Below the pieces are notes generated by a model, which saw nothing but the letters and a program-made list of their open reading frames with translations, had not been told where the DNA came from and did no database searches. Below, in pieces: positions 1 through 64,000 of a stretch of 64,000 nt of DNA. Every line of letters starts with the position of its first letter. Positions within the stretch are counted from its first letter, which is position 1. Source of the stretch: Caldilineaceae bacterium (lineage in GTDB: Bacteria; Chloroflexota; Anaerolineae; Caldilineales; Caldilineaceae); contig JADLDO010000032.1 of the NCBI GenBank assembly GCA_020846635.1, positions 62,001 through 126,000 on the forward strand, in the 5' to 3' direction. The position numbers were made by a program, and so were the translations under genes.

Positions 1-68
1 AGCAGTTGGCTGGTGTTCCAACTGACAAGGATGATGGATAGTTTTGTCATCTTTTTATGCCGGATACT

Positions 69-1532
69 TTATGCCAGATACCCTAAAGCCTTAAACCGAT
101 CCGTCAAGGAGGCATCTCTTTTGGCCGCGATGTTCACGGCTCTGGGGGGGAAGATCTCCAGGGAACTCTGCCAGGAACTGAGCGCATCCTGAAGCTCTCT
201 CAGGATGGTTTTCTCGCCAGCGTCGTTGGTGTTGACCAGGTTGTTGCGCTCCCCTGGGTCAGCTTCCAAATTGTAGAACTCACTGGAACGGTCATTGCAC
301 CAAACATACTTATGCGTGGCAGAGCGTATGGATACCTGGCGTTGCGGGTATTGCTTTGGATTCATGGATGGGTTTGCGCCGCGCAATCCGGCGAGCAGGT
401 CATAGCTGTCCGTATAGTCCTCTTCGGCAAAGGCGTAACCTCCACGCTGCTGCGCGTTTGCTACGGCCTGTGACAGCGAAGGACGCTGCAACTGGACAGA
501 AGGCACAAACTCCGTTGGAACGGCTGCCCACTCTAGGACAGAAGCGTAGAGATCCAGATTCTGCACCACGCGCTCAACCTGGAGGCCCGCCGGATAGTGC
601 GGGTGATGAACGATCAAGGGCACATGGGTGATGTTGTCATGTAGGGTCAGCGTATGCCCCACGATGTCGCGGTACTCGCCAAGCATCTCGCCATGATCAG
701 CCGTAATAGCAATCACACTGTTCTGCCGTTGCGGGATGGCCTTAAGGAATCTGCCCACTTCCCGATCCACATGTATCAGCGCGGCATTGTAGAGCGTCTG
801 CCAAATCTCGCGGTGCAGGTCGGAAACTTGGCGTCGTCCCGAATTGAAGGCAAACGGGTCGAGTGAGGCAAATTCCTGTTGTAGCAGATACTTTGGGTTG
901 AAACGGAAGTTTTTCAACAGTAGATCGGGCGGCACAGCCCACGGATAATGCACATTCGCCAGATTGATGACTGTAAAGAGTGGGGTTCGCCCATCATCCT
1001 GCTGCCGAAGCCATTGGTTGACGGCATCGAGCAGCAACCGAGGCGTCATGCTCTTTCGAGCGTAGCGCGCTGGCTGGCGACCAAAACCGGCGGGCTGGTC
1101 GGAGAGACTTTTCACGAGCTTGGCGATCTGCTGCGATTCCATCAGGTTGTCAAGCTCATGGAATTCGTCAAAGCCCTTGTCGAGAAAATGCCGCGGGCTG
1201 AACAGAATGTTGGAACTGAAGGCTGCTGTGCGATAGCCGGTCTTGTGCAGCGCTTGGGGCAGCGTCACGATTCCCTCATGAAACTGCCTGTTGCTATTGA
1301 TGTTCTCAATGCGGTGCTGCGAAAGATACAGACCGCTTAGGATCGAAGCGTGGGTCGGAATTGTCCACGTAGCGGGCGCAAAGGCGCGCCGGAAGAGTAC
1401 GCTTTCTTGTGCAAAGGCATCCAGATGGGGGGTCGTCAGCGTCGAATGACCATAGGCTGATAGATTTTTCGCGCGTACGGCATCCAAGATTAGAACAATG
1501 ATGTTGGGTCGTTGAGCCTGTCTCTGCATCAC
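69..1532 (-). CDS. Sulfatase-like alkaline phosphatase superfamily enzyme, Thr at nucleophile position
   Basis: A 487-residue member of the alkaline-phosphatase/sulfatase superfamily. The N-terminal metal-ligand strand IIVLILDAVR (D17) and the later ITADHGEML metal site fit the fold. At the catalytic site, where sulfatases have C/S-x-P-S-R, this protein reads TIPTHAS (T57, H61). It therefore lacks the Cys or Ser that is converted to formylglycine, and a threonine nucleophile, as in phosphotransferases of the superfamily, is more likely. No signal peptide is seen, so it probably acts in the cytoplasm. It is the last gene of the polysaccharide locus within the window. A good ribosome site (GGGAG, 5 nt spacing) supports this start. 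Possible roles are sulfo- or phospho-group removal or transfer on the glycan. The exact reaction is unknown. Confidence 0.8.
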   Translation of the reverse strand: MMQRQAQRPNIIVLILDAVRAKNLSAYGHSTLTTPHLDAFAQESVLFRRAFAPATWTIPTHASILSGLYLSQHRIENINSNRQFHEGIVTLPQALHKTGYRTAAFSSNILFSPRHFLDKGFDEFHELDNLMESQQIAKLVKSLSDQPAGFGRQPARYARKSMTPRLLLDAVNQWLRQQDDGRTPLFTVINLANVHYPWAVPPDLLLKNFRFNPKYLLQQEFASLDPFAFNSGRRQVSDLHREIWQTLYNAALIHVDREVGRFLKAIPQRQNSVIAITADHGEMLGEYRDIVGHTLTLHDNITHVPLIVHHPHYPAGLQVERVVQNLDLYASVLEWAAVPTEFVPSVQLQRPSLSQAVANAQQRGGYAFAEEDYTDSYDLLAGLRGANPSMNPKQYPQRQVSIRSATHKYVWCNDRSSEFYNLEADPGERNNLVNTNDAGEKTILRELQDALSSWQSSLEIFPPRAVNIAAKRDASLTDRFKALGYLA

Positions 1533-1614
1533 TACTCCCGTTGCAAATAGAGATCCTGTTGCAAATAGAGAATTATCCTGTACGCTGGCAGGAGTTGAGC
1601 CGCGTAGGTCGTTG

Positions 1615-2817
1615 TTACCGTTTTGCCGTTTGTGCCGTGTGGGTGACCAGGTCTAGGAAGAAGGGCACGACAACCGCCGTATCGTACTTGGCGCAGGCAA
1701 GCCGGTAGCTGTTTTCAGCCAATCTGTTTTGAAGCTCCGTGGAGCGCAGCAAAGAGACAACCGCCGCCGCAAAGTCTTGTGGGGAATCGGCAATCAGGAG
1801 ATGCTCCCCAGACACAACCTCTAGCCCCTCCGCGCCTTTTGTGGTGGCGACTACCGGTGTGCGTAATGCCATTGCCTCGAGTATCTTGAGCCTTGTGCCA
1901 CCACCTGTTTGCAGCGGTGCAAGGCTGATTGTGGCCGAGGCGACCAGCGAATGAACATCATCCACATAACCGGCAAGGGTCACTCCCTCCTGCGTAGGCA
2001 GTGATTTCCCGGCGTGATCCCCGGTGATGATGAGCTGCGCTTCCGGCACTTGTGACCTCACAAGCGGCAGCACCTCTCCAACAAACCACTGCATGGCGGT
2101 ATAGTTGGGCGCAAAGCTAAACGCACCTGTGTAGATCAAGGTATGCGCTTGTTTGACCGGTTGCACTGTGCGATAGCTCTGTACATCCACGCTGTTAGGC
2201 ACAATTTCGACATGCGGGTGTGCTTGCACCCGGTCTAGCAAAATGGCTCTCTCCTGGGGTGATGCCACTGTGCAAAGCTGGAAATTTGCCAGCAGCGAGG
2301 CCAGAAAGCGGCGATGCTTGATCCAGGTGAGGCCATGACGCATACGCTGCCCTAGCGTTTTTGCCCCCAAAAATCGCTCATAGAGTACGCCCAATTCCAC
2401 CTCCTCAAAGAGCGCCGGTAGATGGCGGAAGATGGGACTGTAGACGGCCATGTCAAATTGAGAAGCAATCACCAGGTCAATCTGATCCGTCGCCATAAGC
2501 TGCTGGATTTTGCGCGCCATTTCCAATGAGTAGGTATCCATCACCGAACGGGGCGTAGGGCTAAAATAGCCAAATCGTGTACGAACGCGACGAGGATCAA
2601 AGGGACGCCAGGTGACAACTTGCACTTTTGCATCCTGTACGTTTACACCGCGTCCTCTTTGTTCTTCCTCAGCCAAACGTACTTCTGCCGGCTCTGCGAA
2701 GGTGAGCAAGGTCACGTCATGGCGCTGCTGAAGCCCGTGGAGCAAATTGAAGATACGCAGCTTCGAGCCATTGTTGGGCGGAAATGGATACCAGCGCGAG
2801 AGGAATAGGATTCTCAT
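1615..2817 (-). CDS. Glycosyltransferase family 4
   Basis: A 400-residue GT-B glycosyltransferase. It starts MRILFLSRWYPFPPNNGSK, the typical GT4 N-terminal strand and glycine loop. The C-terminal nucleotide-sugar half has VPNSVDV, then LQTGGGTRLKILEAMA with the E-x7-E-like region, then the TPVVAT turn. It would move a sugar from a nucleotide or lipid donor onto the growing glycan at the inner membrane face. The ATG at 2817 is preferred. A TTG eight codons upstream could also be used, and neither has a strong ribosome site. The gene lies next to the sulfatase-like gene and is divergent from the secreted protein at 3090. Confidence 0.88.
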   Translation of the reverse strand: MRILFLSRWYPFPPNNGSKLRIFNLLHGLQQRHDVTLLTFAEPAEVRLAEEEQRGRGVNVQDAKVQVVTWRPFDPRRVRTRFGYFSPTPRSVMDTYSLEMARKIQQLMATDQIDLVIASQFDMAVYSPIFRHLPALFEEVELGVLYERFLGAKTLGQRMRHGLTWIKHRRFLASLLANFQLCTVASPQERAILLDRVQAHPHVEIVPNSVDVQSYRTVQPVKQAHTLIYTGAFSFAPNYTAMQWFVGEVLPLVRSQVPEAQLIITGDHAGKSLPTQEGVTLAGYVDDVHSLVASATISLAPLQTGGGTRLKILEAMALRTPVVATTKGAEGLEVVSGEHLLIADSPQDFAAAVVSLLRSTELQNRLAENSYRLACAKYDTAVVVPFFLDLVTHTAQTAKR

Positions 2818-3089
2818 AGATAGGGCGTCATAGGATGTCAATGGCGTGATGGGCGCAACCCGCTTGTGATTTGGCGCACGAACATCGGACGAATGTAGTA
2901 GATAAAGTGAATTATTTTCGTATTACAATAATGTAAGATTTATGATAGACTCTGTGCAGGTACCCCATTGATGTACTTCACCCCCTGATCCTGAGAAATA
3001 GGAAATAGCCTCTGTCGTTGTTGCGGTCGAAAGTGTGCGCCGTATCTATGCTTGCGCTTTGACAAGTTGCAAGAGGAACACGAACTACT
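2818..3089. promoter_or_regulatory. Divergent intergenic region, AT-rich core
   Basis: This 272-base gap separates the minus-strand GT4 gene from the only plus-strand gene inside the polysaccharide locus. Around 2905-2950 it is clearly richer in A and T than its surroundings, with several -10-like words (for example TATGAT at 2941). It must hold the promoter of the plus-strand gene. No convincing -35/-10 pair could be assigned by eye. Confidence 0.3.
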
Positions 3090-5576
3090 ATGACAAAACA
3101 TCCACGCCTTTACGTCTACCTCTTTATCTGTTTCGCCCTACTGGTCGGCAGTGCCACCGTGAGCGCGCAAGCCGATTCCGATGGCTCGCTCTATGTCCCG
3201 CTGGTGACAAATGGCATTGAGACAGGGCCGCCCGGTGGCACTATCCCGGACCCAACCCCCGGCGCGACCCCGAATCCGGGTGGCGATTCTGACCCCGATC
3301 CAACGGCTGTGCCTGAGCCGGGTGTGCTTTCGCATCCTGTCGTATTCGTCTCGCGGCAGATTCCAGAAGAAGCCAGCGCCTATTGGGATGAACCCCGCGG
3401 CATGCCAGGCGTTGGGGCCTTTAGCCGCTTCCAAGTGGCATCACCGGGTAAACTGATGGTGCTGGAACCCAGCGGCACATTGCGAACGCTGATCGATGGC
3501 GAAAACCCAACGGCGGCTTCGATGAATCTGATCGATGTCAATGCCCCGGACGTTTCCTACGACGGGCAGAAGATTGTATTTGCCGGTCTGCCTGCTGGAA
3601 ATTACAGGCGTGGCCCGAATGAAAATCACAATGCTTGGCGCATTTATGTCATTCATGTGGATGGGACAAACCTGCGCCAGGTGACCACTTCAGACCTGGA
3701 CTTTAGCAAGCTTGACCTCTCTCGTTTCGATGGGGTATTTCGCAATGCGGGCTATGATGATACCGATCCGGCTTGGCTTCCCGATGGGCGCATCGTCTTC
3801 TCGTCGACACGCTGGCCGAGCTTCGCACAGTACAGCAGCGTGCGTACCTCTAATTTGGATGTGGTCAATGAGGATGGTTCGGGCCTCCATCGCATTACAT
3901 CTGAACGCAACGGGGCCGACCGTCCGCTTGTAGACCCGATAACCGGCCAGATTGTCTATGCGCGTTGGTGGCGCAATCACCGCGTTGCCACCGACAAGTG
4001 GGAGACGATCACAAGCGATAGAGGCGGGTTCCTTCAAGCGAACGGCTTGACGACGCAGCCACGCGATACGGTAGGACGCCCGGCCCATCTCACCCGGAAC
4101 TCTTGGCAGCTTGCCACGATCAACCCCGACGGTACAGGGCTCAAGGCGTGGACTGGACACTATCGGGATGTGGACATCGCGCATGCCTATGGCGGCTCAT
4201 TTGCAGACAACGGCGAATTGATCGCCAACTACTTCCCCATGGGCAATATGTCCGAGGCGGCAGGCTTTGGTGGTCTGCGTCGCTACTGGCGCGGCCCTGG
4301 TCTTTATGAGCCGCTGATTGGGGTAACGTATCTGTCACAGGACTATGTCAGCCCAAACAGCCCGACATCGTTTGGCATTTTCAAAGGCAGCTATGCGTCT
4401 GAACCGGATGTGCTTCCCGATGGGCGCATTGTCTTTTCGTGGGCTCCCGATATCTATCAGGACTATGGGCTTTACCTCATGAATGCGGATGGCAGCGGGC
4501 GCACGCTGCTCTATGACAATCCGGGCACTACCGAACTGCGGGCACGCCTGATTCGGACTCGTCCAGTGCCGCCCATCATTCCCGATACCGTCAACAAAGT
4601 GCCTGGGCCGCTGCCTGCGCCCGCGAATGGCCCCTATGACCAGGATGGCACCTTCGTCTTTGATGCGCTGAACGTCTACTTCAATGCGCCGGTCGATGTG
4701 CCGATTATCAATGCCCCCGCGATTGGTTCGGCGCACATTCTGCGCTTCTTCATGGATCAGCAGCGCACCAGCCCAGGCTCCTTTTTTAACTTGGATTGGC
4801 CGATCCTGCTTGAAGAACTTCCTGTGAGCCCACAGGGGGTCGTGCATAATCCTGACGTACCGGCCTATGTGCCGCTTTTCGAGCAGCTACGCTCCGCAGA
4901 TGGAACCGTACCCCTCACCTTTGGCCCGGACAATGGAGGTGGTGGGGGTGGCCCGCTGCACATTCCTGGCGCAGTGGGAGGCCCGCTGCACATTGACGGC
5001 GCGGCACACGTTGCCGGTATGAATTTTGGCAACTCCGGCTCTACCGAACGTTGTGTGGGCTGCCATGCGGGTCATTCGATGATCCCTGTGCCGGAGAATG
5101 ATGCAGACGCGCAGTGGACAAACCTGGCGCCTGGGGCCGAAGTTCGCGTTTCTTCGAGTAATTCTGAAAAAGAGAATACAGGATTGATTGACCGGCGTGT
5201 CATGAACGACAGTATCCGGCGCTACTGGACAAGCGCGGCTGGGCAAACGCAAAACCAGTGGGTCGAACTCGTTTTTCCTGTGCCGGTCAGCGTGCGTACT
5301 GTGCGTCTCTACAATCCTCGCCAGGGGGATGAAGCAAACTCTACGCTGCTCGTCAACCAGGCGACGGTGCGTCTTTACAGCGACAGCGCCGGAACGGTGG
5401 AAGTTGCACACGCTACGACGGGAGAGCTGGCAGTCTCCGGCACCGATGTTCCTTTTAACGATGTTCAAGTCCGCGTGGTGCGTGTGGAACTGGACAGCGT
5501 ATCCGGCACTTTCTTTGGTTCCCGCGTGGCAAGCCTTGCCGAAATTGAGGTGATTGCCCGAGGCGTCGGTCAATAG
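3090..5576 (+). CDS. Secreted PD40 beta-propeller protein with CxxCH motif and F5/8-type C-terminal domain
   Basis: An 828-residue exported protein. Residues 1-27 form a signal peptide, followed by a SLYVPLVTNG tag and a Pro/Gly-rich linker. Residues about 85-500 contain TolB/PD40-like blades with repeated DGTNLRQVT, LPDGRIVFSS and NADGSG elements. At residues 655-659 the sequence CVGCH is a c-type heme attachment motif. The last 150 residues resemble a discoidin (F5/8 type C) sugar-binding domain. The mix of PD40 blades and a CxxCH segment recalls large multiheme or hydrazine-synthase-alpha-like proteins, but only one heme motif was seen. It probably acts at the cell surface, perhaps binding the polysaccharide. 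It is the only plus-strand gene in the locus. A ribosome site AAGAGG precedes the ATG. Confidence 0.8.
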   Translation: MTKHPRLYVYLFICFALLVGSATVSAQADSDGSLYVPLVTNGIETGPPGGTIPDPTPGATPNPGGDSDPDPTAVPEPGVLSHPVVFVSRQIPEEASAYWDEPRGMPGVGAFSRFQVASPGKLMVLEPSGTLRTLIDGENPTAASMNLIDVNAPDVSYDGQKIVFAGLPAGNYRRGPNENHNAWRIYVIHVDGTNLRQVTTSDLDFSKLDLSRFDGVFRNAGYDDTDPAWLPDGRIVFSSTRWPSFAQYSSVRTSNLDVVNEDGSGLHRITSERNGADRPLVDPITGQIVYARWWRNHRVATDKWETITSDRGGFLQANGLTTQPRDTVGRPAHLTRNSWQLATINPDGTGLKAWTGHYRDVDIAHAYGGSFADNGELIANYFPMGNMSEAAGFGGLRRYWRGPGLYEPLIGVTYLSQDYVSPNSPTSFGIFKGSYASEPDVLPDGRIVFSWAPDIYQDYGLYLMNADGSGRTLLYDNPGTTELRARLIRTRPVPPIIPDTVNKVPGPLPAPANGPYDQDGTFVFDALNVYFNAPVDVPIINAPAIGSAHILRFFMDQQRTSPGSFFNLDWPILLEELPVSPQGVVHNPDVPAYVPLFEQLRSADGTVPLTFGPDNGGGGGGPLHIPGAVGGPLHIDGAAHVAGMNFGNSGSTERCVGCHAGHSMIPVPENDADAQWTNLAPGAEVRVSSSNSEKENTGLIDRRVMNDSIRRYWTSAAGQTQNQWVELVFPVPVSVRTVRLYNPRQGDEANSTLLVNQATVRLYSDSAGTVEVAHATTGELAVSGTDVPFNDVQVRVVRVELDSVSGTFFGSRVASLAEIEVIARGVGQ

Positions 5577-5613
5577 CAGGGCAGCAACCAAGCAACAATA
5601 GACAATCGTGTGC

Positions 5614-7134
5614 CTAGTTTTGGGGGATGGCGGCTTCTAGCTGCCGTCCCCCTGCTATTAGATCAGCGTCATATTCAGAGATGGCTTCACCGGCTTGATC
5701 TGACCTGATTGTCTGATCGCCATAGAGCCGCTCCAGGCTGATGATGCCGCCCAGGAAGAGCCAGCCCAGCAAACTGGAGCGCATGCCAACGAGGCCGACA
5801 TTATAGACAAAGGGCAAAACCCAGTCACCCAGCACACCCGCCACAAGCATGGCGCAAAGCCCCCCAAGCGATCCGTAGAGATAGGCCTGGGCAAACCCCT
5901 CCGGCACACGGTGGCGCAGACGCCAGCCGAGCTTGCCAACCTCCCAGAAGAACCATAGATAGCAGGCGAGTCCGAGAATCCCCGTTTGGGCGACTAGATC
6001 GATGTACTGGTTGTGCGAATTGAAGCTGACACTATAGCCACGGATCGAGTAGAGCGCCGAGTAGCCATAGTAGTTGGATGGGCCTAGCCCGATGATCGGG
6101 TTGACTTTGATGATGTCGAACATGATGCGCCATGCATCAACACGAGTTGAATAGCTATACTGGTCACCGGAGATCAGCTTTGAAATCAGGAATGGGGACA
6201 TCAGAAGTCCCGCAATGCCCATGAAGACCAGGAGGCGCGGCCAGCGCAGCCCCACAATCGCGGCCATGACCACCAGGACAGGTATCCATCCCGATTTCCA
6301 ATCGTAGGTCTGAACAAGCACAGCATAGAGCGATGCGCCCAGAACGACAGCCAGAAGCGCAAGCCGGACGGTTCCCAGTGAGCGGTTGAGCAGCAACTGG
6401 CTAAAAACGTGCGCTGTGAACCACAGAAAAAAGAGACAACTGGTAGAGCCCCACGGGAAGAAGGACATGACCGCGCGGATGGGACGAGGCACGCGGCCAA
6501 GTAGGTAGATGCTTCCGATAATGACCAGCAGCCAAACCATCCATTGCAGCCAACGCAACTCGCGGATGTAGACAGCCACCATTAAGAAGGCGCTGCCTGA
6601 TAGCACAAAGACGGCTACCCCGGCAAGCTGCGCGTCCAGGGGGGCCGGTGGCACCGAAAACCAGTGCAGTTGGCCGATCACAAAGGCCAGGAATGTGACC
6701 CCCATGAGGTACAGCAAGGGGCGCACCGGGCGCGTCTGGTAAGCCTCCAAAAGCTGCTTGTGGACGATCAGATCAAAGAGCCAAAGCGCGGCCAGAAAGA
6801 CAAGCAACAAAACCGTCGGATTAAAATTGTTGCTTGTGCCGATATTGGCGAGAAGCCCGGTCACAACCAGCGCCAGCGGCCCCAAATAGGGCTTGAACAG
6901 AAAATTCAAGACGACGGCTATCCCCACCGGCAGCGCGATGGTGACAGCCGCCAAAGGCAGCGAGATGTTGCCCGCCACAACGACACTCAGCAGCAGCACG
7001 CCAGCGATGATCACGCATCTTTGCCAGGTGCGCGCACTGATTTCACCCCAGAAGCGGTTCCCCCCGAAGCGATTTTCCGAGGAGAGACGCGGGGAGCGAC
7101 GTGCGCGGGTGATGGATGTAAGTGCGTTAAACAT
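5614..7134 (-). CDS. O-antigen ligase/polymerase family membrane protein (Wzy/WaaL-like)
   Basis: A 506-residue polytopic membrane protein with about 11-12 hydrophobic segments and a large periplasmic-type loop (WRIMFDIIKVNPIIGLGPSN, then SFNSHNQYIDLVAQTG). The NPIIGLG...HNxYl pattern is the hallmark of the O-antigen ligase/polymerase family, which joins lipid-linked glycan units outside the membrane. The ATG at 7134 is chosen over the one at 7236 because the longer version would overlap the upstream glycosyltransferase by 74 bases and adds a non-membrane tail. Its partner in the window is the TPR-containing family member at 42426. One may polymerise and the other ligate, but sequence alone cannot assign these roles. 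Confidence 0.82.
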   Translation of the reverse strand: MFNALTSITRARRSPRLSSENRFGGNRFWGEISARTWQRCVIIAGVLLLSVVVAGNISLPLAAVTIALPVGIAVVLNFLFKPYLGPLALVVTGLLANIGTSNNFNPTVLLLVFLAALWLFDLIVHKQLLEAYQTRPVRPLLYLMGVTFLAFVIGQLHWFSVPPAPLDAQLAGVAVFVLSGSAFLMVAVYIRELRWLQWMVWLLVIIGSIYLLGRVPRPIRAVMSFFPWGSTSCLFFLWFTAHVFSQLLLNRSLGTVRLALLAVVLGASLYAVLVQTYDWKSGWIPVLVVMAAIVGLRWPRLLVFMGIAGLLMSPFLISKLISGDQYSYSTRVDAWRIMFDIIKVNPIIGLGPSNYYGYSALYSIRGYSVSFNSHNQYIDLVAQTGILGLACYLWFFWEVGKLGWRLRHRVPEGFAQAYLYGSLGGLCAMLVAGVLGDWVLPFVYNVGLVGMRSSLLGWLFLGGIISLERLYGDQTIRSDQAGEAISEYDADLIAGGRQLEAAIPQN

Positions 7135-7162
7135 TACAGCCCCCAGGCCAGGCGGCAAGAGG

Positions 7163-8083
7163 TCATTGGCTGCGGACTCCCCAGCGTTGTCCCCAACGGT
7201 GGCATACAAAATCGGTCGCGCCCTGCCAGAGCGCATCGCGGTGCGGGCGCATCGTGCGCCACTTGGGCTTCAAGCTCCAACTGGTCAGTGTGCGTCCGAG
7301 TTGGCTCCAGACAGCCGCCCAGGCAGAAAGCGGCGCGCGATAGATTGACATGAACAAGAGGCGGTTGCGCGTGTTGTAGTATGTCACCTGTGGGCTGGGT
7401 GCATAGTGGCGGCGTACGCCCTTGTGCCAGAGCTTTGCCTGTGGCACATTCACAGCCAGCCATCCGGCTTTGCGCGCCCGAAAACACCATTCAGTCTCTT
7501 CCCAATAATAATAAAAACGCTCATCCAACATGCCCACTTGTTCGATGACCGCGCGACGCACCATGATCGCACACCCTGAAATCCAGTCTACGTGCTGCGG
7601 GCGGACGAACCGGCCTAGATCCAACTCATTCTGCCCCATATGCCACGACTGCCAACTGGCGCTGATGCGACCTCCCGCCGATTGGATCACCTGTGGTTCA
7701 TCGAAGTGATAGACAAGCGGCCCCACAATCCCGACCCTGGCATCTTCCTCACCCTGTGCCACCAGCCGCTCTAGGCAATCGGCTGCTAGTACGGTATCCT
7801 CGTTAAGGATAAAGACCCAGTCGGCATGTTGCGCCAGCGCTGCTTGGATGCCGACATTGTTGTTACCGGCATAGCCAAGATTGCGCGCCAGGCTGATGAC
7901 CTCGACTTCTGGATAGTTGGCGTGTATGGCCTCGACTGAACCATCATGCGAAGCATTGTCCAGGACAATGACGTGATGGTTTGGATAGCGATTGAGCCGG
8001 AGCGAAGCAAGGCAAGCCAACGTATCGTCACGACGATTGGTGTTCAGGATCACGGTAATGATGCGAGGATGTGTCGGTTTCAT
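7163..8083 (-). CDS. Glycosyltransferase family 2 (rhamnosyltransferase-like)
   Basis: A 306-residue GT-A enzyme. It opens with ITVILNTNRRDDTLACLASL. The LDNASHDGSVEAI nucleotide-binding loop and ARNLGYAGNNN are typical of the GT2 subgroup annotated as rhamnosyl or dTDP-sugar transferases. The metal site reads LNEDTVL (a DxD variant), and YYYWEETEWCFRARKAGW carries the catalytic-base region (ExE/W). The ATG at 8083 has a ribosome site AGAGG 8 nt upstream; an in-frame TTG just before it is rejected. It lies between the ligase gene and the epimerase, consistent with use of a sugar made by the latter. Confidence 0.88.
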   Translation of the reverse strand: MKPTHPRIITVILNTNRRDDTLACLASLRLNRYPNHHVIVLDNASHDGSVEAIHANYPEVEVISLARNLGYAGNNNVGIQAALAQHADWVFILNEDTVLAADCLERLVAQGEEDARVGIVGPLVYHFDEPQVIQSAGGRISASWQSWHMGQNELDLGRFVRPQHVDWISGCAIMVRRAVIEQVGMLDERFYYYWEETEWCFRARKAGWLAVNVPQAKLWHKGVRRHYAPSPQVTYYNTRNRLLFMSIYRAPLSAWAAVWSQLGRTLTSWSLKPKWRTMRPHRDALWQGATDFVCHRWGQRWGVRSQ

Positions 8084-8115
8084 CAAGAGAACCTCTGTTA
8101 TTCAAGGTTTGTTGC

Positions 8116-9141
8116 TTAGGCGTTGACCGCAACGGGCTCCACAGCTTTGATAGCCCAACTAGGTGGAAGATTCCTCGTAACCTCGATCTCGCCAAATTCC
8201 TGGCTTTGACGCGCGCCATGCTGCTTGACCCAGGCGGCCATGCGCTGCACGCCATCTTCCAGCGTCCAGGGTGTAGAGTCGCCAAAGACGCGCTGCAACT
8301 TCTCATGGGATGAGTAGGCATTCCAGACTTCGTTGCGCGCATCCAAATGAACAAGGTTAGGCTGCACACCGAGCGCACGCGCAACGGTGAGGGCCATTTC
8401 GTTGACGCTGTAGGGCTGTCCACTGCCGATATTGAAGATCTGGTTGCGCGCTGCCGGAAGCTCAATCGAACGGGCAATGACGGGCGCAACGTCAGCGATA
8501 TAGCTAAAGGCGCGCGTTTGCGAGCCGTCGCCAAAGATGGTCATGGGTTTGCCCTGTAGAATTTGGTTCATAAAAATCCCCACGACATTGCGATACTTGT
8601 CGCCAATATTCTGGCGTTCGCCATAGACATTGTGGGGACGGAAGATAATATAGTCTAGGTCAAACATGTGCTTGCAGGCCTGCAACTCTTGTTCGATGGC
8701 GAGCTTGGCAATGCCGTAGGGATCTTCCGGGTGAGCTGGCGTCTCCTCGTTCATCGGCAGCTCTGGGCTTGCCCCATAGACTGCGATAGATGACGTAAAG
8801 ACAAAGCACTTCACGCCCGTATTGATCGAGGCATTGATCAGGTTGACGCTGCCAATGAGGTTGTTGTTGTAATTAAACCGTTTGATGAAGTGGCTAAGAC
8901 CCTCCGCAGCATAGGCGGCTAGGTGAAAAACGTAGTCGAATTGCTGCTGTTCAAAGAGCCGGTTGACGGCTTCGTGATCATAGATGCTCCCCAGAACAAA
9001 CTCTGCCCCAGGAACCACATTGTCGATAAAGCCACCGCTCAAATCGTCTAGCACAACAACCGTGTGCCCGCGCTGCACAAGCTCTTCGGTGACGTGGGAA
9101 CCGATAAAGCCTGCGCCGCCCGTAACTAGAATCTTGCTCAT
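8116..9141 (-). CDS. NAD-dependent NDP-sugar epimerase/dehydratase (GalE-like SDR)
   Basis: A 341-residue extended short-chain dehydrogenase. The Rossmann motif TGGAGFIG is at residues 7-14, the catalytic Ser region is FTSSIAVYG, and YGIAK holds the Tyr-Lys pair near residue 149. FRPHNVYGERQNIGDKYRNV and FGDGSQTRAFSYIADV are characteristic of UDP-glucose 4-epimerase and related NDP-sugar epimerases or dehydratases. It acts in the cytoplasm to make an activated sugar for the glycosyltransferases around it. The exact sugar cannot be told from sequence alone. It lies between a glycosyltransferase and an acyltransferase of the same strand. Confidence 0.87.
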   Translation of the reverse strand: MSKILVTGGAGFIGSHVTEELVQRGHTVVVLDDLSGGFIDNVVPGAEFVLGSIYDHEAVNRLFEQQQFDYVFHLAAYAAEGLSHFIKRFNYNNNLIGSVNLINASINTGVKCFVFTSSIAVYGASPELPMNEETPAHPEDPYGIAKLAIEQELQACKHMFDLDYIIFRPHNVYGERQNIGDKYRNVVGIFMNQILQGKPMTIFGDGSQTRAFSYIADVAPVIARSIELPAARNQIFNIGSGQPYSVNEMALTVARALGVQPNLVHLDARNEVWNAYSSHEKLQRVFGDSTPWTLEDGVQRMAAWVKQHGARQSQEFGEIEVTRNLPPSWAIKAVEPVAVNA

Positions 9142-9177
9142 GTTAGCCTGCCTTTTGAACTTCTCTTCTTGAGCGAT

Positions 9178-10287
9178 TTAACCAAAGATATACTGGTAAT
9201 ACCTGCGCGCCGGAGAGCGATTGACAAGTGCCATCAGGAGGAGTGGAACCCCCAGGCCCAGGGCAATCAGGATCGGTTGGTAGAGCACCTGATAGCCGAG
9301 GATCCAGGGTTCAAGCTGGTAGATCAGCTTGGACGCCCACAGCAGAACCATCGTGTGTACCAGGTAGACCCCATAGGAGCGCTTGCCCAACTCACTGAGG
9401 CGGTTTGAAAATGGCAGCGCAAAATCGGCGTATGCGAGAAAGGCAAGGATGCTGACGATGGACAACAGCTCATCCGAGAAGATGCGTGTCCGTGTCAGCC
9501 ATTCCTGACCCGACTGGCCCAGGAGAAATTCCCACTCGAGCATACCGAGGGGAACCAGCATGAGGGCAAGAGGCAGCAAGGCCCATTTGATCTTCGCAAG
9601 CCATTGTTTGAAGGGAACCAGATGGAAACCCACGATGATGCCAAAGCTAAACCAAAACAGAAAACCAGGGAAGGCCCAACTGGGGATTCTCACAAACCAG
9701 TCCACAGGCAAAAGCGATCGGTTTAGAATCTGTTCATAGCGTGACAGTTGCACGTAGACTTGGACCAGCAAAGAGACGATGAGCAAGAGTCGCCAACGTC
9801 GCTTCGCCAGCGGTACCAGAAATGGCGCAAGAAGGTATAACTGGCACACCAGAGGTACATAGTAATAGGCAGAGGTCGCGCCACCTACGGCGAGCAGTTT
9901 CAGATAGCGGAACGGCGCATATTGTATCCCCAGCAGCAAGAAATCGGCGCTAAAGATCGCCAGTGACCAGACGAAGTATGGAATGAGCAGGCTGCCGATG
10001 CGCTTGCTAACCAATCGCCATCCGATGGTCGTGTTGTGATGCCCTGTGGCGATGGCTACGAAAAAGCCGGATACAAAGAGAAAGATCGGCACGCCGGAGG
10101 TGATGATCTGCTCAATCATGCGTAAGGAGTAGTAGGTGGGTGTGCCAAGTTGATCAAAGTTGGGCACAGTCACCGGACGGTATTGGTTTGCCCACCAAAA
10201 CATGGCGACGAAGCCCCAACCGGCGGCGTGGTACAAGATCGCCGCCATAGCAGCCAACCCGTTAAGTTGTAACAGTCGTTTAATCAT
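9178..10287 (-). CDS. Membrane acyltransferase family 3 (OafA-like), paralogue a
   Basis: A 369-residue integral membrane acyltransferase with about 10 hydrophobic helices. The conserved His of the family is at H20 in the first helix (AAILYHAAGWGF). Family members move acyl groups across the membrane onto sugars or lipids. It is a close paralogue of the protein at 13208-14317, sharing the first-helix pattern, LFVSGFFVAIATG and the ending PARRYYQYIFG against PWRGYYRYVFG. The two paralogues bracket the two halogenase genes, which suggests that they accept the halogenase pathway product. That link is inference. No obvious ribosome site precedes the ATG. Confidence 0.85.
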   Translation of the reverse strand: MIKRLLQLNGLAAMAAILYHAAGWGFVAMFWWANQYRPVTVPNFDQLGTPTYYSLRMIEQIITSGVPIFLFVSGFFVAIATGHHNTTIGWRLVSKRIGSLLIPYFVWSLAIFSADFLLLGIQYAPFRYLKLLAVGGATSAYYYVPLVCQLYLLAPFLVPLAKRRWRLLLIVSLLVQVYVQLSRYEQILNRSLLPVDWFVRIPSWAFPGFLFWFSFGIIVGFHLVPFKQWLAKIKWALLPLALMLVPLGMLEWEFLLGQSGQEWLTRTRIFSDELLSIVSILAFLAYADFALPFSNRLSELGKRSYGVYLVHTMVLLWASKLIYQLEPWILGYQVLYQPILIALGLGVPLLLMALVNRSPARRYYQYIFG

Positions 10288-10327
10288 AGGAGAGAGCGAC
10301 TCGCTGAACTATCTGTGGATCGTATAC

Positions 10328-10380
10328 CGTGGCCTTAACCCTCCCGGAAGCTCCAAGCTTCCGGGAGGGTTAAGGCCACG
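10328..10380. repeat. Perfect 25-bp inverted repeat with 3-nt loop
   Basis: Left arm 10328-10352 and right arm 10356-10380 are exact reverse complements around the loop CCA, giving a very stable hairpin on either strand. It sits in the gap between halogenase a and acyltransferase a, both minus strand. Neither side carries a clear T-tract, so a simple intrinsic terminator is not well supported, although a polarity-attenuating or mRNA-stabilising hairpin is possible. It could also be a small palindromic mobile or REP-like element. Confidence 0.9.
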
Positions 10381-10438
10381 ATACTTTGTTTACAGTGTGT
10401 TATGTGTCCGTATGCGTGAAGCGGTGAGTGTTGGATGG

Positions 10439-11701
10439 CTAGTCGATGGGAACCGCCGCGAGATGCGCCTTAAAGAGATGGTGGTCGGAGGATTCTACGG
10501 CCTTGACGTAATCGCGCATCGCCTGCAATACAGGGGCTTCTTCTCGATCAAAGACCAACCCTTGCAGGAGCCGTTTGATCTGTTGGCGATGATCCTTCGA
10601 CTGGATGAAGTGCGTAAAGAGCGGCAGCAGCTTATAGTAGAGCCGGATAAACTCATACCAGATTTCAACGCCGCTGCGGAGTCGCTTCTCATAGGGCATC
10701 AGGGTGGCTTCGCTGAAGTCATCCAGCTCGAATCCATTGCGAATGACTTCGGATGCCATGCGCGCCCCGAAACAGGCAACGCTGACACCCGATGAAAAGA
10801 TTGGGTCAACGAAGCGCGCCGCGTCCCCGACGAGTAGATAGCCATTGCCCACGAATCTTTCCATGCAATAGCTATAGTCGCCTTCGGTCTTAAACTCGTT
10901 GACGCGGGTGGCGCTGCTCATTGCCTGCACAAGGTCTGGATTTGTCTGCGTATATTTGTTGAAGTAACTCTCCAAATCCAGCTTCGCCTGTTTGAAGATC
11001 TCCCGTTCTGCCACGACACCTACCGAGGTGATCTCGTCTGTAATGGGAATCTGCCAGACCCAGCCTCTCTCAATGGGGAGGAAGTAGATGTGAATCCAGT
11101 CGGCAGTGATCCCACTTCCCCGGTCAAGATCCTTATACCAGGCGTGTACGGCATATTGGTTGAAGATGGGGTCTTTCAGCTTGAGTTTTAGCTGATTGCC
11201 GAGGATCGTTTGACGACCACTGGCATCGACCACCATCTTGCAGGGCAGGTCTACTTCCTGATCGCCCATCTTGACGCGGACGCCGCAGGCCTGGTCATTC
11301 TCAAACAAAACCTTTTGCACACGAACGCCCTGGTAGATCTTGGAGCCAAGCGACTCGGCATGTTTGAGCAGCAAGAGATCGAACTTGCTGCGATCCACAT
11401 GATAGGTGTAGTTTTGGTCGATGCCTTCTTCGGGAAAGGGGTCAAAATCGATCCCGAATTCTCTGCTGGTCGGCGCATGCCATGAGGCTCCATATTTCCT
11501 GACAAACCCTTCCCTTTCCATCGTAGGCAGGAACCCAATTTCCTTGAATACTCTGGTGGTAGAGGTGACAAGAGACTCCCCAACGTGCGCGCGGGGAAAA
11601 ATAGACCCCTCGATGATAAGGTTGCTGATACCTGCCATAGATAGATAACAACCCAACACCGATCCTGCAGGCCCGCCGCCAATGATAATTACGTCGTTCA
11701 C
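10439..11701 (-). CDS. PltA-type flavin-dependent halogenase, copy a
   Basis: A 420-residue FADH2-dependent halogenase. It has the FAD motif GGGPAG, FPRAHVGES, the lysine motif FVRKYGASW (K69), WVWQIP (the WxWxIP halogenase signature) and FVDPIFSSG (the Fx.Px.Sx.G signature). Recalled PltA sequence aligns along the whole length, including the HVDRSKFD and WYEFIRLYYKLLPLFT regions. PltA halogenates pyrrolyl groups held on a carrier protein, and the same role is inferred here because the carrier, ligase and dehydrogenase are adjacent. The GTG start at 11701 is chosen because AAGGAG lies 6 nt upstream and it matches the paralogue start (MNDVIIIGGG). An ATG 28 codons upstream gives an unsupported extension. 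A separate flavin reductase is needed but is not seen in the window. Confidence 0.88.
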   Translation of the reverse strand: MNDVIIIGGGPAGSVLGCYLSMAGISNLIIEGSIFPRAHVGESLVTSTTRVFKEIGFLPTMEREGFVRKYGASWHAPTSREFGIDFDPFPEEGIDQNYTYHVDRSKFDLLLLKHAESLGSKIYQGVRVQKVLFENDQACGVRVKMGDQEVDLPCKMVVDASGRQTILGNQLKLKLKDPIFNQYAVHAWYKDLDRGSGITADWIHIYFLPIERGWVWQIPITDEITSVGVVAEREIFKQAKLDLESYFNKYTQTNPDLVQAMSSATRVNEFKTEGDYSYCMERFVGNGYLLVGDAARFVDPIFSSGVSVACFGARMASEVIRNGFELDDFSEATLMPYEKRLRSGVEIWYEFIRLYYKLLPLFTHFIQSKDHRQQIKRLLQGLVFDREEAPVLQAMRDYVKAVESSDHHLFKAHLAAVPID

Positions 11702-11836
11702 AGCGATCTCCTTGTGTGGCATAGGTTCTTTGCCAAGTGATGATTTGTTCGTGGTAAGGGTATGCAATCCAACGGCAGGAGGCATTGATCTCTGCTTTTT
11801 GCTGGCCGTAGGCGAGATGAATCAATCGCAATCAGG

Positions 11837-13099
11837 TTAATCAATTGCAATCGAGGTCAGTTGCGACTTAAAGAGATGGTTATCGGAGGCTTCAACCGCC
11901 TGCACATAGTTGCGCATGGCTTGCAGCACAGGAACTTCGCTGCGGTCGTACACCTCGCCTTGCAGCAGTTGTAGAACTTGCAGCCGGTGTTCCTTCGACT
12001 GGATGAAATGGGTAAAGAGTGGGAGCAGCTTGTAGTAGAGCCGGATAAACTCATACCAGATGGCAACGCCCTTGCGGGATCGTTCTTCATACGGGACAAA
12101 GGTCGCCGCGCTGAAGTCGCCCGTTTCAAATGCCTGGCGGATTTGGGTGGCGGAGTATTTCGCACCGTAGAGGGCAATGCTCACACCGGAAGAAAAGATC
12201 GGATCGACGAAGCGAGCCGCGTCACCTATCAGGATGTAGCCGTTGCCCACGAACTTTTCCATGCAATAGCTGTAATCCCCTTCGGACTTAAATTCGTTGA
12301 TACGCACAGCAGGCTGCATGGCGCGTGCCAAGTCTGGATTGGTTTGGGTGTACTTTTCAAAATAACTCTCCACATCCAGTTTGGCTTCTCGGAAGACATC
12401 CCGTTCGGCAACGACGCCGATCGAGGTAATCTCGTCGTTGATCGGAATCTGCCACACCCAGCCCCGCTCCACGGGCAGGAAGTAGACATGAATAAAATCT
12501 GCCGTGTGACCACTGCCTCTGTCTACATTCTTGAACCAGGCATGGACAGCATACTGGTCAAAGATGGGGTCTTTCTGCTTGAGCTTGAGTTGATTGCCGA
12601 GGATGGTGCTGCGACCGCTGGCATCGACCACCAGCTTGCAGGGGAGATCGACTTCCGAATCGCCAATCTTGACCCTGACCCCGCGCGCCCAGTCGTCCTC
12701 AAACAGGACCTTTTGGACACGCACGCCCTGGTAAACCTTCGAGCCAAGTTCCTCTGCCCGCTTCAGCAGCAATTGGTCAAACTTGCTGCGGTCAACATGA
12801 TAGGTGTAATCCTGCTCGATCCCTGCCTGGGGAAATTCGCCGAACTCGATGGCAAACTCTTTGCCTTTGGGTGCGTGCCAGGAGGCCCCATACTTGCGTA
12901 CGAATCCCTCGCGCTCCATGATGGGCAGCATCCCAATTTCCTTCAGGACACGAGTAGACGATGTGACCATAGATTCGCCGACGTGTGCACGAGGGAAGAT
13001 AGCGCCTTCGATAATCAGGTTGCTGATTCCCATCATGGAGAGATAGCAGCCCAACGAAGAGCCTGCAGGCCCCCCACCAATGATGATGACATCGTTCAT
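11837..13099 (-). CDS. PltA-type flavin-dependent halogenase, copy b
   Basis: A 420-residue paralogue of the next downstream gene, of identical length and very similar along its whole span. Motifs by residue: GGGPAG 8-13, FPRAHVGES 35-43, K69 in FVRKYGASW, WVWQIP 214-219, IGDAARFVDPIFSSG 291-305. The retained Lys and WxWxIP argue for real halogenation rather than a plain monooxygenase or geranylgeranyl-reductase role. A ribosome site AGGAGA precedes the ATG. Two copies could mean two halogenation positions, two substrates or simple gene dosage. PltA itself adds two chlorines, so two enzymes are not strictly required for dihalogenation. The halide preference cannot be read from the sequence. 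Confidence 0.9.
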   Translation of the reverse strand: MNDVIIIGGGPAGSSLGCYLSMMGISNLIIEGAIFPRAHVGESMVTSSTRVLKEIGMLPIMEREGFVRKYGASWHAPKGKEFAIEFGEFPQAGIEQDYTYHVDRSKFDQLLLKRAEELGSKVYQGVRVQKVLFEDDWARGVRVKIGDSEVDLPCKLVVDASGRSTILGNQLKLKQKDPIFDQYAVHAWFKNVDRGSGHTADFIHVYFLPVERGWVWQIPINDEITSIGVVAERDVFREAKLDVESYFEKYTQTNPDLARAMQPAVRINEFKSEGDYSYCMEKFVGNGYILIGDAARFVDPIFSSGVSIALYGAKYSATQIRQAFETGDFSAATFVPYEERSRKGVAIWYEFIRLYYKLLPLFTHFIQSKEHRLQVLQLLQGEVYDRSEVPVLQAMRNYVQAVEASDNHLFKSQLTSIAID

Positions 13100-13207
13100 G
13101 AAGTGATCTCCTAAATCATCCTAAAACCAGAATATGAGCAACAAAAAGGGGGCAGCGACGCAATACGGTGGCTAACCTGCCTGCGGTGTGGCGGCTGCCC
13201 GAAGAAA

Positions 13208-14317
13208 TCAGCCAAAAACATAGCGATAATAGCCGCGCCAGGGCGAACGGCTGACCAGCGCCATCAAGAGCAATGGCACACCCAAACCGGCGAAGAAAAG
13301 GAGTGGTTGCAGAACAATCTGATAGCCAAGCAGCGCGGGTGCAAAGCGGTATATAACTCTTGCGACCACTTCCATCACGGGTGAATGGATCAGATAGATG
13401 CCATAGGTCTTGCCGTTTAGATCACCCAGCATGCCAGAGAAAGGAAGGCGCAGGGTGTCAAACGCCAGGAAGCAGAGAATGACGGTCAGTGACAGAGCCG
13501 TGTCAATCAGCGTTTCACGGTGGGCCAGCCAGGTTTGCCCGGAAAGCTCAATGATCTTTTCCCATTCGATCACCCCCGCGACAAACAGGAGAACAGTCAA
13601 GGCAAGTAGATGCCAGCGGAAGCGGTGGAGCGGCTGCCTGAACTCGGCAAGGTGAAAACCGGCAACAATGCCAAAGGCAAACCAAAAGATGCGTGCCGGA
13701 AAGAACCATTTCGGTACAACGTCCACAAGTGGCTCCAGCACCCCAATGTTGATCCCCAACAGGGCAGGATAGTAGAGAAGCTGAACAGTTAGTTGGATCA
13801 GGGCAGACCCCACCAAAAGCGCGATCCACCTGGTTTTGGCCCAATGCACCAGCAAGGGAGAAATCAGGTAGAGCGAGATGAGCAGCGGCACATAGTAGTA
13901 GGCTGGATTTGTGCGACCCGTCAGCAGAGCCTCTGCATATCCGGCGACTGAGAGCGTTCTCCCCTCGATGAACAGCTTGCCCCAGAGAAGAACCGACCAG
14001 AGCACATAAGGAATCAAGAGGCTCTTGGTACGGGCCGCGATGATGCTCCAGCTTATGGTGGTGCGGCTGCGCCCTGTGGCAACCGCGATGAAGTAGCCGG
14101 AGACAAAGAGAAAGGCCGGGATGGCGAAGATGGGCAGTTGTTCAATCACGCGTAGGGCGTAGTATGAAACACTCCCCATTTGCGAATAATCGGGTACCGT
14201 GACGGCGAGGTAGCGATTGGCCCAGGCAAACATGGCGATAAATCCCCAGCCTGCCGAATGGAACAAGAGCATACCCAAGAGCGCAAGCTCGTTGATGCCT
14301 AACAGTTTCTTGATCAT
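13208..14317 (-). CDS. Membrane acyltransferase family 3 (OafA-like), paralogue b
   Basis: A 369-residue polytopic membrane protein, paralogous and equal in length to the acyltransferase at 9178. The family His is H20 (GMLLFHSAGWGF), and LFVSGYFIAVATGRSRT and YGIYLIHSPVMEV follow the same pattern. Its place between the carrier-protein gene and halogenase b puts it inside the halopyrrole cassette. It is a candidate for transferring the carrier-bound or CoA-bound acyl group to a sugar hydroxyl. It could equally be an ordinary O-acetyltransferase, since the family mostly uses acetyl-CoA. Confidence 0.85.
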   Translation of the reverse strand: MIKKLLGINELALLGMLLFHSAGWGFIAMFAWANRYLAVTVPDYSQMGSVSYYALRVIEQLPIFAIPAFLFVSGYFIAVATGRSRTTISWSIIAARTKSLLIPYVLWSVLLWGKLFIEGRTLSVAGYAEALLTGRTNPAYYYVPLLISLYLISPLLVHWAKTRWIALLVGSALIQLTVQLLYYPALLGINIGVLEPLVDVVPKWFFPARIFWFAFGIVAGFHLAEFRQPLHRFRWHLLALTVLLFVAGVIEWEKIIELSGQTWLAHRETLIDTALSLTVILCFLAFDTLRLPFSGMLGDLNGKTYGIYLIHSPVMEVVARVIYRFAPALLGYQIVLQPLLFFAGLGVPLLLMALVSRSPWRGYYRYVFG

Positions 14318-14418
14318 AGACCCACCGACCGTACGCTCCCTCTCTCAACATGCGCGGTTAATTTCTACTGACAATCCCTGCTTGTACTCTTTGCGACCAA
14401 GATGTGCCTGGGAGGCAA

Positions 14419-14673
14419 TTAACCAGCCGCCTGCGGTTGCAGCGTGCTCAAGTAGTTCGCCATTGCGCCAATGCTGTAGAAGTTCTCATAGACAACATCC
14501 TCATCGGCGACGCGCACCTTGAACCTCTCTTCGATAAAGGCCACAAGTTGCAGGATGCCCAGCGAGTCGAGAATCCCACTTGCCAACAGATCGTCGGTGC
14601 TGTTCAACTGGCTCTGACGACCCCTTGTGATCTCGCTGGCGATGTACTCTTTCAAAATCGGTTCCGCGTTCAT
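14419..14673 (-). CDS. Stand-alone acyl/peptidyl carrier protein (PltL/PigG-like)
   Basis: An 84-residue four-helix carrier protein. The motif GILDSLGILQLVAFIEE contains the phosphopantetheine Ser (S37 with this start) followed by helix II, and ERFKVRVADEDVVYENF is the usual helix III region. The ATG at 14673 is chosen over a GTG three codons upstream because AAGGAG lies 8 nt before it. It is preceded on the strand by the adenylating enzyme and followed by acyltransferase b. By analogy with pyoluteorin and prodigiosin pathways it would hold L-proline, then pyrrole-2-carboxylate, then the halogenated pyrrole. A DltC-like role in D-alanylation is the main alternative. No dedicated phosphopantetheinyl transferase is seen. 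Confidence 0.87.
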   Translation of the reverse strand: MNAEPILKEYIASEITRGRQSQLNSTDDLLASGILDSLGILQLVAFIEERFKVRVADEDVVYENFYSIGAMANYLSTLQPQAAG

Positions 14674-14769
14674 GGTGTTCACTCCTTGTTGATGGGTAGA
14701 ATGATTCTCGTCGGGTTATTCGGTTGGGTTGTTCGGTTGTGTGATATAGGCTGCGCGATACGCGTGGTG

Positions 14770-16347
14770 CTACGCGGGTACGGGAACAGTCTGTGATTGC
14801 AGCGATCTGCGGTCAATCTTACCTGTCGAGGTTCTGGGAAACTCGTTGAGAATGTGAATCTCCGCCGGTAGTGCGTAGGCAGGCAGGCGGTTGGCGAGAT
14901 GTTGGATCAAGAGTTCGGCGGTGAGCGTCATGCCTTCAATCGCCGTCACTGCCGCCTTGATCATGTGGCTTTCGTGGTCGTCGAGTACGGCATAGACCGC
15001 AGCTTCCTGCACCCAGCTATGCGCCAGCAGTATTACTTCGACCTCATCCAGCTCGACGCGATAGCCGCGGGTCTTGATCTGCCGATCTTTGCGCCCCAAA
15101 TACTTATAGTCGCCGTCGGGCAGCAATTGTACGAGATCGCCTGTACGGTAATAGGGACTTTCACCGTGAGAGACTACATGGCTGCGCAAGAAGGCCCGTT
15201 CCGTCAGGTCAACACGCCCCCAATAGCCGCGCATGACCACCGCGCCACGAATCAGCAATTCGCCAACTTCGCCCGCTGCCACGGGTTGGTCATCGCCGTT
15301 GACAACCAGATCGTCCACGTTGCCACAGGGGCGACCGATAGGAATCGGCTCGTCGGAATCTGGTGAGAGCGTTGGCACATGGTAATAGGTGCAGACGTTG
15401 GTCTCTGTGGGGCCGTAAATGTTGCTAAAGCGAGCATCGGGCAGTTGTGCCATCAGCTCGCGCAGATGCTTGGTTGGAAATGGCTCCCCGGCAAATAGAA
15501 TCCAGCGCAGCGAACTCAGGTCGCGCGCCGCCAGCCCCCCCTTTTGCAGCAGTTGAATGAGGGCAAAGGGAACGGAATACCAGATGGTGAGCCGTTCCTG
15601 CTCGATCAGCTTGGCGACGCTTGCCGGAAACTTGACGACCCCTTCGGGGATGAGCACAACCGTAGCGCCTGCCAGGGCAGTGGCAAACAAGTCAAAGGTG
15701 GAGAGATCAAAATGAAACGGCGCATGGTTGCTCACGCGGTCGCCACTGTGCAAAGCATAGGCCTCGGCTGCCCAAAGTGGAAAGCTCAAGCCGCTGCGGT
15801 GCGTGTGCATGATCCCTTTGGGGTTGCCCGTTGAGCCGGAGGTATACAGGATATAGGCTAGATCCATCTCTGTTAGGTGCAAGGGGGATGGTCCAACCGG
15901 CAGCGCGTTGACCTCCTCCCAAGAGATGCAGCGCAGCGGCAAATCTGCACGCTCCGGCACACCCACGACACATTCCAGCGGGGATGGACTCGCGACCAAC
16001 GGCTGTAGGCTCTCCTCCTTAGTGACGGACGAGATGAGAAAGCGGACGCCACAATCCTGAATGACATAGCGCAGCCGCTCAATCGGGGCCATCGGGTCGA
16101 GCGGCACATAGGCCCCACCCGCTTTCATGATGCCGTAGATCGCCACGACAGACTCCAGGCTTTTGTTCATGTAGATGCCCACGCGGTCGCCACGTCCAAT
16201 GCCTTGCTCTGTCAAGCAGGACGCAAGGTGATTGACCCGCTGCAGCAACTGGGCATAGGTGAGACTTTGTCCGGCGCAGCGGACAGCGGTCTGATCGGGA
16301 AAGCGTTCTGCTGCGTTTTCAATGGCGTGATGCAGGAGATAAAGCAT
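14770..16347 (-). CDS. Stand-alone adenylating enzyme, probable prolyl-AMP ligase (PltF/PigI-like)
   Basis: A 525-residue ANL-superfamily adenylation domain. Core motifs by residue: YTSGSTGNPKG 168-178, FHFDLSTFDL 211-220, YGPTETN 311-317, YRTGDL 400-405, GRKDRQIKTRGYR 418-430 and PRTSTGKIDR with K510. SNHAPFHFDLS matches my recollection of stand-alone L-prolyl-AMP ligases. It would activate an amino acid with ATP and load the carrier protein encoded next. The ATG at 16347 is chosen because the longer reading enters the antiporter gene with non-family sequence; a weak ribosome site AGAGG is present. The dehydrogenase and halogenases nearby make proline the best-supported substrate, but the specificity pocket was not decoded. 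Confidence 0.86.
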   Translation of the reverse strand: MLYLLHHAIENAAERFPDQTAVRCAGQSLTYAQLLQRVNHLASCLTEQGIGRGDRVGIYMNKSLESVVAIYGIMKAGGAYVPLDPMAPIERLRYVIQDCGVRFLISSVTKEESLQPLVASPSPLECVVGVPERADLPLRCISWEEVNALPVGPSPLHLTEMDLAYILYTSGSTGNPKGIMHTHRSGLSFPLWAAEAYALHSGDRVSNHAPFHFDLSTFDLFATALAGATVVLIPEGVVKFPASVAKLIEQERLTIWYSVPFALIQLLQKGGLAARDLSSLRWILFAGEPFPTKHLRELMAQLPDARFSNIYGPTETNVCTYYHVPTLSPDSDEPIPIGRPCGNVDDLVVNGDDQPVAAGEVGELLIRGAVVMRGYWGRVDLTERAFLRSHVVSHGESPYYRTGDLVQLLPDGDYKYLGRKDRQIKTRGYRVELDEVEVILLAHSWVQEAAVYAVLDDHESHMIKAAVTAIEGMTLTAELLIQHLANRLPAYALPAEIHILNEFPRTSTGKIDRRSLQSQTVPVPA

Positions 16348-16356
16348 ATCAATCTT

Positions 16357-16389
16357 GCCTCTGTTTAAGCCTCTGTTTAAGCCTCTGTT
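16357..16389. repeat. Tandem 12-bp repeat, nearly three copies, carrying the ribosome site
   Basis: The unit GCCTCTGTTTAA occurs at 16357-16368 and 16369-16380, with a partial copy at 16381-16389. On the transcribed strand each copy offers an AGAGG ribosome-binding-like core just upstream of the ligase start at 16347. Copy number could change by slippage and alter translation, but no such effect is shown. Confidence 0.85.
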
Positions 16390-16406
16390 GAGGAGGAACG
16401 AGCACC

Positions 16407-17696
16407 CTATTCCAGCGTGGGGCTCTGGGGAACGGCAACCGCCAGGGGCGATGTGGGCAGTTGGTGTTGGAGCCACTGCCTGTAGATGAGACCAAAGATC
16501 GGTGAGGTCATCAGCGTGGTCGTAATCGCCATGATGACCAGAATTGTAAAGAGAGTGGGGGTGATGATGCCGCGCTGCAAGCCGATGTTCAAGAGAATCA
16601 ATTCCATCATGCCGCGTGCATTCATCAGCGTACCAATGGCGATTGCCTCTCGATTGGATTCTCCATTGAGGCGAGCCGCCAACCAGCAAGCCACACCTTT
16701 GCCAAAACAGGCGACGAAGACAATCAGCAGGGTGACGCCCAACAGAGAAGGTGAAATGACAAGATTGAGTTGTGTGTTAAGACCAGAATAGACAAAGAAG
16801 AGAGGCAGCAGGAAGTTTGTGATCACCGGCTCCAGAGAGCGCTGCAGCTCACGAGTCACAACGCCGCGCGGCATGGCGAGCCCCAGGATGAAGCCGCCAA
16901 AGACCGCATGGATACCGACGAAATCGGTGTACCACGCGGCCAACATGAGCAGCATCAGTACAAAAGATAACATGGGGCCGCTGAGAACCTGGCGGCGTTC
17001 TGCCCTGGCGCCCAGCCGCGCCAGCAGGCGCTTGCCACCCCACAACACGACAACGGTGTATATCGCCCCACCGGCGATTGCCAGGATGGCAATGGTTGTA
17101 TTTCCGCTAAAGCTTGCCAGGACAATCGCCAGAATACACCATGCGGCTGCGTCGTCAATGGCCCCGGCTGCTAATGCCAGTGTGCCGAGGGATGTGCCTG
17201 CCAGGCCGCGTTCGTAAATGATGCGCGCAAGCATTGGAAAGGCGGTAATGGACATGGAGGCTGCGATGAACAGCATGCCTTCCCAGCCCGCCACTTCTGG
17301 AGCAAAGAATGTAGCATCATTCATAAAGAGAAGCGCAAGCAAGCAGCCGAGAGTAAAAGGCACGATAATGCCCGTAATCGAAACGGATGCTGCGCTGCGT
17401 AAGCGGCGTTGGATTACATCCGTATTGAATTCAATCCCCACCAGGAACATGTAGATCACGACGCCAACTTGGCTGACAGTGTAGATCAGGCTTTTTGACT
17501 CTGCCGGAAAGAGATGAGCCTGGAGATCCGGAAAGAATAACCCCAAGAGTGATGGCCCCATCAGCACCCCTGCAATCATCTCGCCAACGACTTGGGGTTG
17601 CCCGATCCATTTGGCGGCAATCCCCACCACCCGGATCACAGCCAAGATCACGGCTAGCTGCAAGTAGAAGAGCAGTGACAATTCGACGTTAGACAT
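16407..17696 (-). CDS. CPA2-family cation/proton antiporter (Kef-type)
   Basis: A 429-residue membrane protein with about 12-13 hydrophobic helices. QPQVVGEMIAGVLMGPSLLG is the conserved N-terminal CPA2 signature, VGIEFNTD follows, and ALAAGAIDDAAAWCILA contains the acidic pair expected in the ion-binding helix. No C-terminal NAD-binding (TrkA-N) domain is present. It exchanges Na+ or K+ for H+ across the membrane. It lies between the dehydrogenase and ligase genes of the halopyrrole cassette. Antiporters occur in some antibiotic gene clusters, perhaps for self-protection or ion balance, but its purpose here is unknown. Confidence 0.87.
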   Translation of the reverse strand: MSNVELSLLFYLQLAVILAVIRVVGIAAKWIGQPQVVGEMIAGVLMGPSLLGLFFPDLQAHLFPAESKSLIYTVSQVGVVIYMFLVGIEFNTDVIQRRLRSAASVSITGIIVPFTLGCLLALLFMNDATFFAPEVAGWEGMLFIAASMSITAFPMLARIIYERGLAGTSLGTLALAAGAIDDAAAWCILAIVLASFSGNTTIAILAIAGGAIYTVVVLWGGKRLLARLGARAERRQVLSGPMLSFVLMLLMLAAWYTDFVGIHAVFGGFILGLAMPRGVVTRELQRSLEPVITNFLLPLFFVYSGLNTQLNLVISPSLLGVTLLIVFVACFGKGVACWLAARLNGESNREAIAIGTLMNARGMMELILLNIGLQRGIITPTLFTILVIMAITTTLMTSPIFGLIYRQWLQHQLPTSPLAVAVPQSPTLE

Positions 17697-17748
17697 AGGT
17701 TCCTACCTGATCCCCCTGGTTATTTTCATGATCCTATTGACGTTACAG

Positions 17749-18894
17749 TTACAGCCCCATCATCCGCGCCGCGATGTTGCGTTGAATGTCCGATGTCCCG
17801 GAGTAGATCATGCCGCCAACCGCATCGCGCAAGTCTCGTTCTATGCCAAACTCGGTCATGTAGCCATAGCCGCCATGCACCTTGATGGCGTCGAGGCCGG
17901 ATTGCACAAAACATTCGCTTAGATAGAGCTTGACCAGGGCGGCTTCCATCGTGGCTGGTTTGCCTGCCATCTTGAGCCACGCTACTTTGTAGAGTAATAG
18001 GCGTGCCGTTTCGAGGCGCAGCTTCATATCGACGATGCGGTTGGCAACTGACTGGAACTTGCTGATCGATTGGCCGAACTGCTTGCGTTCGCGTGCATAG
18101 GTCACGCATGTGTCCAGTTGTCGCTCCATCGCACCCAAATGGCTGGCGAGGATACAACTGCGCTCCCACTCCATCGAGCTATTGAAGATTTTGGCCCCGA
18201 TCCCTTCCGGCCCTAAGCGGTTTTCGGCGGGGATGAAACAGTCCTGAAAGATTAACTCGGCCATTGGCGACGTTCGCAGCCCCATCTTGTCGATGTCGCG
18301 GCTGATGGTGAAGCCCGGTGTCTCCTGATCGACCAAAAAGGCTGTGACGCCCCACATGCCTTTGGCTGGATCGACCGTGGCAAAGACCAACGCCATGTCG
18401 GCAATGGGGGCATTGGTGACAAATGTTTTGGTGCCACTGAGGATGTATCCCCCTCGGCATCGTTCGGCATGGGTATGTAAGCTGTAAGCATCAGAACCTG
18501 AGTCCGGCTCTGACATGCCATGTGCGCCGATCATGTAGCCACTGCACATGGCGGGCAGATATTTCTGCTTTTGTTCTTCTGTGCCAAAGGTCAGGATCGG
18601 CATCTGGACGCTTAACAACTGGGCGTTGATGGCAAAGATCAGCCCGTTGTCACGACAGCCATAGCCAAGCCCCTCCATAATGAGCATGGTTGTGAGAATG
18701 TCCGCGCCACTGCCACCATATTCTTCTGGAATCGGCAGCCCTTGAATTCCGAACTGGGCACACTTTTTCCAGTTTTCAAGGCAAAGTTCACCCTGTCGAT
18801 CGCGATCGATCAAGCCATCATTCAATTCGCGTGTCGCAAATTCAATGACAGCACGTTTATAGGCAAGTTGTTCGTCTGTCCAGGAAAAATCCAT
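17749..18894 (-). CDS. Probable L-prolyl-carrier-protein dehydrogenase (PltE/PigA-like acyl-CoA dehydrogenase)
   Basis: A 381-residue flavoprotein of the acyl-CoA dehydrogenase family. The segments CRDNGLIFAINAQL, GGYILSGTKTFVTNAPIAD, SMEWERSCI and FQSVANRIVDMKLRLE closely match recalled PigA sequence. The C-terminal site reads YSGT (residues 364-367) instead of the YEGT that carries the catalytic Glu in medium-chain acyl-CoA dehydrogenases. E244 in MEWER is the likely base instead, as in isovaleryl-CoA and prolyl-carrier dehydrogenases. The expected reaction is oxidation of prolyl-S-carrier to pyrrolyl-2-carboxyl-S-carrier. The ATG at 18894 starts MDFSWTDEQ, the family start; a TTG further upstream is rejected. 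It is the first gene of the cassette on this strand. Confidence 0.87.
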   Translation of the reverse strand: MDFSWTDEQLAYKRAVIEFATRELNDGLIDRDRQGELCLENWKKCAQFGIQGLPIPEEYGGSGADILTTMLIMEGLGYGCRDNGLIFAINAQLLSVQMPILTFGTEEQKQKYLPAMCSGYMIGAHGMSEPDSGSDAYSLHTHAERCRGGYILSGTKTFVTNAPIADMALVFATVDPAKGMWGVTAFLVDQETPGFTISRDIDKMGLRTSPMAELIFQDCFIPAENRLGPEGIGAKIFNSSMEWERSCILASHLGAMERQLDTCVTYARERKQFGQSISKFQSVANRIVDMKLRLETARLLLYKVAWLKMAGKPATMEAALVKLYLSECFVQSGLDAIKVHGGYGYMTEFGIERDLRDAVGGMIYSGTSDIQRNIAARMMGL

Positions 18895-18968
18895 TGGATT
18901 TAGCCCCCCGGCAATATTTTCATGAGAGATAACCGCATTGATACGCAAACTGGGAACGACAAGATAGG

Positions 18969-20213
18969 CTAGAAAGCAATTTCCGGTTTACGGCGATTGC
19001 CAAAACTGCGCGTCGCTCTGGGGAGTGTCGTTAGATGATTCTCAAGTCGTATCGCAGCGTCCTCCCAACTCCAATTTCGTTCGACCTGCTGGCGTCCATT
19101 CCGTCCAAGCCTGGCTGCCAGGGCTGGATTGCTCAACAACTGTTGAACGGCTGCCCCAAATTTATGGGGATCGCGCTCGGTCAACAGTCCAGTCTTGCCA
19201 TGTGTAACCGTCTCGCGAACACCCCCTTCGGCAACGGCCACAATTGGGGTTCCACAGGCCATCGATTCCAGCGCAACGAGGCCGAAGGGCTCGCGTACGG
19301 GAGCATAGAGCGTGATCTGGGCGCGGTTGTAGAGGTCTACCAGGAATTCATCGCTGATATTGTCCTCAAGGCATAGATCGACGCCGCAGCTCGCCGCCAT
19401 CCCTGTCAGATAGGTGCGCTCCGCCGGATCCTGGAAGTTACTGGCGATGACAAGAGGTGGCCTTTCGCCTGCCGGGATCGTGGCGAGCGCACTGATGAGA
19501 AAGTCAAAGCCCTTGAGCGGCGTCAGCGACCCTACAGACAGGACGAAATCTTCACGCTCTCTGCGGCGCGGCTGAAACCAGGTTGCGTCCACGCCCAAGT
19601 AACTCACATGGGCATCAACCCCATAGATGCGGTATATCTCTTTGCGGGTGTATTCGGAGTTGACCAACACGCGGTCGGCGCTCTGAATGTTGCCCCGATC
19701 CATGTAGCTGAGAATACCGAAATAGAGCGGCGGCAGCGGGTCTACCAGATCAATCGCCGCGCGCAGACCAGCATGAACTTCATAGGGCCGCACTGGCATC
19801 GTTTCGTACAAGTGCCGCAGTGACTCCGGGCAGTAGTAGACCTTCGGAACGGCCTGGATGTGCTGCAAGATGGAGGGCGCTTTTTCATATTGGCAGGGAT
19901 GGACAAAGACCAGGTCGTAACCTTCCTGTTCGATCTCCTCTGCAATGGTTTTGGATAGCTGGCGCAGGCGTAGTAAGTCCCCCAGGCGTAAAGCCTGATT
20001 GATGCGGCCCCAGGGCGAGGACAACAGCGCTGCGGGGCTAAAGGTATAGACCCTATGCTGCGCCGCGAAGGGGCGAATGTCGGCAAAGTCATGCGATGCA
20101 GACGTGAGTGTGTAGACATCCATGTGGTGCGTCATTGCCAACTGGCGCATCAACTCGTGCAGTGCCCGCTTAGCGCCGCCCGAAGGCAGGTTGTGATAAA
20201 TGGCTATCTTCAT
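18969..20213 (-). CDS. Glycosyltransferase family 4
   Basis: A 414-residue GT-B enzyme. It begins MKIAIYHNLPSGGAKRALHE, with the GGAKR acceptor-side loop. The C-terminal donor-binding half has LSVGSLTPLKGFDFLISAL and EPFGLVALESMACGTPIVA, containing the E-x7-E motif of retaining GT4 enzymes. The longest possible reading adds 75 residues without family similarity that run into the next gene's territory, so the ATG at 20213 is used. It is the most downstream of a run of four glycosyltransferases (18969-23646) just upstream of the dehydrogenase gene. Confidence 0.88.
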   Translation of the reverse strand: MKIAIYHNLPSGGAKRALHELMRQLAMTHHMDVYTLTSASHDFADIRPFAAQHRVYTFSPAALLSSPWGRINQALRLGDLLRLRQLSKTIAEEIEQEGYDLVFVHPCQYEKAPSILQHIQAVPKVYYCPESLRHLYETMPVRPYEVHAGLRAAIDLVDPLPPLYFGILSYMDRGNIQSADRVLVNSEYTRKEIYRIYGVDAHVSYLGVDATWFQPRRREREDFVLSVGSLTPLKGFDFLISALATIPAGERPPLVIASNFQDPAERTYLTGMAASCGVDLCLEDNISDEFLVDLYNRAQITLYAPVREPFGLVALESMACGTPIVAVAEGGVRETVTHGKTGLLTERDPHKFGAAVQQLLSNPALAARLGRNGRQQVERNWSWEDAAIRLENHLTTLPRATRSFGNRRKPEIAF

Positions 20214-20275
20214 CGATCCATCACCCATTCTCGACTGTTGAACTGGCTGAGTACCACGATAGGGACTGCGTAGTG

Positions 20276-21376
20276 CTAGGCAAGCTTGCCAAATGGTGAA
20301 CTGTGCGAGACGTCGGGGGTGAGCCATTGTTTGAGATTGATAGCCGACTTGCATAGGTTCGGGCTGATTCGGTGCAATGTGTACAGCAAGTTTGTGTGAG
20401 GATTCAGGGGGCTCAAGGCGCGCGCCTGTGTGAGCCACTTGGCGATATAGCGCCGCTCTATTGCCGTCTGTGTACTGGATTCGCCCAGGTTTTTGCTTGC
20501 CATCAGGCGCAGCAGCCGGGCGCGCTGCTGCTTAGGCAGGCTTGTGAACTCAGGCCAACCGCTGATCTCATCTTGAAGCGGGTAGAAGCCCCGGCGCAGA
20601 TTGACCAGCAGATCATAAAAGACTGCCACGCGCGTTTGCGGCGCGCAGTTGGAGAAGTTCTGAAGTTTGATCGCCTTTTGGCGGCATTGTGCGAGCGAAT
20701 CGGCGCGCTTATGCAGCGTGGTACGAAGCGTAATGTTCGTCTGGTGAACGCGATAGAGGCAGGTGCGTTGGTCGAGATAGCCAAAGCGGGTAGCCTCTGC
20801 ACAGCGGGTGAAGAAATCCCAATCCGGGCCGATGACAATAGCAGGGTCGAAGCGCAGTTGGCGTTGTGCAATGGCCTCTTGGCGCAGAACGACACAGGTC
20901 GGTGGGCCAAAAACATCCGATGCCAGGACAAGTTCTTCAAAGAGCCACCCCTGGAAGGGGCCACGGCGCTGGCTGGAAAGGAGTTCTGTGGGGCTCCCCT
21001 CGGAGTCGCAGTAATGACCGTCGGTATAGACGCCGTCAACGCTTGGCGTGTGTTGCAGATAGGCAACCGTGGCCGCGAGATGGTGGGGCAGGAATAAATC
21101 ATCTGCATCCAGAAAAGCCACAAACTCCCCTCGCGCCAGCTCCAGCGCGCGGTTGCGCGCCACCGATTCGCCGCCATTGGCCTGGTGAACCAGCCGGATG
21201 CGCGGGTCAACATAGGCGGCTGCGATCTCTGCCGTTTGGTCTGTAGAGCCATCATTGACGATGATGAGTTCCCAGGCCGCGTAGCGTTGGGCCAGCACGC
21301 TTTCGATGGCCTGCCCGATGTACGGCGCTGCGTTATAGGCGGGCATCATCACCGTGACCAAGCCAGGTTGTGTCAT
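20276..21376 (-). CDS. Glycosyltransferase family 2
   Basis: A 366-residue GT-A enzyme. VTVMMPAYNAAPYIGQAIES, IIVNDGSTDQTAEIA, RNRALELARGEFVAFLDADD (metal DxD) and IGPDWDFFTRCAE cover the family landmarks. The C-terminal third is alpha-helical with no named domain. It transfers a sugar with inversion at the cytoplasmic face. It sits 3 bases after the next GT4 gene, so the two are surely co-transcribed. Confidence 0.88.
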   Translation of the reverse strand: MTQPGLVTVMMPAYNAAPYIGQAIESVLAQRYAAWELIIVNDGSTDQTAEIAAAYVDPRIRLVHQANGGESVARNRALELARGEFVAFLDADDLFLPHHLAATVAYLQHTPSVDGVYTDGHYCDSEGSPTELLSSQRRGPFQGWLFEELVLASDVFGPPTCVVLRQEAIAQRQLRFDPAIVIGPDWDFFTRCAEATRFGYLDQRTCLYRVHQTNITLRTTLHKRADSLAQCRQKAIKLQNFSNCAPQTRVAVFYDLLVNLRRGFYPLQDEISGWPEFTSLPKQQRARLLRLMASKNLGESSTQTAIERRYIAKWLTQARALSPLNPHTNLLYTLHRISPNLCKSAINLKQWLTPDVSHSSPFGKLA

Positions 21377-21379
21377 CGT

Positions 21380-22627
21380 CTACGCTTCCCGAACCAGCGT
21401 GCTAAACAACGTTTCTAACCGCTCAACCGTGTGCTGCCAGCCATGCAATTGCTCGGCTTCGATGCGGGCATTCTGGCCCATGCGCCGGCGCAGTTCACAA
21501 TCGCCCGTCAGCCGGACAATGGCTTCTGTCAGGGCTGCCTCATCGCAGGGGGGCACAATCCAACCGCTGTGACCGTGGCGCAGGGTGGCAGGTTGGTTGT
21601 CCCTGCCCGATGCAATGGTCGCAAGCCCCGCGGCCTTGTAATCAAGCACTTTCAGACCCGAAAATTCTGCCCAATTGCAGTAGGGCGACAGCCCGATATC
21701 GGCATCTGCCAGATAGGGCGCGTATGCTGTGGTGGGCAGCTGGCCCTTAAAGCTGACACATTCTGCAAGCCCCAACGCTGAACTCAGTTGGCGAGCTTCG
21801 TCCATCCCGGAACCGGCTCCGATCAGAATCACGCGCGCTTTGGCCCCTTGTGCATAGGCCTGGGCCAGCGCACGCAGAAAAACCGGTATGCCATGCCAGG
21901 GATAGAAGCCGCCGACATAGACCAAAACGGGAATCTGCTTTGGGTCGTCGTTTGCTTGAAACGAGCGCAATTGCTCCCGTTGCAGCATTTCGGTCAGAAC
22001 TGTGCCGTTTTCAATCGTCGTAACCTTGACAGGGTCCAACCCCCAGCGTTGGATGCAAGCCGCGCGCCAGCCGTCGCCAGAGGCCACAATGTGTGCTGCG
22101 CTGTGCGTGGCACGTTTCATGATGGCGAGCGAGAGGCGGCGCTGTAGCCCCTGCGGCTCCTGCCCTTTGGCGGCGAGGTCTGCGAGCGGGTCGCCGTTGT
22201 CTTCCAGCACAATGGGGAGGCGCAGCCAGCGGGCGGCTAACACGCCACCATAGCTCATCCAACTCCGGCGCTCCAAGAGCAGGTCATAGCCCTCTAGCTC
22301 CTGGCAGCAGGCGAGGGCAAAGCGAACGCTTTCAAAGAATCCCGCATAGGGCAGTTTCAATTCGCTTTGCAGGCGGCGGATCGCACGTTCAAGCAGGCGC
22401 AGCGCGCCTCTGTCGATGCGCGGGACCGGGACAGGCTCAAAGGTGATCAGGTCATCCGATTTCCAGATCGTCTCCTGGAGGCGAACGAGTACCCGAACTT
22501 GATGCCCGCGGCATCTTAAGTGCTCGATCACATGGCGGACATGGTTGGCTGGGCCATCGAATGGAGCCTGGCGAATGTCAACGCCCAATTGCATCAAATA
22601 GCCGATTTTCATCGTACTGTGTTTCAT
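21380..22627 (-). CDS. Glycosyltransferase family 4
   Basis: A 415-residue GT-B glycosyltransferase with an N-terminal GPANHVRHVIEHLRCRGHQV loop region, VYVGGFYPWHGIPVFLRAL in the donor half and a C-terminal YKAAGLATIAS turn. The ATG at 22627 overlaps the stop of the preceding gene as ATGA, which supports translational coupling. A second in-frame ATG lies 15 bases further in, because the start region itself is a short tandem duplication (22607-22617 and 22622-22632). Confidence 0.86.
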   Translation of the reverse strand: MKHSTMKIGYLMQLGVDIRQAPFDGPANHVRHVIEHLRCRGHQVRVLVRLQETIWKSDDLITFEPVPVPRIDRGALRLLERAIRRLQSELKLPYAGFFESVRFALACCQELEGYDLLLERRSWMSYGGVLAARWLRLPIVLEDNGDPLADLAAKGQEPQGLQRRLSLAIMKRATHSAAHIVASGDGWRAACIQRWGLDPVKVTTIENGTVLTEMLQREQLRSFQANDDPKQIPVLVYVGGFYPWHGIPVFLRALAQAYAQGAKARVILIGAGSGMDEARQLSSALGLAECVSFKGQLPTTAYAPYLADADIGLSPYCNWAEFSGLKVLDYKAAGLATIASGRDNQPATLRHGHSGWIVPPCDEAALTEAIVRLTGDCELRRRMGQNARIEAEQLHGWQHTVERLETLFSTLVREA

Positions 22628-23646
22628 CGTACGGAATATGCGCCATTCCGAGCAGGCACGCCGGCGGCAACTTCTTCGATCAACTGCTGGATCTGGAGCT
22701 TGGTCTTATCGACGTTAAATTTGTCACGTACTGTGCAGTAGGCGTTCATCCGCGCGAGTTTTCTCTCCGTCTCGGTCAGCCCGGCAAAGGCCAGAATCTT
22801 CTCTTGGAGTTCACTGGATGTGAAAAAGAGATTCGAAGCGGGCAGCAGCTCGTCCGCGCCTTCCCAATGATGCGAGAGACAGTGACAGCCGGAGGCCATT
22901 GCTTCGATTGGGGTCACTTGCAGCCCCTCGGAGTAGCTGTTTGAAACGAGAATGTCAACATGGGGATACCACGCTTCCGGTTTTGCCACATGACCGTAAT
23001 AGGTGACTTTGGAGCCGATGCGAAGACGCTTCACCAGGCTATGAATCGCCGTGTGGTACTCCTCAAACCCTGCTGCCTTGCCGCCACCGATGTGCAGATG
23101 GAGGTTGGGCGCAACTTTGAGCAGTTCATAGAAGGTCAAGACAAGGTCATAGACCCGTTTTCTGGGCTTGAGATGGCTCAGAATGCCGATGTCACCTTTG
23201 AACGGCCTGGAATGGAAGCGAAACCGCTCTAGCGATACTGCTTCAGGGATGACCACGATTTTATCTTTTTGCTCAGGGAAGCGAGCCAAGAACTCCTGCC
23301 GTTTCATCTCGCTGACCAGGATGATCTTGTCAACCGCGTGCCAGTTAATCTTGTTTGCCCATTGATAGAGCTCATAGCGATGCAAGCGGGTGACAATGCC
23401 ACAACTCTTTGGCAGATGGGTTGCCGTTGCCAGCAAGCCACTGGCCCACTCAAAAAAGAGCACGTCGTTGTGGCGCATGAATTCGAGCATGTTGCGGTGA
23501 TGCAAAACTCCATTCACCCGGCTGTTAAAGACGGGCAGCGATGCTGTCCTGCGCTTAAAGAGGGTGGTCTGGTGTTGCTCGGATAGGTGTGCATAGATCT
23601 CATGGAAGAAGTCCCATGTATCTTCGATGGCGACGCCGATTCGCAT
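22624..23646 (-). CDS. Glycosyltransferase family 4
   Basis: A 340-residue GT-B protein. The N-terminal half is short (MRIGVAIEDTWDFFHEIYAH). The donor half has VVIPEAVSLERF, GDIGILSHLKPRKRVYDLV and EGLQVTPIEAMASGCHCLSH with a GT4-like E-x7-E region. It is ATGA-coupled to the following GT4 gene. The acceptor and sugar cannot be named. Confidence 0.84.
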   Translation of the reverse strand: MRIGVAIEDTWDFFHEIYAHLSEQHQTTLFKRRTASLPVFNSRVNGVLHHRNMLEFMRHNDVLFFEWASGLLATATHLPKSCGIVTRLHRYELYQWANKINWHAVDKIILVSEMKRQEFLARFPEQKDKIVVIPEAVSLERFRFHSRPFKGDIGILSHLKPRKRVYDLVLTFYELLKVAPNLHLHIGGGKAAGFEEYHTAIHSLVKRLRIGSKVTYYGHVAKPEAWYPHVDILVSNSYSEGLQVTPIEAMASGCHCLSHHWEGADELLPASNLFFTSSELQEKILAFAGLTETERKLARMNAYCTVRDKFNVDKTKLQIQQLIEEVAAGVPARNGAYSVR

Positions 23647-23673
23647 AAGTACACTCGCCTTTTTCGCTTCTGA

Positions 23674-24414
23674 TTAACTGCCTGCATCGTCAAACATGGG
23701 CTCGTAGAGCGTACCGCTCCAACGGGCGCGCAGTTCGTCAAGGTTCAAGATCACCTGAGAGAGGTCGTCTGGCGTATGTTTGTAGGTGCGACCCTGTACC
23801 GGCATAGGTTTGACGCCCAGGAAGGCGAATACCTGTTTCAGAAATGCCTCTTCATCTTGCAACAGATCTTCATACCAGAGCCGCAGTGTGGGCAGCGAGA
23901 GCGCATCTACATAGCTTTCAAGCTCGTGATCCCACTGTTCGCGCTGCTGGAGAAGTTCGCCAAACTGCTGGGGATCAACCGTGAAGGCGGGCATGCGGTT
24001 GGCTTCGTCCAGCAGATTCCAGGCCCCCGTCTTTTTCCAAAGGTTGTGGGCGTTGAGGGTAGAGACGACTCCCTTTACACTGTTGCGCCGTTGCAGGCTG
24101 AGGACCTTGCATTGTTTGCGACGGAGCAAATTCGCAAACCCATCTGGATCAAGGATATCGGTCAATTTGGTTTTGAAGCCTCGCGCCCGCTCTTGCCCCA
24201 GGAAGGGCGCTGTCAAGAAATCGTCCGCCCAGGCCAGTTGTTCTGCGGCGCTTTTGGAATTCTGTTTGAGGACCGCAAACTCCTCGCGCAGCGACAAAAT
24301 TTGGGGATGTGCCCCCAGCGCGCTCGCCAGATAGGTGCTGCCGGCACGCTCTACGAACAAGATCACATAGGGCTGCACTTGAAAGTTGAAGTAGCGCAGT
24401 TTTCGCATGGGCAT
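23674..24414 (-). CDS. Sulfotransferase (Stf0-like)
   Basis: A 246-residue P-loop sulfotransferase. VILFVERAGSTYLASAL near residue 20 is the PAPS 5'-phosphosulfate loop, and LSLQRRNSVKGVVSTLNAH holds the 3'-phosphate-binding Arg and Ser. Such enzymes move sulfate from PAPS to sugar hydroxyls in the cytoplasm. The ATG at 24414 has AAGGG upstream; a longer GTG reading overlaps the neighbour and is rejected. With the second sulfotransferase at 34057 it suggests that the glycan is sulfated. Confidence 0.8.
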   Translation of the reverse strand: MPMRKLRYFNFQVQPYVILFVERAGSTYLASALGAHPQILSLREEFAVLKQNSKSAAEQLAWADDFLTAPFLGQERARGFKTKLTDILDPDGFANLLRRKQCKVLSLQRRNSVKGVVSTLNAHNLWKKTGAWNLLDEANRMPAFTVDPQQFGELLQQREQWDHELESYVDALSLPTLRLWYEDLLQDEEAFLKQVFAFLGVKPMPVQGRTYKHTPDDLSQVILNLDELRARWSGTLYEPMFDDAGS

Positions 24415-24491
24415 CCGTCCCTTTTCACCGTATCCGTTTGCTATCAATTTGCTATCAGTTTTGCTTGTCGGGTTTGACTGATCGAGTTTGG

Positions 24492-26357
24492 CTAATCGAG
24501 AAATTGTCGATGCCACAGTTCAAGGCTCACCATTGCCCCCAGCTTCACGGCGTGGTTAGCGCCCGCCATCTGCTCTGCCACCAACTGGCGAACATGGTTG
24601 GGGGCAAAGTAGCCACGCTCTAAGGTTTGTTTGCCCAGCAGGACATGTTCCAGCCACTCACGCAGATAGGTGCGAAACCAGAGATCATAGTTGGCATAGG
24701 AACGTTTGGGAATAAAAGGCGTGTTGCGGAGCCCCATACGGTTCAAATGCCAGGCCAACAAGCGCTGTGAACGAATCAGCACATCGCGTGCACAAGAGGT
24801 TAGCGGCAAGCCATTCTCGGTAATCGGAATCTGCGCCAGCTTTTTATACTGGTCGGTCAATACTTTCTTCATCAGGTAGCGTTCAAAGCGGAAACCGGGC
24901 GGTAGCTGTGTCGAAAACTCGATCACGTCATTGTCTGCATAGGGGATGCGTACCATCATCTGGCTGCGCATGAGTTCGATTCCGTTCCAGGTCATGCGTG
25001 GAATGCGCTGGCGCAGATCGAAATAGATGCGTTGATCCGCCACCTGTTTCGCCTGTGATGCCGTCATCCCGTGACTGTAGCTCTCCATGACGGCCCCGTT
25101 GACCTGTTGTTGAAACGCATCCGTAAAGAGAGCGACTTGCTCCTCTGGCGTGAACAAGAGCACGCCGCGGTCATAATGGGTGCGGAGGTGGAAAGCGGGC
25201 TGCTCAGCGTGATCATAGTCTGCCCAGAAATGGCGTGTGAGCGCCGTCCCCATCATGGCATCGCCCATCACACCTTTGTAGATGACCCTGGCATAGTTCG
25301 CTTCCTGGGTCAGAGCGGCGAGGGAATGATAGTGTACGCAGTTGCTTCCATTCGTGAGCCGCACACCTTTGGCTGCATGGGTCAATAGGTAATCTGGTTG
25401 TAACTCAACGAAGTGATGTGCTGTGCCGATTTCATGGGCCACGTCTTTGGCAAAGCGGGCATCGTCACAGTTGGGAATGCCCCAAGTAAAGGTGTGCAGC
25501 GGCTCGACCAATGGGCCGTCGCGCATGACGGCTGCGAGCACGCGTGAGTCGAGCCCCCCGCTCAACATCATCCCCGCCGGCAGCGCATCTCCCGGCTGCT
25601 TCTTGACAGACTGGCGTTTGACAGCTTTGTGCAGATGGTGCAAGAACGCGTCTACATAGTCCTGTTCACTGTGTAACTCGGCGTAGTCGGGATATTTCAA
25701 CGTCCAGTAGGTGCGTATCTGCACAACGTCTTCGATATATACCAGGAGCGACGCCGGCGGCATGAGGTGTACGGCGTCAAGCCACGTACGTTCACCTAAA
25801 ATGTGGTCAAAGGTAAGCGCCTGGGCAATGGCGACCCGGTCAACCGTCCTATCCAGCTCCGAATCGGCCAAGAGCGCATGCACATTGGGTGCAAAGAGCA
25901 GCCTTTGGCGATGATGAGCGTAGTAGAGTGGGTATGAACTCATCCTGTCGGTGGCAATGACCAGCTTGTGCGCGCGGCTCTCCCAAAACGCCACCACAAA
26001 CGAGCCATTCAACAGCGCTGCAAATTCTTCACCGACTTCTTCATAGAGATGGAGCAAAAACTCCGCATCGTTATCTGCTGTGAAGCGGTGTCCCTGGCGA
26101 ATCAGCCCTTCCTTGAGCGCGGCATAGTCGTACAGCTCGCCTTCCATGACCACACAAATCGTTTGGTCTTCGTTCCAAATCGGCTGTGGTTCGGAGTTAA
26201 TGAACCCTAGCCCAACTCTGCCCAGGCTACAGCCCTGTTCTGTGTGCTGTTCGACTTGATACCACGCTTCATGTTTAACGGCTTGTGCTATTTTTTTGCA
26301 TAACTGGTGGCTAAGATCTGCGTCGATGTTACCTGCGATACCAATGATGCCAGGCAT
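24492..26357 (-). CDS. Asparagine-synthetase-like amidotransferase lacking the glutaminase Cys
   Basis: A 621-residue AsnB-family protein. The N-terminal Ntn glutaminase fold is present (GIIGIAGN, LGFINSEPQPI, GELYDYAALKEGL), but the residue after the initiator Met is Pro, not the catalytic Cys, so glutamine hydrolysis should be lost. The synthetase half keeps the ATP PP-loop MLSGGLDSRVLAAVM. It may use free ammonia or amidate or amide-link another acceptor, such as a uronic acid carboxyl group. AsnB-like proteins are frequent in polysaccharide loci. The ATG at 26357 has a GAGGTGG ribosome site and directly follows the GT2 stop. A 24-codon longer reading is not favoured. Confidence 0.82.
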   Translation of the reverse strand: MPGIIGIAGNIDADLSHQLCKKIAQAVKHEAWYQVEQHTEQGCSLGRVGLGFINSEPQPIWNEDQTICVVMEGELYDYAALKEGLIRQGHRFTADNDAEFLLHLYEEVGEEFAALLNGSFVVAFWESRAHKLVIATDRMSSYPLYYAHHRQRLLFAPNVHALLADSELDRTVDRVAIAQALTFDHILGERTWLDAVHLMPPASLLVYIEDVVQIRTYWTLKYPDYAELHSEQDYVDAFLHHLHKAVKRQSVKKQPGDALPAGMMLSGGLDSRVLAAVMRDGPLVEPLHTFTWGIPNCDDARFAKDVAHEIGTAHHFVELQPDYLLTHAAKGVRLTNGSNCVHYHSLAALTQEANYARVIYKGVMGDAMMGTALTRHFWADYDHAEQPAFHLRTHYDRGVLLFTPEEQVALFTDAFQQQVNGAVMESYSHGMTASQAKQVADQRIYFDLRQRIPRMTWNGIELMRSQMMVRIPYADNDVIEFSTQLPPGFRFERYLMKKVLTDQYKKLAQIPITENGLPLTSCARDVLIRSQRLLAWHLNRMGLRNTPFIPKRSYANYDLWFRTYLREWLEHVLLGKQTLERGYFAPNHVRQLVAEQMAGANHAVKLGAMVSLELWHRQFLD

Positions 26358-26359
26358 GG

Positions 26360-27532
26360 TTATGTCCACCTCGGAGTGAATGTGTTTAGGTACGACTGGA
26401 GCAAGATAGAGATCAGGCCCCGATTCCACAAAGTGCGCGGCTGATAACGAAAGCTCGATAGGATGGCCGTACGCGCCCGCTCGAATTCGCCCCGCTGGTA
26501 CGCTTCAAATGCCATCCGCATCGCAACACGGGCAAGTTCCTGCCGCTGTCGCTTGTGGAGGGGGGCGAGTTCAAGCGGCAAGTTGTTATAGATGTGCTCA
26601 AGGAAGCGCAGTCGATCCCCGTTGCGCGGGTCTTCGGCCCACCGGCTGAATCGACTCACAAGTTCGGGCGCATTGTGCTTCCCTAGCTCCGGGTCCAAAT
26701 GCACAGCTTCCGATAGATAGCTCTTGGCGAGCTCAACCTCAGCGGCGCTGTAGGCATGGGCAGCCGCGCCCAGGAACGCACGACTGTAGGCCCGATCGCG
26801 CAGTTCGAGCCATTGCGCTGGCAGCGCTGCGCCCTCCTCAAAGGTCTTGTTCAAGACCGCGAATGTCGCTGCACGCATGCGCTCGCCATTGCGTGTCATT
26901 TGCTGGAGGTGAAAGCGATAGAGAAAAACGGGAACCTTGATCCAGCGCATAGGGCAGCCCAGACGCGCCAGGCGCAGCCACATATCCCAGTCTTCACAGG
27001 CGCGGAGGCTCTCATCGAACGCCTCTGCTTTCTCCAGCCATGATCGGCGCAGCATCATCGTGCCGACTGCCACCGGATTCCCCAATAGCAGTTGACAGCT
27101 TTGTGCAGGGAATTCGGCTGGGCTGGCTTGATGGCTCAGATAGTTGCCGCTTTCGTCAATCGGCAGCGCTTGCCCTGCCACAAACCCCACCTCAGGCTCT
27201 TTCGCCAGTTCGTTTGTGAGCGTTAGGAAATGATCCGGCAGGAGAAGATCATCGGCATCCAGAAACGCAATATAGGATCCTGTCGCCCTGCGTATGCCAC
27301 TGTTGCGCGCGGCGGATAGCCCCTGGTTCTGCTGGTAGAGGTAGTGCAGGCGATCACGGTGCAGGCGCTCCTCGCGCGACTGCGCGACCACCGCGCGTGT
27401 CTCATCCGTAGAGCCGTCATCGACCACGATGATCTCGAAGTCTTGATAGCTCTGGTTGAATACAGACTGGATGGCGGCAGCAAGATATTGGCCCTGATTG
27501 TAGGCAGGGATGATGAGACTGACAGTCGACAT
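26360..27532 (-). CDS. Glycosyltransferase family 2 with helical C-terminal domain
   Basis: A 390-residue protein. The GT-A part covers about residues 1-230: [49 protein letters not shown], then FLDADDLLLPDH with the DxD, and CEDWDMWLRLA. The last 150 residues are TPR-like helices (AAAHAYSAAEVELAKSYLSE). The same layout recurs in the GT2 at 30212. Its stop is 2 bases from the asparagine-synthetase-like start, indicating one transcript. Confidence 0.86.
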   Translation of the reverse strand: MSTVSLIIPAYNQGQYLAAAIQSVFNQSYQDFEIIVVDDGSTDETRAVVAQSREERLHRDRLHYLYQQNQGLSAARNSGIRRATGSYIAFLDADDLLLPDHFLTLTNELAKEPEVGFVAGQALPIDESGNYLSHQASPAEFPAQSCQLLLGNPVAVGTMMLRRSWLEKAEAFDESLRACEDWDMWLRLARLGCPMRWIKVPVFLYRFHLQQMTRNGERMRAATFAVLNKTFEEGAALPAQWLELRDRAYSRAFLGAAAHAYSAAEVELAKSYLSEAVHLDPELGKHNAPELVSRFSRWAEDPRNGDRLRFLEHIYNNLPLELAPLHKRQRQELARVAMRMAFEAYQRGEFERARTAILSSFRYQPRTLWNRGLISILLQSYLNTFTPRWT

Positions 27533-27601
27533 GGAAGGGCCTATTGTGCTATGGCGAGCTATCGGGTTATGGCGAGAAGAAAAGGAGTCGTCGTGTTGTG
27601 G

Positions 27602-28957
27602 CTAGTTGCTGATCCCCGGCAAATACATTTCCGCCGCAAAGGTAGCGGTCGGCCTGGGCGGGGTAGCAAGTGACGTTGGCAGCGGCGTCAAGGTCACGGT
27701 CGGTGTAGGCGTTTCGGTCGGCGGCGTCCCTGTGACGGTCATCGTCGGTGTCGGTGTATCGGCTGGCCGCGTCCCTGTGACGGTGGGCGTAGCGGTCGAT
27801 GTAGCCGTGGGGGGCACTGTTCCCCCGCCATCCCAACCGGCAATTCGCGCCATCATGACCCAAAAGGCTTTGGCAACCCGAATCTTCGCCCCCGAAACTG
27901 AGCCCAGATGGCCCCCATCAACTTCGGTGGTGTAATTCTGACAGAGCGCCAGCAGATTTTGCCCGTCGTCCGGGTGGTTCTCACAATTGCCGCCCCCGGA
28001 ACAGTACTCGACCCCATCGCGGTTGTCGTAGCAGGCAGCGCCTTCGTGTGTATGCTCAATGATGTCTGCCATGTCAAAGAGAATCTTGTTATGCTCCGCT
28101 GCATACTGGCGCATCTCGTTGTTGAAATCGGTGGAAACCTGCGTGCCAATCCCTCTGGCTAGGCTGCTCGTCCAAAAGACAAACACTTTGTCTGGATGTT
28201 GAGCGATGTAGGCTTCCAGGTCATGAACGTCGTACTTGTTTGGCGTGTCGGCAAAGAAGCCTGTCGCCGGATCGGCGATGTCGTCACCCGCGTCTACATT
28301 GAGGTAACTGAACTGGTAGGAGAGCACATCTTTGGAATCGACATAGGCAGGAGCGAGCACCTGGATAAAGTCTTGCGTAAGCTGTGACCAGGAGCCCCCC
28401 TTAAATTCAAAGGTCCAGTTGCTGCGGTTGTATTTAACCGGATCGGGGTCGAACAGGATTTGGGCAGGCACAAGACCATTCGCATGATCCGCCGCTGAAA
28501 AGGTCTTCCAGTTCCAGTCCGCGTCGTAGTAGTCGCGACGGCATGAAGCAGGCGCATTTGCCCAACTTGCTGCCGTGAGACAGTCAAGCGCCTCGTTCAC
28601 GTTCTGACCAACCGACCGATCTGAAAAGAGCACGCCCATCTCACGGGCAGCGGTGAGATAGTTGTCTGGAATCTGCTCGAACAAGGCAATTGAATGACGG
28701 TCAATGACAAAGCCGTTCTGTACTATCGCGTCTGGAGAGTCTATTGTAGATTCCGTGGAATCTACAGAGCCGTTGCTCGATAACTTCATCGAAATCGCTG
28801 CCGGGTTAGGTGCCGGTGCATGGACATTGGCCCGATCCGGCATTTTATCGGCGCTGAGTCGCGCAGTCGTCAGTAGGGTGGCAAGGGTGGCAATCAGTGA
28901 TAGACCGACGACAAGTATCCGCTTGCGCTGCATAGGTACTGTCATCTGCTCATCCAT
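27602..28957 (-). CDS. Secreted SGNH-hydrolase-like protein with Thr/Pro linker and C-terminal YLPG tag
   Basis: A 451-residue exported protein. It has a signal peptide at about 10-36, then an SGNH-like core. FSDRSVGQN gives the candidate nucleophile Ser (block I), and DGGHLGSVSGAKI fits the DxxH of block V. Several Cys residues (SCRRDYYD, CYDNRDG, CSGGGNCENH) suggest disulfides outside the cell. After about residue 375 come tandem T-P-T-P linker repeats and the end MYLPGISN. It could be a glycan esterase or deacetylase, but that is inference. It is a close paralogue of the next upstream gene and directly abuts it. Confidence 0.72.
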   Translation of the reverse strand: MDEQMTVPMQRKRILVVGLSLIATLATLLTTARLSADKMPDRANVHAPAPNPAAISMKLSSNGSVDSTESTIDSPDAIVQNGFVIDRHSIALFEQIPDNYLTAAREMGVLFSDRSVGQNVNEALDCLTAASWANAPASCRRDYYDADWNWKTFSAADHANGLVPAQILFDPDPVKYNRSNWTFEFKGGSWSQLTQDFIQVLAPAYVDSKDVLSYQFSYLNVDAGDDIADPATGFFADTPNKYDVHDLEAYIAQHPDKVFVFWTSSLARGIGTQVSTDFNNEMRQYAAEHNKILFDMADIIEHTHEGAACYDNRDGVEYCSGGGNCENHPDDGQNLLALCQNYTTEVDGGHLGSVSGAKIRVAKAFWVMMARIAGWDGGGTVPPTATSTATPTVTGTRPADTPTPTMTVTGTPPTETPTPTVTLTPLPTSLATPPRPTATFAAEMYLPGISN

Positions 28958-30136
28958 TCATTTTTGTAGGGGGATTTCGGTAGCCCCAAGTGCTGATATA
29001 GGTGCTGATATAGGCTCCACTGTAGAGGACGGTGTTACACTTGATGTTACGCTGCCATCCCAACCGGCAACTCTCGCCATCATGACCCAAAAGGCTTTGG
29101 CAATCCGTATTTTTGCCCCCGAAACAGAGCCTAGATGCCCTCCATCGGTTTCGGTGGTGTAATCCTGGCAGATTGCGGGAAGCTCTTGCCCGTCATCGGG
29201 GTGGTTCTCGCATTTCCCTTTTTTGCTGCAATACTCAACGCCATCGCGATTGTCGTAACAGGCGACACCCTGGTCTGTGTGGGCAACAATGTCTGCCATA
29301 TCGAAAAGAATCTTGTCATGCTCCAGGGCATATGCGCGCAACTGGTTATTGAAATCGGTGGAGGCTTGCGTGCCAATGCCCCTGGCGAGACTAATCGTCC
29401 AAAAGACAAACACCTTGTCTGGATGTTGAGCGATGTAGGCTTCCAGGTCATAGACGTCGTATTTGTCTGCATTGTCGGCAAAGAAGCCTGTGGTTGGGTC
29501 AACGATGTCGCTCCCTTCACTGACATTGAGATAGCCGAATTGATAGGAAAGCACATCCTTCGAATCGATGTAGGCAGGAGCAAGAACTTGGATAAAATCC
29601 TGTGTAAGCTCCGACCAGCTCCCTGCCTTGAACTCGAATGTCCAGTTGGTGCGGCTGTATTTGTCCGGGTCGGGGTCGAACAGGATTCGGGCGGGTACGA
29701 GTCCCTTGCTGCGGTCGGCCCCTGTGAAAACTTTCCAATTCCAGCCGGCGTCATAGTAGTCGCGGCGACACGAAGCGGATGAGGTTTCCCAACTCTTCGC
29801 GGTGAGGCAGTTGAGCGCCTGGTGAATGTTCTGACCGACTGAGCGATCCGAAAAGAGCACACCCATTTCACGGGCTGCGGTGAGATAGTTATCTGGAATC
29901 TGCTCGAACAAGGCGACTGATTGATGATTAATGATGAAGCCTTGCTTGGGTTGGCTGTTTGGCACCTGTACGGCAAGTGTTTGACTCGTTGCGGGAGCGC
30001 GGAAAGCCGCGGGCTGGCGGGTCGTTTGTGTTGAAACAGCAGCATTTACACGGGGCGTCGTCAGTAGAGCCGTAATGGCAACAATCAACAATCGCGCGGC
30101 GACCACTATCCACTTGCGTTGTCTATATTCCATCAT
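28958..30136 (-). CDS. Secreted SGNH-hydrolase-like protein, paralogue with short tail
   Basis: A 392-residue paralogue of the protein encoded at 27602, nearly identical over the core (LFEQIPDNYLTAAREMGVLF, then SDRSVGQN, and later DGGHLGSVSGAKIR). It has its own signal peptide (WIVVAARLLIVAITALLTT). The C-terminal tail is much shorter, ends TEIPLQK and contains a perfect 12-bp tandem duplication (28990-29013). The start at 30136 is an ATGATG pair with a GGGTGG ribosome site; a TTG 16 codons upstream is rejected. The tandem gene pair with different tails suggests two versions of the same enzyme at different locations. Confidence 0.72.
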   Translation of the reverse strand: MMEYRQRKWIVVAARLLIVAITALLTTPRVNAAVSTQTTRQPAAFRAPATSQTLAVQVPNSQPKQGFIINHQSVALFEQIPDNYLTAAREMGVLFSDRSVGQNIHQALNCLTAKSWETSSASCRRDYYDAGWNWKVFTGADRSKGLVPARILFDPDPDKYSRTNWTFEFKAGSWSELTQDFIQVLAPAYIDSKDVLSYQFGYLNVSEGSDIVDPTTGFFADNADKYDVYDLEAYIAQHPDKVFVFWTISLARGIGTQASTDFNNQLRAYALEHDKILFDMADIVAHTDQGVACYDNRDGVEYCSKKGKCENHPDDGQELPAICQDYTTETDGGHLGSVSGAKIRIAKAFWVMMARVAGWDGSVTSSVTPSSTVEPISAPISALGATEIPLQK

Positions 30137-30211
30137 CTGACCACCCATCTGATTGAAAGAATACGCGAACGTCTTGTAAAACAAGCCTCTCTACTCCAAG
30201 AGGGAAATACT

Positions 30212-31420
30212 TTACTGTCGTGATAAAAGAGCTTTGGCAGAAATTGACCACAATCCCCGATTGCAGAGCAGCCTATAATCGGCGCGGATAGCCCGCCACA
30301 TGTGAGGAACTACATTGCGCCTGTGGCCGTGGTTGAAAGCCTTGAAGGCCTCGTCAGCGTATAAGCGGCCTATCATCTGCTGGGCGAGTTCATTGCGATT
30401 CGGAACGGATAAATTTGCACAGATCCAATGAATCAAGGCGGCCCCCTGTGCTGCGTCGCCGCGCAGGTGGCTCAAGGCTAATGCTCGATCAAAGGCCCAA
30501 CTTTGCCAAGTCGCTGCAAAATTGGTCGCTTGCCCATCTTTTTCTGAATTCAGCTGCGAATTTAAGATTGTCTCAGCCCGTTGCAGGCATTCCGCAGCTT
30601 TGTCATATGCTCCAGCCGCATAGTAGAGGTAGGCAGTGCCGCGTGCGTCATTCAATAATCGCTCCGGTTCGGGCGGAAAAGAGAGCATCACATCCTCTGG
30701 CAGCGCTTCTTCCCTGCCCTGCGAGCGCCGCTGTGCTGCCAACGCTCGTGCCAGCCGCCTGTAGGCAAGTTGCAAGGGTCGCCGCTTGCGGCTCATGCTC
30801 AGCGCGTCAAACCGAAGCTGGTAGAGCGGCATTTGCAGAGAGGCTAGCTCATGGCGTTCGCTCAGCCTCAGCCAGAGGTCATAATCTTGGGTCATTCTGA
30901 AATAGCCACGGTAGCCGCCCACTTCTTCGAGGCAGCTTCTGCGGATCATGACCGAACCGTGGCAGAAACAGTTGCCGGATTCCAAGCGTGCCTGGAGTTC
31001 CGCGTTCGTGGCAGGAAGCAGAACGGTTTCCAATCGCTGCCCGCACCGGTCAATCACCTGATAGCCTGTGCCGAGGAGGCCGAGCGCAGGTTGTTGGCTC
31101 ATGGCGGCAACCTGTGCTTCAAAGCGAGTGCGGGATGAGATGTCATCGGCATCGTGGCGAGCGATCAACTCTCCTCGTGCAATCGCTAACCCCGCATTTA
31201 AAGAAAGCGTCTGGCCCTTGTTGGTCTGGTTGGTGAGAAGAACGATTCGGGCATCCGTATAGCTCGCCAGGATGGCCGGCGTGCTGTCTGTCGAAGCGTC
31301 ATCGATTACGATCAACTCAAAGTCGCCAAAGGTTTGCGTGAGGATGCTGTCCATCGCTTCGCGCAAGAACGCCTCGCCATTGTGTACTGCCATCACGACA
31401 CTCACTCGCGGATTGTTCAT
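30212..31420 (-). CDS. Glycosyltransferase family 2 with helical C-terminal domain
   Basis: A 402-residue GT-A enzyme. VSVVMAVHNGEAFLREAMDS, LIVIDDASTDSTPAIL, LNAGLAIARGELIARHDADD (metal site) and GYFRMTQDYDLWLRLSE are present. The C-terminal 160 residues form helices similar in layout to those of the GT2 at 26360. It lies between the secreted SGNH-like pair and the MBOAT/SGNH pair. Confidence 0.87.
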   Translation of the reverse strand: MNNPRVSVVMAVHNGEAFLREAMDSILTQTFGDFELIVIDDASTDSTPAILASYTDARIVLLTNQTNKGQTLSLNAGLAIARGELIARHDADDISSRTRFEAQVAAMSQQPALGLLGTGYQVIDRCGQRLETVLLPATNAELQARLESGNCFCHGSVMIRRSCLEEVGGYRGYFRMTQDYDLWLRLSERHELASLQMPLYQLRFDALSMSRKRRPLQLAYRRLARALAAQRRSQGREEALPEDVMLSFPPEPERLLNDARGTAYLYYAAGAYDKAAECLQRAETILNSQLNSEKDGQATNFAATWQSWAFDRALALSHLRGDAAQGAALIHWICANLSVPNRNELAQQMIGRLYADEAFKAFNHGHRRNVVPHMWRAIRADYRLLCNRGLWSISAKALLSRQ

Positions 31421-31489
31421 TGGGTAAGCGTGCTTGTCATCCTAAAAAGGGCGTATTGCTGCGTAGGTCGTCACGCGGACGCCAGCCGT

Positions 31490-32581
31490 TTAGTCCAGTG
31501 AACGGGCCGTCTTGGATGGTTCTGTTTCTGTGTGAATCGCGTTGCGGTTTGCCAGCTCCACCGCCAAACGAGCCGTAAACTCTGGCGCTTCGGTTGCGTC
31601 CAGGTGGGACGTATCAGGACAGTCAAAGTGTGCCAGGCTCTCAACATCCTTAAAGTGAATGGTCTCTGCTCCGACCAGTGCGTGCATCTTGTCCCAGTAT
31701 TTCGCTTTGGGGTGGCGACTTTCGTCAATCTGCCACTGTTCACCCGTAGTCGGCATCCGCAGAAATATCACGTCCCCTCCCTTGCTGTGCAGCTTTTCGA
31801 CCAGGGGGGCGACGTCTGACCGGAGAATCTGCGCGAACTCTGCCTCATGCTCTGGGGTCGAGGGCTCATCATTGCCCAGAGTTCTTTCAACCCGCTGCTT
31901 GCGGTGAAAGGCTAGCTGTTCGGGCGTCATCTTGTCATAATAATAGGCAGGCCGGTAGCGGTTGGGCAGCATGCTGACGTAGGATGGATGGATTGAGAAT
32001 CGATTCAGAACTTGCTGTTTCAAGTTGAGAAGCGAATTAAAGAGTACAATCCTGCTCTGCAAAAAGAGACGCGCGCGCAGATTTAGAATCTTCTCATATC
32101 TTGCGGAGCTATCCCATGTTTTCCTATAGAAATTGACCCACGGCTCCTGAGCCTTTTGGCTCTCAGGAAAGAAGCCCCCTTCGGTGGTGTCATAAATGAT
32201 GATGCCATCGAAGTCTGGATCCTCCGCCAAATCCTTAAAGGCGGCATAGCCGGGGCTGCCATCGACAGGCAGTTGAATGACACGGAAGGAAGGGAACTGC
32301 TGCTCCAGCACTTCCGGCACGACGCCGAGTTGGATGCGGGATGAGCCCAGCAGGACAATGCGCCTGATGCCATTTTGTGTATAAACCTGAGAGCGGTAAT
32401 AGCTCCAAAGCAGCATGTCATCGGTGACGGATGGCGTATGACCTACGCTGCGCCAGTAGATCTCCGCGCCCCCCAGCATTGTACAGACCAGCACAGCGAC
32501 AAGGCTCCACATCTTCAAATAGGGCAGTCTTGGAACATGACCCTCAAAATTGCTATCAAAATTGGAAGTAGATGAAGGCAC
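31490..32581 (-). CDS. Membrane-anchored SGNH-like O-acylation protein (DltD/AlgX-like partner of MBOAT)
   Basis: A 363-residue protein with one N-terminal membrane segment (MWSLVAVLVCTMLGGAEI) and an extracytoplasmic SGNH domain. LLGSSRIQLGV has the block I Ser, and CPDTSHLDA supplies the DxxH. Such proteins work with MBOAT enzymes to place acyl groups on exported polymers, as DltD, AlgJ/AlgX and PatB do. It overlaps the MBOAT gene by 26 bases. The GTG start at 32581 is preferred because AGGGAGA lies just upstream. The longest reading would run 146 bases into the MBOAT gene and adds no domain. Confidence 0.8.
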   Translation of the reverse strand: MPSSTSNFDSNFEGHVPRLPYLKMWSLVAVLVCTMLGGAEIYWRSVGHTPSVTDDMLLWSYYRSQVYTQNGIRRIVLLGSSRIQLGVVPEVLEQQFPSFRVIQLPVDGSPGYAAFKDLAEDPDFDGIIIYDTTEGGFFPESQKAQEPWVNFYRKTWDSSARYEKILNLRARLFLQSRIVLFNSLLNLKQQVLNRFSIHPSYVSMLPNRYRPAYYYDKMTPEQLAFHRKQRVERTLGNDEPSTPEHEAEFAQILRSDVAPLVEKLHSKGGDVIFLRMPTTGEQWQIDESRHPKAKYWDKMHALVGAETIHFKDVESLAHFDCPDTSHLDATEAPEFTARLAVELANRNAIHTETEPSKTARSLD

Positions 32582-34007
32582 GATCTTCTCCCTGGAATGA
32601 TATGAAGATGGCACAGATGAGCAGCGCAAGAAACGTTGAGTACATCCACCAGGGGATCCTGGTCGTAAGCTCTTCAAAGGAGCGGTTACGCAAGAGCGCA
32701 TGTGTGAACAGGATGGCGGCAGTCACGACCAGGACAGTCAGATAGTCCGTTCTTGGCAGCAGGAGTTCTGGTATCCCAGGTGCAGACGCCATAGTGAGCG
32801 ATGAGCTACCAAACATGGCAGAGGTAATCTGGTAGGCACGATCAAGATTCTTGGCCCGGAAAAAGACCCAAGCAAAACAGACCAGGCCAAATGTCAGCAG
32901 CGCAAGGAGAGATTGTACAAAGGAATTTCTCCAGATGCTCCAGCGGGCAAATTTCTGCGCTTTGACGAAACGCTCACCAACTAGATAGAGCCCATGCAAG
33001 CCGCCCCAAATGACAAAGAGCCACGAAGCCCCATGCCATAGGCCGCCAATGAGCATGGTCATCATCAAATTGTAGAGCGTTCGCACTTCGCCGCGGCGAT
33101 TGCCACCTAATGGAATGTAGAGATAGTCGCGCAGCCAGGTCGAGAGTGTGATATGCCAGCGCCGCCAGAAGTCGGAAAACCCGACAGCGCCATAGGGATA
33201 TCGAAAGTTCGGCGGGAGCACGAACCCCAGGCAAATAGCAATCCCAATGGCACAGGTTGAATAGCCTGAAAAGTCACAGAAGATCTGGATGGCAAAGGCC
33301 AACGTCCCGGCCCACGCGGCAAAGAAGCCGGGAATATCCACGGAATCGTAGACTCGCTCGGCAATCGGAGCCATGAAGGTGTCGGCAATGACCACCTTGT
33401 TGAAAAGGCCGATGACGAAAAGGCTCATGCCCCAGGCGATCTGCTGAGCATTGCCCTGCTTGGGCGTCTCACATTGGGGCAGGAAGTCCGTAGCCCGCAC
33501 AATTGGCCCTGCGACAAGCTGCGGGAAAAATGTGACGTACAGAGCATAGTCCAGGAACGAATGCCACGGGGCCATCACTTTCTTATAAACATCCAGTGTG
33601 TAGGAAAGCGTCTGGAAGGTATAGAACGAAATGCCGACAGGCAGGATAATACTGGGGTTGGCTGGGCTGTAGGGTATCCCCGCCTGGTTCACCAGGTAGA
33701 CAAAGTTATCCAGAATAAACGTGCCATATTTGAAGTAGCTGAGGAGCCCCAGATTCATAAGCAGGCTGACCACCAGCCAAATCTTGCGCCGGTGATCGGT
33801 GCTTGCCTGATGAATGCGATTGGCTGTAAACCAGTCCACCACCGTGGAGATCCAAAGCAGAACCACAAAGGGCGGGTTCCAGGCTGCATAGAAAACGTAG
33901 CTGACCAGCAGTAGAAAGAACTTGCGCTGCGGCCAACTGGAGATGGCGCGAGAGACCAGCAGGACAATGACAAAAAAGCCAATGAAGGTGTAAGAGTTAA
34001 AGATCAT
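32556..34007 (-). CDS. MBOAT O-acyltransferase (AlgI/DltB-like)
   Basis: A 483-residue polytopic membrane protein. ILPVGISFYTFQTLSYTLDV, FFPQLVAGPIVRA, FWRRWHITLSTWLRDYLYIP and GGLWHGASWLFVIWGGLHG contain the conserved residues of the AlgI/DltB family, including the active-site His in LWHG. It takes an acyl group from a cytoplasmic donor (acyl-CoA or, in DltB, an acyl carrier protein) and passes it outward. The SGNH partner follows with overlap. O-acetylation of the polysaccharide is the default call; use of the cassette carrier protein is a possible alternative. Confidence 0.92.
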   Translation of the reverse strand: MIFNSYTFIGFFVIVLLVSRAISSWPQRKFFLLLVSYVFYAAWNPPFVVLLWISTVVDWFTANRIHQASTDHRRKIWLVVSLLMNLGLLSYFKYGTFILDNFVYLVNQAGIPYSPANPSIILPVGISFYTFQTLSYTLDVYKKVMAPWHSFLDYALYVTFFPQLVAGPIVRATDFLPQCETPKQGNAQQIAWGMSLFVIGLFNKVVIADTFMAPIAERVYDSVDIPGFFAAWAGTLAFAIQIFCDFSGYSTCAIGIAICLGFVLPPNFRYPYGAVGFSDFWRRWHITLSTWLRDYLYIPLGGNRRGEVRTLYNLMMTMLIGGLWHGASWLFVIWGGLHGLYLVGERFVKAQKFARWSIWRNSFVQSLLALLTFGLVCFAWVFFRAKNLDRAYQITSAMFGSSSLTMASAPGIPELLLPRTDYLTVLVVTAAILFTHALLRNRSFEELTTRIPWWMYSTFLALLICAIFISFQGEDRAFIYFQF

Positions 34008-34056
34008 GGCAGTAGCGATTCATCGAACAAGAGGATTGGCAGGGAGCAAAACTGAA

Positions 34057-34920
34057 TCAGAACGGAATCTCGTAACTCAGGCGAGCCATTGCGCTGCCAC
34101 AGATGCTTTTGAACGTCTGTCTTTGCTCCAAACTCCAGCCTTCATAGACCGGAGCGCGCTCTTTGAAGGATTGAGCAACATCCACTGCTGTCTTTGTGCG
34201 TTGATCCAACGGGTGAATCAGTGTTGACCCTGCAAATTTTTCTGGGGCCTCGTCATACTCGATCCCTAGAAATTGTTGGATGCGCGGGAAGAGTGCGCCG
34301 GGCTGCGAGGCCAACTCCTCTTGACGAAGATGCATCGCCTCTTTGAGTTCAAAGAGGTAATGGAACTTCTCCACATGCCTTGACCATTCCACACAGTGGC
34401 TGCTGAAGTCCCGTTCGCGCATCTTGCCAAAGCGCGTTCTGGAGTGGACAACTTCATAGCCGTTGCGGAAGATGTAGAGGAACTTGGCGGTTGGATAAAG
34501 CTGGAGCAGCCCCCGACATTCTTCCTGGTTTGGAAAGGTCTTTGCACACCAATAACGCTTGGTCAACCGATGCGTATCGAGCTTTCTGAGGCTTGCTAGA
34601 CTTTTTCGCAGCCCATAGTGCGGCCCCATGACGCTTTCAAAGGTCAACTTGCGAAGCTGGTCATAGAGATAGCGCGTCGAGGTGTTCAGACAATCGACGT
34701 GATACTGTTTGTTCTCACGGAATTCGAAGGGATAGACCAGATAGCCGACATAGGGAATAAAGGGCGATTCCCCGCCAACGTCGAGAATCAGTGGATGTTT
34801 TCCCAATGCCTGTTGCAGCACCGAGGTTCCGGATCGGCCTGCGCCCACAACGAAAATCGGGTTGTGAAAATAGCCGGAGGTGAGTTGTTTGCCCAGTAGA
34901 TCAAAGAGTAGATCAAACAT
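34057..34920 (-). CDS. Sulfotransferase family protein
   Basis: A 287-residue P-loop sulfotransferase. The PAPS-binding loop reads IFVVGAGRSGTSVLQQAL near residue 24, and YIFRNGYEVVHSRTRFGK carries the Arg and Ser of the 3'-phosphate site. The ATG at 34920 has GAGG 6 nt upstream and slightly overlaps the preceding gene. Its N-terminus MFDLLFDLLG comes from a 12-bp tandem duplication (34895-34917). The acceptor is probably a sugar of the exported glycan. Confidence 0.8.
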   Translation of the reverse strand: MFDLLFDLLGKQLTSGYFHNPIFVVGAGRSGTSVLQQALGKHPLILDVGGESPFIPYVGYLVYPFEFRENKQYHVDCLNTSTRYLYDQLRKLTFESVMGPHYGLRKSLASLRKLDTHRLTKRYWCAKTFPNQEECRGLLQLYPTAKFLYIFRNGYEVVHSRTRFGKMRERDFSSHCVEWSRHVEKFHYLFELKEAMHLRQEELASQPGALFPRIQQFLGIEYDEAPEKFAGSTLIHPLDQRTKTAVDVAQSFKERAPVYEGWSLEQRQTFKSICGSAMARLSYEIPF

Positions 34921-36154
34921 GCGCTGCCTCAACATTGGATGGAGAACGATGTTTGGCTACCCACGCCATGTCATGCCAGCCGAGCATGGGCGAAGTGCGA
35001 AAATGCCAGGACGTGTTGGTGAGAAATTCGCCCGGATAGCGCACGCTGATCAAGGCCAGGGCCAGCGTACGGAACCAGGTTGCCCATAGATTGCTCTCAT
35101 CCGCGCGGTAGGAGAGCATATCCCAGCCGCCATACTGCTTGAACTCCTCTGGGCGACCCACGAATGGGCGGTTGAGCAGCCGATCCAGCCCCAAGAATTC
35201 GGCGACTCGTCGCTTGCGCGATTTGCGCCACAAGGAAGGTCGCTTCGCCTCACAAAAGCCGCCATCGCTATTCTGATTCTTGAGAATTGCCTCGAAGGCG
35301 CGCGTGAGCGCCGCTTTGACCTCGCTCTGCCGGTGGTCGCTCAACATGCCGAACTTGACGAGAATATCCACCGCGTCCAGGTCCAGACAAGCGCCGCCGC
35401 CACCCTCTGGGACAAAGAGACCGTCGGGCTGCTGCAAGGACAGGGTACTGTCGATGATCCGCTCGATGTGGTTCACGGAGCGATCCAGATAAAAGTAAAG
35501 GAAGTAGAAGTGGAAAGCGCCCGCCATCGCGTTCAAGCGGGAAGCTCCCTGATTCAGATCCCAATAGCCTGTTTCTGCATTTTGGTGAGCATCCAGCCAG
35601 TCGAAAATGGCATGTGCCGCAGCAAGATAGGGTTGTGGTCCCTGCCGTTTGGCTTCGCGCAGCAAAAAAGAGGCCAGGAACATAATATTATTGCTCTCGA
35701 ACCAGGGGTTCTTCCACCGGCGCGCTGCCAGCCACTCCTCGATGTCATGAGAAGCCAAGAAGTCGCCCACAAAGTGAAGTGGATATAGCGCGCTTGTCTC
35801 CAGGGCGTCCAGCGCACCCAGAGCGAAGAAGGTGAACTGCCAGCTCATGTACTGCTCATCGCGGCGACTGCGCGCTAATTCCTCTTGCGTAAAGAGCGGG
35901 TCGCGAAATAATCCTGTTTCGCCGCTCTGGTGGTTCGCAATGTAGAAGGCCCACTCTTGGCGCTGGGCCGGCGACAGCGTTTGCAGATCCCCTGTGAGTT
36001 CGCGCGCCAATGCGCCAAAGCAGGAGGGCGGCAAGGTGCAGTGCGGGGAGCTGTTCGAAATCCGGCTCAGACCGATCTTCCCTTCCTGCTCGGTCATCGT
36101 CCGCAGCCACGGCGCGAGGGAATAGGATAGAGCGTATGTGCGATGAGTTGTCAT
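34913..36154 (-). CDS. Unknown protein with alpha/alpha-toroid (prenyltransferase/squalene-cyclase-like) repeats
   Basis: A 413-residue soluble protein with no signal peptide. It is built of helical repeats ending in short QxxDGxF-type turns: HQNAETGYWDLN, QQPDGLFVPEGGG and NQNSDGGFCEAK. This resembles the terpenoid-cyclase/prenyltransferase toroid and some glycan-active alpha/alpha barrels. The DxDD of squalene-hopene cyclases is absent, and LDLDAVDIL is the nearest acidic stretch. It overlaps the sulfotransferase start and lies beside the ABC transporter genes, so it is part of the operon. Function unknown; uronyl modification or lyase-like activity are options. Confidence 0.6.
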   Translation of the reverse strand: MTTHRTYALSYSLAPWLRTMTEQEGKIGLSRISNSSPHCTLPPSCFGALARELTGDLQTLSPAQRQEWAFYIANHQSGETGLFRDPLFTQEELARSRRDEQYMSWQFTFFALGALDALETSALYPLHFVGDFLASHDIEEWLAARRWKNPWFESNNIMFLASFLLREAKRQGPQPYLAAAHAIFDWLDAHQNAETGYWDLNQGASRLNAMAGAFHFYFLYFYLDRSVNHIERIIDSTLSLQQPDGLFVPEGGGGACLDLDAVDILVKFGMLSDHRQSEVKAALTRAFEAILKNQNSDGGFCEAKRPSLWRKSRKRRVAEFLGLDRLLNRPFVGRPEEFKQYGGWDMLSYRADESNLWATWFRTLALALISVRYPGEFLTNTSWHFRTSPMLGWHDMAWVAKHRSPSNVEAAHV

Positions 36155-36208
36155 AGTCGTTGGTGCTTACTTTGCGCGTTAAGATGGGTTGGAGGGCCAG
36201 AGACGACG

Positions 36209-37438
36209 CTAGATCTTGTTCCAGGTGCAGTCAAATAACATCCTGCCGCTGGAAGTGGGCAGGCCCGCGACATAGAGCTTGATAAAACGTTTCCAGTCGT
36301 ATTGTTCGGTATGCTCTGAATTCCAGAGCGTGAAAAAGAAATTCAATACTTGGTTGTTGGAAACGATCTCTTTGAAGGTAATGTCAATGTAGCCGCTTTG
36401 GCTCATTGTGCCGAAGTCAAATCCAAATTCTCGATTCGTCGCCTGGAATAGATTGCCACGCGCCGTATCACGGATGACGACATCGAGCAGTGGATTCTGA
36501 ATATCTTCGTTGCATTGATAATAGAGCCGGACGGTGGCAGGTTCTCCCCAGCGAATCTCTTCCACTGCATTGCCGGAGCGGTCTAGGAAGCAGACATCGT
36601 TGATGACCATGCGACCTGTGCCATTGACCTTGCTCATGTCGCTGCCGTCGTTAACGTCAGAATCCATCTGGCGATTTACCATAGCGGCTGTATAGGCAGC
36701 CAGTACCTCCGTTGGCTCGCCGATGGATTGGACGCGGCCATGATCGAGGTAGACAACCCGATCACAGAAACTAGCGATATGGTGCATATTGTGAGAGACC
36801 ATCACAATGGTGGTGCCCGAATCGCGAATCTCCCCAATTTTGTTGAAGCAACGCGCCTGGAAAGAGACATCGCCCACGCTGAGGATCTCATCGACCAGGA
36901 GGATGTCGGGACGAACGTGGACCGCCACGGCAAAGCCCAGGCGTACATACATGCCCGATGAGTAGCGCTTCACCGGCGTTTGCATGAAGGGCTCTAGCTC
37001 GGCGAATGCAACGATCTGGTCATACAGAGCGTCAATCTCGGCGCGGCGCAGCCCCAAGATCGAACCGTTCAGATAGACATTCTCGCGACCGGTCAGATCG
37101 GGATGAAAACCAGCGCCGAGTTTGATCAGCGCACCGACTTTGCCGCGCACCAGGATCTGACCGCTGGTGGGCGTGATGATCTCCGCCAGAAGCGAAAGGG
37201 CTGTCGTCTTGCCCGCGCCATTTGCGCCAATCAGCCCTACCATTTCGCCCGCGCCGATGTCAAAAGAAACATCATTCAGCGCCCATAATTCATCCGGTTT
37301 TGTTGATGAGCCATTGCCCTTCGTGCGGCGCGCCAGCCGCTTGGCGAAGGCTTTGGGTAAAAGGTGCTGAAGATAGGCGCGGCGGCTGCCCAGTTGGTAT
37401 CGTTTTGAGACTTTATCAAAGCGGATAACAGTTTCCAT
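36209..37438 (-). CDS. wzt: Polysaccharide ABC exporter ATP-binding subunit with carbohydrate-binding C-terminal domain (Wzt)
   Basis: A 409-residue ATPase. Walker A is GANGAGKT at 71-78, the signature is YSSGMYVRLGFA, Walker B is PDILLVDE and the switch is MVSHNMHHI. After about residue 265 comes a beta-sandwich domain like Wzt-C, which binds the non-reducing end of the glycan and couples chain termination to export. It pairs with the permease at 37460. Its presence shows that at least one polymer is exported by the ABC route. Confidence 0.93.
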   Translation of the reverse strand: METVIRFDKVSKRYQLGSRRAYLQHLLPKAFAKRLARRTKGNGSSTKPDELWALNDVSFDIGAGEMVGLIGANGAGKTTALSLLAEIITPTSGQILVRGKVGALIKLGAGFHPDLTGRENVYLNGSILGLRRAEIDALYDQIVAFAELEPFMQTPVKRYSSGMYVRLGFAVAVHVRPDILLVDEILSVGDVSFQARCFNKIGEIRDSGTTIVMVSHNMHHIASFCDRVVYLDHGRVQSIGEPTEVLAAYTAAMVNRQMDSDVNDGSDMSKVNGTGRMVINDVCFLDRSGNAVEEIRWGEPATVRLYYQCNEDIQNPLLDVVIRDTARGNLFQATNREFGFDFGTMSQSGYIDITFKEIVSNNQVLNFFFTLWNSEHTEQYDWKRFIKLYVAGLPTSSGRMLFDCTWNKI

Positions 37439-37459
37439 TGTAAGAGTTGGCCTTGTGCT

Positions 37460-38281
37460 TCAGATGACATCTGACATGGTGGCTTCAAGTCGCTTGAAAT
37501 TGTAGTAGCCGACCAAAGCAACCAAAATGGATAAGAGGGCCGACGCGCCAAGATATTGAAAATCGGGCGCTGCTCCATCTAGGATCACACGTCGATAGGA
37601 GTCTATAAGACCCGCCATCGGATTGAGTAGATAGAGAGGACGCCATCGTTCGGGTACGACACTCATCGGGTAGATGACAGGTGTTGCATACATCCACAAC
37701 TGCATTGCCATCGGAACTGCGAACGAGATGTCTCGCAAAAAGACACTAGCCGCTGCCCCTAGTAGCCCGATGCCGGTGGCGAGCAGCATTTGGATGGCGA
37801 GCAGCAGAGGCACATACAACACGGTGGCGTGCAGTGGAATTTGATACCAGAGCATGAGCCCGACAAAGACGACGGAAGCCACCGCGAAATCTACCAGGCG
37901 AGCCAGAATGGCCGACAAGGGTAGGATCTCACGCGGGAAATAAATCTTAGTCACCAAATCCATGTTGCTGATGACACCCGGTACGGCTGAGGCGACCGAA
38001 GTCGAAAAGAGCGTCCACGGCAGGATTGCGGTATAGGCAAAGACCGGATAGGGGACTCCCTCGCTGGGGATTCTGAGAAAATTGCCAAAGATGATACTGA
38101 TGACCACCATCTGAAAGACAGGTTGTATCACCGTCCAGCCCAAACCCAGAACCGACTGGCGGTATCGGGTGCGAATTTCTCGATAGGTCCATGTCACTAA
38201 TAACTCGCGATACTGGGCCAGCAAGGCAAGGTTTTTGAAGAAGGAACGTTGGGGCTGCAAGACTCTAAGGGCAAGACTCAT
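37460..38281 (-). CDS. wzm: Polysaccharide ABC exporter permease (Wzm)
   Basis: A 273-residue ABC-2 type membrane subunit with six hydrophobic helices. RELLVTWTYREIRTRYRQSV at residues 26-45 and GLGWTVIQPVFQM are the conserved amphipathic start and first membrane helix. YPMSVVPERWRPLYLLNPMA is the conserved NP-M-A region. It works with the Wzt subunit encoded 21 bases downstream. Confidence 0.93.
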   Translation of the reverse strand: MSLALRVLQPQRSFFKNLALLAQYRELLVTWTYREIRTRYRQSVLGLGWTVIQPVFQMVVISIIFGNFLRIPSEGVPYPVFAYTAILPWTLFSTSVASAVPGVISNMDLVTKIYFPREILPLSAILARLVDFAVASVVFVGLMLWYQIPLHATVLYVPLLLAIQMLLATGIGLLGAAASVFLRDISFAVPMAMQLWMYATPVIYPMSVVPERWRPLYLLNPMAGLIDSYRRVILDGAAPDFQYLGASALLSILVALVGYYNFKRLEATMSDVI

Positions 38282-38293
38282 TCCAAGTCTCCT

Positions 38294-39844
38294 CTAAAAT
38301 TTGTGCTTATGGCGACGCTGGTTAAAGAGAATGACGACGGTGAGAACTGTGACCGATGAGAGCAGGCTCAAAAACATGGCGAATCTTGGGCCTTGTTCCT
38401 CTACGAGTGAACTGGGCGATGGTGGCTGCTCGCTGTCGCCGAGCAGGAGCGCTGCTGTCGGCGTGGCAGTTGCCGGGGTACTGCTTGCGCTGGGGGTCGC
38501 AGTGGCGGGTGGGCCGGGTGTGGGCGAAGGCGTCGGCTCAGGCCAGGAAATGGCTGCTATGGGAGGGGCATCTGTAATCTCGCCCGTCAACACCATGACA
38601 TCAAAATGGGTGCCTGAATGCCATGCGGCTACGACCTGGTTGCCCCGCGCAATCACGGCTCGCGAGTTGACCATTGGATTCATGCCACCCGATATGGTTG
38701 GCTCCTGCCAGGTAGTCCCACCCTGCCAAACGCTGTGCCACAAGCCCATTTCGGGATAGATGAGGCTTAGGTCTGCATTGCCCTCTCGAATACGTTGGGC
38801 GACAAATACGTGAACCCGGCCAGTGCTATCCTGGGCAAATTCGGCGTAGCCATTTTCACCGATCAACCACGGGAATGTGTCAATCGGGTCGCTCCAGGTT
38901 GCCCCTCCATCGCTGGAGTATTGGGCCTGGCGATAGGCTCGAAATCCCCCTTCCCACATCACCATCAACTGATCTTCGCCCAACACCTCCAGGTTCGCCC
39001 AGTCACGTTCATATTCATCACCGACCCGGAACGCCAGGCGCACCGGCTGCTCCCAGGTCAGACCGCTGTCTAGGGAGCGCATAAAGTAGACGGATTGACC
39101 GTTGCCACTTGTATCCCACTCTGTCCACGTCGTATAGAGGCGATTGGGCGCGACAGCGATAAGCCGTGTGTCGCTGACCCCTCGATCGAAATCCAACACA
39201 ATGGCAATGTCGCGCGGCTCCGACCAGGTAAGCCCTCGATCTTCTGAGCGGATATAGGCGAGTGAGCGGTTCACTTCCGGGGTTCCCGGCGCTTCGCCCC
39301 TGGCATAAATCATATGAAGCACATCCGGCGCTTCGTAGGCGATGGCAACCGAGAACTTTGTCGAGGATGAGTCATGCGCTAAGAGAAGCGGCGGCGACCA
39401 GTTTGCTGCCGAGTTCGCCATCGAACTGGCGGCAAAGCTGTAATAGAGCGTTGCCTCTGGCCCCAACCAAACGAGATGGATCGTGCCATGATCATCCAGT
39501 ACGGCTTGCAGCGCGCTGATATTCTTGTCCGTGAAGCCGCGCGGCGAGATATGAATATCCAGCGGCTCTGACCAACTTGCTCCATCCCAGCGAGAATACA
39601 TCACGGTGTCTGTCCAGCCCACGCGGTCGTTGGGCTCACCGGTTACGCGCTCTGCCCAAAAAAGATGCACGAACTCTGCCGGGTCATTCAACAAGAAGGG
39701 TTGTGAGGATACATAGCCTTCCGAGTTCGAAATGTTCGTCGGCGTGCCCCAGATGATCTTTGCACTTGCATTTGTCGTTGTGGCGACAAGATACAGGAGA
39801 ATGATCAGGCAGGCTTTCGAGATGAGGAGCAGAGCGCGTCCCAT
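38294..39844 (-). CDS. Membrane-anchored BNR/Asp-box beta-propeller protein
   Basis: A 516-residue exported protein. It has a signal peptide (ALLLISKACLIILLYLVA), a propeller with Asp-box turns (SEDRGLTWSEP, SLDSGLTWEQP and SSDGGATWSDP), a Pro/Thr-rich linker and a C-terminal membrane helix followed by a basic tail. Sialidase-like catalytic residues were not identified, so binding is as likely as hydrolysis. The ATG at 39844 starts directly at the signal peptide. It follows the SMR gene and precedes the exporter genes, suggesting a surface role with the polysaccharide. Confidence 0.75.
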   Translation of the reverse strand: MGRALLLISKACLIILLYLVATTTNASAKIIWGTPTNISNSEGYVSSQPFLLNDPAEFVHLFWAERVTGEPNDRVGWTDTVMYSRWDGASWSEPLDIHISPRGFTDKNISALQAVLDDHGTIHLVWLGPEATLYYSFAASSMANSAANWSPPLLLAHDSSSTKFSVAIAYEAPDVLHMIYARGEAPGTPEVNRSLAYIRSEDRGLTWSEPRDIAIVLDFDRGVSDTRLIAVAPNRLYTTWTEWDTSGNGQSVYFMRSLDSGLTWEQPVRLAFRVGDEYERDWANLEVLGEDQLMVMWEGGFRAYRQAQYSSDGGATWSDPIDTFPWLIGENGYAEFAQDSTGRVHVFVAQRIREGNADLSLIYPEMGLWHSVWQGGTTWQEPTISGGMNPMVNSRAVIARGNQVVAAWHSGTHFDVMVLTGEITDAPPIAAISWPEPTPSPTPGPPATATPSASSTPATATPTAALLLGDSEQPPSPSSLVEEQGPRFAMFLSLLSSVTVLTVVILFNQRRHKHKF

Positions 39845-39879
39845 GCTATCAAGAACTCTCTTTTGCCATGTGAGACGGT

Positions 39880-40281
39880 TCAATATGCACCTTGCGCTAC
39901 GAACAGGATGCCCGCACAGATACAGCCGATCCCCAGCCAACGTGTCATGGGAATGGCCTCACCGAGCACCAGCCAGGAAATGAGTGCGATCAGGACAAAG
40001 TTGAGCGCCAGAAATGGGTAGGCATAGCTCAGGTTGAGGCGGCTCAGGACAGCGATCCAGGTCAGGGAACCCAGGCCATACAAGGTCAAGCCCAACAGGA
40101 CCAGGGGTGATGTCAGGATCAGCGTAATCACAGAAAATGGACCTGCAATTGGGGCAGAACCACTGGAGCCGCTCAGTCCCAATTTGATACTGGTTTGACC
40201 GGCGACACCGGCGGTGATGGAGATGGCGATGAGCCACCAGGACTGTAACAGTTGTTCTTTGATCACAAGAGATAACCCCAC
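39880..40281 (-). CDS. Small four-helix transporter (SMR/EamA-like, ArnE/F-like)
   Basis: A 133-residue protein with four hydrophobic helices. AGVAGQTSIKLGLS, LTWIAVLSRLNLSYAYPFLA and SWLVLGEAIPMTRWLGIG match the SMR/EamA half-transporter pattern. Relatives such as ArnE/ArnF flip undecaprenyl-linked sugars, which would suit the polyprenyl-type GT2 at 45881. The start is probably GTG at 40281 or a second GTG five codons in; no strong ribosome site decides it. Confidence 0.7.
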   Translation of the reverse strand: MGLSLVIKEQLLQSWWLIAISITAGVAGQTSIKLGLSGSSGSAPIAGPFSVITLILTSPLVLLGLTLYGLGSLTWIAVLSRLNLSYAYPFLALNFVLIALISWLVLGEAIPMTRWLGIGCICAGILFVAQGAY

Positions 40282-40332
40282 GAAAGCCTGAAAAGGACGG
40301 ATATGAGCTTTGCCTCTACGAACCAGTTGCCA

Positions 40333-42372
40333 CTATCGCTGCAAGAGCGGCATATGGAGCGTTTCTCGGACTGGGTCGGGGGGTAATGGTAATGACACCT
40401 GGATGGTGCTGCTTTGGGTGACGCCGCCGCCATCGTTATCCGTAACCGTCACCACAAGCTCATATGCGCCGCTGGTGGCGAAGGGATGGCTGGCGGCGAA
40501 ACTCCTGGTGGCTTGATCGACGCTCACGGCTTCGGTGCTGCCATCGCCCCAACTGACCGTGGCGGTGTGGGTATCCTGGCTGCCCGCATCCGTAAACGTC
40601 ATCCCAAGCGTGACCGATAACGGCGCTGTCGTGATGACGCTGCTGCTCACGATGACCGGCAGCGCATTTTCGACTGTCACGGTGACGGTTGTGCTGACCG
40701 ATACATTCCACCAATCATAGGCTGTCTGTGTTGCGGAAAAGATGCCGTTGTCGACGCAGATCAGCGCGGGAGAAGCACTGGTTGGGTCCGAAAATGTACA
40801 GAGCGGCGAGTCGGCTGTCCAGCGAAAGGTCAGAACGTCGTCGTCCGGGTCGGAAGCGTTCACCTGCAACTGAATTTCGCTGCCTTCCTCGCCGCTGTCT
40901 TGAGCATTTGCACTCGCAAAGGGCGGGTCGTTGTGCAGGCCGAAGAGCCACAATTGCCTGCCATGTACGCCATCATCGGCGCTGAAAAAGAGGCGGTTGC
41001 CTAGTCCAGTCATGTTGAGCGGATCGGAACTGCCTGCATCTGGGTAGATGTCTTTGACCATGAGCGTACTGGCTTCTGTGCCGTTGCTCTTCCACAATTC
41101 CACGCCGCGCTCGCTGCTCTCCGCCCTGAAAAAGAGGGTGCCGGACGCCGCAGCAAAGTGACTGGGCCTTGAATTGGCTGGCCCGGTGATGATGTCACGG
41201 ACAAGGAGAGTGCCCGCCTCTGTGCCGTCGCTCTTCCACAACTCGCGTCCCCGGCTGCCATCATTGGCGTTAAAGAAGAGCATGCCCCCCACATCCGTCA
41301 GGTTGCTTGGTGCCGAACTGTCGCCATAGACATTGGGCAGAAAAATATCCTTGACGAGGATCGTGCCGCTCTCCGTGCCATTGCTCTTCCACAATTCAAG
41401 ACCGTGTGTTGCGTCATTGGCGGCAAAAAAGAGCAGGCCGTTCGAAGCGGTCAGCTTATCCAGCGCCGAACCAACTGCTCCTGGCTGAATATCCTTGACC
41501 AGTACCGTGCCGCCCGCGCTGCCATCACTCTTCCAAAGCTCCAGACCATGCGTGCCATCATCGGCAGCAAAATAGAGCAGGCCATTCGCCACCACCAGCC
41601 CTTTCGGCGATGAACCTGTCGGCCCTGGCTGGATATCCTTAACGAGCATTGTGCCACTCTCACTGCCGTCGCTTTTCCAAAGCTCCAGGCCATTTGTGCC
41701 ATCGTCGGCGATAAAGAAGAGTGTCCCGTTCAGATCGGTCAGTAGGTTGGGCGATGAGCTTGAAGCAGGATGAATGTCCTTGACCATCACGGTTCCGGTA
41801 ATCGTACCGTTGCTCTTCCATAGCTCTACACCGTGGGCTCCATCTGTGGCCTGAAAGTAGAGTGTCCCACCGACGTCCTGCAAATTGCTGGGCATTGAGC
41901 TATTGCCGCCGGGCCGGATGTCTTTGACCATCACCGTACCGGTAATTGTGCCGTCGCTCGCCCATAGTTCGGTTCCGGCGCTGCCGTCATCGGCCTTGAA
42001 GAAAACGACGCCGTTTACCTCTTTCTGGGCACCCGGATTCGAACCGGTTGCGCCTGGGTTGATGTCCCTGACCATCACGGTTCCGGTAATCGTACCGTCG
42101 CTCAGCCAAAGCTCTTCGCCGTGGCTGCCATCATCGGCGCTGAAAAAGAGCATGCCATTTGCCACCTCGAAAGAATTCGGATTCGAATCGAAGGTGGGGC
42201 TGATGTTCTTCAGCAGAACAGGTTCAGACGGCTGCGCTTGGACCGGGGATACCCATACGCTGACGAGACTTAGGGCGATGATCAAGCCCGCAGGCAGTGA
42301 CCAGCGCAGAAAGGCTGCTGTTGTTTTGGCTGGACTGTGTGCGTGAGCAGTGGAGTGGGCGATGACAGTCAC
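40333..42372 (-). CDS. Secreted ELWxxDGT-repeat protein with PKD domain
   Basis: A 679-residue exported protein. The signal peptide is at about 23-47 (GLIIALSLVSVWVSPVQAQ). Eight repeats of about 48 residues follow, each with an ELWxSDGTxxGTxxVKDI core (the known ELWxxDGT repeat). Next come a short Ig-like part and a PKD-type domain (TVSWGDGST, then YELVVTVTDNDGGG). The last residues LHMPLLQR resemble the YLPL-type tag in other secreted proteins here. It probably forms an extended surface or adhesive protein. The repeats are also visible at DNA level. GTG start with an AAGGA ribosome site. Confidence 0.8.
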   Translation of the reverse strand: MTVIAHSTAHAHSPAKTTAAFLRWSLPAGLIIALSLVSVWVSPVQAQPSEPVLLKNISPTFDSNPNSFEVANGMLFFSADDGSHGEELWLSDGTITGTVMVRDINPGATGSNPGAQKEVNGVVFFKADDGSAGTELWASDGTITGTVMVKDIRPGGNSSMPSNLQDVGGTLYFQATDGAHGVELWKSNGTITGTVMVKDIHPASSSSPNLLTDLNGTLFFIADDGTNGLELWKSDGSESGTMLVKDIQPGPTGSSPKGLVVANGLLYFAADDGTHGLELWKSDGSAGGTVLVKDIQPGAVGSALDKLTASNGLLFFAANDATHGLELWKSNGTESGTILVKDIFLPNVYGDSSAPSNLTDVGGMLFFNANDGSRGRELWKSDGTEAGTLLVRDIITGPANSRPSHFAAASGTLFFRAESSERGVELWKSNGTEASTLMVKDIYPDAGSSDPLNMTGLGNRLFFSADDGVHGRQLWLFGLHNDPPFASANAQDSGEEGSEIQLQVNASDPDDDVLTFRWTADSPLCTFSDPTSASPALICVDNGIFSATQTAYDWWNVSVSTTVTVTVENALPVIVSSSVITTAPLSVTLGMTFTDAGSQDTHTATVSWGDGSTEAVSVDQATRSFAASHPFATSGAYELVVTVTDNDGGGVTQSSTIQVSLPLPPDPVRETLHMPLLQR

Positions 42373-42425
42373 CTTGCAGGTCCTTTATTCTATTCGTTAC
42401 ATTCAGCTCGTTACATTGAGCGCGC

Positions 42426-44057
42426 CTACGATCTGAGTTTGATCATATGCTTATAGAGAATGAGGGCTTCGGTCAGCCAGTGCGCCTGTTGAGCTTCTCC
42501 CAAGTGGGTATACCACCACTGCCGAAGTTCCAATTTGTGAGGGTCTGTATCACCCGATTGCCATACCTCAACCGCGTGCGTCACATCGCCGGTAACGGCA
42601 TAGAGTTCGCCAAGTAGCTGGCGCGTCACACGCTGCTCTGGCGCGATTGCGTAGGCCGCCTGAAGATGCTGGCGTGCGTTCTCATACTCCCCCAGCGACA
42701 GGGCAATTTGCCCAAGACGCCGGTGTGCAGTGCTGTTGCTTGGGTCTAGCTGGAGCGCACGCTGGTAGCCAGCAATGGCGTTAGAAAGATCAATGGCGTT
42801 GCTGCGCCGGAGTTCATCTTGAATAGGCCAAAGGGGCCATTCATACGCGCTTAGCTCCAGCCGGCTTTGTTCTACGGCAGCCAGATTCGCCTGCCAAACG
42901 GCTCCCGAACCGGATGGGAGGAAAAGGCACAGGAGCGCCACCACCGGCAATAAGGCCCCGATTGCCGCGCCGCCCATCGCCGCGCTGCGGTAGGAACTCG
43001 CAGGCTTGAACGAAGTAGGAAGCAACATCGCTGCGCCAAAGGGTAACAAGAGAATTGGCACCAGTTTGCCAATGTAAAGCCCTGCATCCAGCGAGCCATG
43101 CACCGTGAGCGCAATCAAGGAGGCCAGTGTAGCGGTGCAGAACCAACGCATCGCCGGACGACCCTGGCGATAGGCGATGACAACCTGCAAGAGAGCGACA
43201 ACGATCATGCCGCCAAAGCCGATGATCCCCGGTATGCCCTGTTCGATGCCGATTTGCAGGAACAGATTGTACACTTGGAAGAGAAAGGGCACTTGGAAAA
43301 GATAGACATAGGTTGACAGGACCATCCCCGTCTGCCCCAACCCGCTCCCCGTAAAGCGGTAGGCTTGGATCAGCGTCAACGCATCTCGCCAGATATAGGG
43401 CCGGCTGTAGGGTGATGTTCCAAGCAGGTTGACGAAGAAGTGCCTGCTGTTGGGCAGGATGACGAGCAGCAGCACAATGCCCAGCAAGAGCAGCAGCCCG
43501 GTCAGGACAAATGCGTTCAGCAGGTCGCGCATGGCTGAAGCTTTGGTTGTGCAGGCATAGGCGTGGCAAAAGAGGGCGACGGCACAACCAACTGCCAAAC
43601 CTAGCCACGCAGTCCGCTCCAGCGTCAGCAGTAGGCCCAACAGTGTCAGCCCCAATGCAATGGCTGTTGCTTGGGTGAGCGAGCGCTGTTGGCGGCGGCT
43701 CACCCACTTTAAGCCACTGCCCCCGAATGGAATCAGGATGACGAGCGGGCCTGCTGTCATTTCACTGGTCATCAACCCCGGCATAAGGCCAGCCACGATA
43801 TAAACAAGGGCAATGATGGCCCCGGCAGCCGCAGCCACCACGCCTACCCATCCGAGCCAAGTCGAGTTTTCCTGCTGCGCGGCATGGTTGCGGTTGGCGA
43901 CCATCAGCGCGACCACACCGGCGCAAACCCCCGCGGCGAGCAGGGCGAAGCGCTGCCATGCAGTTGTGCCATCAGCCGCCGCCCAGACGCCTGTCAGCGC
44001 GCTCAACAGGAAGATCAGGCTCGATGAGCCATAGAGGCCCAGGGTAAAGGTACGCAT
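42426..44057 (-). CDS. O-antigen ligase-like membrane protein with C-terminal TPR repeats
   Basis: A 543-residue protein. About 10-11 hydrophobic helices are followed, after residue about 420, by TPR helices (GYQRALQLDPSNSTAHRRLG, then ARQHLQAAYAIAPEQRVTRQ). The loop with YIWRDALTLIQAYRFTGSGLG and YNLFLQIGIEQGIPG fits the O-antigen ligase/polymerase family. TPR-tailed ligases of this kind may glycosylate proteins or assemble surface polymers. It lies 4 bases after the radical SAM gene on the same strand. Confidence 0.83.
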   Translation of the reverse strand: MRTFTLGLYGSSSLIFLLSALTGVWAAADGTTAWQRFALLAAGVCAGVVALMVANRNHAAQQENSTWLGWVGVVAAAAGAIIALVYIVAGLMPGLMTSEMTAGPLVILIPFGGSGLKWVSRRQQRSLTQATAIALGLTLLGLLLTLERTAWLGLAVGCAVALFCHAYACTTKASAMRDLLNAFVLTGLLLLLGIVLLLVILPNSRHFFVNLLGTSPYSRPYIWRDALTLIQAYRFTGSGLGQTGMVLSTYVYLFQVPFLFQVYNLFLQIGIEQGIPGIIGFGGMIVVALLQVVIAYRQGRPAMRWFCTATLASLIALTVHGSLDAGLYIGKLVPILLLPFGAAMLLPTSFKPASSYRSAAMGGAAIGALLPVVALLCLFLPSGSGAVWQANLAAVEQSRLELSAYEWPLWPIQDELRRSNAIDLSNAIAGYQRALQLDPSNSTAHRRLGQIALSLGEYENARQHLQAAYAIAPEQRVTRQLLGELYAVTGDVTHAVEVWQSGDTDPHKLELRQWWYTHLGEAQQAHWLTEALILYKHMIKLRS

Positions 44058-44061
44058 TTGG

Positions 44062-45852
<1,791 letters not shown>

Positions 45853-45880
45853 ACCGCTAGTGACTCTGTAGACAGACTCT

Positions 45881-47134
45881 TTAGACACTCTTAGCGGTCA
45901 GAATGGCAGTTGTGACCGGCTCTTCGTCCGGCGTTTGCATCCCCTGCATATCTTCGGCGACGAGCTTGTCGCGGATACGCAAGGTGTCGAGGATCTGCAT
46001 TTGTACCCAGGCAATCATGAGTTGGATGCCGATCAGCGAGAGACAGGCGCTGGTCAGGTAGTAGAGCCATAGCTGGATGACCGTCCAGCCGGAGATTGCC
46101 AGCAGGAGGCTTGCCGCTCCAACCATGATGCCGAGAAAGAGGGTGATCAGCCCGATCCAGCCGAAGTGTTGGTCGATACGCATGCTGAGAAGGGGGCGAA
46201 TAAACAACCCCTGGCGTACGGGAGCCTTGTGGAAGAGCGCCACGAAATAATTGAAGCTGACACCCAGCGCCAAGATGCTGACCCCAGCAACAGCCAGGAC
46301 GAGCGCGCTAAAGAGGGTAAATGCGCCGATGGGATCGATTGACTCGGTGCCACGCAAGCGCGCCGCTACCAAACCCACGCCAATCAACCCGGCCACAAAG
46401 AGCGCAAAGAGACTGATTAACCCCAGGGGACGCACAGGGTTATAGTAGAGCGCCGTCCAGACAATGGACTGGGCAAAGCGCATGCCGTCGCGCACGACAC
46501 TCAGCTTAGAACGCCCAATCCGTTCTTTATAGGGGATGGGGACTTCGATCATTTGCATCCGTTCGTGGAGTGCACGCGTGCTCATCACAGGGGTCAAGTT
46601 CAACCCGTCGGGCAGTGGATAGAGCCGGGGCAGGAGATCGCGCTTGAAGATGCGCATACCGCTGGCTGAATCAGTGATGTACTTGGCGCTGATGATGCTG
46701 ACGAGACGTGCGAAGATTAAATTGCCAAGTCTGCGTACAAGGGGCATTTGGCTCTCTGCGCCCGCCATGCGTGAACCGATCACAATATCCGCGTCTTGTT
46801 GAAGCGCCGCCTGGTAGAGCGCAGGGAAGTACTCCGGTGGATAGGTTCCATCGGCATCGAGGAAGCCGATCCACTCCCCTTTGGCTTCGGCAAAACCCGT
46901 CTTAAGCGCTGCGCCATAGCCGCTGTTGTGTGCGTGCTGGATCAATCGCGCCTGTGCTTCGGCGCGCACAAGGTCTGCGGTTCGATCCGTGGAGCCATCG
47001 TCCACGACGATCAGTTCCAGTTCGTCTAGCCCTACCGCTTCTAGCTCTGCACGCATGGCAAGCACTCTTGCCATAATGGCTTGAATGCCATCTTCTTCAT
47101 TGAGGGCGGGAAGCACTATCGACAGCATCGTCAT
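45881..47134 (-). CDS. Polyprenyl-phosphate glycosyltransferase, GT2 (DPM1/GtrB-like) with C-terminal membrane helices
   Basis: A 417-residue protein. The GT-A domain is at residues 1-235: [63 protein letters not shown], then [11 protein letters not shown]. Four membrane helices follow. This layout is typical of enzymes that load a sugar on undecaprenyl or dolichyl phosphate. The SMR protein at 39880 could flip the product. The ATG at 47134 has AAGGA about 10 nt upstream; the longest reading adds 68 Arg-rich residues and overlaps the next gene. Confidence 0.88.
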
Positions 47135-47151
47135 CGCACTTTGTCCTTTTC

Positions 47152-47880
47152 TTAGAAAAATACTTGCTTTTCGGGCAACTGTGTGTCCGTTGCTTCGATC
47201 TGTTTGATCACTTTTGCCGGTACCCCGCCCACGACGCTGTGGGCGGGGACATCCTTGGTGACGACCGCACCGGCAGCAATGACGGCCCCTTTGCCGACTC
47301 GAACGCCATCGGTGAGGATTGCGCCCGCTCCGATCCATACGTCGTCTTCGACCACGATCCCTTCACCCGTAATGCCTTGTTCGATCATGGGGATGTTGGG
47401 ATTGGAATAGACATGGTTGACTGCGAGAAGCTGCACCAAAGGCGATGTATAGACCCGGTCGCCGATGGTGATTCCACCCTGGCCGCGCAGCACGTTGTAT
47501 TCGCCAATTAAGCTGTCGCGACCGATGCGGATAAAGGCGTGGGGCAGGTTGCGAAAGTTGTAGACATGCAGCACAGAGCCATGCATGACGTAGCTGTTGT
47601 CACCGATGGAGATACCCTTTGGACAAGCGTGGAGGTATACACCCTGGTCTAGATAGACACCGCGTCCGAGGCGGATATGGCTGGCAAAGCGCAGGCGCAC
47701 GCCATTCTCAATGGCAGCCATGCCCTCCATGCGCAGGATCAGCCTGTAGAGCAAAGCGCGCAGCCCAATGCCGATGATGGATGGAACCCACCCAACCAGG
47801 GCAAAGAGCAGTTGTTCAAGACAATAGCGCCAGAGATTGCTCGCCTGGCGCTGGAGATAGAGGGAGATAGCTGCAAACAT
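47152..47880 (-). CDS. Left-handed beta-helix (hexapeptide) acyltransferase, WbbJ-like
   Basis: A 242-residue protein. Hexapeptide repeats run from residue about 65 to 215 ([49 protein letters not shown] and [20 protein letters not shown]). [11 protein letters not shown] carries the usual catalytic-loop His. It ends [10 protein letters not shown], typical of sugar O-acetyltransferases using acetyl-CoA. The ATG at 47880 is taken; a TTG 18 codons upstream is also open. It is the second gene of the long operon after the antiterminator. Confidence 0.87.
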
Positions 47881-47993
47881 GCGATGAAGAGCCCCAGGCA
47901 AGCTCCGCCGTAGCTGCGCGCTTTTGCGACGCAAGCAACAAGGGTCCTATGGATGCTGTTTTGTGAAGATGAACCGGAACGAACCTAAAGTAC

Positions 47994-48497
47994 TTAAGAA
48001 GACGCCCTGAGATGTTCTACGTTGACGTTGGTGCGGATTGACGAGCCAAGAAACTCCAGCAAGACCTGGACACGTTGTTCGCCACTGAGCCCTTTTTGAA
48101 AGACAGCCTCAAACCCTTTGAAGGGGCCAGCCGTGATTGATACCTTCTGGCCGGGTTGAAAGAGCCACTCGCTTTTGCGCATGACCCGTCGTGTCATAGG
48201 TTCCAGGCGTTGGCGCAGGCCCTCGATAATTGTCTCTGGGACGGTGGCTGGTTGACCGTCAATCTCGACAATGGTTCTTACACCGGGCAGCCACCGTATG
48301 TTGTTGGCTTTGGGCGCGCTCAGATCGACTTTGACAAACAAGTAGCTTGGAAAGAAGGGCTCGATGCCCAACCCTCGCCGGTATCCGCGATCAAACTGGA
48401 GAACTGGAAAGAAAACTTCCAGATCTTTTTCTTCCAACTGGCTGTTGACCAGCGGCTCTTTGTTGGGCTTGGTATAGATGACGTACCATTCTTGCAT
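47994..48497 (-). CDS. NusG-paralogue transcription antiterminator (RfaH/UpxY-like)
   Basis: A 167-residue protein. The NGN domain covers residues 1-105 (WYVIYTKPNKEPLVNSQLEE, then PFFPSYLFVKVDL and IRWLPGVRTIV). A KOW domain follows (PGQKVSITAGPFKGFEAVF to LEFLG). It is shorter than a typical full NusG. Its place as the first gene of a 48-kb one-direction polysaccharide locus is the classic setting for RfaH, UpxY and LoaP-type specialised antiterminators. It probably lets RNA polymerase read through the whole locus. General NusG would be found elsewhere, next to ribosomal protein genes. Confidence 0.9.
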   Translation of the reverse strand: MQEWYVIYTKPNKEPLVNSQLEEKDLEVFFPVLQFDRGYRRGLGIEPFFPSYLFVKVDLSAPKANNIRWLPGVRTIVEIDGQPATVPETIIEGLRQRLEPMTRRVMRKSEWLFQPGQKVSITAGPFKGFEAVFQKGLSGEQRVQVLLEFLGSSIRTNVNVEHLRASS

Positions 48498-48725
48498 GGG
48501 AAAAGGAGCGACTCCGTTTGTGGATACTATCGAGTTGTGAGGTCGCTCACAGTATATCGAGGAGTGGTCTCAAAATTGGTATTAGTTTTGGTCGCCCCTA
48601 GTCGCAGGTTGGAAGTTTCAGTCGCAGGTAGGGTATTAAGAGGATTTCTCGCGCAAAACCGCGGTGGGAGAGGAGAGAAAATTCTGGTGTTTTGGATGAT
48701 GTGGGAAGAACGAGAGGGGAATTGC
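48498..48725 (-). promoter_or_regulatory. Leader and promoter region of the polysaccharide locus
   Basis: This region, upstream of the antiterminator start, must hold the promoter of the long minus-strand locus unless transcription comes through from the regulator gene at 48791. No convincing -35/-10 pair was found. It contains a 10-bp direct repeat with 20-bp spacing (48600-48609 and 48620-48629) and a small GGAG/CTCC hairpin just before the start codon. Confidence 0.4.
48600..48629. promoter_or_regulatory. Direct repeat, candidate response-regulator operator
   Basis: AGTCGCAGGT occurs twice, at 48600-48609 and 48620-48629, exactly two helical turns apart and about 100 bases upstream of the antiterminator gene. 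OmpR-family regulators bind direct repeats, and such a regulator gene lies immediately upstream (48791). The link is inference from position. Confidence 0.35.
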
Positions 48726-48757
48726 AGGGCTATCCCACGATAAGAAGGGATAGCCCT
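48726..48757. terminator. Perfect 11-bp hairpin between regulator and antiterminator genes
   Basis: Arms AGGGCTATCCC (48726-48736) and GGGATAGCCCT (48747-48757) are exact complements with a 10-nt loop. The hairpin lies 34 bases past the stop codon of the response regulator. No T-tract follows on the minus strand, so termination may be partial or the hairpin may be a target of the antiterminator system. Confidence 0.5.
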
Positions 48758-48790
48758 GATACGCAGGTATGGACAAGAGGGTGCGTGACG

Positions 48791-49477
48791 TTACTCTGCG
48801 CGGAACATGTAGCCCTGACCATTCACCGTATGGATAAACTGTGGTGAAGCCGGTTCCGGCTCAATCTTGCGACGTAAGCGGTAGATCAGATTCTTTAGCA
48901 GATCTTTGTCACCTGTGCCATAACTCGACCAGATTCTGGCGATGATCAGGTCAGTCTCAAGGGTATATCCCTGGTTGGTCATCAGCAGGCTCAACAACCT
49001 GCACTCCAGGGTGGAAAGACGCAGCGCTTCGCCTTTGGCTGTAATAAGTCGTTTGCGGTTTGGCTCAAGCGAAAAATGCGCGGTTCGCAGTTGCTCATCG
49101 CCCCGTACATGGTGCTCAATCCGGCGCAGCCATGCCGAGACTTTGGCTAAGAAGAAGGGCACGCCCAGTGGCTTCACAATGGACTCGTCAACCCCCGCGT
49201 CATAGAGCAGCAGGTGCAACCGTTCGTCGTGGTCATAGGTGAGGACCAAAACGATCTTCTGGAAATGAGTGCGGATGTCACGACAGAGGGGAACAACGTC
49301 AAAATTTGTTGTATAGGTATCGATAATGATCAGATCATATTGACTCATGTCATGACGATCCGGCAAGACATTATACGAAACTGTCGAGACCCGCGCTCTT
49401 AACTGACTAAGACCCGGTACCCATGTTTTGGCAAGTTCGTAGTGGTCGGTGATCAGAAGGATCTTAATGTTCTGCAT
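48791..49477 (-). CDS. OmpR-family response regulator
   Basis: A 228-residue protein. The receiver domain is at 1-120 with the phosphoacceptor Asp D53 (YDLIIIDTYT), T80 and K102 (SIVKPLG). The N-terminal acidic pair is reduced to a single Asp (LLITDHYELAK), so magnesium binding may be unusual. The C-terminal winged helix (LSTLECRLLSLLMTNQGYTL to FIHTVNGQGYMFRAE) is of the OmpR/PhoB type. The ATG at 49477 is used; a TTG five codons earlier is less likely. No histidine kinase gene is adjacent. It is a plausible regulator of the polysaccharide locus that starts just downstream. Confidence 0.87.
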   Translation of the reverse strand: MQNIKILLITDHYELAKTWVPGLSQLRARVSTVSYNVLPDRHDMSQYDLIIIDTYTTNFDVVPLCRDIRTHFQKIVLVLTYDHDERLHLLLYDAGVDESIVKPLGVPFFLAKVSAWLRRIEHHVRGDEQLRTAHFSLEPNRKRLITAKGEALRLSTLECRLLSLLMTNQGYTLETDLIIARIWSSYGTGDKDLLKNLIYRLRRKIEPEPASPQFIHTVNGQGYMFRAE

Positions 49478-50042
49478 TTTGCCAGATTCCAATCGTCCAC
49501 TAAAGGATCGCCATAGAAAATTCTATGGCACGCACGTTGATCGCACAGCACGTCGGCATCTACAATCCACAAATGTCGAGTCTATTTCAAGGGGTAATTT
49601 AGCTGAATATCAAAATCTGGACTTATAAGGGGTCAGTTATCTCGCGCTATGCCTCATTAGGTTACAATGGTGCAACTATGAAATCACACCCAAAACTACC
49701 CTAGTGGAGCCAAAAGCTTCGAGATAACTCTCACGCATCGATACGCTGCTGCGTGATTTTATGGCATGTAAAATGTCATATTTCTTGTGAATCATGCGTC
49801 TTACCTTTAGGGGAATGACAGGTAACGAGGTAATCGTTTCGCATGTTCTGTAAGTCTGGCCCAGCACCACACTTTTTTTATCGCTGCTACACAAGATATA
49901 ACAGTATTCAATTGAGCGCAATCTGTCAATCACATTCACCTTACAATTTGGTCATTTTTTGACAGGTTAGACAGAATTGCGTCCCTTGACCTTACATAAT
50001 CCCTTGAATGAGATGACTTTGACCCATGACAGAGGAGCTTCA
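49478..50042. other. Divergent intergenic region, no gene seen
   Basis: These 565 bases separate the minus-strand regulator from the plus-strand DapA-family gene. They are AT-richer than their neighbours. An 87-codon open frame at 49676-49939 (minus) has no recognisable domain and unusual composition, and is not called. TTGACA-like words occur at 49959 and 49986, but no well-spaced -10 partner was found. Confidence 0.5.
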
Positions 50043-50987
50043 ATGATGGCTGAACAGTTGCATCGCGCAACCAACATCAACGGTGTCGTTCCGGTAATCC
50101 CCATCCCTTTTCAAGATGACGAATCTATTGACGAGAATTCGCTGCGTAGATGCGTGGAGTTCGTCTGCAACCGCCAGATGGCTGCGTTGTGCCTGCCCGC
50201 CTATGCCAGCGAGTTCTATAAGCTGTCAGAAGCCGAGCGGGAACAGGTGATCGGCATCGCCATTGAGGCTGCCCAGCAGCGCATCCCCGTAATTGCCCAG
50301 GCCAACCACGGTTCGAGCCAGGTCGCCGCCACGCTTGCCCGTCGCTATGAGGCCATGGGCGCGGATGTCATCAGCTTTGCTATTCCGCGCCAGTTTGGCA
50401 CCAGCGATGCCGACCTGCTGCGCTACTGTGGCACGATTGCCGATGCCGTCTCCATCCCTGTGCTGATCCAGGACTTTGCACCGGGCAAAGCCACCATCGA
50501 CGCCGGTTTTATCGAGCAGATGCACAGGCAGCATCCCAACTTCCTCTATGCCAAGCTGGAGGAGCCGCTGATCCTGGACAAGCTGGTGCGTATCCAAGAC
50601 AAGGTGGGCGGCAAGGTGGGGATTCTCGAAGGCTGGGGTGGCTATTATATGCTCGAAGCGATTCCTGCCGGCATCGTGGGCATTATGCCCGGCGTGCCCT
50701 ACTGTGACCTGCTGGATCGGGTCTATCGGGCGCGCAAGGCGGGTGACGACGAGCGCGCCTATGACCTTTTTGCCGCGCTGCTGCCTATGATGAACTTTAC
50801 GTTGCAGGATTTTGAGTTGTTCTTACAGGTCGAGAAGCGCCTGCTAATTCGTCGCGGCATTTTCAGCACCGCGAACGTGCGCCCACTGACGATGACGCCC
50901 AGCCCTGCCGTCCTGGCGCATGTCGAGTTTCTGATCAATCAGATGATGCGCGTTCTGGAACGTGAAGGGGTTGCGTTGGGGGTCTAG
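50043..50987 (+). CDS. Dihydrodipicolinate synthase/N-acetylneuraminate lyase family aldolase
   Basis: A 314-residue (beta/alpha)8 enzyme. GVVPVIPIPFQDDESIDENS is the family start. LCLPAYASEFYKLSEAERE stands where DapA has GTTGE, and FLYAKLEEP contains the Schiff-base Lys. ILEGWGGYYMLEAIPAGIVG is the late substrate loop. It should catalyse pyruvate-dependent aldol condensation or cleavage, or a related sugar-acid dehydration. The altered GTTGE motif argues against true lysine-pathway DapA. The ATG at 50043 (an ATGATG pair) follows AGAGGAG; an upstream TTG is rejected. It is transcribed away from the regulator. Confidence 0.85.
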   Translation: MMAEQLHRATNINGVVPVIPIPFQDDESIDENSLRRCVEFVCNRQMAALCLPAYASEFYKLSEAEREQVIGIAIEAAQQRIPVIAQANHGSSQVAATLARRYEAMGADVISFAIPRQFGTSDADLLRYCGTIADAVSIPVLIQDFAPGKATIDAGFIEQMHRQHPNFLYAKLEEPLILDKLVRIQDKVGGKVGILEGWGGYYMLEAIPAGIVGIMPGVPYCDLLDRVYRARKAGDDERAYDLFAALLPMMNFTLQDFELFLQVEKRLLIRRGIFSTANVRPLTMTPSPAVLAHVEFLINQMMRVLEREGVALGV

Positions 50988-50999
50988 TGGCAAAAGGGC

Positions 51000-51254
51000 C
51001 TAATGGCGAAAATGGACAAAGATGCGCCCGAAGTTGCGGTCATCTTTTTCCACGCGGTGGTAAAGCGCCTTGATGTGGGACTGGTTGAGGAAACGCAGCA
51101 CATGCTTTTTAAGCTGCCCGCTGCCCTTGCCGGGGATAATCTCTACCAACTCAATGCGCTTGTCCATTGCCTCCTGGACAATCCGGTTTAATTCGTCATC
51201 AATTTTGCGACCTTTGTTGTAAATGTCGTGGAGGTCAAGCTTTAGTTTTGCCAC
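51000..51254 (-). CDS. Small stand-alone Smr-domain protein
   Basis: An 84-residue protein matching the Smr (small MutS-related) domain: LKLDLHDIYNKGRKIDDELN contains the LDLH motif, and IELVEIIPGKGSGQLKKHVL is the glycine-rich motif. The usual HGKG is here PGKG, so one His of the nuclease-type motif is absent. Smr domains bind or nick nucleic acids. Start GTG. Convergent with the aldolase gene, 12 bases away. Confidence 0.72.
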   Translation of the reverse strand: MAKLKLDLHDIYNKGRKIDDELNRIVQEAMDKRIELVEIIPGKGSGQLKKHVLRFLNQSHIKALYHRVEKDDRNFGRIFVHFRH

Positions 51255-51292
51255 GCGCGCGTTGCTCCGGCTTCTGGGTGCGGTTATGATCG

Positions 51293-51320
51293 ACGCATCT
51301 GCCGAACGCGGCAGATGCGT
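51293..51320. repeat. Perfect 12-bp inverted repeat with 4-nt loop
   Basis: Arms ACGCATCTGCCG (51293-51304) and CGGCAGATGCGT (51309-51320) pair perfectly around AACG. It lies between the Smr gene and the small DUF2267-like gene, both minus strand, so it may be the terminator of the latter, though no T-tract follows. Confidence 0.6.
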
Positions 51321-51369
51321 ACCTCAATTCTATTTCTGTCTCTCAGGATACCCGTCTGCTACAACAGGC

Positions 51370-51558
51370 CTAGCCGTTCGATAGGCGTTGGAAGAGCTTG
51401 TCATATTCGGTAGGCAATTCCTGCTTGATATGCTCGATTTCTCCGGCTGAAACCGCTTCTTGCAGCACCCCCATCACGCCGCGCGCCAGCCGGACAGAAA
51501 TTGAGTAATTATCCCGCACCTCTGCGATATTTACTGTCAGTTTTTCGCTTATGCACAA
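51370..51558 (-). CDS. Short DUF2267-like fragment
   Basis: A 62-codon frame. SVRLARGVMGVLQEAVSAGE followed by IEHIKQELPTEYDKLF matches half of the DUF2267 domain pattern (helix, GE, then LP..LF). Full DUF2267 proteins are about 130 residues, so this is a half-domain or a remnant. The only available start is TTG and no ribosome site is seen. Function unknown. Confidence 0.45.
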   Translation of the reverse strand: MCISEKLTVNIAEVRDNYSISVRLARGVMGVLQEAVSAGEIEHIKQELPTEYDKLFQRLSNG

Positions 51559-52100
51559 AAACTATTGACATACACTCGTTTTTATCGTAATTTTGTAGTG
51601 CCACAGCCTTGTACCAGTGATTACCGCATGAGTCATTAATACAGCTTGCAAGTTGTTAGTAATGGAACAGGGCCAGTTAATATTTGCTTGTCACTTGATG
51701 AGAAACTATAGATAGGAAAACTTTGTGATCCCCCGAACTTGGTTTGGCTTTAACTGCGCCTACATAAGCCTTGCCTATGCAGACAAAGCTTGCTCCCTAC
51801 ACGACGGTGTTTCTTCTACATCTCCACTTCGTGTTTTTGCCTCAAAAATCATACCACCTACTAATCTCATATACTGCACACTGCCATCTATGCTCGCAAT
51901 AGTCGTCTATCTGGTCCTTATGCAGGCTGGCTCTTGAAGATTGAGAGGAGGCTACCTAGCTGAGGCGTCAGCCACAGGATTTTCTATAGCGCGCTACCAT
52001 GAAGTACGCACTCTGCACAGCTTGAATTGTCAAACTCTACACTGCAAGGTCTCAAGCGCTCGATGAATATTCCGATTTGCAATACACAACACTAAGCTAG
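51559..52100. other. Intergenic stretch without recognisable gene
   Basis: A region richer in A and T than most of the window. A 70-codon open frame at 51725-51937 (plus) shows no domain, ribosome site or family similarity and is not called. No tRNA, repeat array or transposon end was recognised. It probably holds the promoter of the secreted-protein gene that follows. Confidence 0.5.
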
Positions 52101-52111
52101 AGGAGAGTTAC

Positions 52112-52947
52112 ATGATCCCCCAAGATTTTTCTTTGGCAGTATTACGTTTTTGTTCTTATTGTTTGTCAGTACGGGCCAACCTCTATTTGTAAAGGCTCAA
52201 GGACAAGCCCCCCAAACGAGAGAGCAAACAGGCTCTGATGTTGATGTACCGAACGTACATGCAGAGGGAGCACAAGTGGCCCAGGAAGCTCCAGTGTCGC
52301 AGGAGTGGCTTCCATACTCACATGAGTATTGGGGAGTTTCCTTTGATTACCCGGCAGACTGGCAGGTGGATGTCCCAGACTTTGAAAGTTTACTTGCACA
52401 AGTACAGGATGTGCCGGAGGGTTACAGCGTTGACCCCGCAGGCGAAAAGACACTCTATACCGTGGGGCACGAGGTTAAGCTTTACCCAACAGGAGACGCT
52501 AACGGCAAGGCCATCTCTCTACGGATACGTTCCTACACTCTTCCACCCGGTGAAACACTGGAAGATTGGGTGATGACCATGCGGGAGCTTAGCTATAAGG
52601 ATCGGATAGGAGAAGGTTGGACAGAGGATTATAGTCTTGCACTCATCCCATTTCCTGGTGAGCATAGTCCAGCGATTGATGACCTTCTTCTCGAATCAAT
52701 TGAGGGTGAAGATGCTCTCAATGCTTCGATTTGGATAGCTTTGGGCAAAGTTGTCTACCAAGTAGACATTACGAATCCAGATCCTGCCTTGATGGAGATT
52801 GCTCAGAGGTTTGTTTCATCACTGGAATTTGATGCGGCTAAACAACAGGAGTTGGCAGAGAGTGCGCCGTTTGCTGGAGACATATCTCACATTCGAAGTC
52901 TCATTGAGCAAGCCGACCGAGAACTCTCTTCACAAGAAGCACCCTAA
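52112..52947 (+). CDS. Secreted protein of unknown function, probable frameshift near start
   Basis: The body (52150-52947, 265 codons) encodes an exported protein with YWGVSFDYPADWQVDVPD and later LRIRSYTLPPGETLEDWVM, typical of small surface proteins and lipoproteins that begin with a YPxxW strand. A strong ribosome site AGGAG and an ATG lie at 52101-52114, but that ATG is one base out of frame with the body. In the body frame only a TTG at 52150 is available, and the hydrophobic signal sequence actually begins upstream of it (DPPRFFFGSITFLFLLFV). A one-base change in the C5 or T5 tracts at 52117-52151 would join ATG, signal peptide and body. Confidence 0.6.
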
Positions 52948-53156
52948 AGTCCCCAGGAATTAAGCCTATCAAGGCTCCGGTATAGAGAGATTGCAGCAAT
53001 TGTACAGATCCTGGAAATTGGACACGAAAACGGTGAACGTTACGGACAGTGTCTGCAAGCGCTTGTGGGTGCCACTGTCTAATTTCTCAGGTCTATTATA
53101 TTCCATTCTATGATGTCACCTGAGACCTTTCAACATTGGAAACAAGGAAAATAATC

Positions 53157-53432
53157 ATGGCGCAGGTCAAAGCCAAGCCGGAATGTGTGGAAGCGGTTAA
53201 GCAAGCGTGTTTGGCGCTGGTTGCGCCTTCGCGTGCCGACCAGGGCTGCCTCCAGTACGATTTGTATCAATCCACCGGCGACCCAATCGTTTTCATCTTT
53301 TACGAAAGTTGGGAAAGCCTGGAAGACATAGAGCGACACCTGGAATCGCCCCATGCGCTCGCCTTCGATGAAAAGACCTCTGGGTTGCTGGCTGAACCCG
53401 AAGAAATCACCTATCTCCAAAAGATTGGTTAA
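53157..53432 (+). CDS. Antibiotic-biosynthesis-monooxygenase (ABM) domain protein
   Basis: A 91-residue ferredoxin-like alpha/beta protein. AQVKAKPECVEAVKQACLAL, PSRADQGCLQYDLYQSTGDP and FIFYESWESLEDIERHLES follow the ABM pattern. Relatives include YgiN-type quinol monooxygenases and heme-degrading enzymes. The ATG at 53157 has AAGGAAA upstream; an in-frame TTG seven codons before is rejected. Its partner is unknown. Confidence 0.85.
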   Translation: MAQVKAKPECVEAVKQACLALVAPSRADQGCLQYDLYQSTGDPIVFIFYESWESLEDIERHLESPHALAFDEKTSGLLAEPEEITYLQKIG

Positions 53433-53452
53433 ATCGCGGACACACCGGCCTT

Positions 53453-53887
53453 CTACTTGACCCGCGTATACGTTTGTTCAAGGTCTCTTGCCCAATTCGC
53501 ATCATCTCTTGACAGCTCCCCGATGACTTGGATGGTATTGTTCTCGTCTGTAAAGATACCGGTTGCGCGTTGCGAAAAACCAGGGGCGTTTCTCCAGAAT
53601 TGCCAGACGTTGCCATTGAGCGTGGTTTCATAGATTCTAGAGACGCCGCGCTCGTCAAAATAGAGCATGGAAGCTACGTCCGATGCGTCATCACAGCCGA
53701 AGACGGCAATGCCGCTGGGAATACCTTCCTCCTCTACTTCCGAATGCATGAGCAGGAAGGCTCCATCCTCGATCCACTTAAAAGAGACATGACCATGCAA
53801 GACCGTGCCTGGGATCAGAGGATGCACCCCAATCGTGTTCCATTCGCCCACCAACAGACTGAACGGTTTGAGTTTTGGATTCAGCAT
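53453..53887 (-). CDS. DUF1579/lipocalin-like small protein
   Basis: A 144-residue predicted beta-barrel. LLVGEWNTIGVHPLIPG, KWIEDGAFLLMHSEVEE, AVFGCDDASDVASMLYFDER and TLNGNVWQFWRNAPGFSQR match the DUF1579 and heme-binding-like lipocalin group. There is no signal peptide. AGAGG precedes the ATG. Function unknown. It lies convergent to the ABM gene and downstream of the sensor kinase. Confidence 0.7.
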   Translation of the reverse strand: MLNPKLKPFSLLVGEWNTIGVHPLIPGTVLHGHVSFKWIEDGAFLLMHSEVEEEGIPSGIAVFGCDDASDVASMLYFDERGVSRIYETTLNGNVWQFWRNAPGFSQRATGIFTDENNTIQVIGELSRDDANWARDLEQTYTRVK

Positions 53888-53912
53888 TGATGTTCGCCTC
53901 TCTAGCGTTTTG

Positions 53913-56009
53913 CTATACAGTTTCTACCGCGATCCTTGCCACCGTACCACCCTCTGCCGCCGCCTCCACCGTCAAATACCCACCCACCATTGCCAGCAGT
54001 GTACTGTGCAGGGCCAGCCCACTGCCGCTGCCGCTGCCGCCGGACGCTGCACCCGCCGCACCCGCGTCCATGCCCACACCGTTGTCCTGGATCGAAAGCG
54101 TAATCTCTCCCTTCTGCACGTACAGCCCGATTTCAACGCGAAGTGGGCGATCTGGCTTGCCGCCGCGGCCATGAAAGGCAGCATTGCGGATGACCTCGCG
54201 GGCTGCACCCAAAATGACCTCACCCGCGACCGCATCAACATACACGGTCGGCGGCATCGATTCCGCATCGCGCCATTGAATTTGCTCAAAGTGGTGGGCA
54301 AACTCCGCGTCTATCAGGGCGCGCAGCCCGGCGACCAATTCGCAGGGGTCGGGGGTGCGGGTGGGTGCGGGTTGTGTCTGGGTCAGGAGCGCGGCGATCT
54401 GCCGGTGCGCTTCGCCGAGGGTGTGCATTGCCTCTTGCACGACTGGCTGCTGTGGAACTGTGCCTCCCAACTGCAAGAGCGTCAGGTGCAGCGTGGGCAG
54501 GATTTCATCATGCAACAGGCGCCGCGCCCGCAGGTCCATCACCCGTTGTTCGGTGGTGCGCTGGCGTTGAAGCGCCATCAGCCGCCGTACCATCTGCTCA
54601 CCTGCCAGCAGTTGCACAATGCGCTCGCCGGTTGCCTGTGCTGTCTCCATCTCCTCCTGGCTATAGAGCCCTCCATCCTGCTTTGCGCCGATCAGCAGCG
54701 CGCCGGTTATGCCCCGTTCACCCCAGAGCGAGATGGCCCAGCAGTAGGGGTCATAGCGCGCCGCGTCCAGCGGCATCATGCGCGCATCGAGATCGCGCGG
54801 CGGGCGAAGGTGGGGCGCGCTGGATGAGGAAGGATAGAGGAGCGCCGGACCTGCCAGCGTCGCCATGCTGCCCAGCGGGATCAACTGTGCCTGCTCGGTT
54901 CCCAGCAGATCACGACAGAGGGCCGCGAGGAGATCGCCCGCAGACGAAGCCGCGTTCATCGGGTCGGATATCTTCCCCTGGCTTTGCACAAAGGGACGCA
55001 GCCGCGCCACAAACTGCTCTTGTTCCCAGAATGAGCGCCAACTGTAGAGCGCATAAAAGAGTGCCATCAGCAGCGTCGCCAGCAGCAGGCTGTAGATCGG
55101 GCGCAGATGCACGACCAGGCTCCAGCCAACGACGGTAGCGTAGCCACCGGCAAGGATGATGGCGTTGCGCCAGTGACGCACAAAGCTGCGCCGCGGCAGC
55201 ACCTTGCCGGTGAAGATCTCATAGGAGACGATGGCTTGGCCCAACAAGAGGGCAGAAAGCGCAATCAAGAGCGAAAGCGCCAGGTCATAGAGCGCCACCG
55301 TTTGCAGTTGAATCGCGGGCAGCCTGCCCTCGGCAACGGTGGCGACAATGCTGACAACAAAGTACGCCACCAGCAGGCTCACCGCCAGCAGCGCGCCCGC
55401 TGTGCCAAAGAGCCAGGGCCGCGCGCGCCGTCGCGCCTCGGCAGTGTTGGGGTGTTCCGCCTGCGCGGGCCGGAGCAGCACGTCAATCGAGAGGAGGATA
55501 CAGGCGACCATCCACAGCGGGAAAAGCAAAAATAAGAGCGGAATGTTGCGTACCGCCAGCGTCCCGCCCAAGTCCAACTGCACCAGTTGGTCATAGGCCG
55601 GGATGGGGTTGGCGAGCAGCATCAGCGTGATCAGCCCTGCCAGCCACAGCGACATGAGCCAAAGCCAACGCTGGTGGCGAGTGGCGAGGCTGGTGCGCGG
55701 CGCGCTCCAAAAGCCGCCAAGCCACAGCACCGCTACATACCAGGCAAAGGGTGAGACGGTCACAGGGAACCAGCCGGCGCGCCACCAGAAGTTGAGTCCA
55801 ACGAGGTTCAGCGCCAGTTCTTGGCCGAGAATGGCACTGTGGCTGATGAAAAAGAGCGCACCCGCCAACAGTCCGCCCCCCATCAACCAGACACCCCAAT
55901 GACGACGGTCGGCATTGAGCAAAACGGTCAGCCCCAGCCAGAGCAGCAGGATCGTGTTAAAGAGCGAAACGGCGAGGATGGCCCAATCGAGCCAAAAGTG
56001 TCCGGTCAT
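53913..56009 (-). CDS. Membrane sensor histidine kinase (HPK7/NarX-like)
   Basis: A 698-residue kinase. The N-terminal half holds about 9-10 hydrophobic helices. Next comes a GAF-like region (YDPYCWAISLWGERGITGAL, then LLIGAKQDG). DLRARRLLHDEILPTLHLTL contains the phosphoacceptor His in the DE-type H-box of HPK7 kinases, and the ATPase has VIRNAAFHGRG and IQDNGVGMD. The ATG at 56009 forms an ATGA overlap with the regulator stop, which fixes the start and shows coupling. It is predicted to phosphorylate the LuxR-type regulator encoded just upstream. The signal is unknown. Confidence 0.86.
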   Translation of the reverse strand: MTGHFWLDWAILAVSLFNTILLLWLGLTVLLNADRRHWGVWLMGGGLLAGALFFISHSAILGQELALNLVGLNFWWRAGWFPVTVSPFAWYVAVLWLGGFWSAPRTSLATRHQRWLWLMSLWLAGLITLMLLANPIPAYDQLVQLDLGGTLAVRNIPLLFLLFPLWMVACILLSIDVLLRPAQAEHPNTAEARRRARPWLFGTAGALLAVSLLVAYFVVSIVATVAEGRLPAIQLQTVALYDLALSLLIALSALLLGQAIVSYEIFTGKVLPRRSFVRHWRNAIILAGGYATVVGWSLVVHLRPIYSLLLATLLMALFYALYSWRSFWEQEQFVARLRPFVQSQGKISDPMNAASSAGDLLAALCRDLLGTEQAQLIPLGSMATLAGPALLYPSSSSAPHLRPPRDLDARMMPLDAARYDPYCWAISLWGERGITGALLIGAKQDGGLYSQEEMETAQATGERIVQLLAGEQMVRRLMALQRQRTTEQRVMDLRARRLLHDEILPTLHLTLLQLGGTVPQQPVVQEAMHTLGEAHRQIAALLTQTQPAPTRTPDPCELVAGLRALIDAEFAHHFEQIQWRDAESMPPTVYVDAVAGEVILGAAREVIRNAAFHGRGGKPDRPLRVEIGLYVQKGEITLSIQDNGVGMDAGAAGAASGGSGSGSGLALHSTLLAMVGGYLTVEAAAEGGTVARIAVETV

Positions 56010-56749
56010 GTGGGGCGTCTCTCCCATTCGCCGCGCGCGTTGAGCACATACGCGCTACCATCCTCCGGGTCCCAGCGGGTCAGCCGTCCCGTATGAACAA
56101 TGATGGCGGCACGCGTGCGCGCCGTTTTTTCGTCGGTAGTGGAGTCGGCTAACCCCCAGGCTGCGTAGATTTCGCCGTTGGTACGGCTGATGGTGCGTTT
56201 GTCGCGAAAGCCGAGACGAGCCGCAATCTGCTCGTTGGTCAGCCCCTGTGCCAGCAGGCGCGCTACTGTCTGTTCGTTGGGCTCCAGCAAGCTCATCGGG
56301 TCCTGCTCATCGCGCTGGCGCACCTCCTGGATGCGCGCCTCGACATCGGGATCGACGAAGCTGCGTCCCATCACAGCGTCACGCAGCAGCGGCACAATCA
56401 TCTCCGGCAGCAGGTAGTTGGACTTACGCACATAAGCATAGTGGCTCAAGATGCCCGATCCGCGAAAGGCGCGATAGTAGGCGTCGTCGTCCTGAATCGA
56501 ATAGAAGACAACGGGCTGGCGTGGATACTCGCGGCGGATGGCGACGGCGGCGTTGATGCCATCTATCTCCCCGGCGAGCGCTACATCCATCAAAATGACC
56601 TCCACCGGCCCAAAGGCCAGGCAGAACTCCAGCGCATCTTCGCCACGCGCCACCGCGCCCATGACCTGCACTGCTCCCGTCCCTGCCAGCCCTGTTTTCA
56701 ATCCCGTTTGCAGCCGCAGATTGTCCTCTACTACGAGTGTTTTGAGCAT
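56006..56749 (-). CDS. NarL/LuxR-type response regulator
   Basis: A 247-residue protein. The receiver has VVEDNLRLQTGL at the N-terminus, the phosphoacceptor in VEVILMDVALAGE and the conserved Lys in YVRKSNYLLPE. The HTH is LEPNEQTVARLLAQGLTNEQ followed by IAARLGFRDKRTISRTNGEI. A C-terminal extension of about 35 residues follows the HTH. AAGGTG lies upstream of the ATG. Translationally coupled to the kinase gene. Confidence 0.88.
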   Translation of the reverse strand: MLKTLVVEDNLRLQTGLKTGLAGTGAVQVMGAVARGEDALEFCLAFGPVEVILMDVALAGEIDGINAAVAIRREYPRQPVVFYSIQDDDAYYRAFRGSGILSHYAYVRKSNYLLPEMIVPLLRDAVMGRSFVDPDVEARIQEVRQRDEQDPMSLLEPNEQTVARLLAQGLTNEQIAARLGFRDKRTISRTNGEIYAAWGLADSTTDEKTARTRAAIIVHTGRLTRWDPEDGSAYVLNARGEWERRPT

Positions 56750-56840
56750 ATTTCACACCTTGTCATCTGGCCCACGCATCTGTCAAGCACTCAAGTGCGC
56801 CGTGATACGCACCTGAACGGTGGCGGAGCGGGGCCGGTTC

Positions 56841-56990
56841 CTCTACAGTTGGGTAGAGCCCAGACCGCCGGAGGTTAAAACCATCCGGCTACGAAACGAC
56901 GCCCCCTGAACGGGGCTTGACCAGGATAGGCATACCCTATAACCCCGTTTAGGGGGCGTTGTTTGCTAGCCCTGCGGCTTTAGCCCTGGG
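56841..56990. other. Multi-hairpin intergenic element (ncRNA or non-autonomous transposon remnant)
   Basis: Between divergent genes lie three consecutive hairpins. CTCTAC/GTAGAG pairs at 56841-56846 and 56853-56858. GCCGGAGGTT pairs with AACCaTCCGGC at 56867-56889. A long stem of 22 nt has arms 56894-56915 and 56943-56964 with two mismatches, both G-U compatible, and encloses a TAGG/CCTA mini-stem. A GGCTTTAGCCC-rich segment follows at 56965-56995. The density of structure is unlike ordinary spacer. Candidates are a structured RNA, a leader of the radical SAM gene at 57032 or the ends of an IS200/IS605-like or palindromic non-autonomous element. Confidence 0.55.
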
Positions 56991-57031
56991 CGGTTCATCC
57001 TACTCACGCGATTTAGAGAGGAACAATTGCC

Positions 57032-58543
57032 ATGAAAGTCAAAATGATTCTTCCTGCACTGACTGAGGCCAAAAGTCCTTTTTTTCGGCCCATCAAATAC
57101 TCGCTTTTCCCACCTCTGGGGCTGGCGACGCTGGCTGCTTATCTGAACCCCGACGACGAGGTGGTGATCCAGGATGAGCATGTGGAAGAATTAGACCTGA
57201 ACGATGAGCCGGATCTGGTTGTCATCCAGGTCTATATTACGTCGGCTTACCGGGCCTATCAACTGGCCGATCTCTATCGAGCGCGTGGCGCGCATGTGGC
57301 GCTGGGCGGGCTGCATGTAACGTCGCTGCCCGAAGAAGCCGCCGCCCATGCGGATACGATCTTTATCGGGCCGGGTGAAGAGACATGGCCGATCTTCCTG
57401 GCGGATCTGCGCGCTGGACGACCGGGCAAGCGCTACCGCTCGACGGTGCGAACGCTGGTAGGCTTGCCACCGATTCGTCGCGACCTGATCAAGCGCCATC
57501 TCTATCTGGTGCCAAACTCCATTGTCGTCTCGCGCGGCTGCCCCCATGTCTGTGACTTCTGTTATAAGGAGGCATTCTTCGAGGGGGGCAAGAGCTTCTA
57601 CACGCAAACCGTGGATGATGCATTGGCCGAAATTGACCGGCTGCCGGGCCATCATCTCTATTTTCTCGATGACCATCTCTTTGGCGATGCGCGCTTTGCG
57701 GGCGCGCTCTTTGATGGCATGGTAGGGATGGGACGTCTCTGGCAGGCTGCGGGCACAGTGCAGTCAGTACTCAAGCCGGGGCTGCTCGAAAAGGCTGTGG
57801 CGGCAGGGCTGCGCAGCCTCTTTGTCGGCTTTGAAACGCTCAACCCGCAAAGCCTGAAGGAGCAGCGCAAATATCAGAACCTCGACCGCGATTATAGCGC
57901 GGCTGTGCGCAGGCTGCACGATCTGGGCGTGATGGTCAACGGCAGTTTTGTCTTTGGCATGGATCATGACGACGAGAGCGTTTTTGACCGAACGGTTGCC
58001 TGGGCAATCGATCAGGGCATCGAAACCGCCACCTTCCACATTCTGACACCCTATCCCGGCACCGCGCTCTATGCGCGTATGCAGGCCGAAGGACGTATTA
58101 CCACCTATGAGTGGGATCGTTTTGACACGCGCCACGTGGTCTACCGCCCGGCACTGCTCACGCCGAAGGCACTGGAGCAAGGCTATTGGCGGGCCTATCG
58201 AGACTTCTATCGCTGGGGATCGATTTGGCAGGGCGCATCGACAAAGCCCACCGCGCTGGGCAAACTGCGCCATATCGCCTATGCCGGGGGCTGGAAAAAG
58301 CTGGAGCCGATGTGGGATTGGGTGATCCGCGCCCGGCGCGTCAACCGGCTCTTGCCGGTGCTGGAAAATGTACTCTCCGGCTTCGGCCAAATCATACCAG
58401 GCGAGCGCGGGGAGAGGGAGGGGATTTCTCAGTGCGAGATGATCTCATTTTGCCATACGACAGTCGCGGCTCCAGGGAGGTCAACCGTTTTGCTGCCTTC
58501 AGGTGTGGTGAATTCCAGAGTCGCCGGGGCAAGACCCAAATAG
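57032..58543 (+). CDS. B12-binding radical SAM enzyme
   Basis: A 503-residue protein. The cobalamin-binding N-terminal part is YSLFPPLGLATLAAYLNPDD then VALGGLHVTSLPEEAAAHAD and GPGEETWP. The radical SAM core has SRGCPHVCDFCY near residue 168, then FVGFETLNPQSLKEQRKYQN and FHILTPYPGTALYARMQ. Relatives include hopanoid and bacteriochlorophyll methylases; the substrate here is unknown. The last 39 codons lie opposite the end of the next gene and look unlike the family (GISQCEMISFCHTTV), so the natural stop may have been lost or moved. AGAGAGGA precedes the ATG. Confidence 0.86.
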   Translation: MKVKMILPALTEAKSPFFRPIKYSLFPPLGLATLAAYLNPDDEVVIQDEHVEELDLNDEPDLVVIQVYITSAYRAYQLADLYRARGAHVALGGLHVTSLPEEAAAHADTIFIGPGEETWPIFLADLRAGRPGKRYRSTVRTLVGLPPIRRDLIKRHLYLVPNSIVVSRGCPHVCDFCYKEAFFEGGKSFYTQTVDDALAEIDRLPGHHLYFLDDHLFGDARFAGALFDGMVGMGRLWQAAGTVQSVLKPGLLEKAVAAGLRSLFVGFETLNPQSLKEQRKYQNLDRDYSAAVRRLHDLGVMVNGSFVFGMDHDDESVFDRTVAWAIDQGIETATFHILTPYPGTALYARMQAEGRITTYEWDRFDTRHVVYRPALLTPKALEQGYWRAYRDFYRWGSIWQGASTKPTALGKLRHIAYAGGWKKLEPMWDWVIRARRVNRLLPVLENVLSGFGQIIPGERGEREGISQCEMISFCHTTVAAPGRSTVLLPSGVVNSRVAGARPK

Positions 58544-60402
58544 CCCGCCACCCAGCGTCGCTTCTTTGCATTGGCAAAGAGCCACACCGGCCCGTGGCTA
58601 CAGCGCACGCTGGCTTCACCCACCGTCACCTCGCCACCGGCGGACTGGCGCGCAATGGCGCTCTCCAGCATCGGCAGCGCGTCACCGGCAGGTTCCTGGC
58701 TCGGCTGAGTCCAACGACGCAGCGTTTTGCCTGTCATTACGTCCATCGTGATCCCCAGTTCTTGCCCGTCACGCGCATACGACACCGTGTATTGCCGCTC
58801 ACCTTCGCCTTGATAGGTATAGGGCGCGGCCAATGCTTCGTTGATCTTGCCGCTGGCGAGCGCTTGGGCAAAGTTTGCTGTGCTGGCGTAGGCTGTGCGC
58901 GGGGCAACCTCCAGATAGAAGGCACAGAAGGGCCGCCCTTGAAAAAAGGCACCGGGCCAGTTCAGTTCCCAAAAGCGCTTTTCCGGCCCTTGATAGTTGA
59001 ACAACTCCAGCACCAGATCCCCGGCGCGCTCGACCAGCCGCGCGGGTGCCTCCTTGCCCAACGCCGAGCGCAGCAGCGGGCGTAACGCCACATAGACCTC
59101 GCCGCTGGCAACCACAACCGGCACACCCGCCGGAATTTCGGTCGGTAGGGCCTCAATGCGTTGATCCCCTACCCGGATCTCGTCGATGTGGCTGACCTGT
59201 GTCCAGATCAAGGCGGCTTTGGCGCTGTGAAATTGGTTGCGTCCTGTCAAGCTGTAGATACCAATGGCGCGTGCGCCCTGATGCACCGCACAGAACTCCC
59301 CTTCGTCGGGCAAGTTGCGCGTCTTGGTGCGGTCGGTGGCGTGATAGGCGTCACCAAACCATTTGTCATCGAGAATATAGCGTGTGTAGAGCACACCGGG
59401 CCGTTCCGCGCCAGGTCGCACATAATGGAGCATACAGACATTTGCCTGGGGGTGGAAGCTGCGGCTTGCCACGCCGAGCGCATACTCCGGTGCGAGATGG
59501 GTTGAAATCACCAGCCCATGCGCACGTTCCGCTGTCTCTACGACGGTTAGCCCATCACCCTGCGCGTCCAGCCCATCGCCCACCCAGGCGGGGACTGTGC
59601 CATCTGCGATCCAGGCGCGCACCATTTCCACCTCTGGCGGCGTCTCGCAGACCACTGAAGGCTGATAGGCGCGTCCATGCGGTCCCGCCCAGCGTCCCGT
59701 AGCCGCATGAATGTGCAGGGCCACGCTCAACGCCAGCCGCGCCGCCAATGCCTGTGCTGCCTGTTTCGTGCGCTCGTCCTGCACCAGGTCGGTCAAGACC
59801 TTCAGTGCGCGGATCGTTACCGCCGTGTAGGTCGGGCTGTTGTACTCCAGGGGATGGCCTGAGCGGTTGATCTGCTCAATCCAAGCTGCCAGTTTGCGAT
59901 AGCCCCGCGCGGCAATGGCCGCGTCACCGAGCGCTTCGCCACCCAAGCACGAATTGACCACGTCGAGGCCAGTGATATTGGTGTAAGCTACCGATACATC
60001 CAACCGTTCTATCGCCGCCAGCCCCAGACGAATACTCTCCAGCACCCACGCGCGCGTCTCAGGCGAAAGCCGTTCGCCGTGGCGAATGATCATGGGAATC
60101 AACGCCTCCAGCACGAATTCAACGGCGTTGAGATCCTCCACATGGCTGTCCTCACGCATCCAATAGAAGTTGCCCAAGTGCGGGTCGCGTGGGTCGCGCT
60201 CCTGGTAGTTGAGCAGCTCACGTAGGATGCGCTCCGCTAAGTCGCAATCCTCGCGGCTGCCGTTTGCCAACAACTGTGCAGCAAGCCGCGCCGCCCGTCG
60301 CGTCTCATGAAAGAGGCCATACTCGGTCGTGCGGGCAAGCATCAGCGTGTCGGGGTTAAAGTCGGCGGGCAGAGCCAGGGGTGTGGTCATGGCTGTTTCC
60401 AT
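58429..60402 (-). CDS. Large unknown protein, probable alpha/alpha-toroid plus beta domain
   Basis: A 657-residue protein without signal peptide. Residues about 20-230 are helical (ERILRELLNYQERDPRDPHL, then VEFVLEALIPMIIRHGERLS and RALKVLTDLV). The second half is beta-rich (VYVALRPLLRSA, then ATLEFTTPEGSKTVDLPG). The layout of a helical toroid followed by a beta-sandwich resembles heparinase-type polysaccharide lyases and some GH families, but no catalytic motif could be named. It lies convergent with the radical SAM gene (115-base overlap). The start may instead be the ATG four codons in (60390), which has a better ribosome site. Confidence 0.65.
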   Translation of the reverse strand: METAMTTPLALPADFNPDTLMLARTTEYGLFHETRRAARLAAQLLANGSREDCDLAERILRELLNYQERDPRDPHLGNFYWMREDSHVEDLNAVEFVLEALIPMIIRHGERLSPETRAWVLESIRLGLAAIERLDVSVAYTNITGLDVVNSCLGGEALGDAAIAARGYRKLAAWIEQINRSGHPLEYNSPTYTAVTIRALKVLTDLVQDERTKQAAQALAARLALSVALHIHAATGRWAGPHGRAYQPSVVCETPPEVEMVRAWIADGTVPAWVGDGLDAQGDGLTVVETAERAHGLVISTHLAPEYALGVASRSFHPQANVCMLHYVRPGAERPGVLYTRYILDDKWFGDAYHATDRTKTRNLPDEGEFCAVHQGARAIGIYSLTGRNQFHSAKAALIWTQVSHIDEIRVGDQRIEALPTEIPAGVPVVVASGEVYVALRPLLRSALGKEAPARLVERAGDLVLELFNYQGPEKRFWELNWPGAFFQGRPFCAFYLEVAPRTAYASTANFAQALASGKINEALAAPYTYQGEGERQYTVSYARDGQELGITMDVMTGKTLRRWTQPSQEPAGDALPMLESAIARQSAGGEVTVGEASVRCSHGPVWLFANAKKRRWVAGYLGLAPATLEFTTPEGSKTVDLPGAATVVWQNEIISH

Positions 60403-60440
60403 TTCGGTGGATTCATTGACTGGAAATCGGATAAGGCCGG

Positions 60441-61184
60441 CTACTGCGCTATCGAGCCCGGCATGATATCCATACGAATCTCGTCAATCGTGTCGATCTC
60501 GACCGTCAGCGCGCTTGTCTGGCACTCCAGCACATGACCACCGGACTGCTGGTCGCCACGCAAAAAGTGGAAGTGATACCCCGCGGAATTGGCCCCCGCC
60601 ATGTAGTCGGGCAGCCGAAAGCCGACCATCGTGCCGCTGATGTTCTGCGACTCAAAGATTGCCTGATCGACCAGGGCATCAGCGAGCGTTGGATAGGGCG
60701 GGCTCTGTTTGTGGGGTGCGCGCACTTTGAGAGAGGCGAACTCGCCGCTGACCTTGATGGCATAAGGCGCGTCCAGCGTGGGCAATTCGTGATCGAGGTG
60801 CGCTTGTAGCTGGGTGCAATCTAATGGCTCGTTCACCGAGAGGCTCTGATCCGCTTCGAAAAAGGTGACGGCAGCAAAGGGCGTTTGCGTACTCTCATCA
60901 GCAAGAGAGGCGATGCCGTCGTCGCGCATTTGATAGATCTCGCCGTCCAGCACGACCATTTCACCGTCGAGCATGTTGTAGGTGCCCAGCCCAAAATCAC
61001 CGTGGCGCTTGAGTTCTGCCATCGTCACGTCGCCCTCAAAGTTGCCCACGTTGAGCGAACTGAGGGTCGAGGCTTGAAAGAGGGTGTCGCGGTTGTCTTG
61101 CACCTCCGGCAGTGTGACCGTACACGCGGCCAAAAGTGTGGGAAGTATCAGCAGGGCAAACAGAACTATCTTCCTACGCAACAT
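60441..61184 (-). CDS. budA: Alpha-acetolactate decarboxylase, lipoprotein form
   Basis: A 247-residue protein. A lipoprotein signal with lipobox (LLPTLLAAC) is followed by the acetolactate decarboxylase fold: FEGDVTMAELKRHGDFGLGT, LDGEMVVLDGEIYQM, then GYHFHFLRGDQQSGGHVL with the zinc-binding His residues. It converts acetolactate to acetoin. Location outside the cytoplasmic membrane is odd for the central pathway but is known for exported family members. The ATG at 61184 has AGGAGA 6 nt upstream. Confidence 0.88.
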   Translation of the reverse strand: MLRRKIVLFALLILPTLLAACTVTLPEVQDNRDTLFQASTLSSLNVGNFEGDVTMAELKRHGDFGLGTYNMLDGEMVVLDGEIYQMRDDGIASLADESTQTPFAAVTFFEADQSLSVNEPLDCTQLQAHLDHELPTLDAPYAIKVSGEFASLKVRAPHKQSPPYPTLADALVDQAIFESQNISGTMVGFRLPDYMAGANSAGYHFHFLRGDQQSGGHVLECQTSALTVEIDTIDEIRMDIMPGSIAQ

Positions 61185-61204
61185 CACATTTCTCCTCTGG
61201 GGAA

Positions 61205-62611
61205 TTAGAAGGCAACTACCTGTTTTGGCCCTAGATCGATAGCGTGGGCGAGCGCATCAAAGCTGGCTTTAAGCAGGTCAAAGCGGATGGCTGCGTGGGC
61301 TGGATCGTCCCAAAGATTGTTGAACTCATGCGGATCGTTCTCCAGGTCGAACAGCTCGCCGTGGGGATGACCGTGGTAGACACAGAGCTTGTAGCGGCGC
61401 GCGCGGTACATCGTGCCGAAGTGAATGTGAAAGTCGCCTTGTTCGCGCCCCGGCCCTTCCGGGTTGAGCGCGCGGTAGTATTCACAACGCACCGCTTCGC
61501 GATGGTGATGGGGATCGGCTTGCCCGCTGAGGATGGGCAGCAGCGATCGCCCTGCCGGCTCGTCAATCGGCGGCAGCCCGGCTAGCTCCAAGAGGGTCGG
61601 GGCAATGTCGGTTAGCTCAACCAGTGCATCACTGACCAGCCCCGCAGGGAAGTGACCAGGCCAAGAGAAGATCAACGGCACGCGTACCAAACCTTCATAG
61701 AAACGATTGCCCTTGAGCAGCAGACCATGATCCCCCAGCGTTTCGCCGTGATCACTCATAAAGATGACCACGGTATTTTCTCGCTGCCCGGTCGCCTCCA
61801 GCGCATCTAGCATGCGCCCTACATTGTCGTCGATCAACTCGATCATGGCATAGTAGGCGGCTTGAATCCGGCGGGCGTCGAACTCATCAGGGTGGCGCGC
61901 GGGGTTCTGGAAGTCAACTCCGGCTAACTTGGCCTGGGCAGCAAGGTCGCTGTCACGAAAATAAGGGCCGGGCAGAGTCGCGGGGTCATAGCGGTCGAGG
62001 TACTCTTTGGGCGGGTTAAAGGGCGCATGGGGGTCGAAGATATTGACGCTCATCAGCCACGGGCCATCATGTGCTTCGCGCATAAAGTCAATGGCGCGGT
62101 CGGCACACCAGGTCGTCTGGTGCAGTTCGGCGGGAATCCCTTCGGGGCGCTTGTGAAGCGCGGTCAGATCATGCCCCTGGCTGCGCATCCAATCGCCATA
62201 GGCGTGACCCGTGGGCCAGCGGTCGTTGGGGTCATGGCTCCAATGAAAGACACGATAGCCGTCATCTTGGGGGCGCGGTTCGATGCGATAGGCCGCACCT
62301 GCCAAGTGAAATTTGCCCGCCAGCCCGCAATCATAGCCGCCATCCTTGAGCAGCTTGGTGACAAGCGGCGCGGCTTCATCCCAATAGTCGTTGCCATTCA
62401 TCGAGCCGTGGACAGTGCTGGCATATTTGCCTGTTAGAAAACTGGCGCGGCTGGGGGTGCAGATGGGGCTTTGACAGTAGGCATGGGTAAAGGCCACGCC
62501 GCTTTCCACCAGCCGGTCAATGTTGGGCGTGCGAATGTGCGAATTGCCCAGGCTGCGGATGGTGTCCCAGCGTTGCTGGTCAGTACAGATCCAGAGTATG
62601 TTGGGTTGCAT
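61205..62611 (-). CDS. Arylsulfatase-family enzyme with canonical Cys (formylglycine) site
   Basis: A 468-residue sulfatase. Metal ligands start at ILWICTDQQRWDTIRSLG. The active-site motif CTPSRASFLTG (the C-x-P-S-R signature) provides the Cys converted to formylglycine. IFMSDHGETLGDHGLLLKG is the second metal site. No signal peptide is seen. It contrasts with the sulfatase-like protein at 69-1532, which lacks the Cys. An anaerobic or FGE-type maturase would be needed; none is in the window. It may remove sulfate from glycans or aryl compounds. GGGAG is upstream. Confidence 0.92.
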   Translation of the reverse strand: MQPNILWICTDQQRWDTIRSLGNSHIRTPNIDRLVESGVAFTHAYCQSPICTPSRASFLTGKYASTVHGSMNGNDYWDEAAPLVTKLLKDGGYDCGLAGKFHLAGAAYRIEPRPQDDGYRVFHWSHDPNDRWPTGHAYGDWMRSQGHDLTALHKRPEGIPAELHQTTWCADRAIDFMREAHDGPWLMSVNIFDPHAPFNPPKEYLDRYDPATLPGPYFRDSDLAAQAKLAGVDFQNPARHPDEFDARRIQAAYYAMIELIDDNVGRMLDALEATGQRENTVVIFMSDHGETLGDHGLLLKGNRFYEGLVRVPLIFSWPGHFPAGLVSDALVELTDIAPTLLELAGLPPIDEPAGRSLLPILSGQADPHHHREAVRCEYYRALNPEGPGREQGDFHIHFGTMYRARRYKLCVYHGHPHGELFDLENDPHEFNNLWDDPAHAAIRFDLLKASFDALAHAIDLGPKQVVAF

Positions 62612-62841
62612 AGGGAATTTCTCCCGAAATCTAGTCGCGTGACATGGGGCAACTCAAATCAAAAAGGTAGGCCGCACAAGCATACCATTTGCAGCCTTTC
62701 ACTGGAAACATACCATCCTCTATATTCCCCTCACATACATTGGCCTATGGTCAAGGCTCGCCCTGTGGCGTAGAGTGTATGCAACGCGGCAGCATCAGCG
62801 TGTCGCCTGAACACGACCCGGAGATGAAAGGAGCGAGAGCT

Positions 62842-63222
62842 ATGGGTGCTTTGTATGATGCCTTAGTCAATCTATCCTCCGTACGGGATGCGGAAATACT
62901 GGATGGCTACCGGCGTTATGAGTCGCTGCTTGAAACGATTTTGACACCAGAGCAGATAGAGACCTATGCGGACTACATCAACCAAGTCGATGTGATTCGC
63001 ATTTTCGAGGAGATGAGTCCCGATGAACTCGCCAATTTGCCGGTAGGTATGCCTGAGATTGCCGCGGCCATCCTGGCTGATACCAACATTTCGATGGAAA
63101 ACCGGCGCGTGGTCGCCTTGCTCGACCAGCGTGGTGAAGATGAGATCACGCCGGATTTCAACCAACACCATGAGAATAGACCCCATGAGAGTACAGTGCG
63201 TGGGGACGCAGTCACCCTATAA
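62842..63222 (+). CDS. Small hypothetical helical protein
   Basis: A 126-residue acidic protein, mostly helical: MGALYDALVNLSSVRDAEIL, then LLETILTPEQIETYADYINQ and SMENRRVVALLDQRGEDEIT. No domain was recognised. The ATG at 62842 is chosen because GAAAGGAG lies upstream; the longer reading to 62689 is not supported. It is divergent from the sulfatase gene. Confidence 0.6.
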   Translation: MGALYDALVNLSSVRDAEILDGYRRYESLLETILTPEQIETYADYINQVDVIRIFEEMSPDELANLPVGMPEIAAAILADTNISMENRRVVALLDQRGEDEITPDFNQHHENRPHESTVRGDAVTL

Positions 63223-63250
63223 GCGCAAGCGGGCGATGGGTTAGATTGAC

Positions 63251-63277
63251 AGGGGAAGGTCATAACGACCTTCCCCT
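63251..63277. terminator. Perfect 11-bp hairpin between convergent genes
   Basis: AGGGGAAGGTC (63251-63261) and GACCTTCCCCT (63267-63277) are exact complements with a 5-nt loop. It lies between convergent genes (62842-63222 plus, 63303 minus), the expected place for a two-way terminator. No long T-tract is present on either side. Confidence 0.6.
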
Positions 63278-63302
63278 CATTGCATTGGGCTGCACCTCTG
63301 CA

Positions 63303-64000
63303 CTACACCTCTGTGCCAAAGATATATTTGTCCACATAAGGATTGCGGAACTTGCCTTGCGGATCATAGGCGTGCAGCAACTCGCGGAACTCCGGCAGCT
63401 TCGGATAGAGCGATTGCAGGTGGACGGGTGACATCGTAAAGAGCTTGCCCCAATGGGGACGGGCCTGGAAGGGGGCGAATGCTTCCTCGATTGTGGGCAG
63501 CAATTTCTGCACCACCGCCCAATTTTTGCGCCATGAAAAGTGGATGCCGACAGAATCGCGCTGGTAGCTTGGGCTCATCCACAGACTGTCGGCGGCGACG
63601 GTACGTACCTCTGAAATCCAGAGCAGTGATTCAATTGGCCCTTGCGAACTGAGGATGCGTATAACGGCGCGCATGGCCTCCACGGCATGTTGGCGCGGCA
63701 CAAAGTATTCCGTCTGCAACTCGTCACCGCTGGCGGGCGTGTGATCCACGCGGAAGTGGGGCAGCCGCTCATGCCAGGGGCCAACGACGCCCATTTGCTC
63801 TGTACATGGGGCGGCAGGCAGCGCCGTAACAGGATGGCGAGGGGCGGGCGCGTGGATCGCCTCAAAAAGCGTGGGGGCCACAGCCAACGCCGCGCCATTG
63901 GTGAGATGACGCTTGAGCCAGAGTTGATTCACCCGTTCCTTTTGCCAGTCGGTAAAGAGGCTGACGCTGTAGGCGCTTGACGTAATCTCGTCGAAATGTG
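63303..64000 (-). CDS. Alditol/xylitol oxidase (C-terminal part, cut by window edge)
   Basis: The open frame runs to the window edge, so the FAD-binding N-terminal half is missing from view. The visible part matches alditol oxidase: SAYSVSLFTDW, CTEQMGVVGPWHERLPHFRV, ELQTEYFVPR, EVRTVAADSLWMSPSYQRDS, then ARPHWGKLF and YDPQGKFRNPYVDKY. These are C-terminal cap elements of the VAO family alditol/lactone oxidases. It would oxidise a sugar alcohol such as xylitol or sorbitol with oxygen, giving an aldose and H2O2. An internal GTG at 63932 is not the real start. Confidence 0.85.
   Translation of the reverse strand, partial: HFDEITSSAYSVSLFTDWQKERVNQLWLKRHLTNGAALAVAPTLFEAIHAPAPRHPVTALPAAPCTEQMGVVGPWHERLPHFRVDHTPASGDELQTEYFVPRQHAVEAMRAVIRILSSQGPIESLLWISEVRTVAADSLWMSPSYQRDSVGIHFSWRKNWAVVQKLLPTIEEAFAPFQARPHWGKLFTMSPVHLQSLYPKLPEFRELLHAYDPQGKFRNPYVDKYIFGTEV

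Follow-up and report, generated by a model that had tools for sequence, protein, structure and literature searches.

Locus and gene content

The window, a stretch of 64,000 nucleotides, contains at positions 9178-18894 a predicted halopyrrole cassette whose genes are all intact and all lie on the minus strand (Table 1). An earlier note, made from the letters alone, had claimed a ligase, a carrier protein, a dehydrogenase and two halogenases; profile searches confirmed this gene set, and the carrier DSL serine, the dehydrogenase base E244 and the Ser in its YxGT motif (Ser365) were all borne out. The five genes had been described as adjacent. All are there, but two AT3 membrane acyltransferase genes and a CPA2 antiporter gene, overlooked at the time, are interleaved with them. 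The antiporter was not matched at the equivalent place in other glycan-type loci and, among the loci mapped, lies inside the cassette solely in the present genome.

The claimed lack of NRPS or PKS genes fits what was seen of the window, but not the 252-kb contig, which carries condensation and ketosynthase domains at contig positions 588-19689, on the opposite strand and about 50 kb from the cassette. An initiating sugar transferase sits between this PKS/NRPS cluster and the cassette. Also on this contig, 8 kb ahead of the start of the window, is a gene for a third halogenase, RadH/CmlS-like and more distantly related. Pfam returned no match for two secreted-looking paralogues at 27602-30184, nor for three further secreted-looking proteins of relatives.

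Table 1. Predicted genes of the cassette and the surrounding sugar locus (window coordinates)
Feature	Position	Strand	Evidence
O-antigen ligase/polymerase (Wzy_C), syntenic	5614..7236	-	Wzy_C 59.2 bits
GT2 glycosyltransferase, syntenic	7163..8086	-	Glycos_transf_2 75.5 bits
NAD-dependent sugar epimerase/dehydratase	8116..9141	-	Epimerase 193.9 bits; syntenic in relatives (71-77%)
AT3b membrane acyltransferase	9178..10287	-	Acyl_transf_3 (PF01757) 72.4 bits, cut-off 31
PltA-type halogenase 2	10439..11785	-	Trp_halogenase 98.5 bits
PltA-type flavin-dependent halogenase 1	11837..13099	-	Trp_halogenase 102.7 bits
AT3a membrane acyltransferase	13208..14317	-	Acyl_transf_3 (PF01757) 81.3 bits, cut-off 31
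Carrier protein with phosphopantetheine serine	14419..14682	-	PP-binding 30.5 bits; ...GILDSLGIL...
Stand-alone prolyl-carrier ligase (adenylation enzyme), PltF-like pocket	14770..16347	-	AMP-binding 323.9 bits
CPA2-type cation/proton antiporter	16407..17696	-	Na_H_Exchanger 185.8 bits
PigA/AnaB-type prolyl-carrier-protein dehydrogenase (prolyl to pyrrolyl thioester, predicted)	17749..18894	-	NCBIfam PigA, PDB, tree
GT4 glycosyltransferase	18969..20438	-	Glycos_transf_1 105.7 bits; adjoins or near dehydrogenase in relatives
GT2 glycosyltransferase, syntenic	20276..21376	-	Glycos_transf_2 118.7 bits
GT4 glycosyltransferase, syntenic	21380..22627	-	Glyco_trans_1_4 80.4 bits
GT4-type glycosyltransferase, syntenic	22624..23646	-	Glyco_trans_1_4 49.9 bits
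Sulfotransferase (start uncertain)	23674..24516	-	Sulfotransfer_3 35.5 bits
Asparagine-synthetase-like amidotransferase of glycan locus	24492..26429	-	Asn_synthase 103.3 bits for 24492-26357
Wzt/Wzm-type ABC polysaccharide exporter, same superlocus	36209..38281	-	ABC_tran + Wzt_C, ABC2_membrane

Predicted carrier-loading and tailoring enzymes

PltF (6o6e, 350 bits) was the top-scoring stand-alone ligase in the PDB for the window ligase. Whether the pocket would point to another substrate had been raised as a check; the specificity code, DLFYLAIVCK, was found to share 8 of 10 residues with that of PltF (DLLYLALVCK), with positions placed by motif from PheA numbering, and the pocket is thus nearly the prolyl pocket of PltF. 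Nine further ligases from the same kind of locus carry DL[F/L]YLALVC. Against the DltA profile the window ligase scored 285 bits, below the cut-off of 476. The ligase tree had 34 rows, consisting of proteins of 450-620 aa and one shorter protein (L045), with 4 actinobacterial loci included. The cassette carriers of relatives that were looked at bear their serine as DSL or NSL.

The dehydrogenase was scored by NCBIfam PigA at 462 bits (E 1.5e-138), under the cut-off of 500, so it is not called PigA itself. Its closest solved structures are both prolyl-carrier dehydrogenases: 4irn, a prolyl-ACP dehydrogenase, scored 457 bits, and 5zw0 scored 342 bits. In a tree of 44 rows, 4 actinobacterial loci among them, five ordinary acyl-CoA dehydrogenases separate at 100/97 and the window enzyme falls with its AnaB/PltE kin, ruling out the ordinary fatty acyl-CoA dehydrogenase that the earlier note had named as a possible outcome. 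By sequence the enzyme belongs to the PigA/AnaB/PltE clade, with the predicted base at the E244 position.

Halogenase 1 matched ChlB4 (408 bits), Mpy16 (404 bits) and PltA (394 bits) in the PDB, and GxGxxG, WxWxIP and GFxxKxGA (the catalytic Lys region) were all found in it. Halogenase 2 is a recent tandem copy (77% identical; sister pair at 100/98), whose actual start may lie some 28 codons further in. The halogenase tree contained 51 rows; from loci L059-L120, mostly actinobacterial, all 8 with a dehydrogenase nearby were kept, together with every sixth of the 54 rows without one (9). In this midpoint-rooted tree the expected relation to PltA held as to type and motifs, but the cassette halogenases form their own clade (100/100), mostly of Chloroflexota rows in this sample, beside and not inside the PltA/Mpy16/ChlB4 clade. 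This placement counts against the explanation favoured below. The substrate of ChlB4 is a different aromatic acyl group, and since the PltA-type family also includes this enzyme, sequence does not fix the halogenase substrate. The cassette enzymes are thus PltA-type by family and motifs, with pyrrolyl-S-carrier as their putative substrate.

Variant membrane acyltransferases

R-x10-H in TM1 and RxxR are termed "absolutely conserved" in AT3s in a passage of a published account (PMC9833829). AT3a has Asn9 in place of the canonical TM1 Arg and retains His20, and AT3b carries the same Arg-to-Asn change. Among cassette AT3s the catalytic His was present in 17/17, the TM1 Arg in 0/17 and the second Arg of RxxR in 0/17 (Lys in 3); this count covers 17 of the 20 AT3a/b-type tree proteins, setting aside two fragments (L044 and L045) and the first AT3 in L041. 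In ordinary AT3s from the class the TM1 Arg is present in 14/17, the remainder being two not covered there and one cassette-like protein. As judged from their sequences, the cassette AT3s are variant AT3s, which match the family profile but lack an Arg in each of the two "absolutely conserved" motifs. Loss of two proposed CoA-binding arginines with retention of the His would fit direct transfer from a carrier protein, by analogy with teichoic-acid D-alanylation.

The AT3a structure model reached a pLDDT of 85.5 and a pTM of 0.87. Foldseek gave 343 matches to it at E up to 10, none at E <=0.001, and searching the PDB with the AT3a sequence produced a single match, put down to chance. Three of the four PF01757 matches of the genome itself lie inside the present superlocus. 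Among nine chosen genomes, a cassette-type AT3 was found in all five with the glycan module and in none of the four without it. Among the stretches retrieved for 17 other class loci with the dehydrogenase, several of them shorter than 12 kb, that of L164 alone contained such an AT3.

Recurrence in relatives

The cassette is common to twelve Chloroflexota loci, the present one included. Its recurrence with AT3 neighbours or sugar-gene flanks in 11 other loci rules out a chance gene cluster. Contigs matched to one another by their equal lengths were counted once (L162, L163, L165 and L168 taken as L046, L043, L074 and L042; L221 and L222 likewise as L048 and L051). Sugar genes were observed on the flanks in 10/10 loci whose contigs show flanks, the cassette contigs of L044 and L045 (<5 kb) showing none, and the AT3 pair in 8/8 loci whose contig spans ligase to epimerase. 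Wzt/Wzm exporter matches lie close to the module in G437, G602 and G729.

A halogenase is linked to the cassette in 10 of the 12 loci. The remaining two, G738 and G602, are close kin; a lack of the enzyme was ruled out, since each has a halogenase on a different contig (723 and 715 bits), beside which no recognised pathway genes were found. Co-inheritance of the five genes, on which the earlier note had made its reading depend, therefore holds in part: the ligase, the carrier and the dehydrogenase are kept together with the AT3s, the halogenases only partly so. Records named CFX1 and DTUCFX11 presumably come from bioreactor or sludge sources, settings in which surface polymers matter for floc structure.

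Proposed pathway and alternative explanations

Our preferred reading, which we consider rather probable, is that the cassette makes a halopyrrole-2-carboxyl group on a dedicated carrier and that the two neighbouring AT3s attach it to the exported glycan of the locus. The ligase would adenylate L-proline and load the carrier, the dehydrogenase would convert the prolyl to the pyrrolyl thioester, and the PltA-type halogenases would add one or two halogen atoms, presumably chlorine or bromine, to the ring. AT3a and AT3b would then accept the acyl group directly from the carrier at the cytoplasmic side and transfer it through the membrane onto hydroxyl (or amino) groups of sugars in an acceptor that is probably the glycan exported by the surrounding locus. 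This proposal is favoured on account of the enzyme families, the PltF-like pocket, the dehydrogenase grouping, the distribution of the AT3 pair, the TM1 Arg loss, and the exporter, initiating transferase and Wzy nearby; catalytic residues and a conserved layout with sugar genes were likewise read from the sequences. Both the AT3 pair and the conservation of the sugar genes strengthen the case for the glycan destination that the earlier note suggested. That no thioesterase was found in ten proteins scanned also counts in its favour. Counting against it are the separate halogenase clade, the NRPS/PKS cluster elsewhere on this contig, the two genomes in which the module is retained but no halogenase is linked to it, a cassette-type AT3 beside NRPS genes in G579, and the 8.6% contamination of this draft assembly. 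In addition, those AT3s with a tested donor that are cited in a review use acyl-CoA, and the review argues against an ACP donor (PMC9558356).

Halopyrrolyl groups could instead serve as starter units in the synthesis of a secreted small molecule, for example on the PKS/NRPS at the contig start, with the sugar genes as mere neighbours. Besides these condensation and ketosynthase domains, the dehydrogenase-ligase-carrier trio of other class members lies beside NRPS genes (L164, L171-L174) or, in L155, beside putative PKS genes, and the ligase code in L164 and L155 is that of the glycan type. The L171-L174 ligases, however, carry a different code, and the PKS/NRPS cluster of the present contig is distant, oppositely oriented and past the initiating sugar transferase. 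In G437, G602, G718 and G729 (39 to 66 kb mapped), moreover, sugar genes and the AT3 pair are always there and the only adenylation domains are stand-alone ligases, the search having covered adenylation domains alone. We regard this explanation as unlikely. The pyrrolyl or halopyrrolyl group might also go, as in aminocoumarins, onto a small glycoside or glycolipid and not a polymer. There is precedent in clorobiocin, where an L-proline-derived pyrrole-2-carboxyl is moved to a sugar 3'-OH (PMC11218499). That transfer depends on CloN7 (same passage), whereas the acyltransferases here are membrane AT3s; the WbaP-like initiating transferase, Wzy_C and Wzm/Wzt exporter of the locus, each also near the module in part of the relatives mapped that far, point to an undecaprenyl-linked polymer and make a small acceptor quite unlikely.

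Surface-sugar PF01757 proteins are mostly described, in part of the same review on AT3s, as acyl-CoA-fed O-acetylases (PMC9558356), and the cassette AT3s might be acetyl-CoA glycan acetylases unrelated to the carrier, the halopyrrole leaving by another route. The uniform absence of both arginines, the interleaving of the AT3 genes with those of the cassette and the lack of a cassette-type AT3 in the four chosen relatives without the module argue against this, and we consider it improbable. Returning to transfer from carrier to glycan, a stronger form is held more tentatively: an Anaerolineae glycan coat may bear halopyrrole-2-carboxyl esters, and the AT3s of the locus may be the first of their fold to use a carrier-protein donor instead of CoA, constituting a second, non-MBOAT Dlt-like transmembrane acylation.

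Comparison with known systems

Every enzyme type is already known; the destination is not. Among the matches listed in the literature, no report was found of a halogenated bacterial polysaccharide or of pyrrole on O-antigen, and according to a 2010 review (PMC2866472) there had never been a report of halogenated polysaccharides in brown algae. If the proposal is true, a halogenated aromatic borne by a polymer would take halogenase chemistry beyond small metabolites and onto the cell surface, AT3 use of carrier-bound donors would become a testable question, and a Dlt-like AT3 route could supply the surface with aromatic groups tailored by enzymes.

Prolyl ligase, carrier and prolyl-carrier dehydrogenase form a known transferable three-gene subcluster, as described in part of one study (PMC6395733). 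The clorobiocin, pyoluteorin and prodigiosin pyrrole subclusters (CloN3-N5, PltE/F/L and PigA/I/G) share these three enzymes with the cassette, which instead forms part of a polysaccharide locus, accompanied by two AT3s and with no assembly line beside it. The pyrrolyl-carrier halogenases PltA and Mpy16 are of the same type and motifs, the cassette enzymes forming a separate clade. In clorobiocin (CloN1, CloN2, CloN7) a carrier-bound pyrrole-2-carboxyl likewise passes to a sugar hydroxyl; there, the acyltransferase is of a soluble type and the acceptor a small molecule, unlike the membrane AT3s and probable exported glycan here. The AT3 O-acylases OafB and OatA share PF01757 and the R-x10-H His with the cassette AT3s, which lack the TM1 Arg and second RxxR Arg and probably take a carrier-bound donor. 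Teichoic-acid D-alanylation by Dlt combines an amino-acid ligase (DltA), a carrier protein (DltC), a membrane acyltransferase (DltB) and a surface polymer. The cassette is not Dlt, as its transferases are PF01757 and not MBOAT DltB and its ligase falls below the DltA cut-off, but it may work like Dlt, following the same logic with tailoring on the carrier preceding transfer.

Cassette layout and genomic context

The earlier note had proposed a cassette converting proline to a carrier-bound halopyrrole, and its genes were found; its list had missed, however, the AT3 proteins (PF01757 membrane acyltransferases AT3a and AT3b), which are the most telling part of the cassette. From 27532 down to 5614, the genes lie on the strand of the cassette and either overlap or are no more than 151 bases apart; this stretch is therefore likely a single transcription unit. 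Among the loci with the same layout among sugar genes (glycan-type loci), a CPA2 antiporter within the cassette was observed in this genome only. CPA2 genes also adjoin PltA-type halogenases in L042/L168, L123 and L126, three loci with a different context, and the transporter may be connected with halogenases. Several of the loci compared encode secreted-looking proteins, possibly extracellular partners of the AT3s; a Pfam scan of those tabulated gave no match.

Coordinates of features in the window and in related contig stretches
Feature	Location	Strand	Content
Cassette	window 9178-18894	minus	In transcriptional order: dehydrogenase, CPA2 antiporter, ligase, carrier protein, AT3a, halogenase 1, halogenase 2, AT3b
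AT3b	window 9178-10287	minus	
AT3a	window 13208-14317	minus	
CPA2 antiporter	window 16407-17696	minus	
Neighbours of cassette	window 27532-5614	minus	Glycosyltransferases, sulfotransferase, asparagine-synthetase-like protein, epimerase, Wzy_C protein
Secreted-looking proteins	window 27602-30184; L074 4730-5737; L206 4479-5408		
Second module, window's genome	L008 10410-19084 (contig C32 52410-61084, shortly ahead of the window)		Carrier protein, ligase, amidotransferase, NAD-synthase-like enzyme, AT3c, sulfotransferase, RadH/CmlS-like halogenase
Hybrid NRPS/PKS genes	contig C32 1-24500 (L219, L009)	plus	
Solitary PltA-type halogenases	L221 9312-10622; L222 9176-10477		

Conservation of the cassette

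The same kind of layout was observed in twelve loci: the window, those of genomes G437 (L153, L154), G695 (L158), G738 (L160), G602 (L161), G718 (L046, L162), G729 (L043, L163) and G547 (L074, L165), and loci L047, L041, L044 and L045. Five of these contigs are cut, starting within the ligase (L041, L044) or ending within a halogenase (G695, G547) or an AT3 (L044, L045). Sugar genes flank the cassette in 10 of the 12, the cut contigs L044 and L045 showing none. The dehydrogenase is present in all ten loci with that stretch in view, the AT3 pair in all eight whose contigs reach the epimerase, and a linked halogenase in 10/12. In the close relatives G738 and G602 the halogenase lies alone on another contig; misbinning is possible, yet two bins agree. 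The dehydrogenase was found at E 1e-100 or better in 24 of 396 genomes of the class sample (8 of the 24 being of glycan type) and in 4 of 46 of the order sample, and reached 411 bits in 8 of 400 of the phylum sample. G434, from the window's own family, has a related sugar locus (GT4b, 52%; Wzy-like, 43%) with otherwise different genes, no pyrrole module in view there and no cassette-type AT3 in the genome.

The main worry is that the cassette may be tied to a PKS/NRPS cluster rather than to the sugar genes, given that hybrid NRPS/PKS genes occur on the same contig. Relatives, however, retain the module together with sugar genes, and their mapped stretches around it contain no NRPS-type adenylation domains. 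AT3s of this type are also linked to such genes outside glycan loci: in G579 (L207) a dehydrogenase, a ligase, a distant halogenase, a carrier and one cassette-type AT3 all adjoin NRPS genes. The reading preferred here is that AT3a and AT3b would transfer a carrier-bound halopyrrole-2-carboxyl group onto an exported glycan.

Predicted substrates of the ligase, dehydrogenase and halogenases

In a PDB sequence search, PltF (6o6e, 350 bits) was the top stand-alone ligase for the cassette ligase; LgrA (479 bits, two adenylation domains) and the long peptide synthetase 8xjz (373 bits over two stretches) score higher, neither score being split by domain. At ten pocket positions, numbered as in PheA and placed by motif, the window ligase reads DLFYLAIVCK and PltF DLLYLALVCK. 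Eight other glycan-type ligases carry DLFYLALVC(K), and the L160 ligase has the code of PltF. Many ligases outside glycan loci, including those of L155 and L164, share the glycan-type code, whereas those adjoining NRPS genes in L171-L174 (D[MQ]FY[LT]GVQCK) and L053 (DQFYIGCQCK) differ from it, which suggests that these dehydrogenase-ligase-carrier trios may act on another cyclic amino acid.

The dehydrogenase scored 462 bits against the PigA model, below the cut-off of 500, and 457 bits against AnaB. Scores in the 400 phylum genomes form a group of at least 411 bits, the next value being 296; scores of 349 to 401 bits also occur in the class sample, in other kinds of loci. All ten glycan-type dehydrogenases carry E as the base residue and have S within YxGT; among 12 ordinary enzymes compared, five have E at the base position and seven have E in YxGT.

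Halogenase 1 scored 394-408 bits against ChlB4, Mpy16 and PltA, and is 77% identical to halogenase 2, with which it forms a recent tandem pair (support 100/98). The pair belongs to a clade (100/100) made up of enzymes from Chloroflexota and a small number of other bacteria; with midpoint rooting, this clade lies next to the one containing PltA, Mpy16, ChlB4 and actinobacterial enzymes. Separate pairs in G437 (98/95) and L041 (100/100) indicate that duplication occurred more than once. Judged by sequence, both halogenases are of the right family; family alone does not fix pyrrole as the substrate, which is inferred from the neighbouring dehydrogenase. PltA-type halogenases away from any pyrrole cassette stand alone in L221 and L222, whose genomes have the glycan module elsewhere; in L052 and L054 they are accompanied by another halogenase-like gene and a carrier protein.

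Second carrier module

The locus seems to combine two acylation modules built around carrier proteins, with a different AT3 type in each. The second, comprising a carrier protein, AMP ligase, amidotransferase, NAD-synthase-like enzyme and third AT3 (AT3c), is found in G437, G602 (carrier out of view), G718 and G729 as well as in the window's genome, where its ligase is ligase_PEP_1-like (481 bits, below the cut-off of 592). A halogenase adjoining this module, RadH/CmlS-like, was seen in the window's genome only. The AT3a/b and AT3c types are split in the tree at 100/100. Among these four relatives, stretches around the module contain a Wzm/Wzt exporter in G437, G602 and G729, and a WbaP-like initiating transferase in G437, G718 and G729.

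Acyl donor of the cassette AT3s

Among the literature matches listed, with most subscription papers outside coverage, none described a bacterial polysaccharide that is halogenated or acylated with pyrrole, or an AT3 fed by a carrier. According to two papers, AT3 proteins are thought to admit acyl-CoA to a pore and to depend on two motifs, R-x10-H in TM1 and RxxR in TM3 (PMC9833829; PMC12423673). Across 17 cassette AT3s, drawn from ten loci (L164 and nine of glycan type), Asn (16) or Leu (1) takes the place of the TM1 Arg, and the His is kept in all; the first Arg of RxxR is kept in 17/17, whereas the second position has S, N, K, D or Y in 17/17 (K in three). AT3c proteins have Ser (4/5) or Arg (1/5) at the TM1 position, and the first RxxR Arg is gone in all five. 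Of 17 comparison AT3s from 41 class genomes, the window genome's own three apart, 14 have the TM1 Arg, two lack coverage there and one has Met; this last (L200) is a cassette-like AT3, 36% to AT3a, that adjoins second-module enzymes. The second RxxR Arg is present in 15/17. L206 (G459) likewise encodes a cassette-like AT3 from which this Arg of TM1 is missing; AsnB2 and NAD-synthase-like genes lie nearby, and no dehydrogenase is in view.

A role in CoA binding has been proposed for the missing arginines, so this loss in the cassette AT3s fits a putative donor bound to the phosphopantetheine of a carrier protein. For AT3s tested so far, a review prefers CoA over ACP as the donor (PMC9558356).
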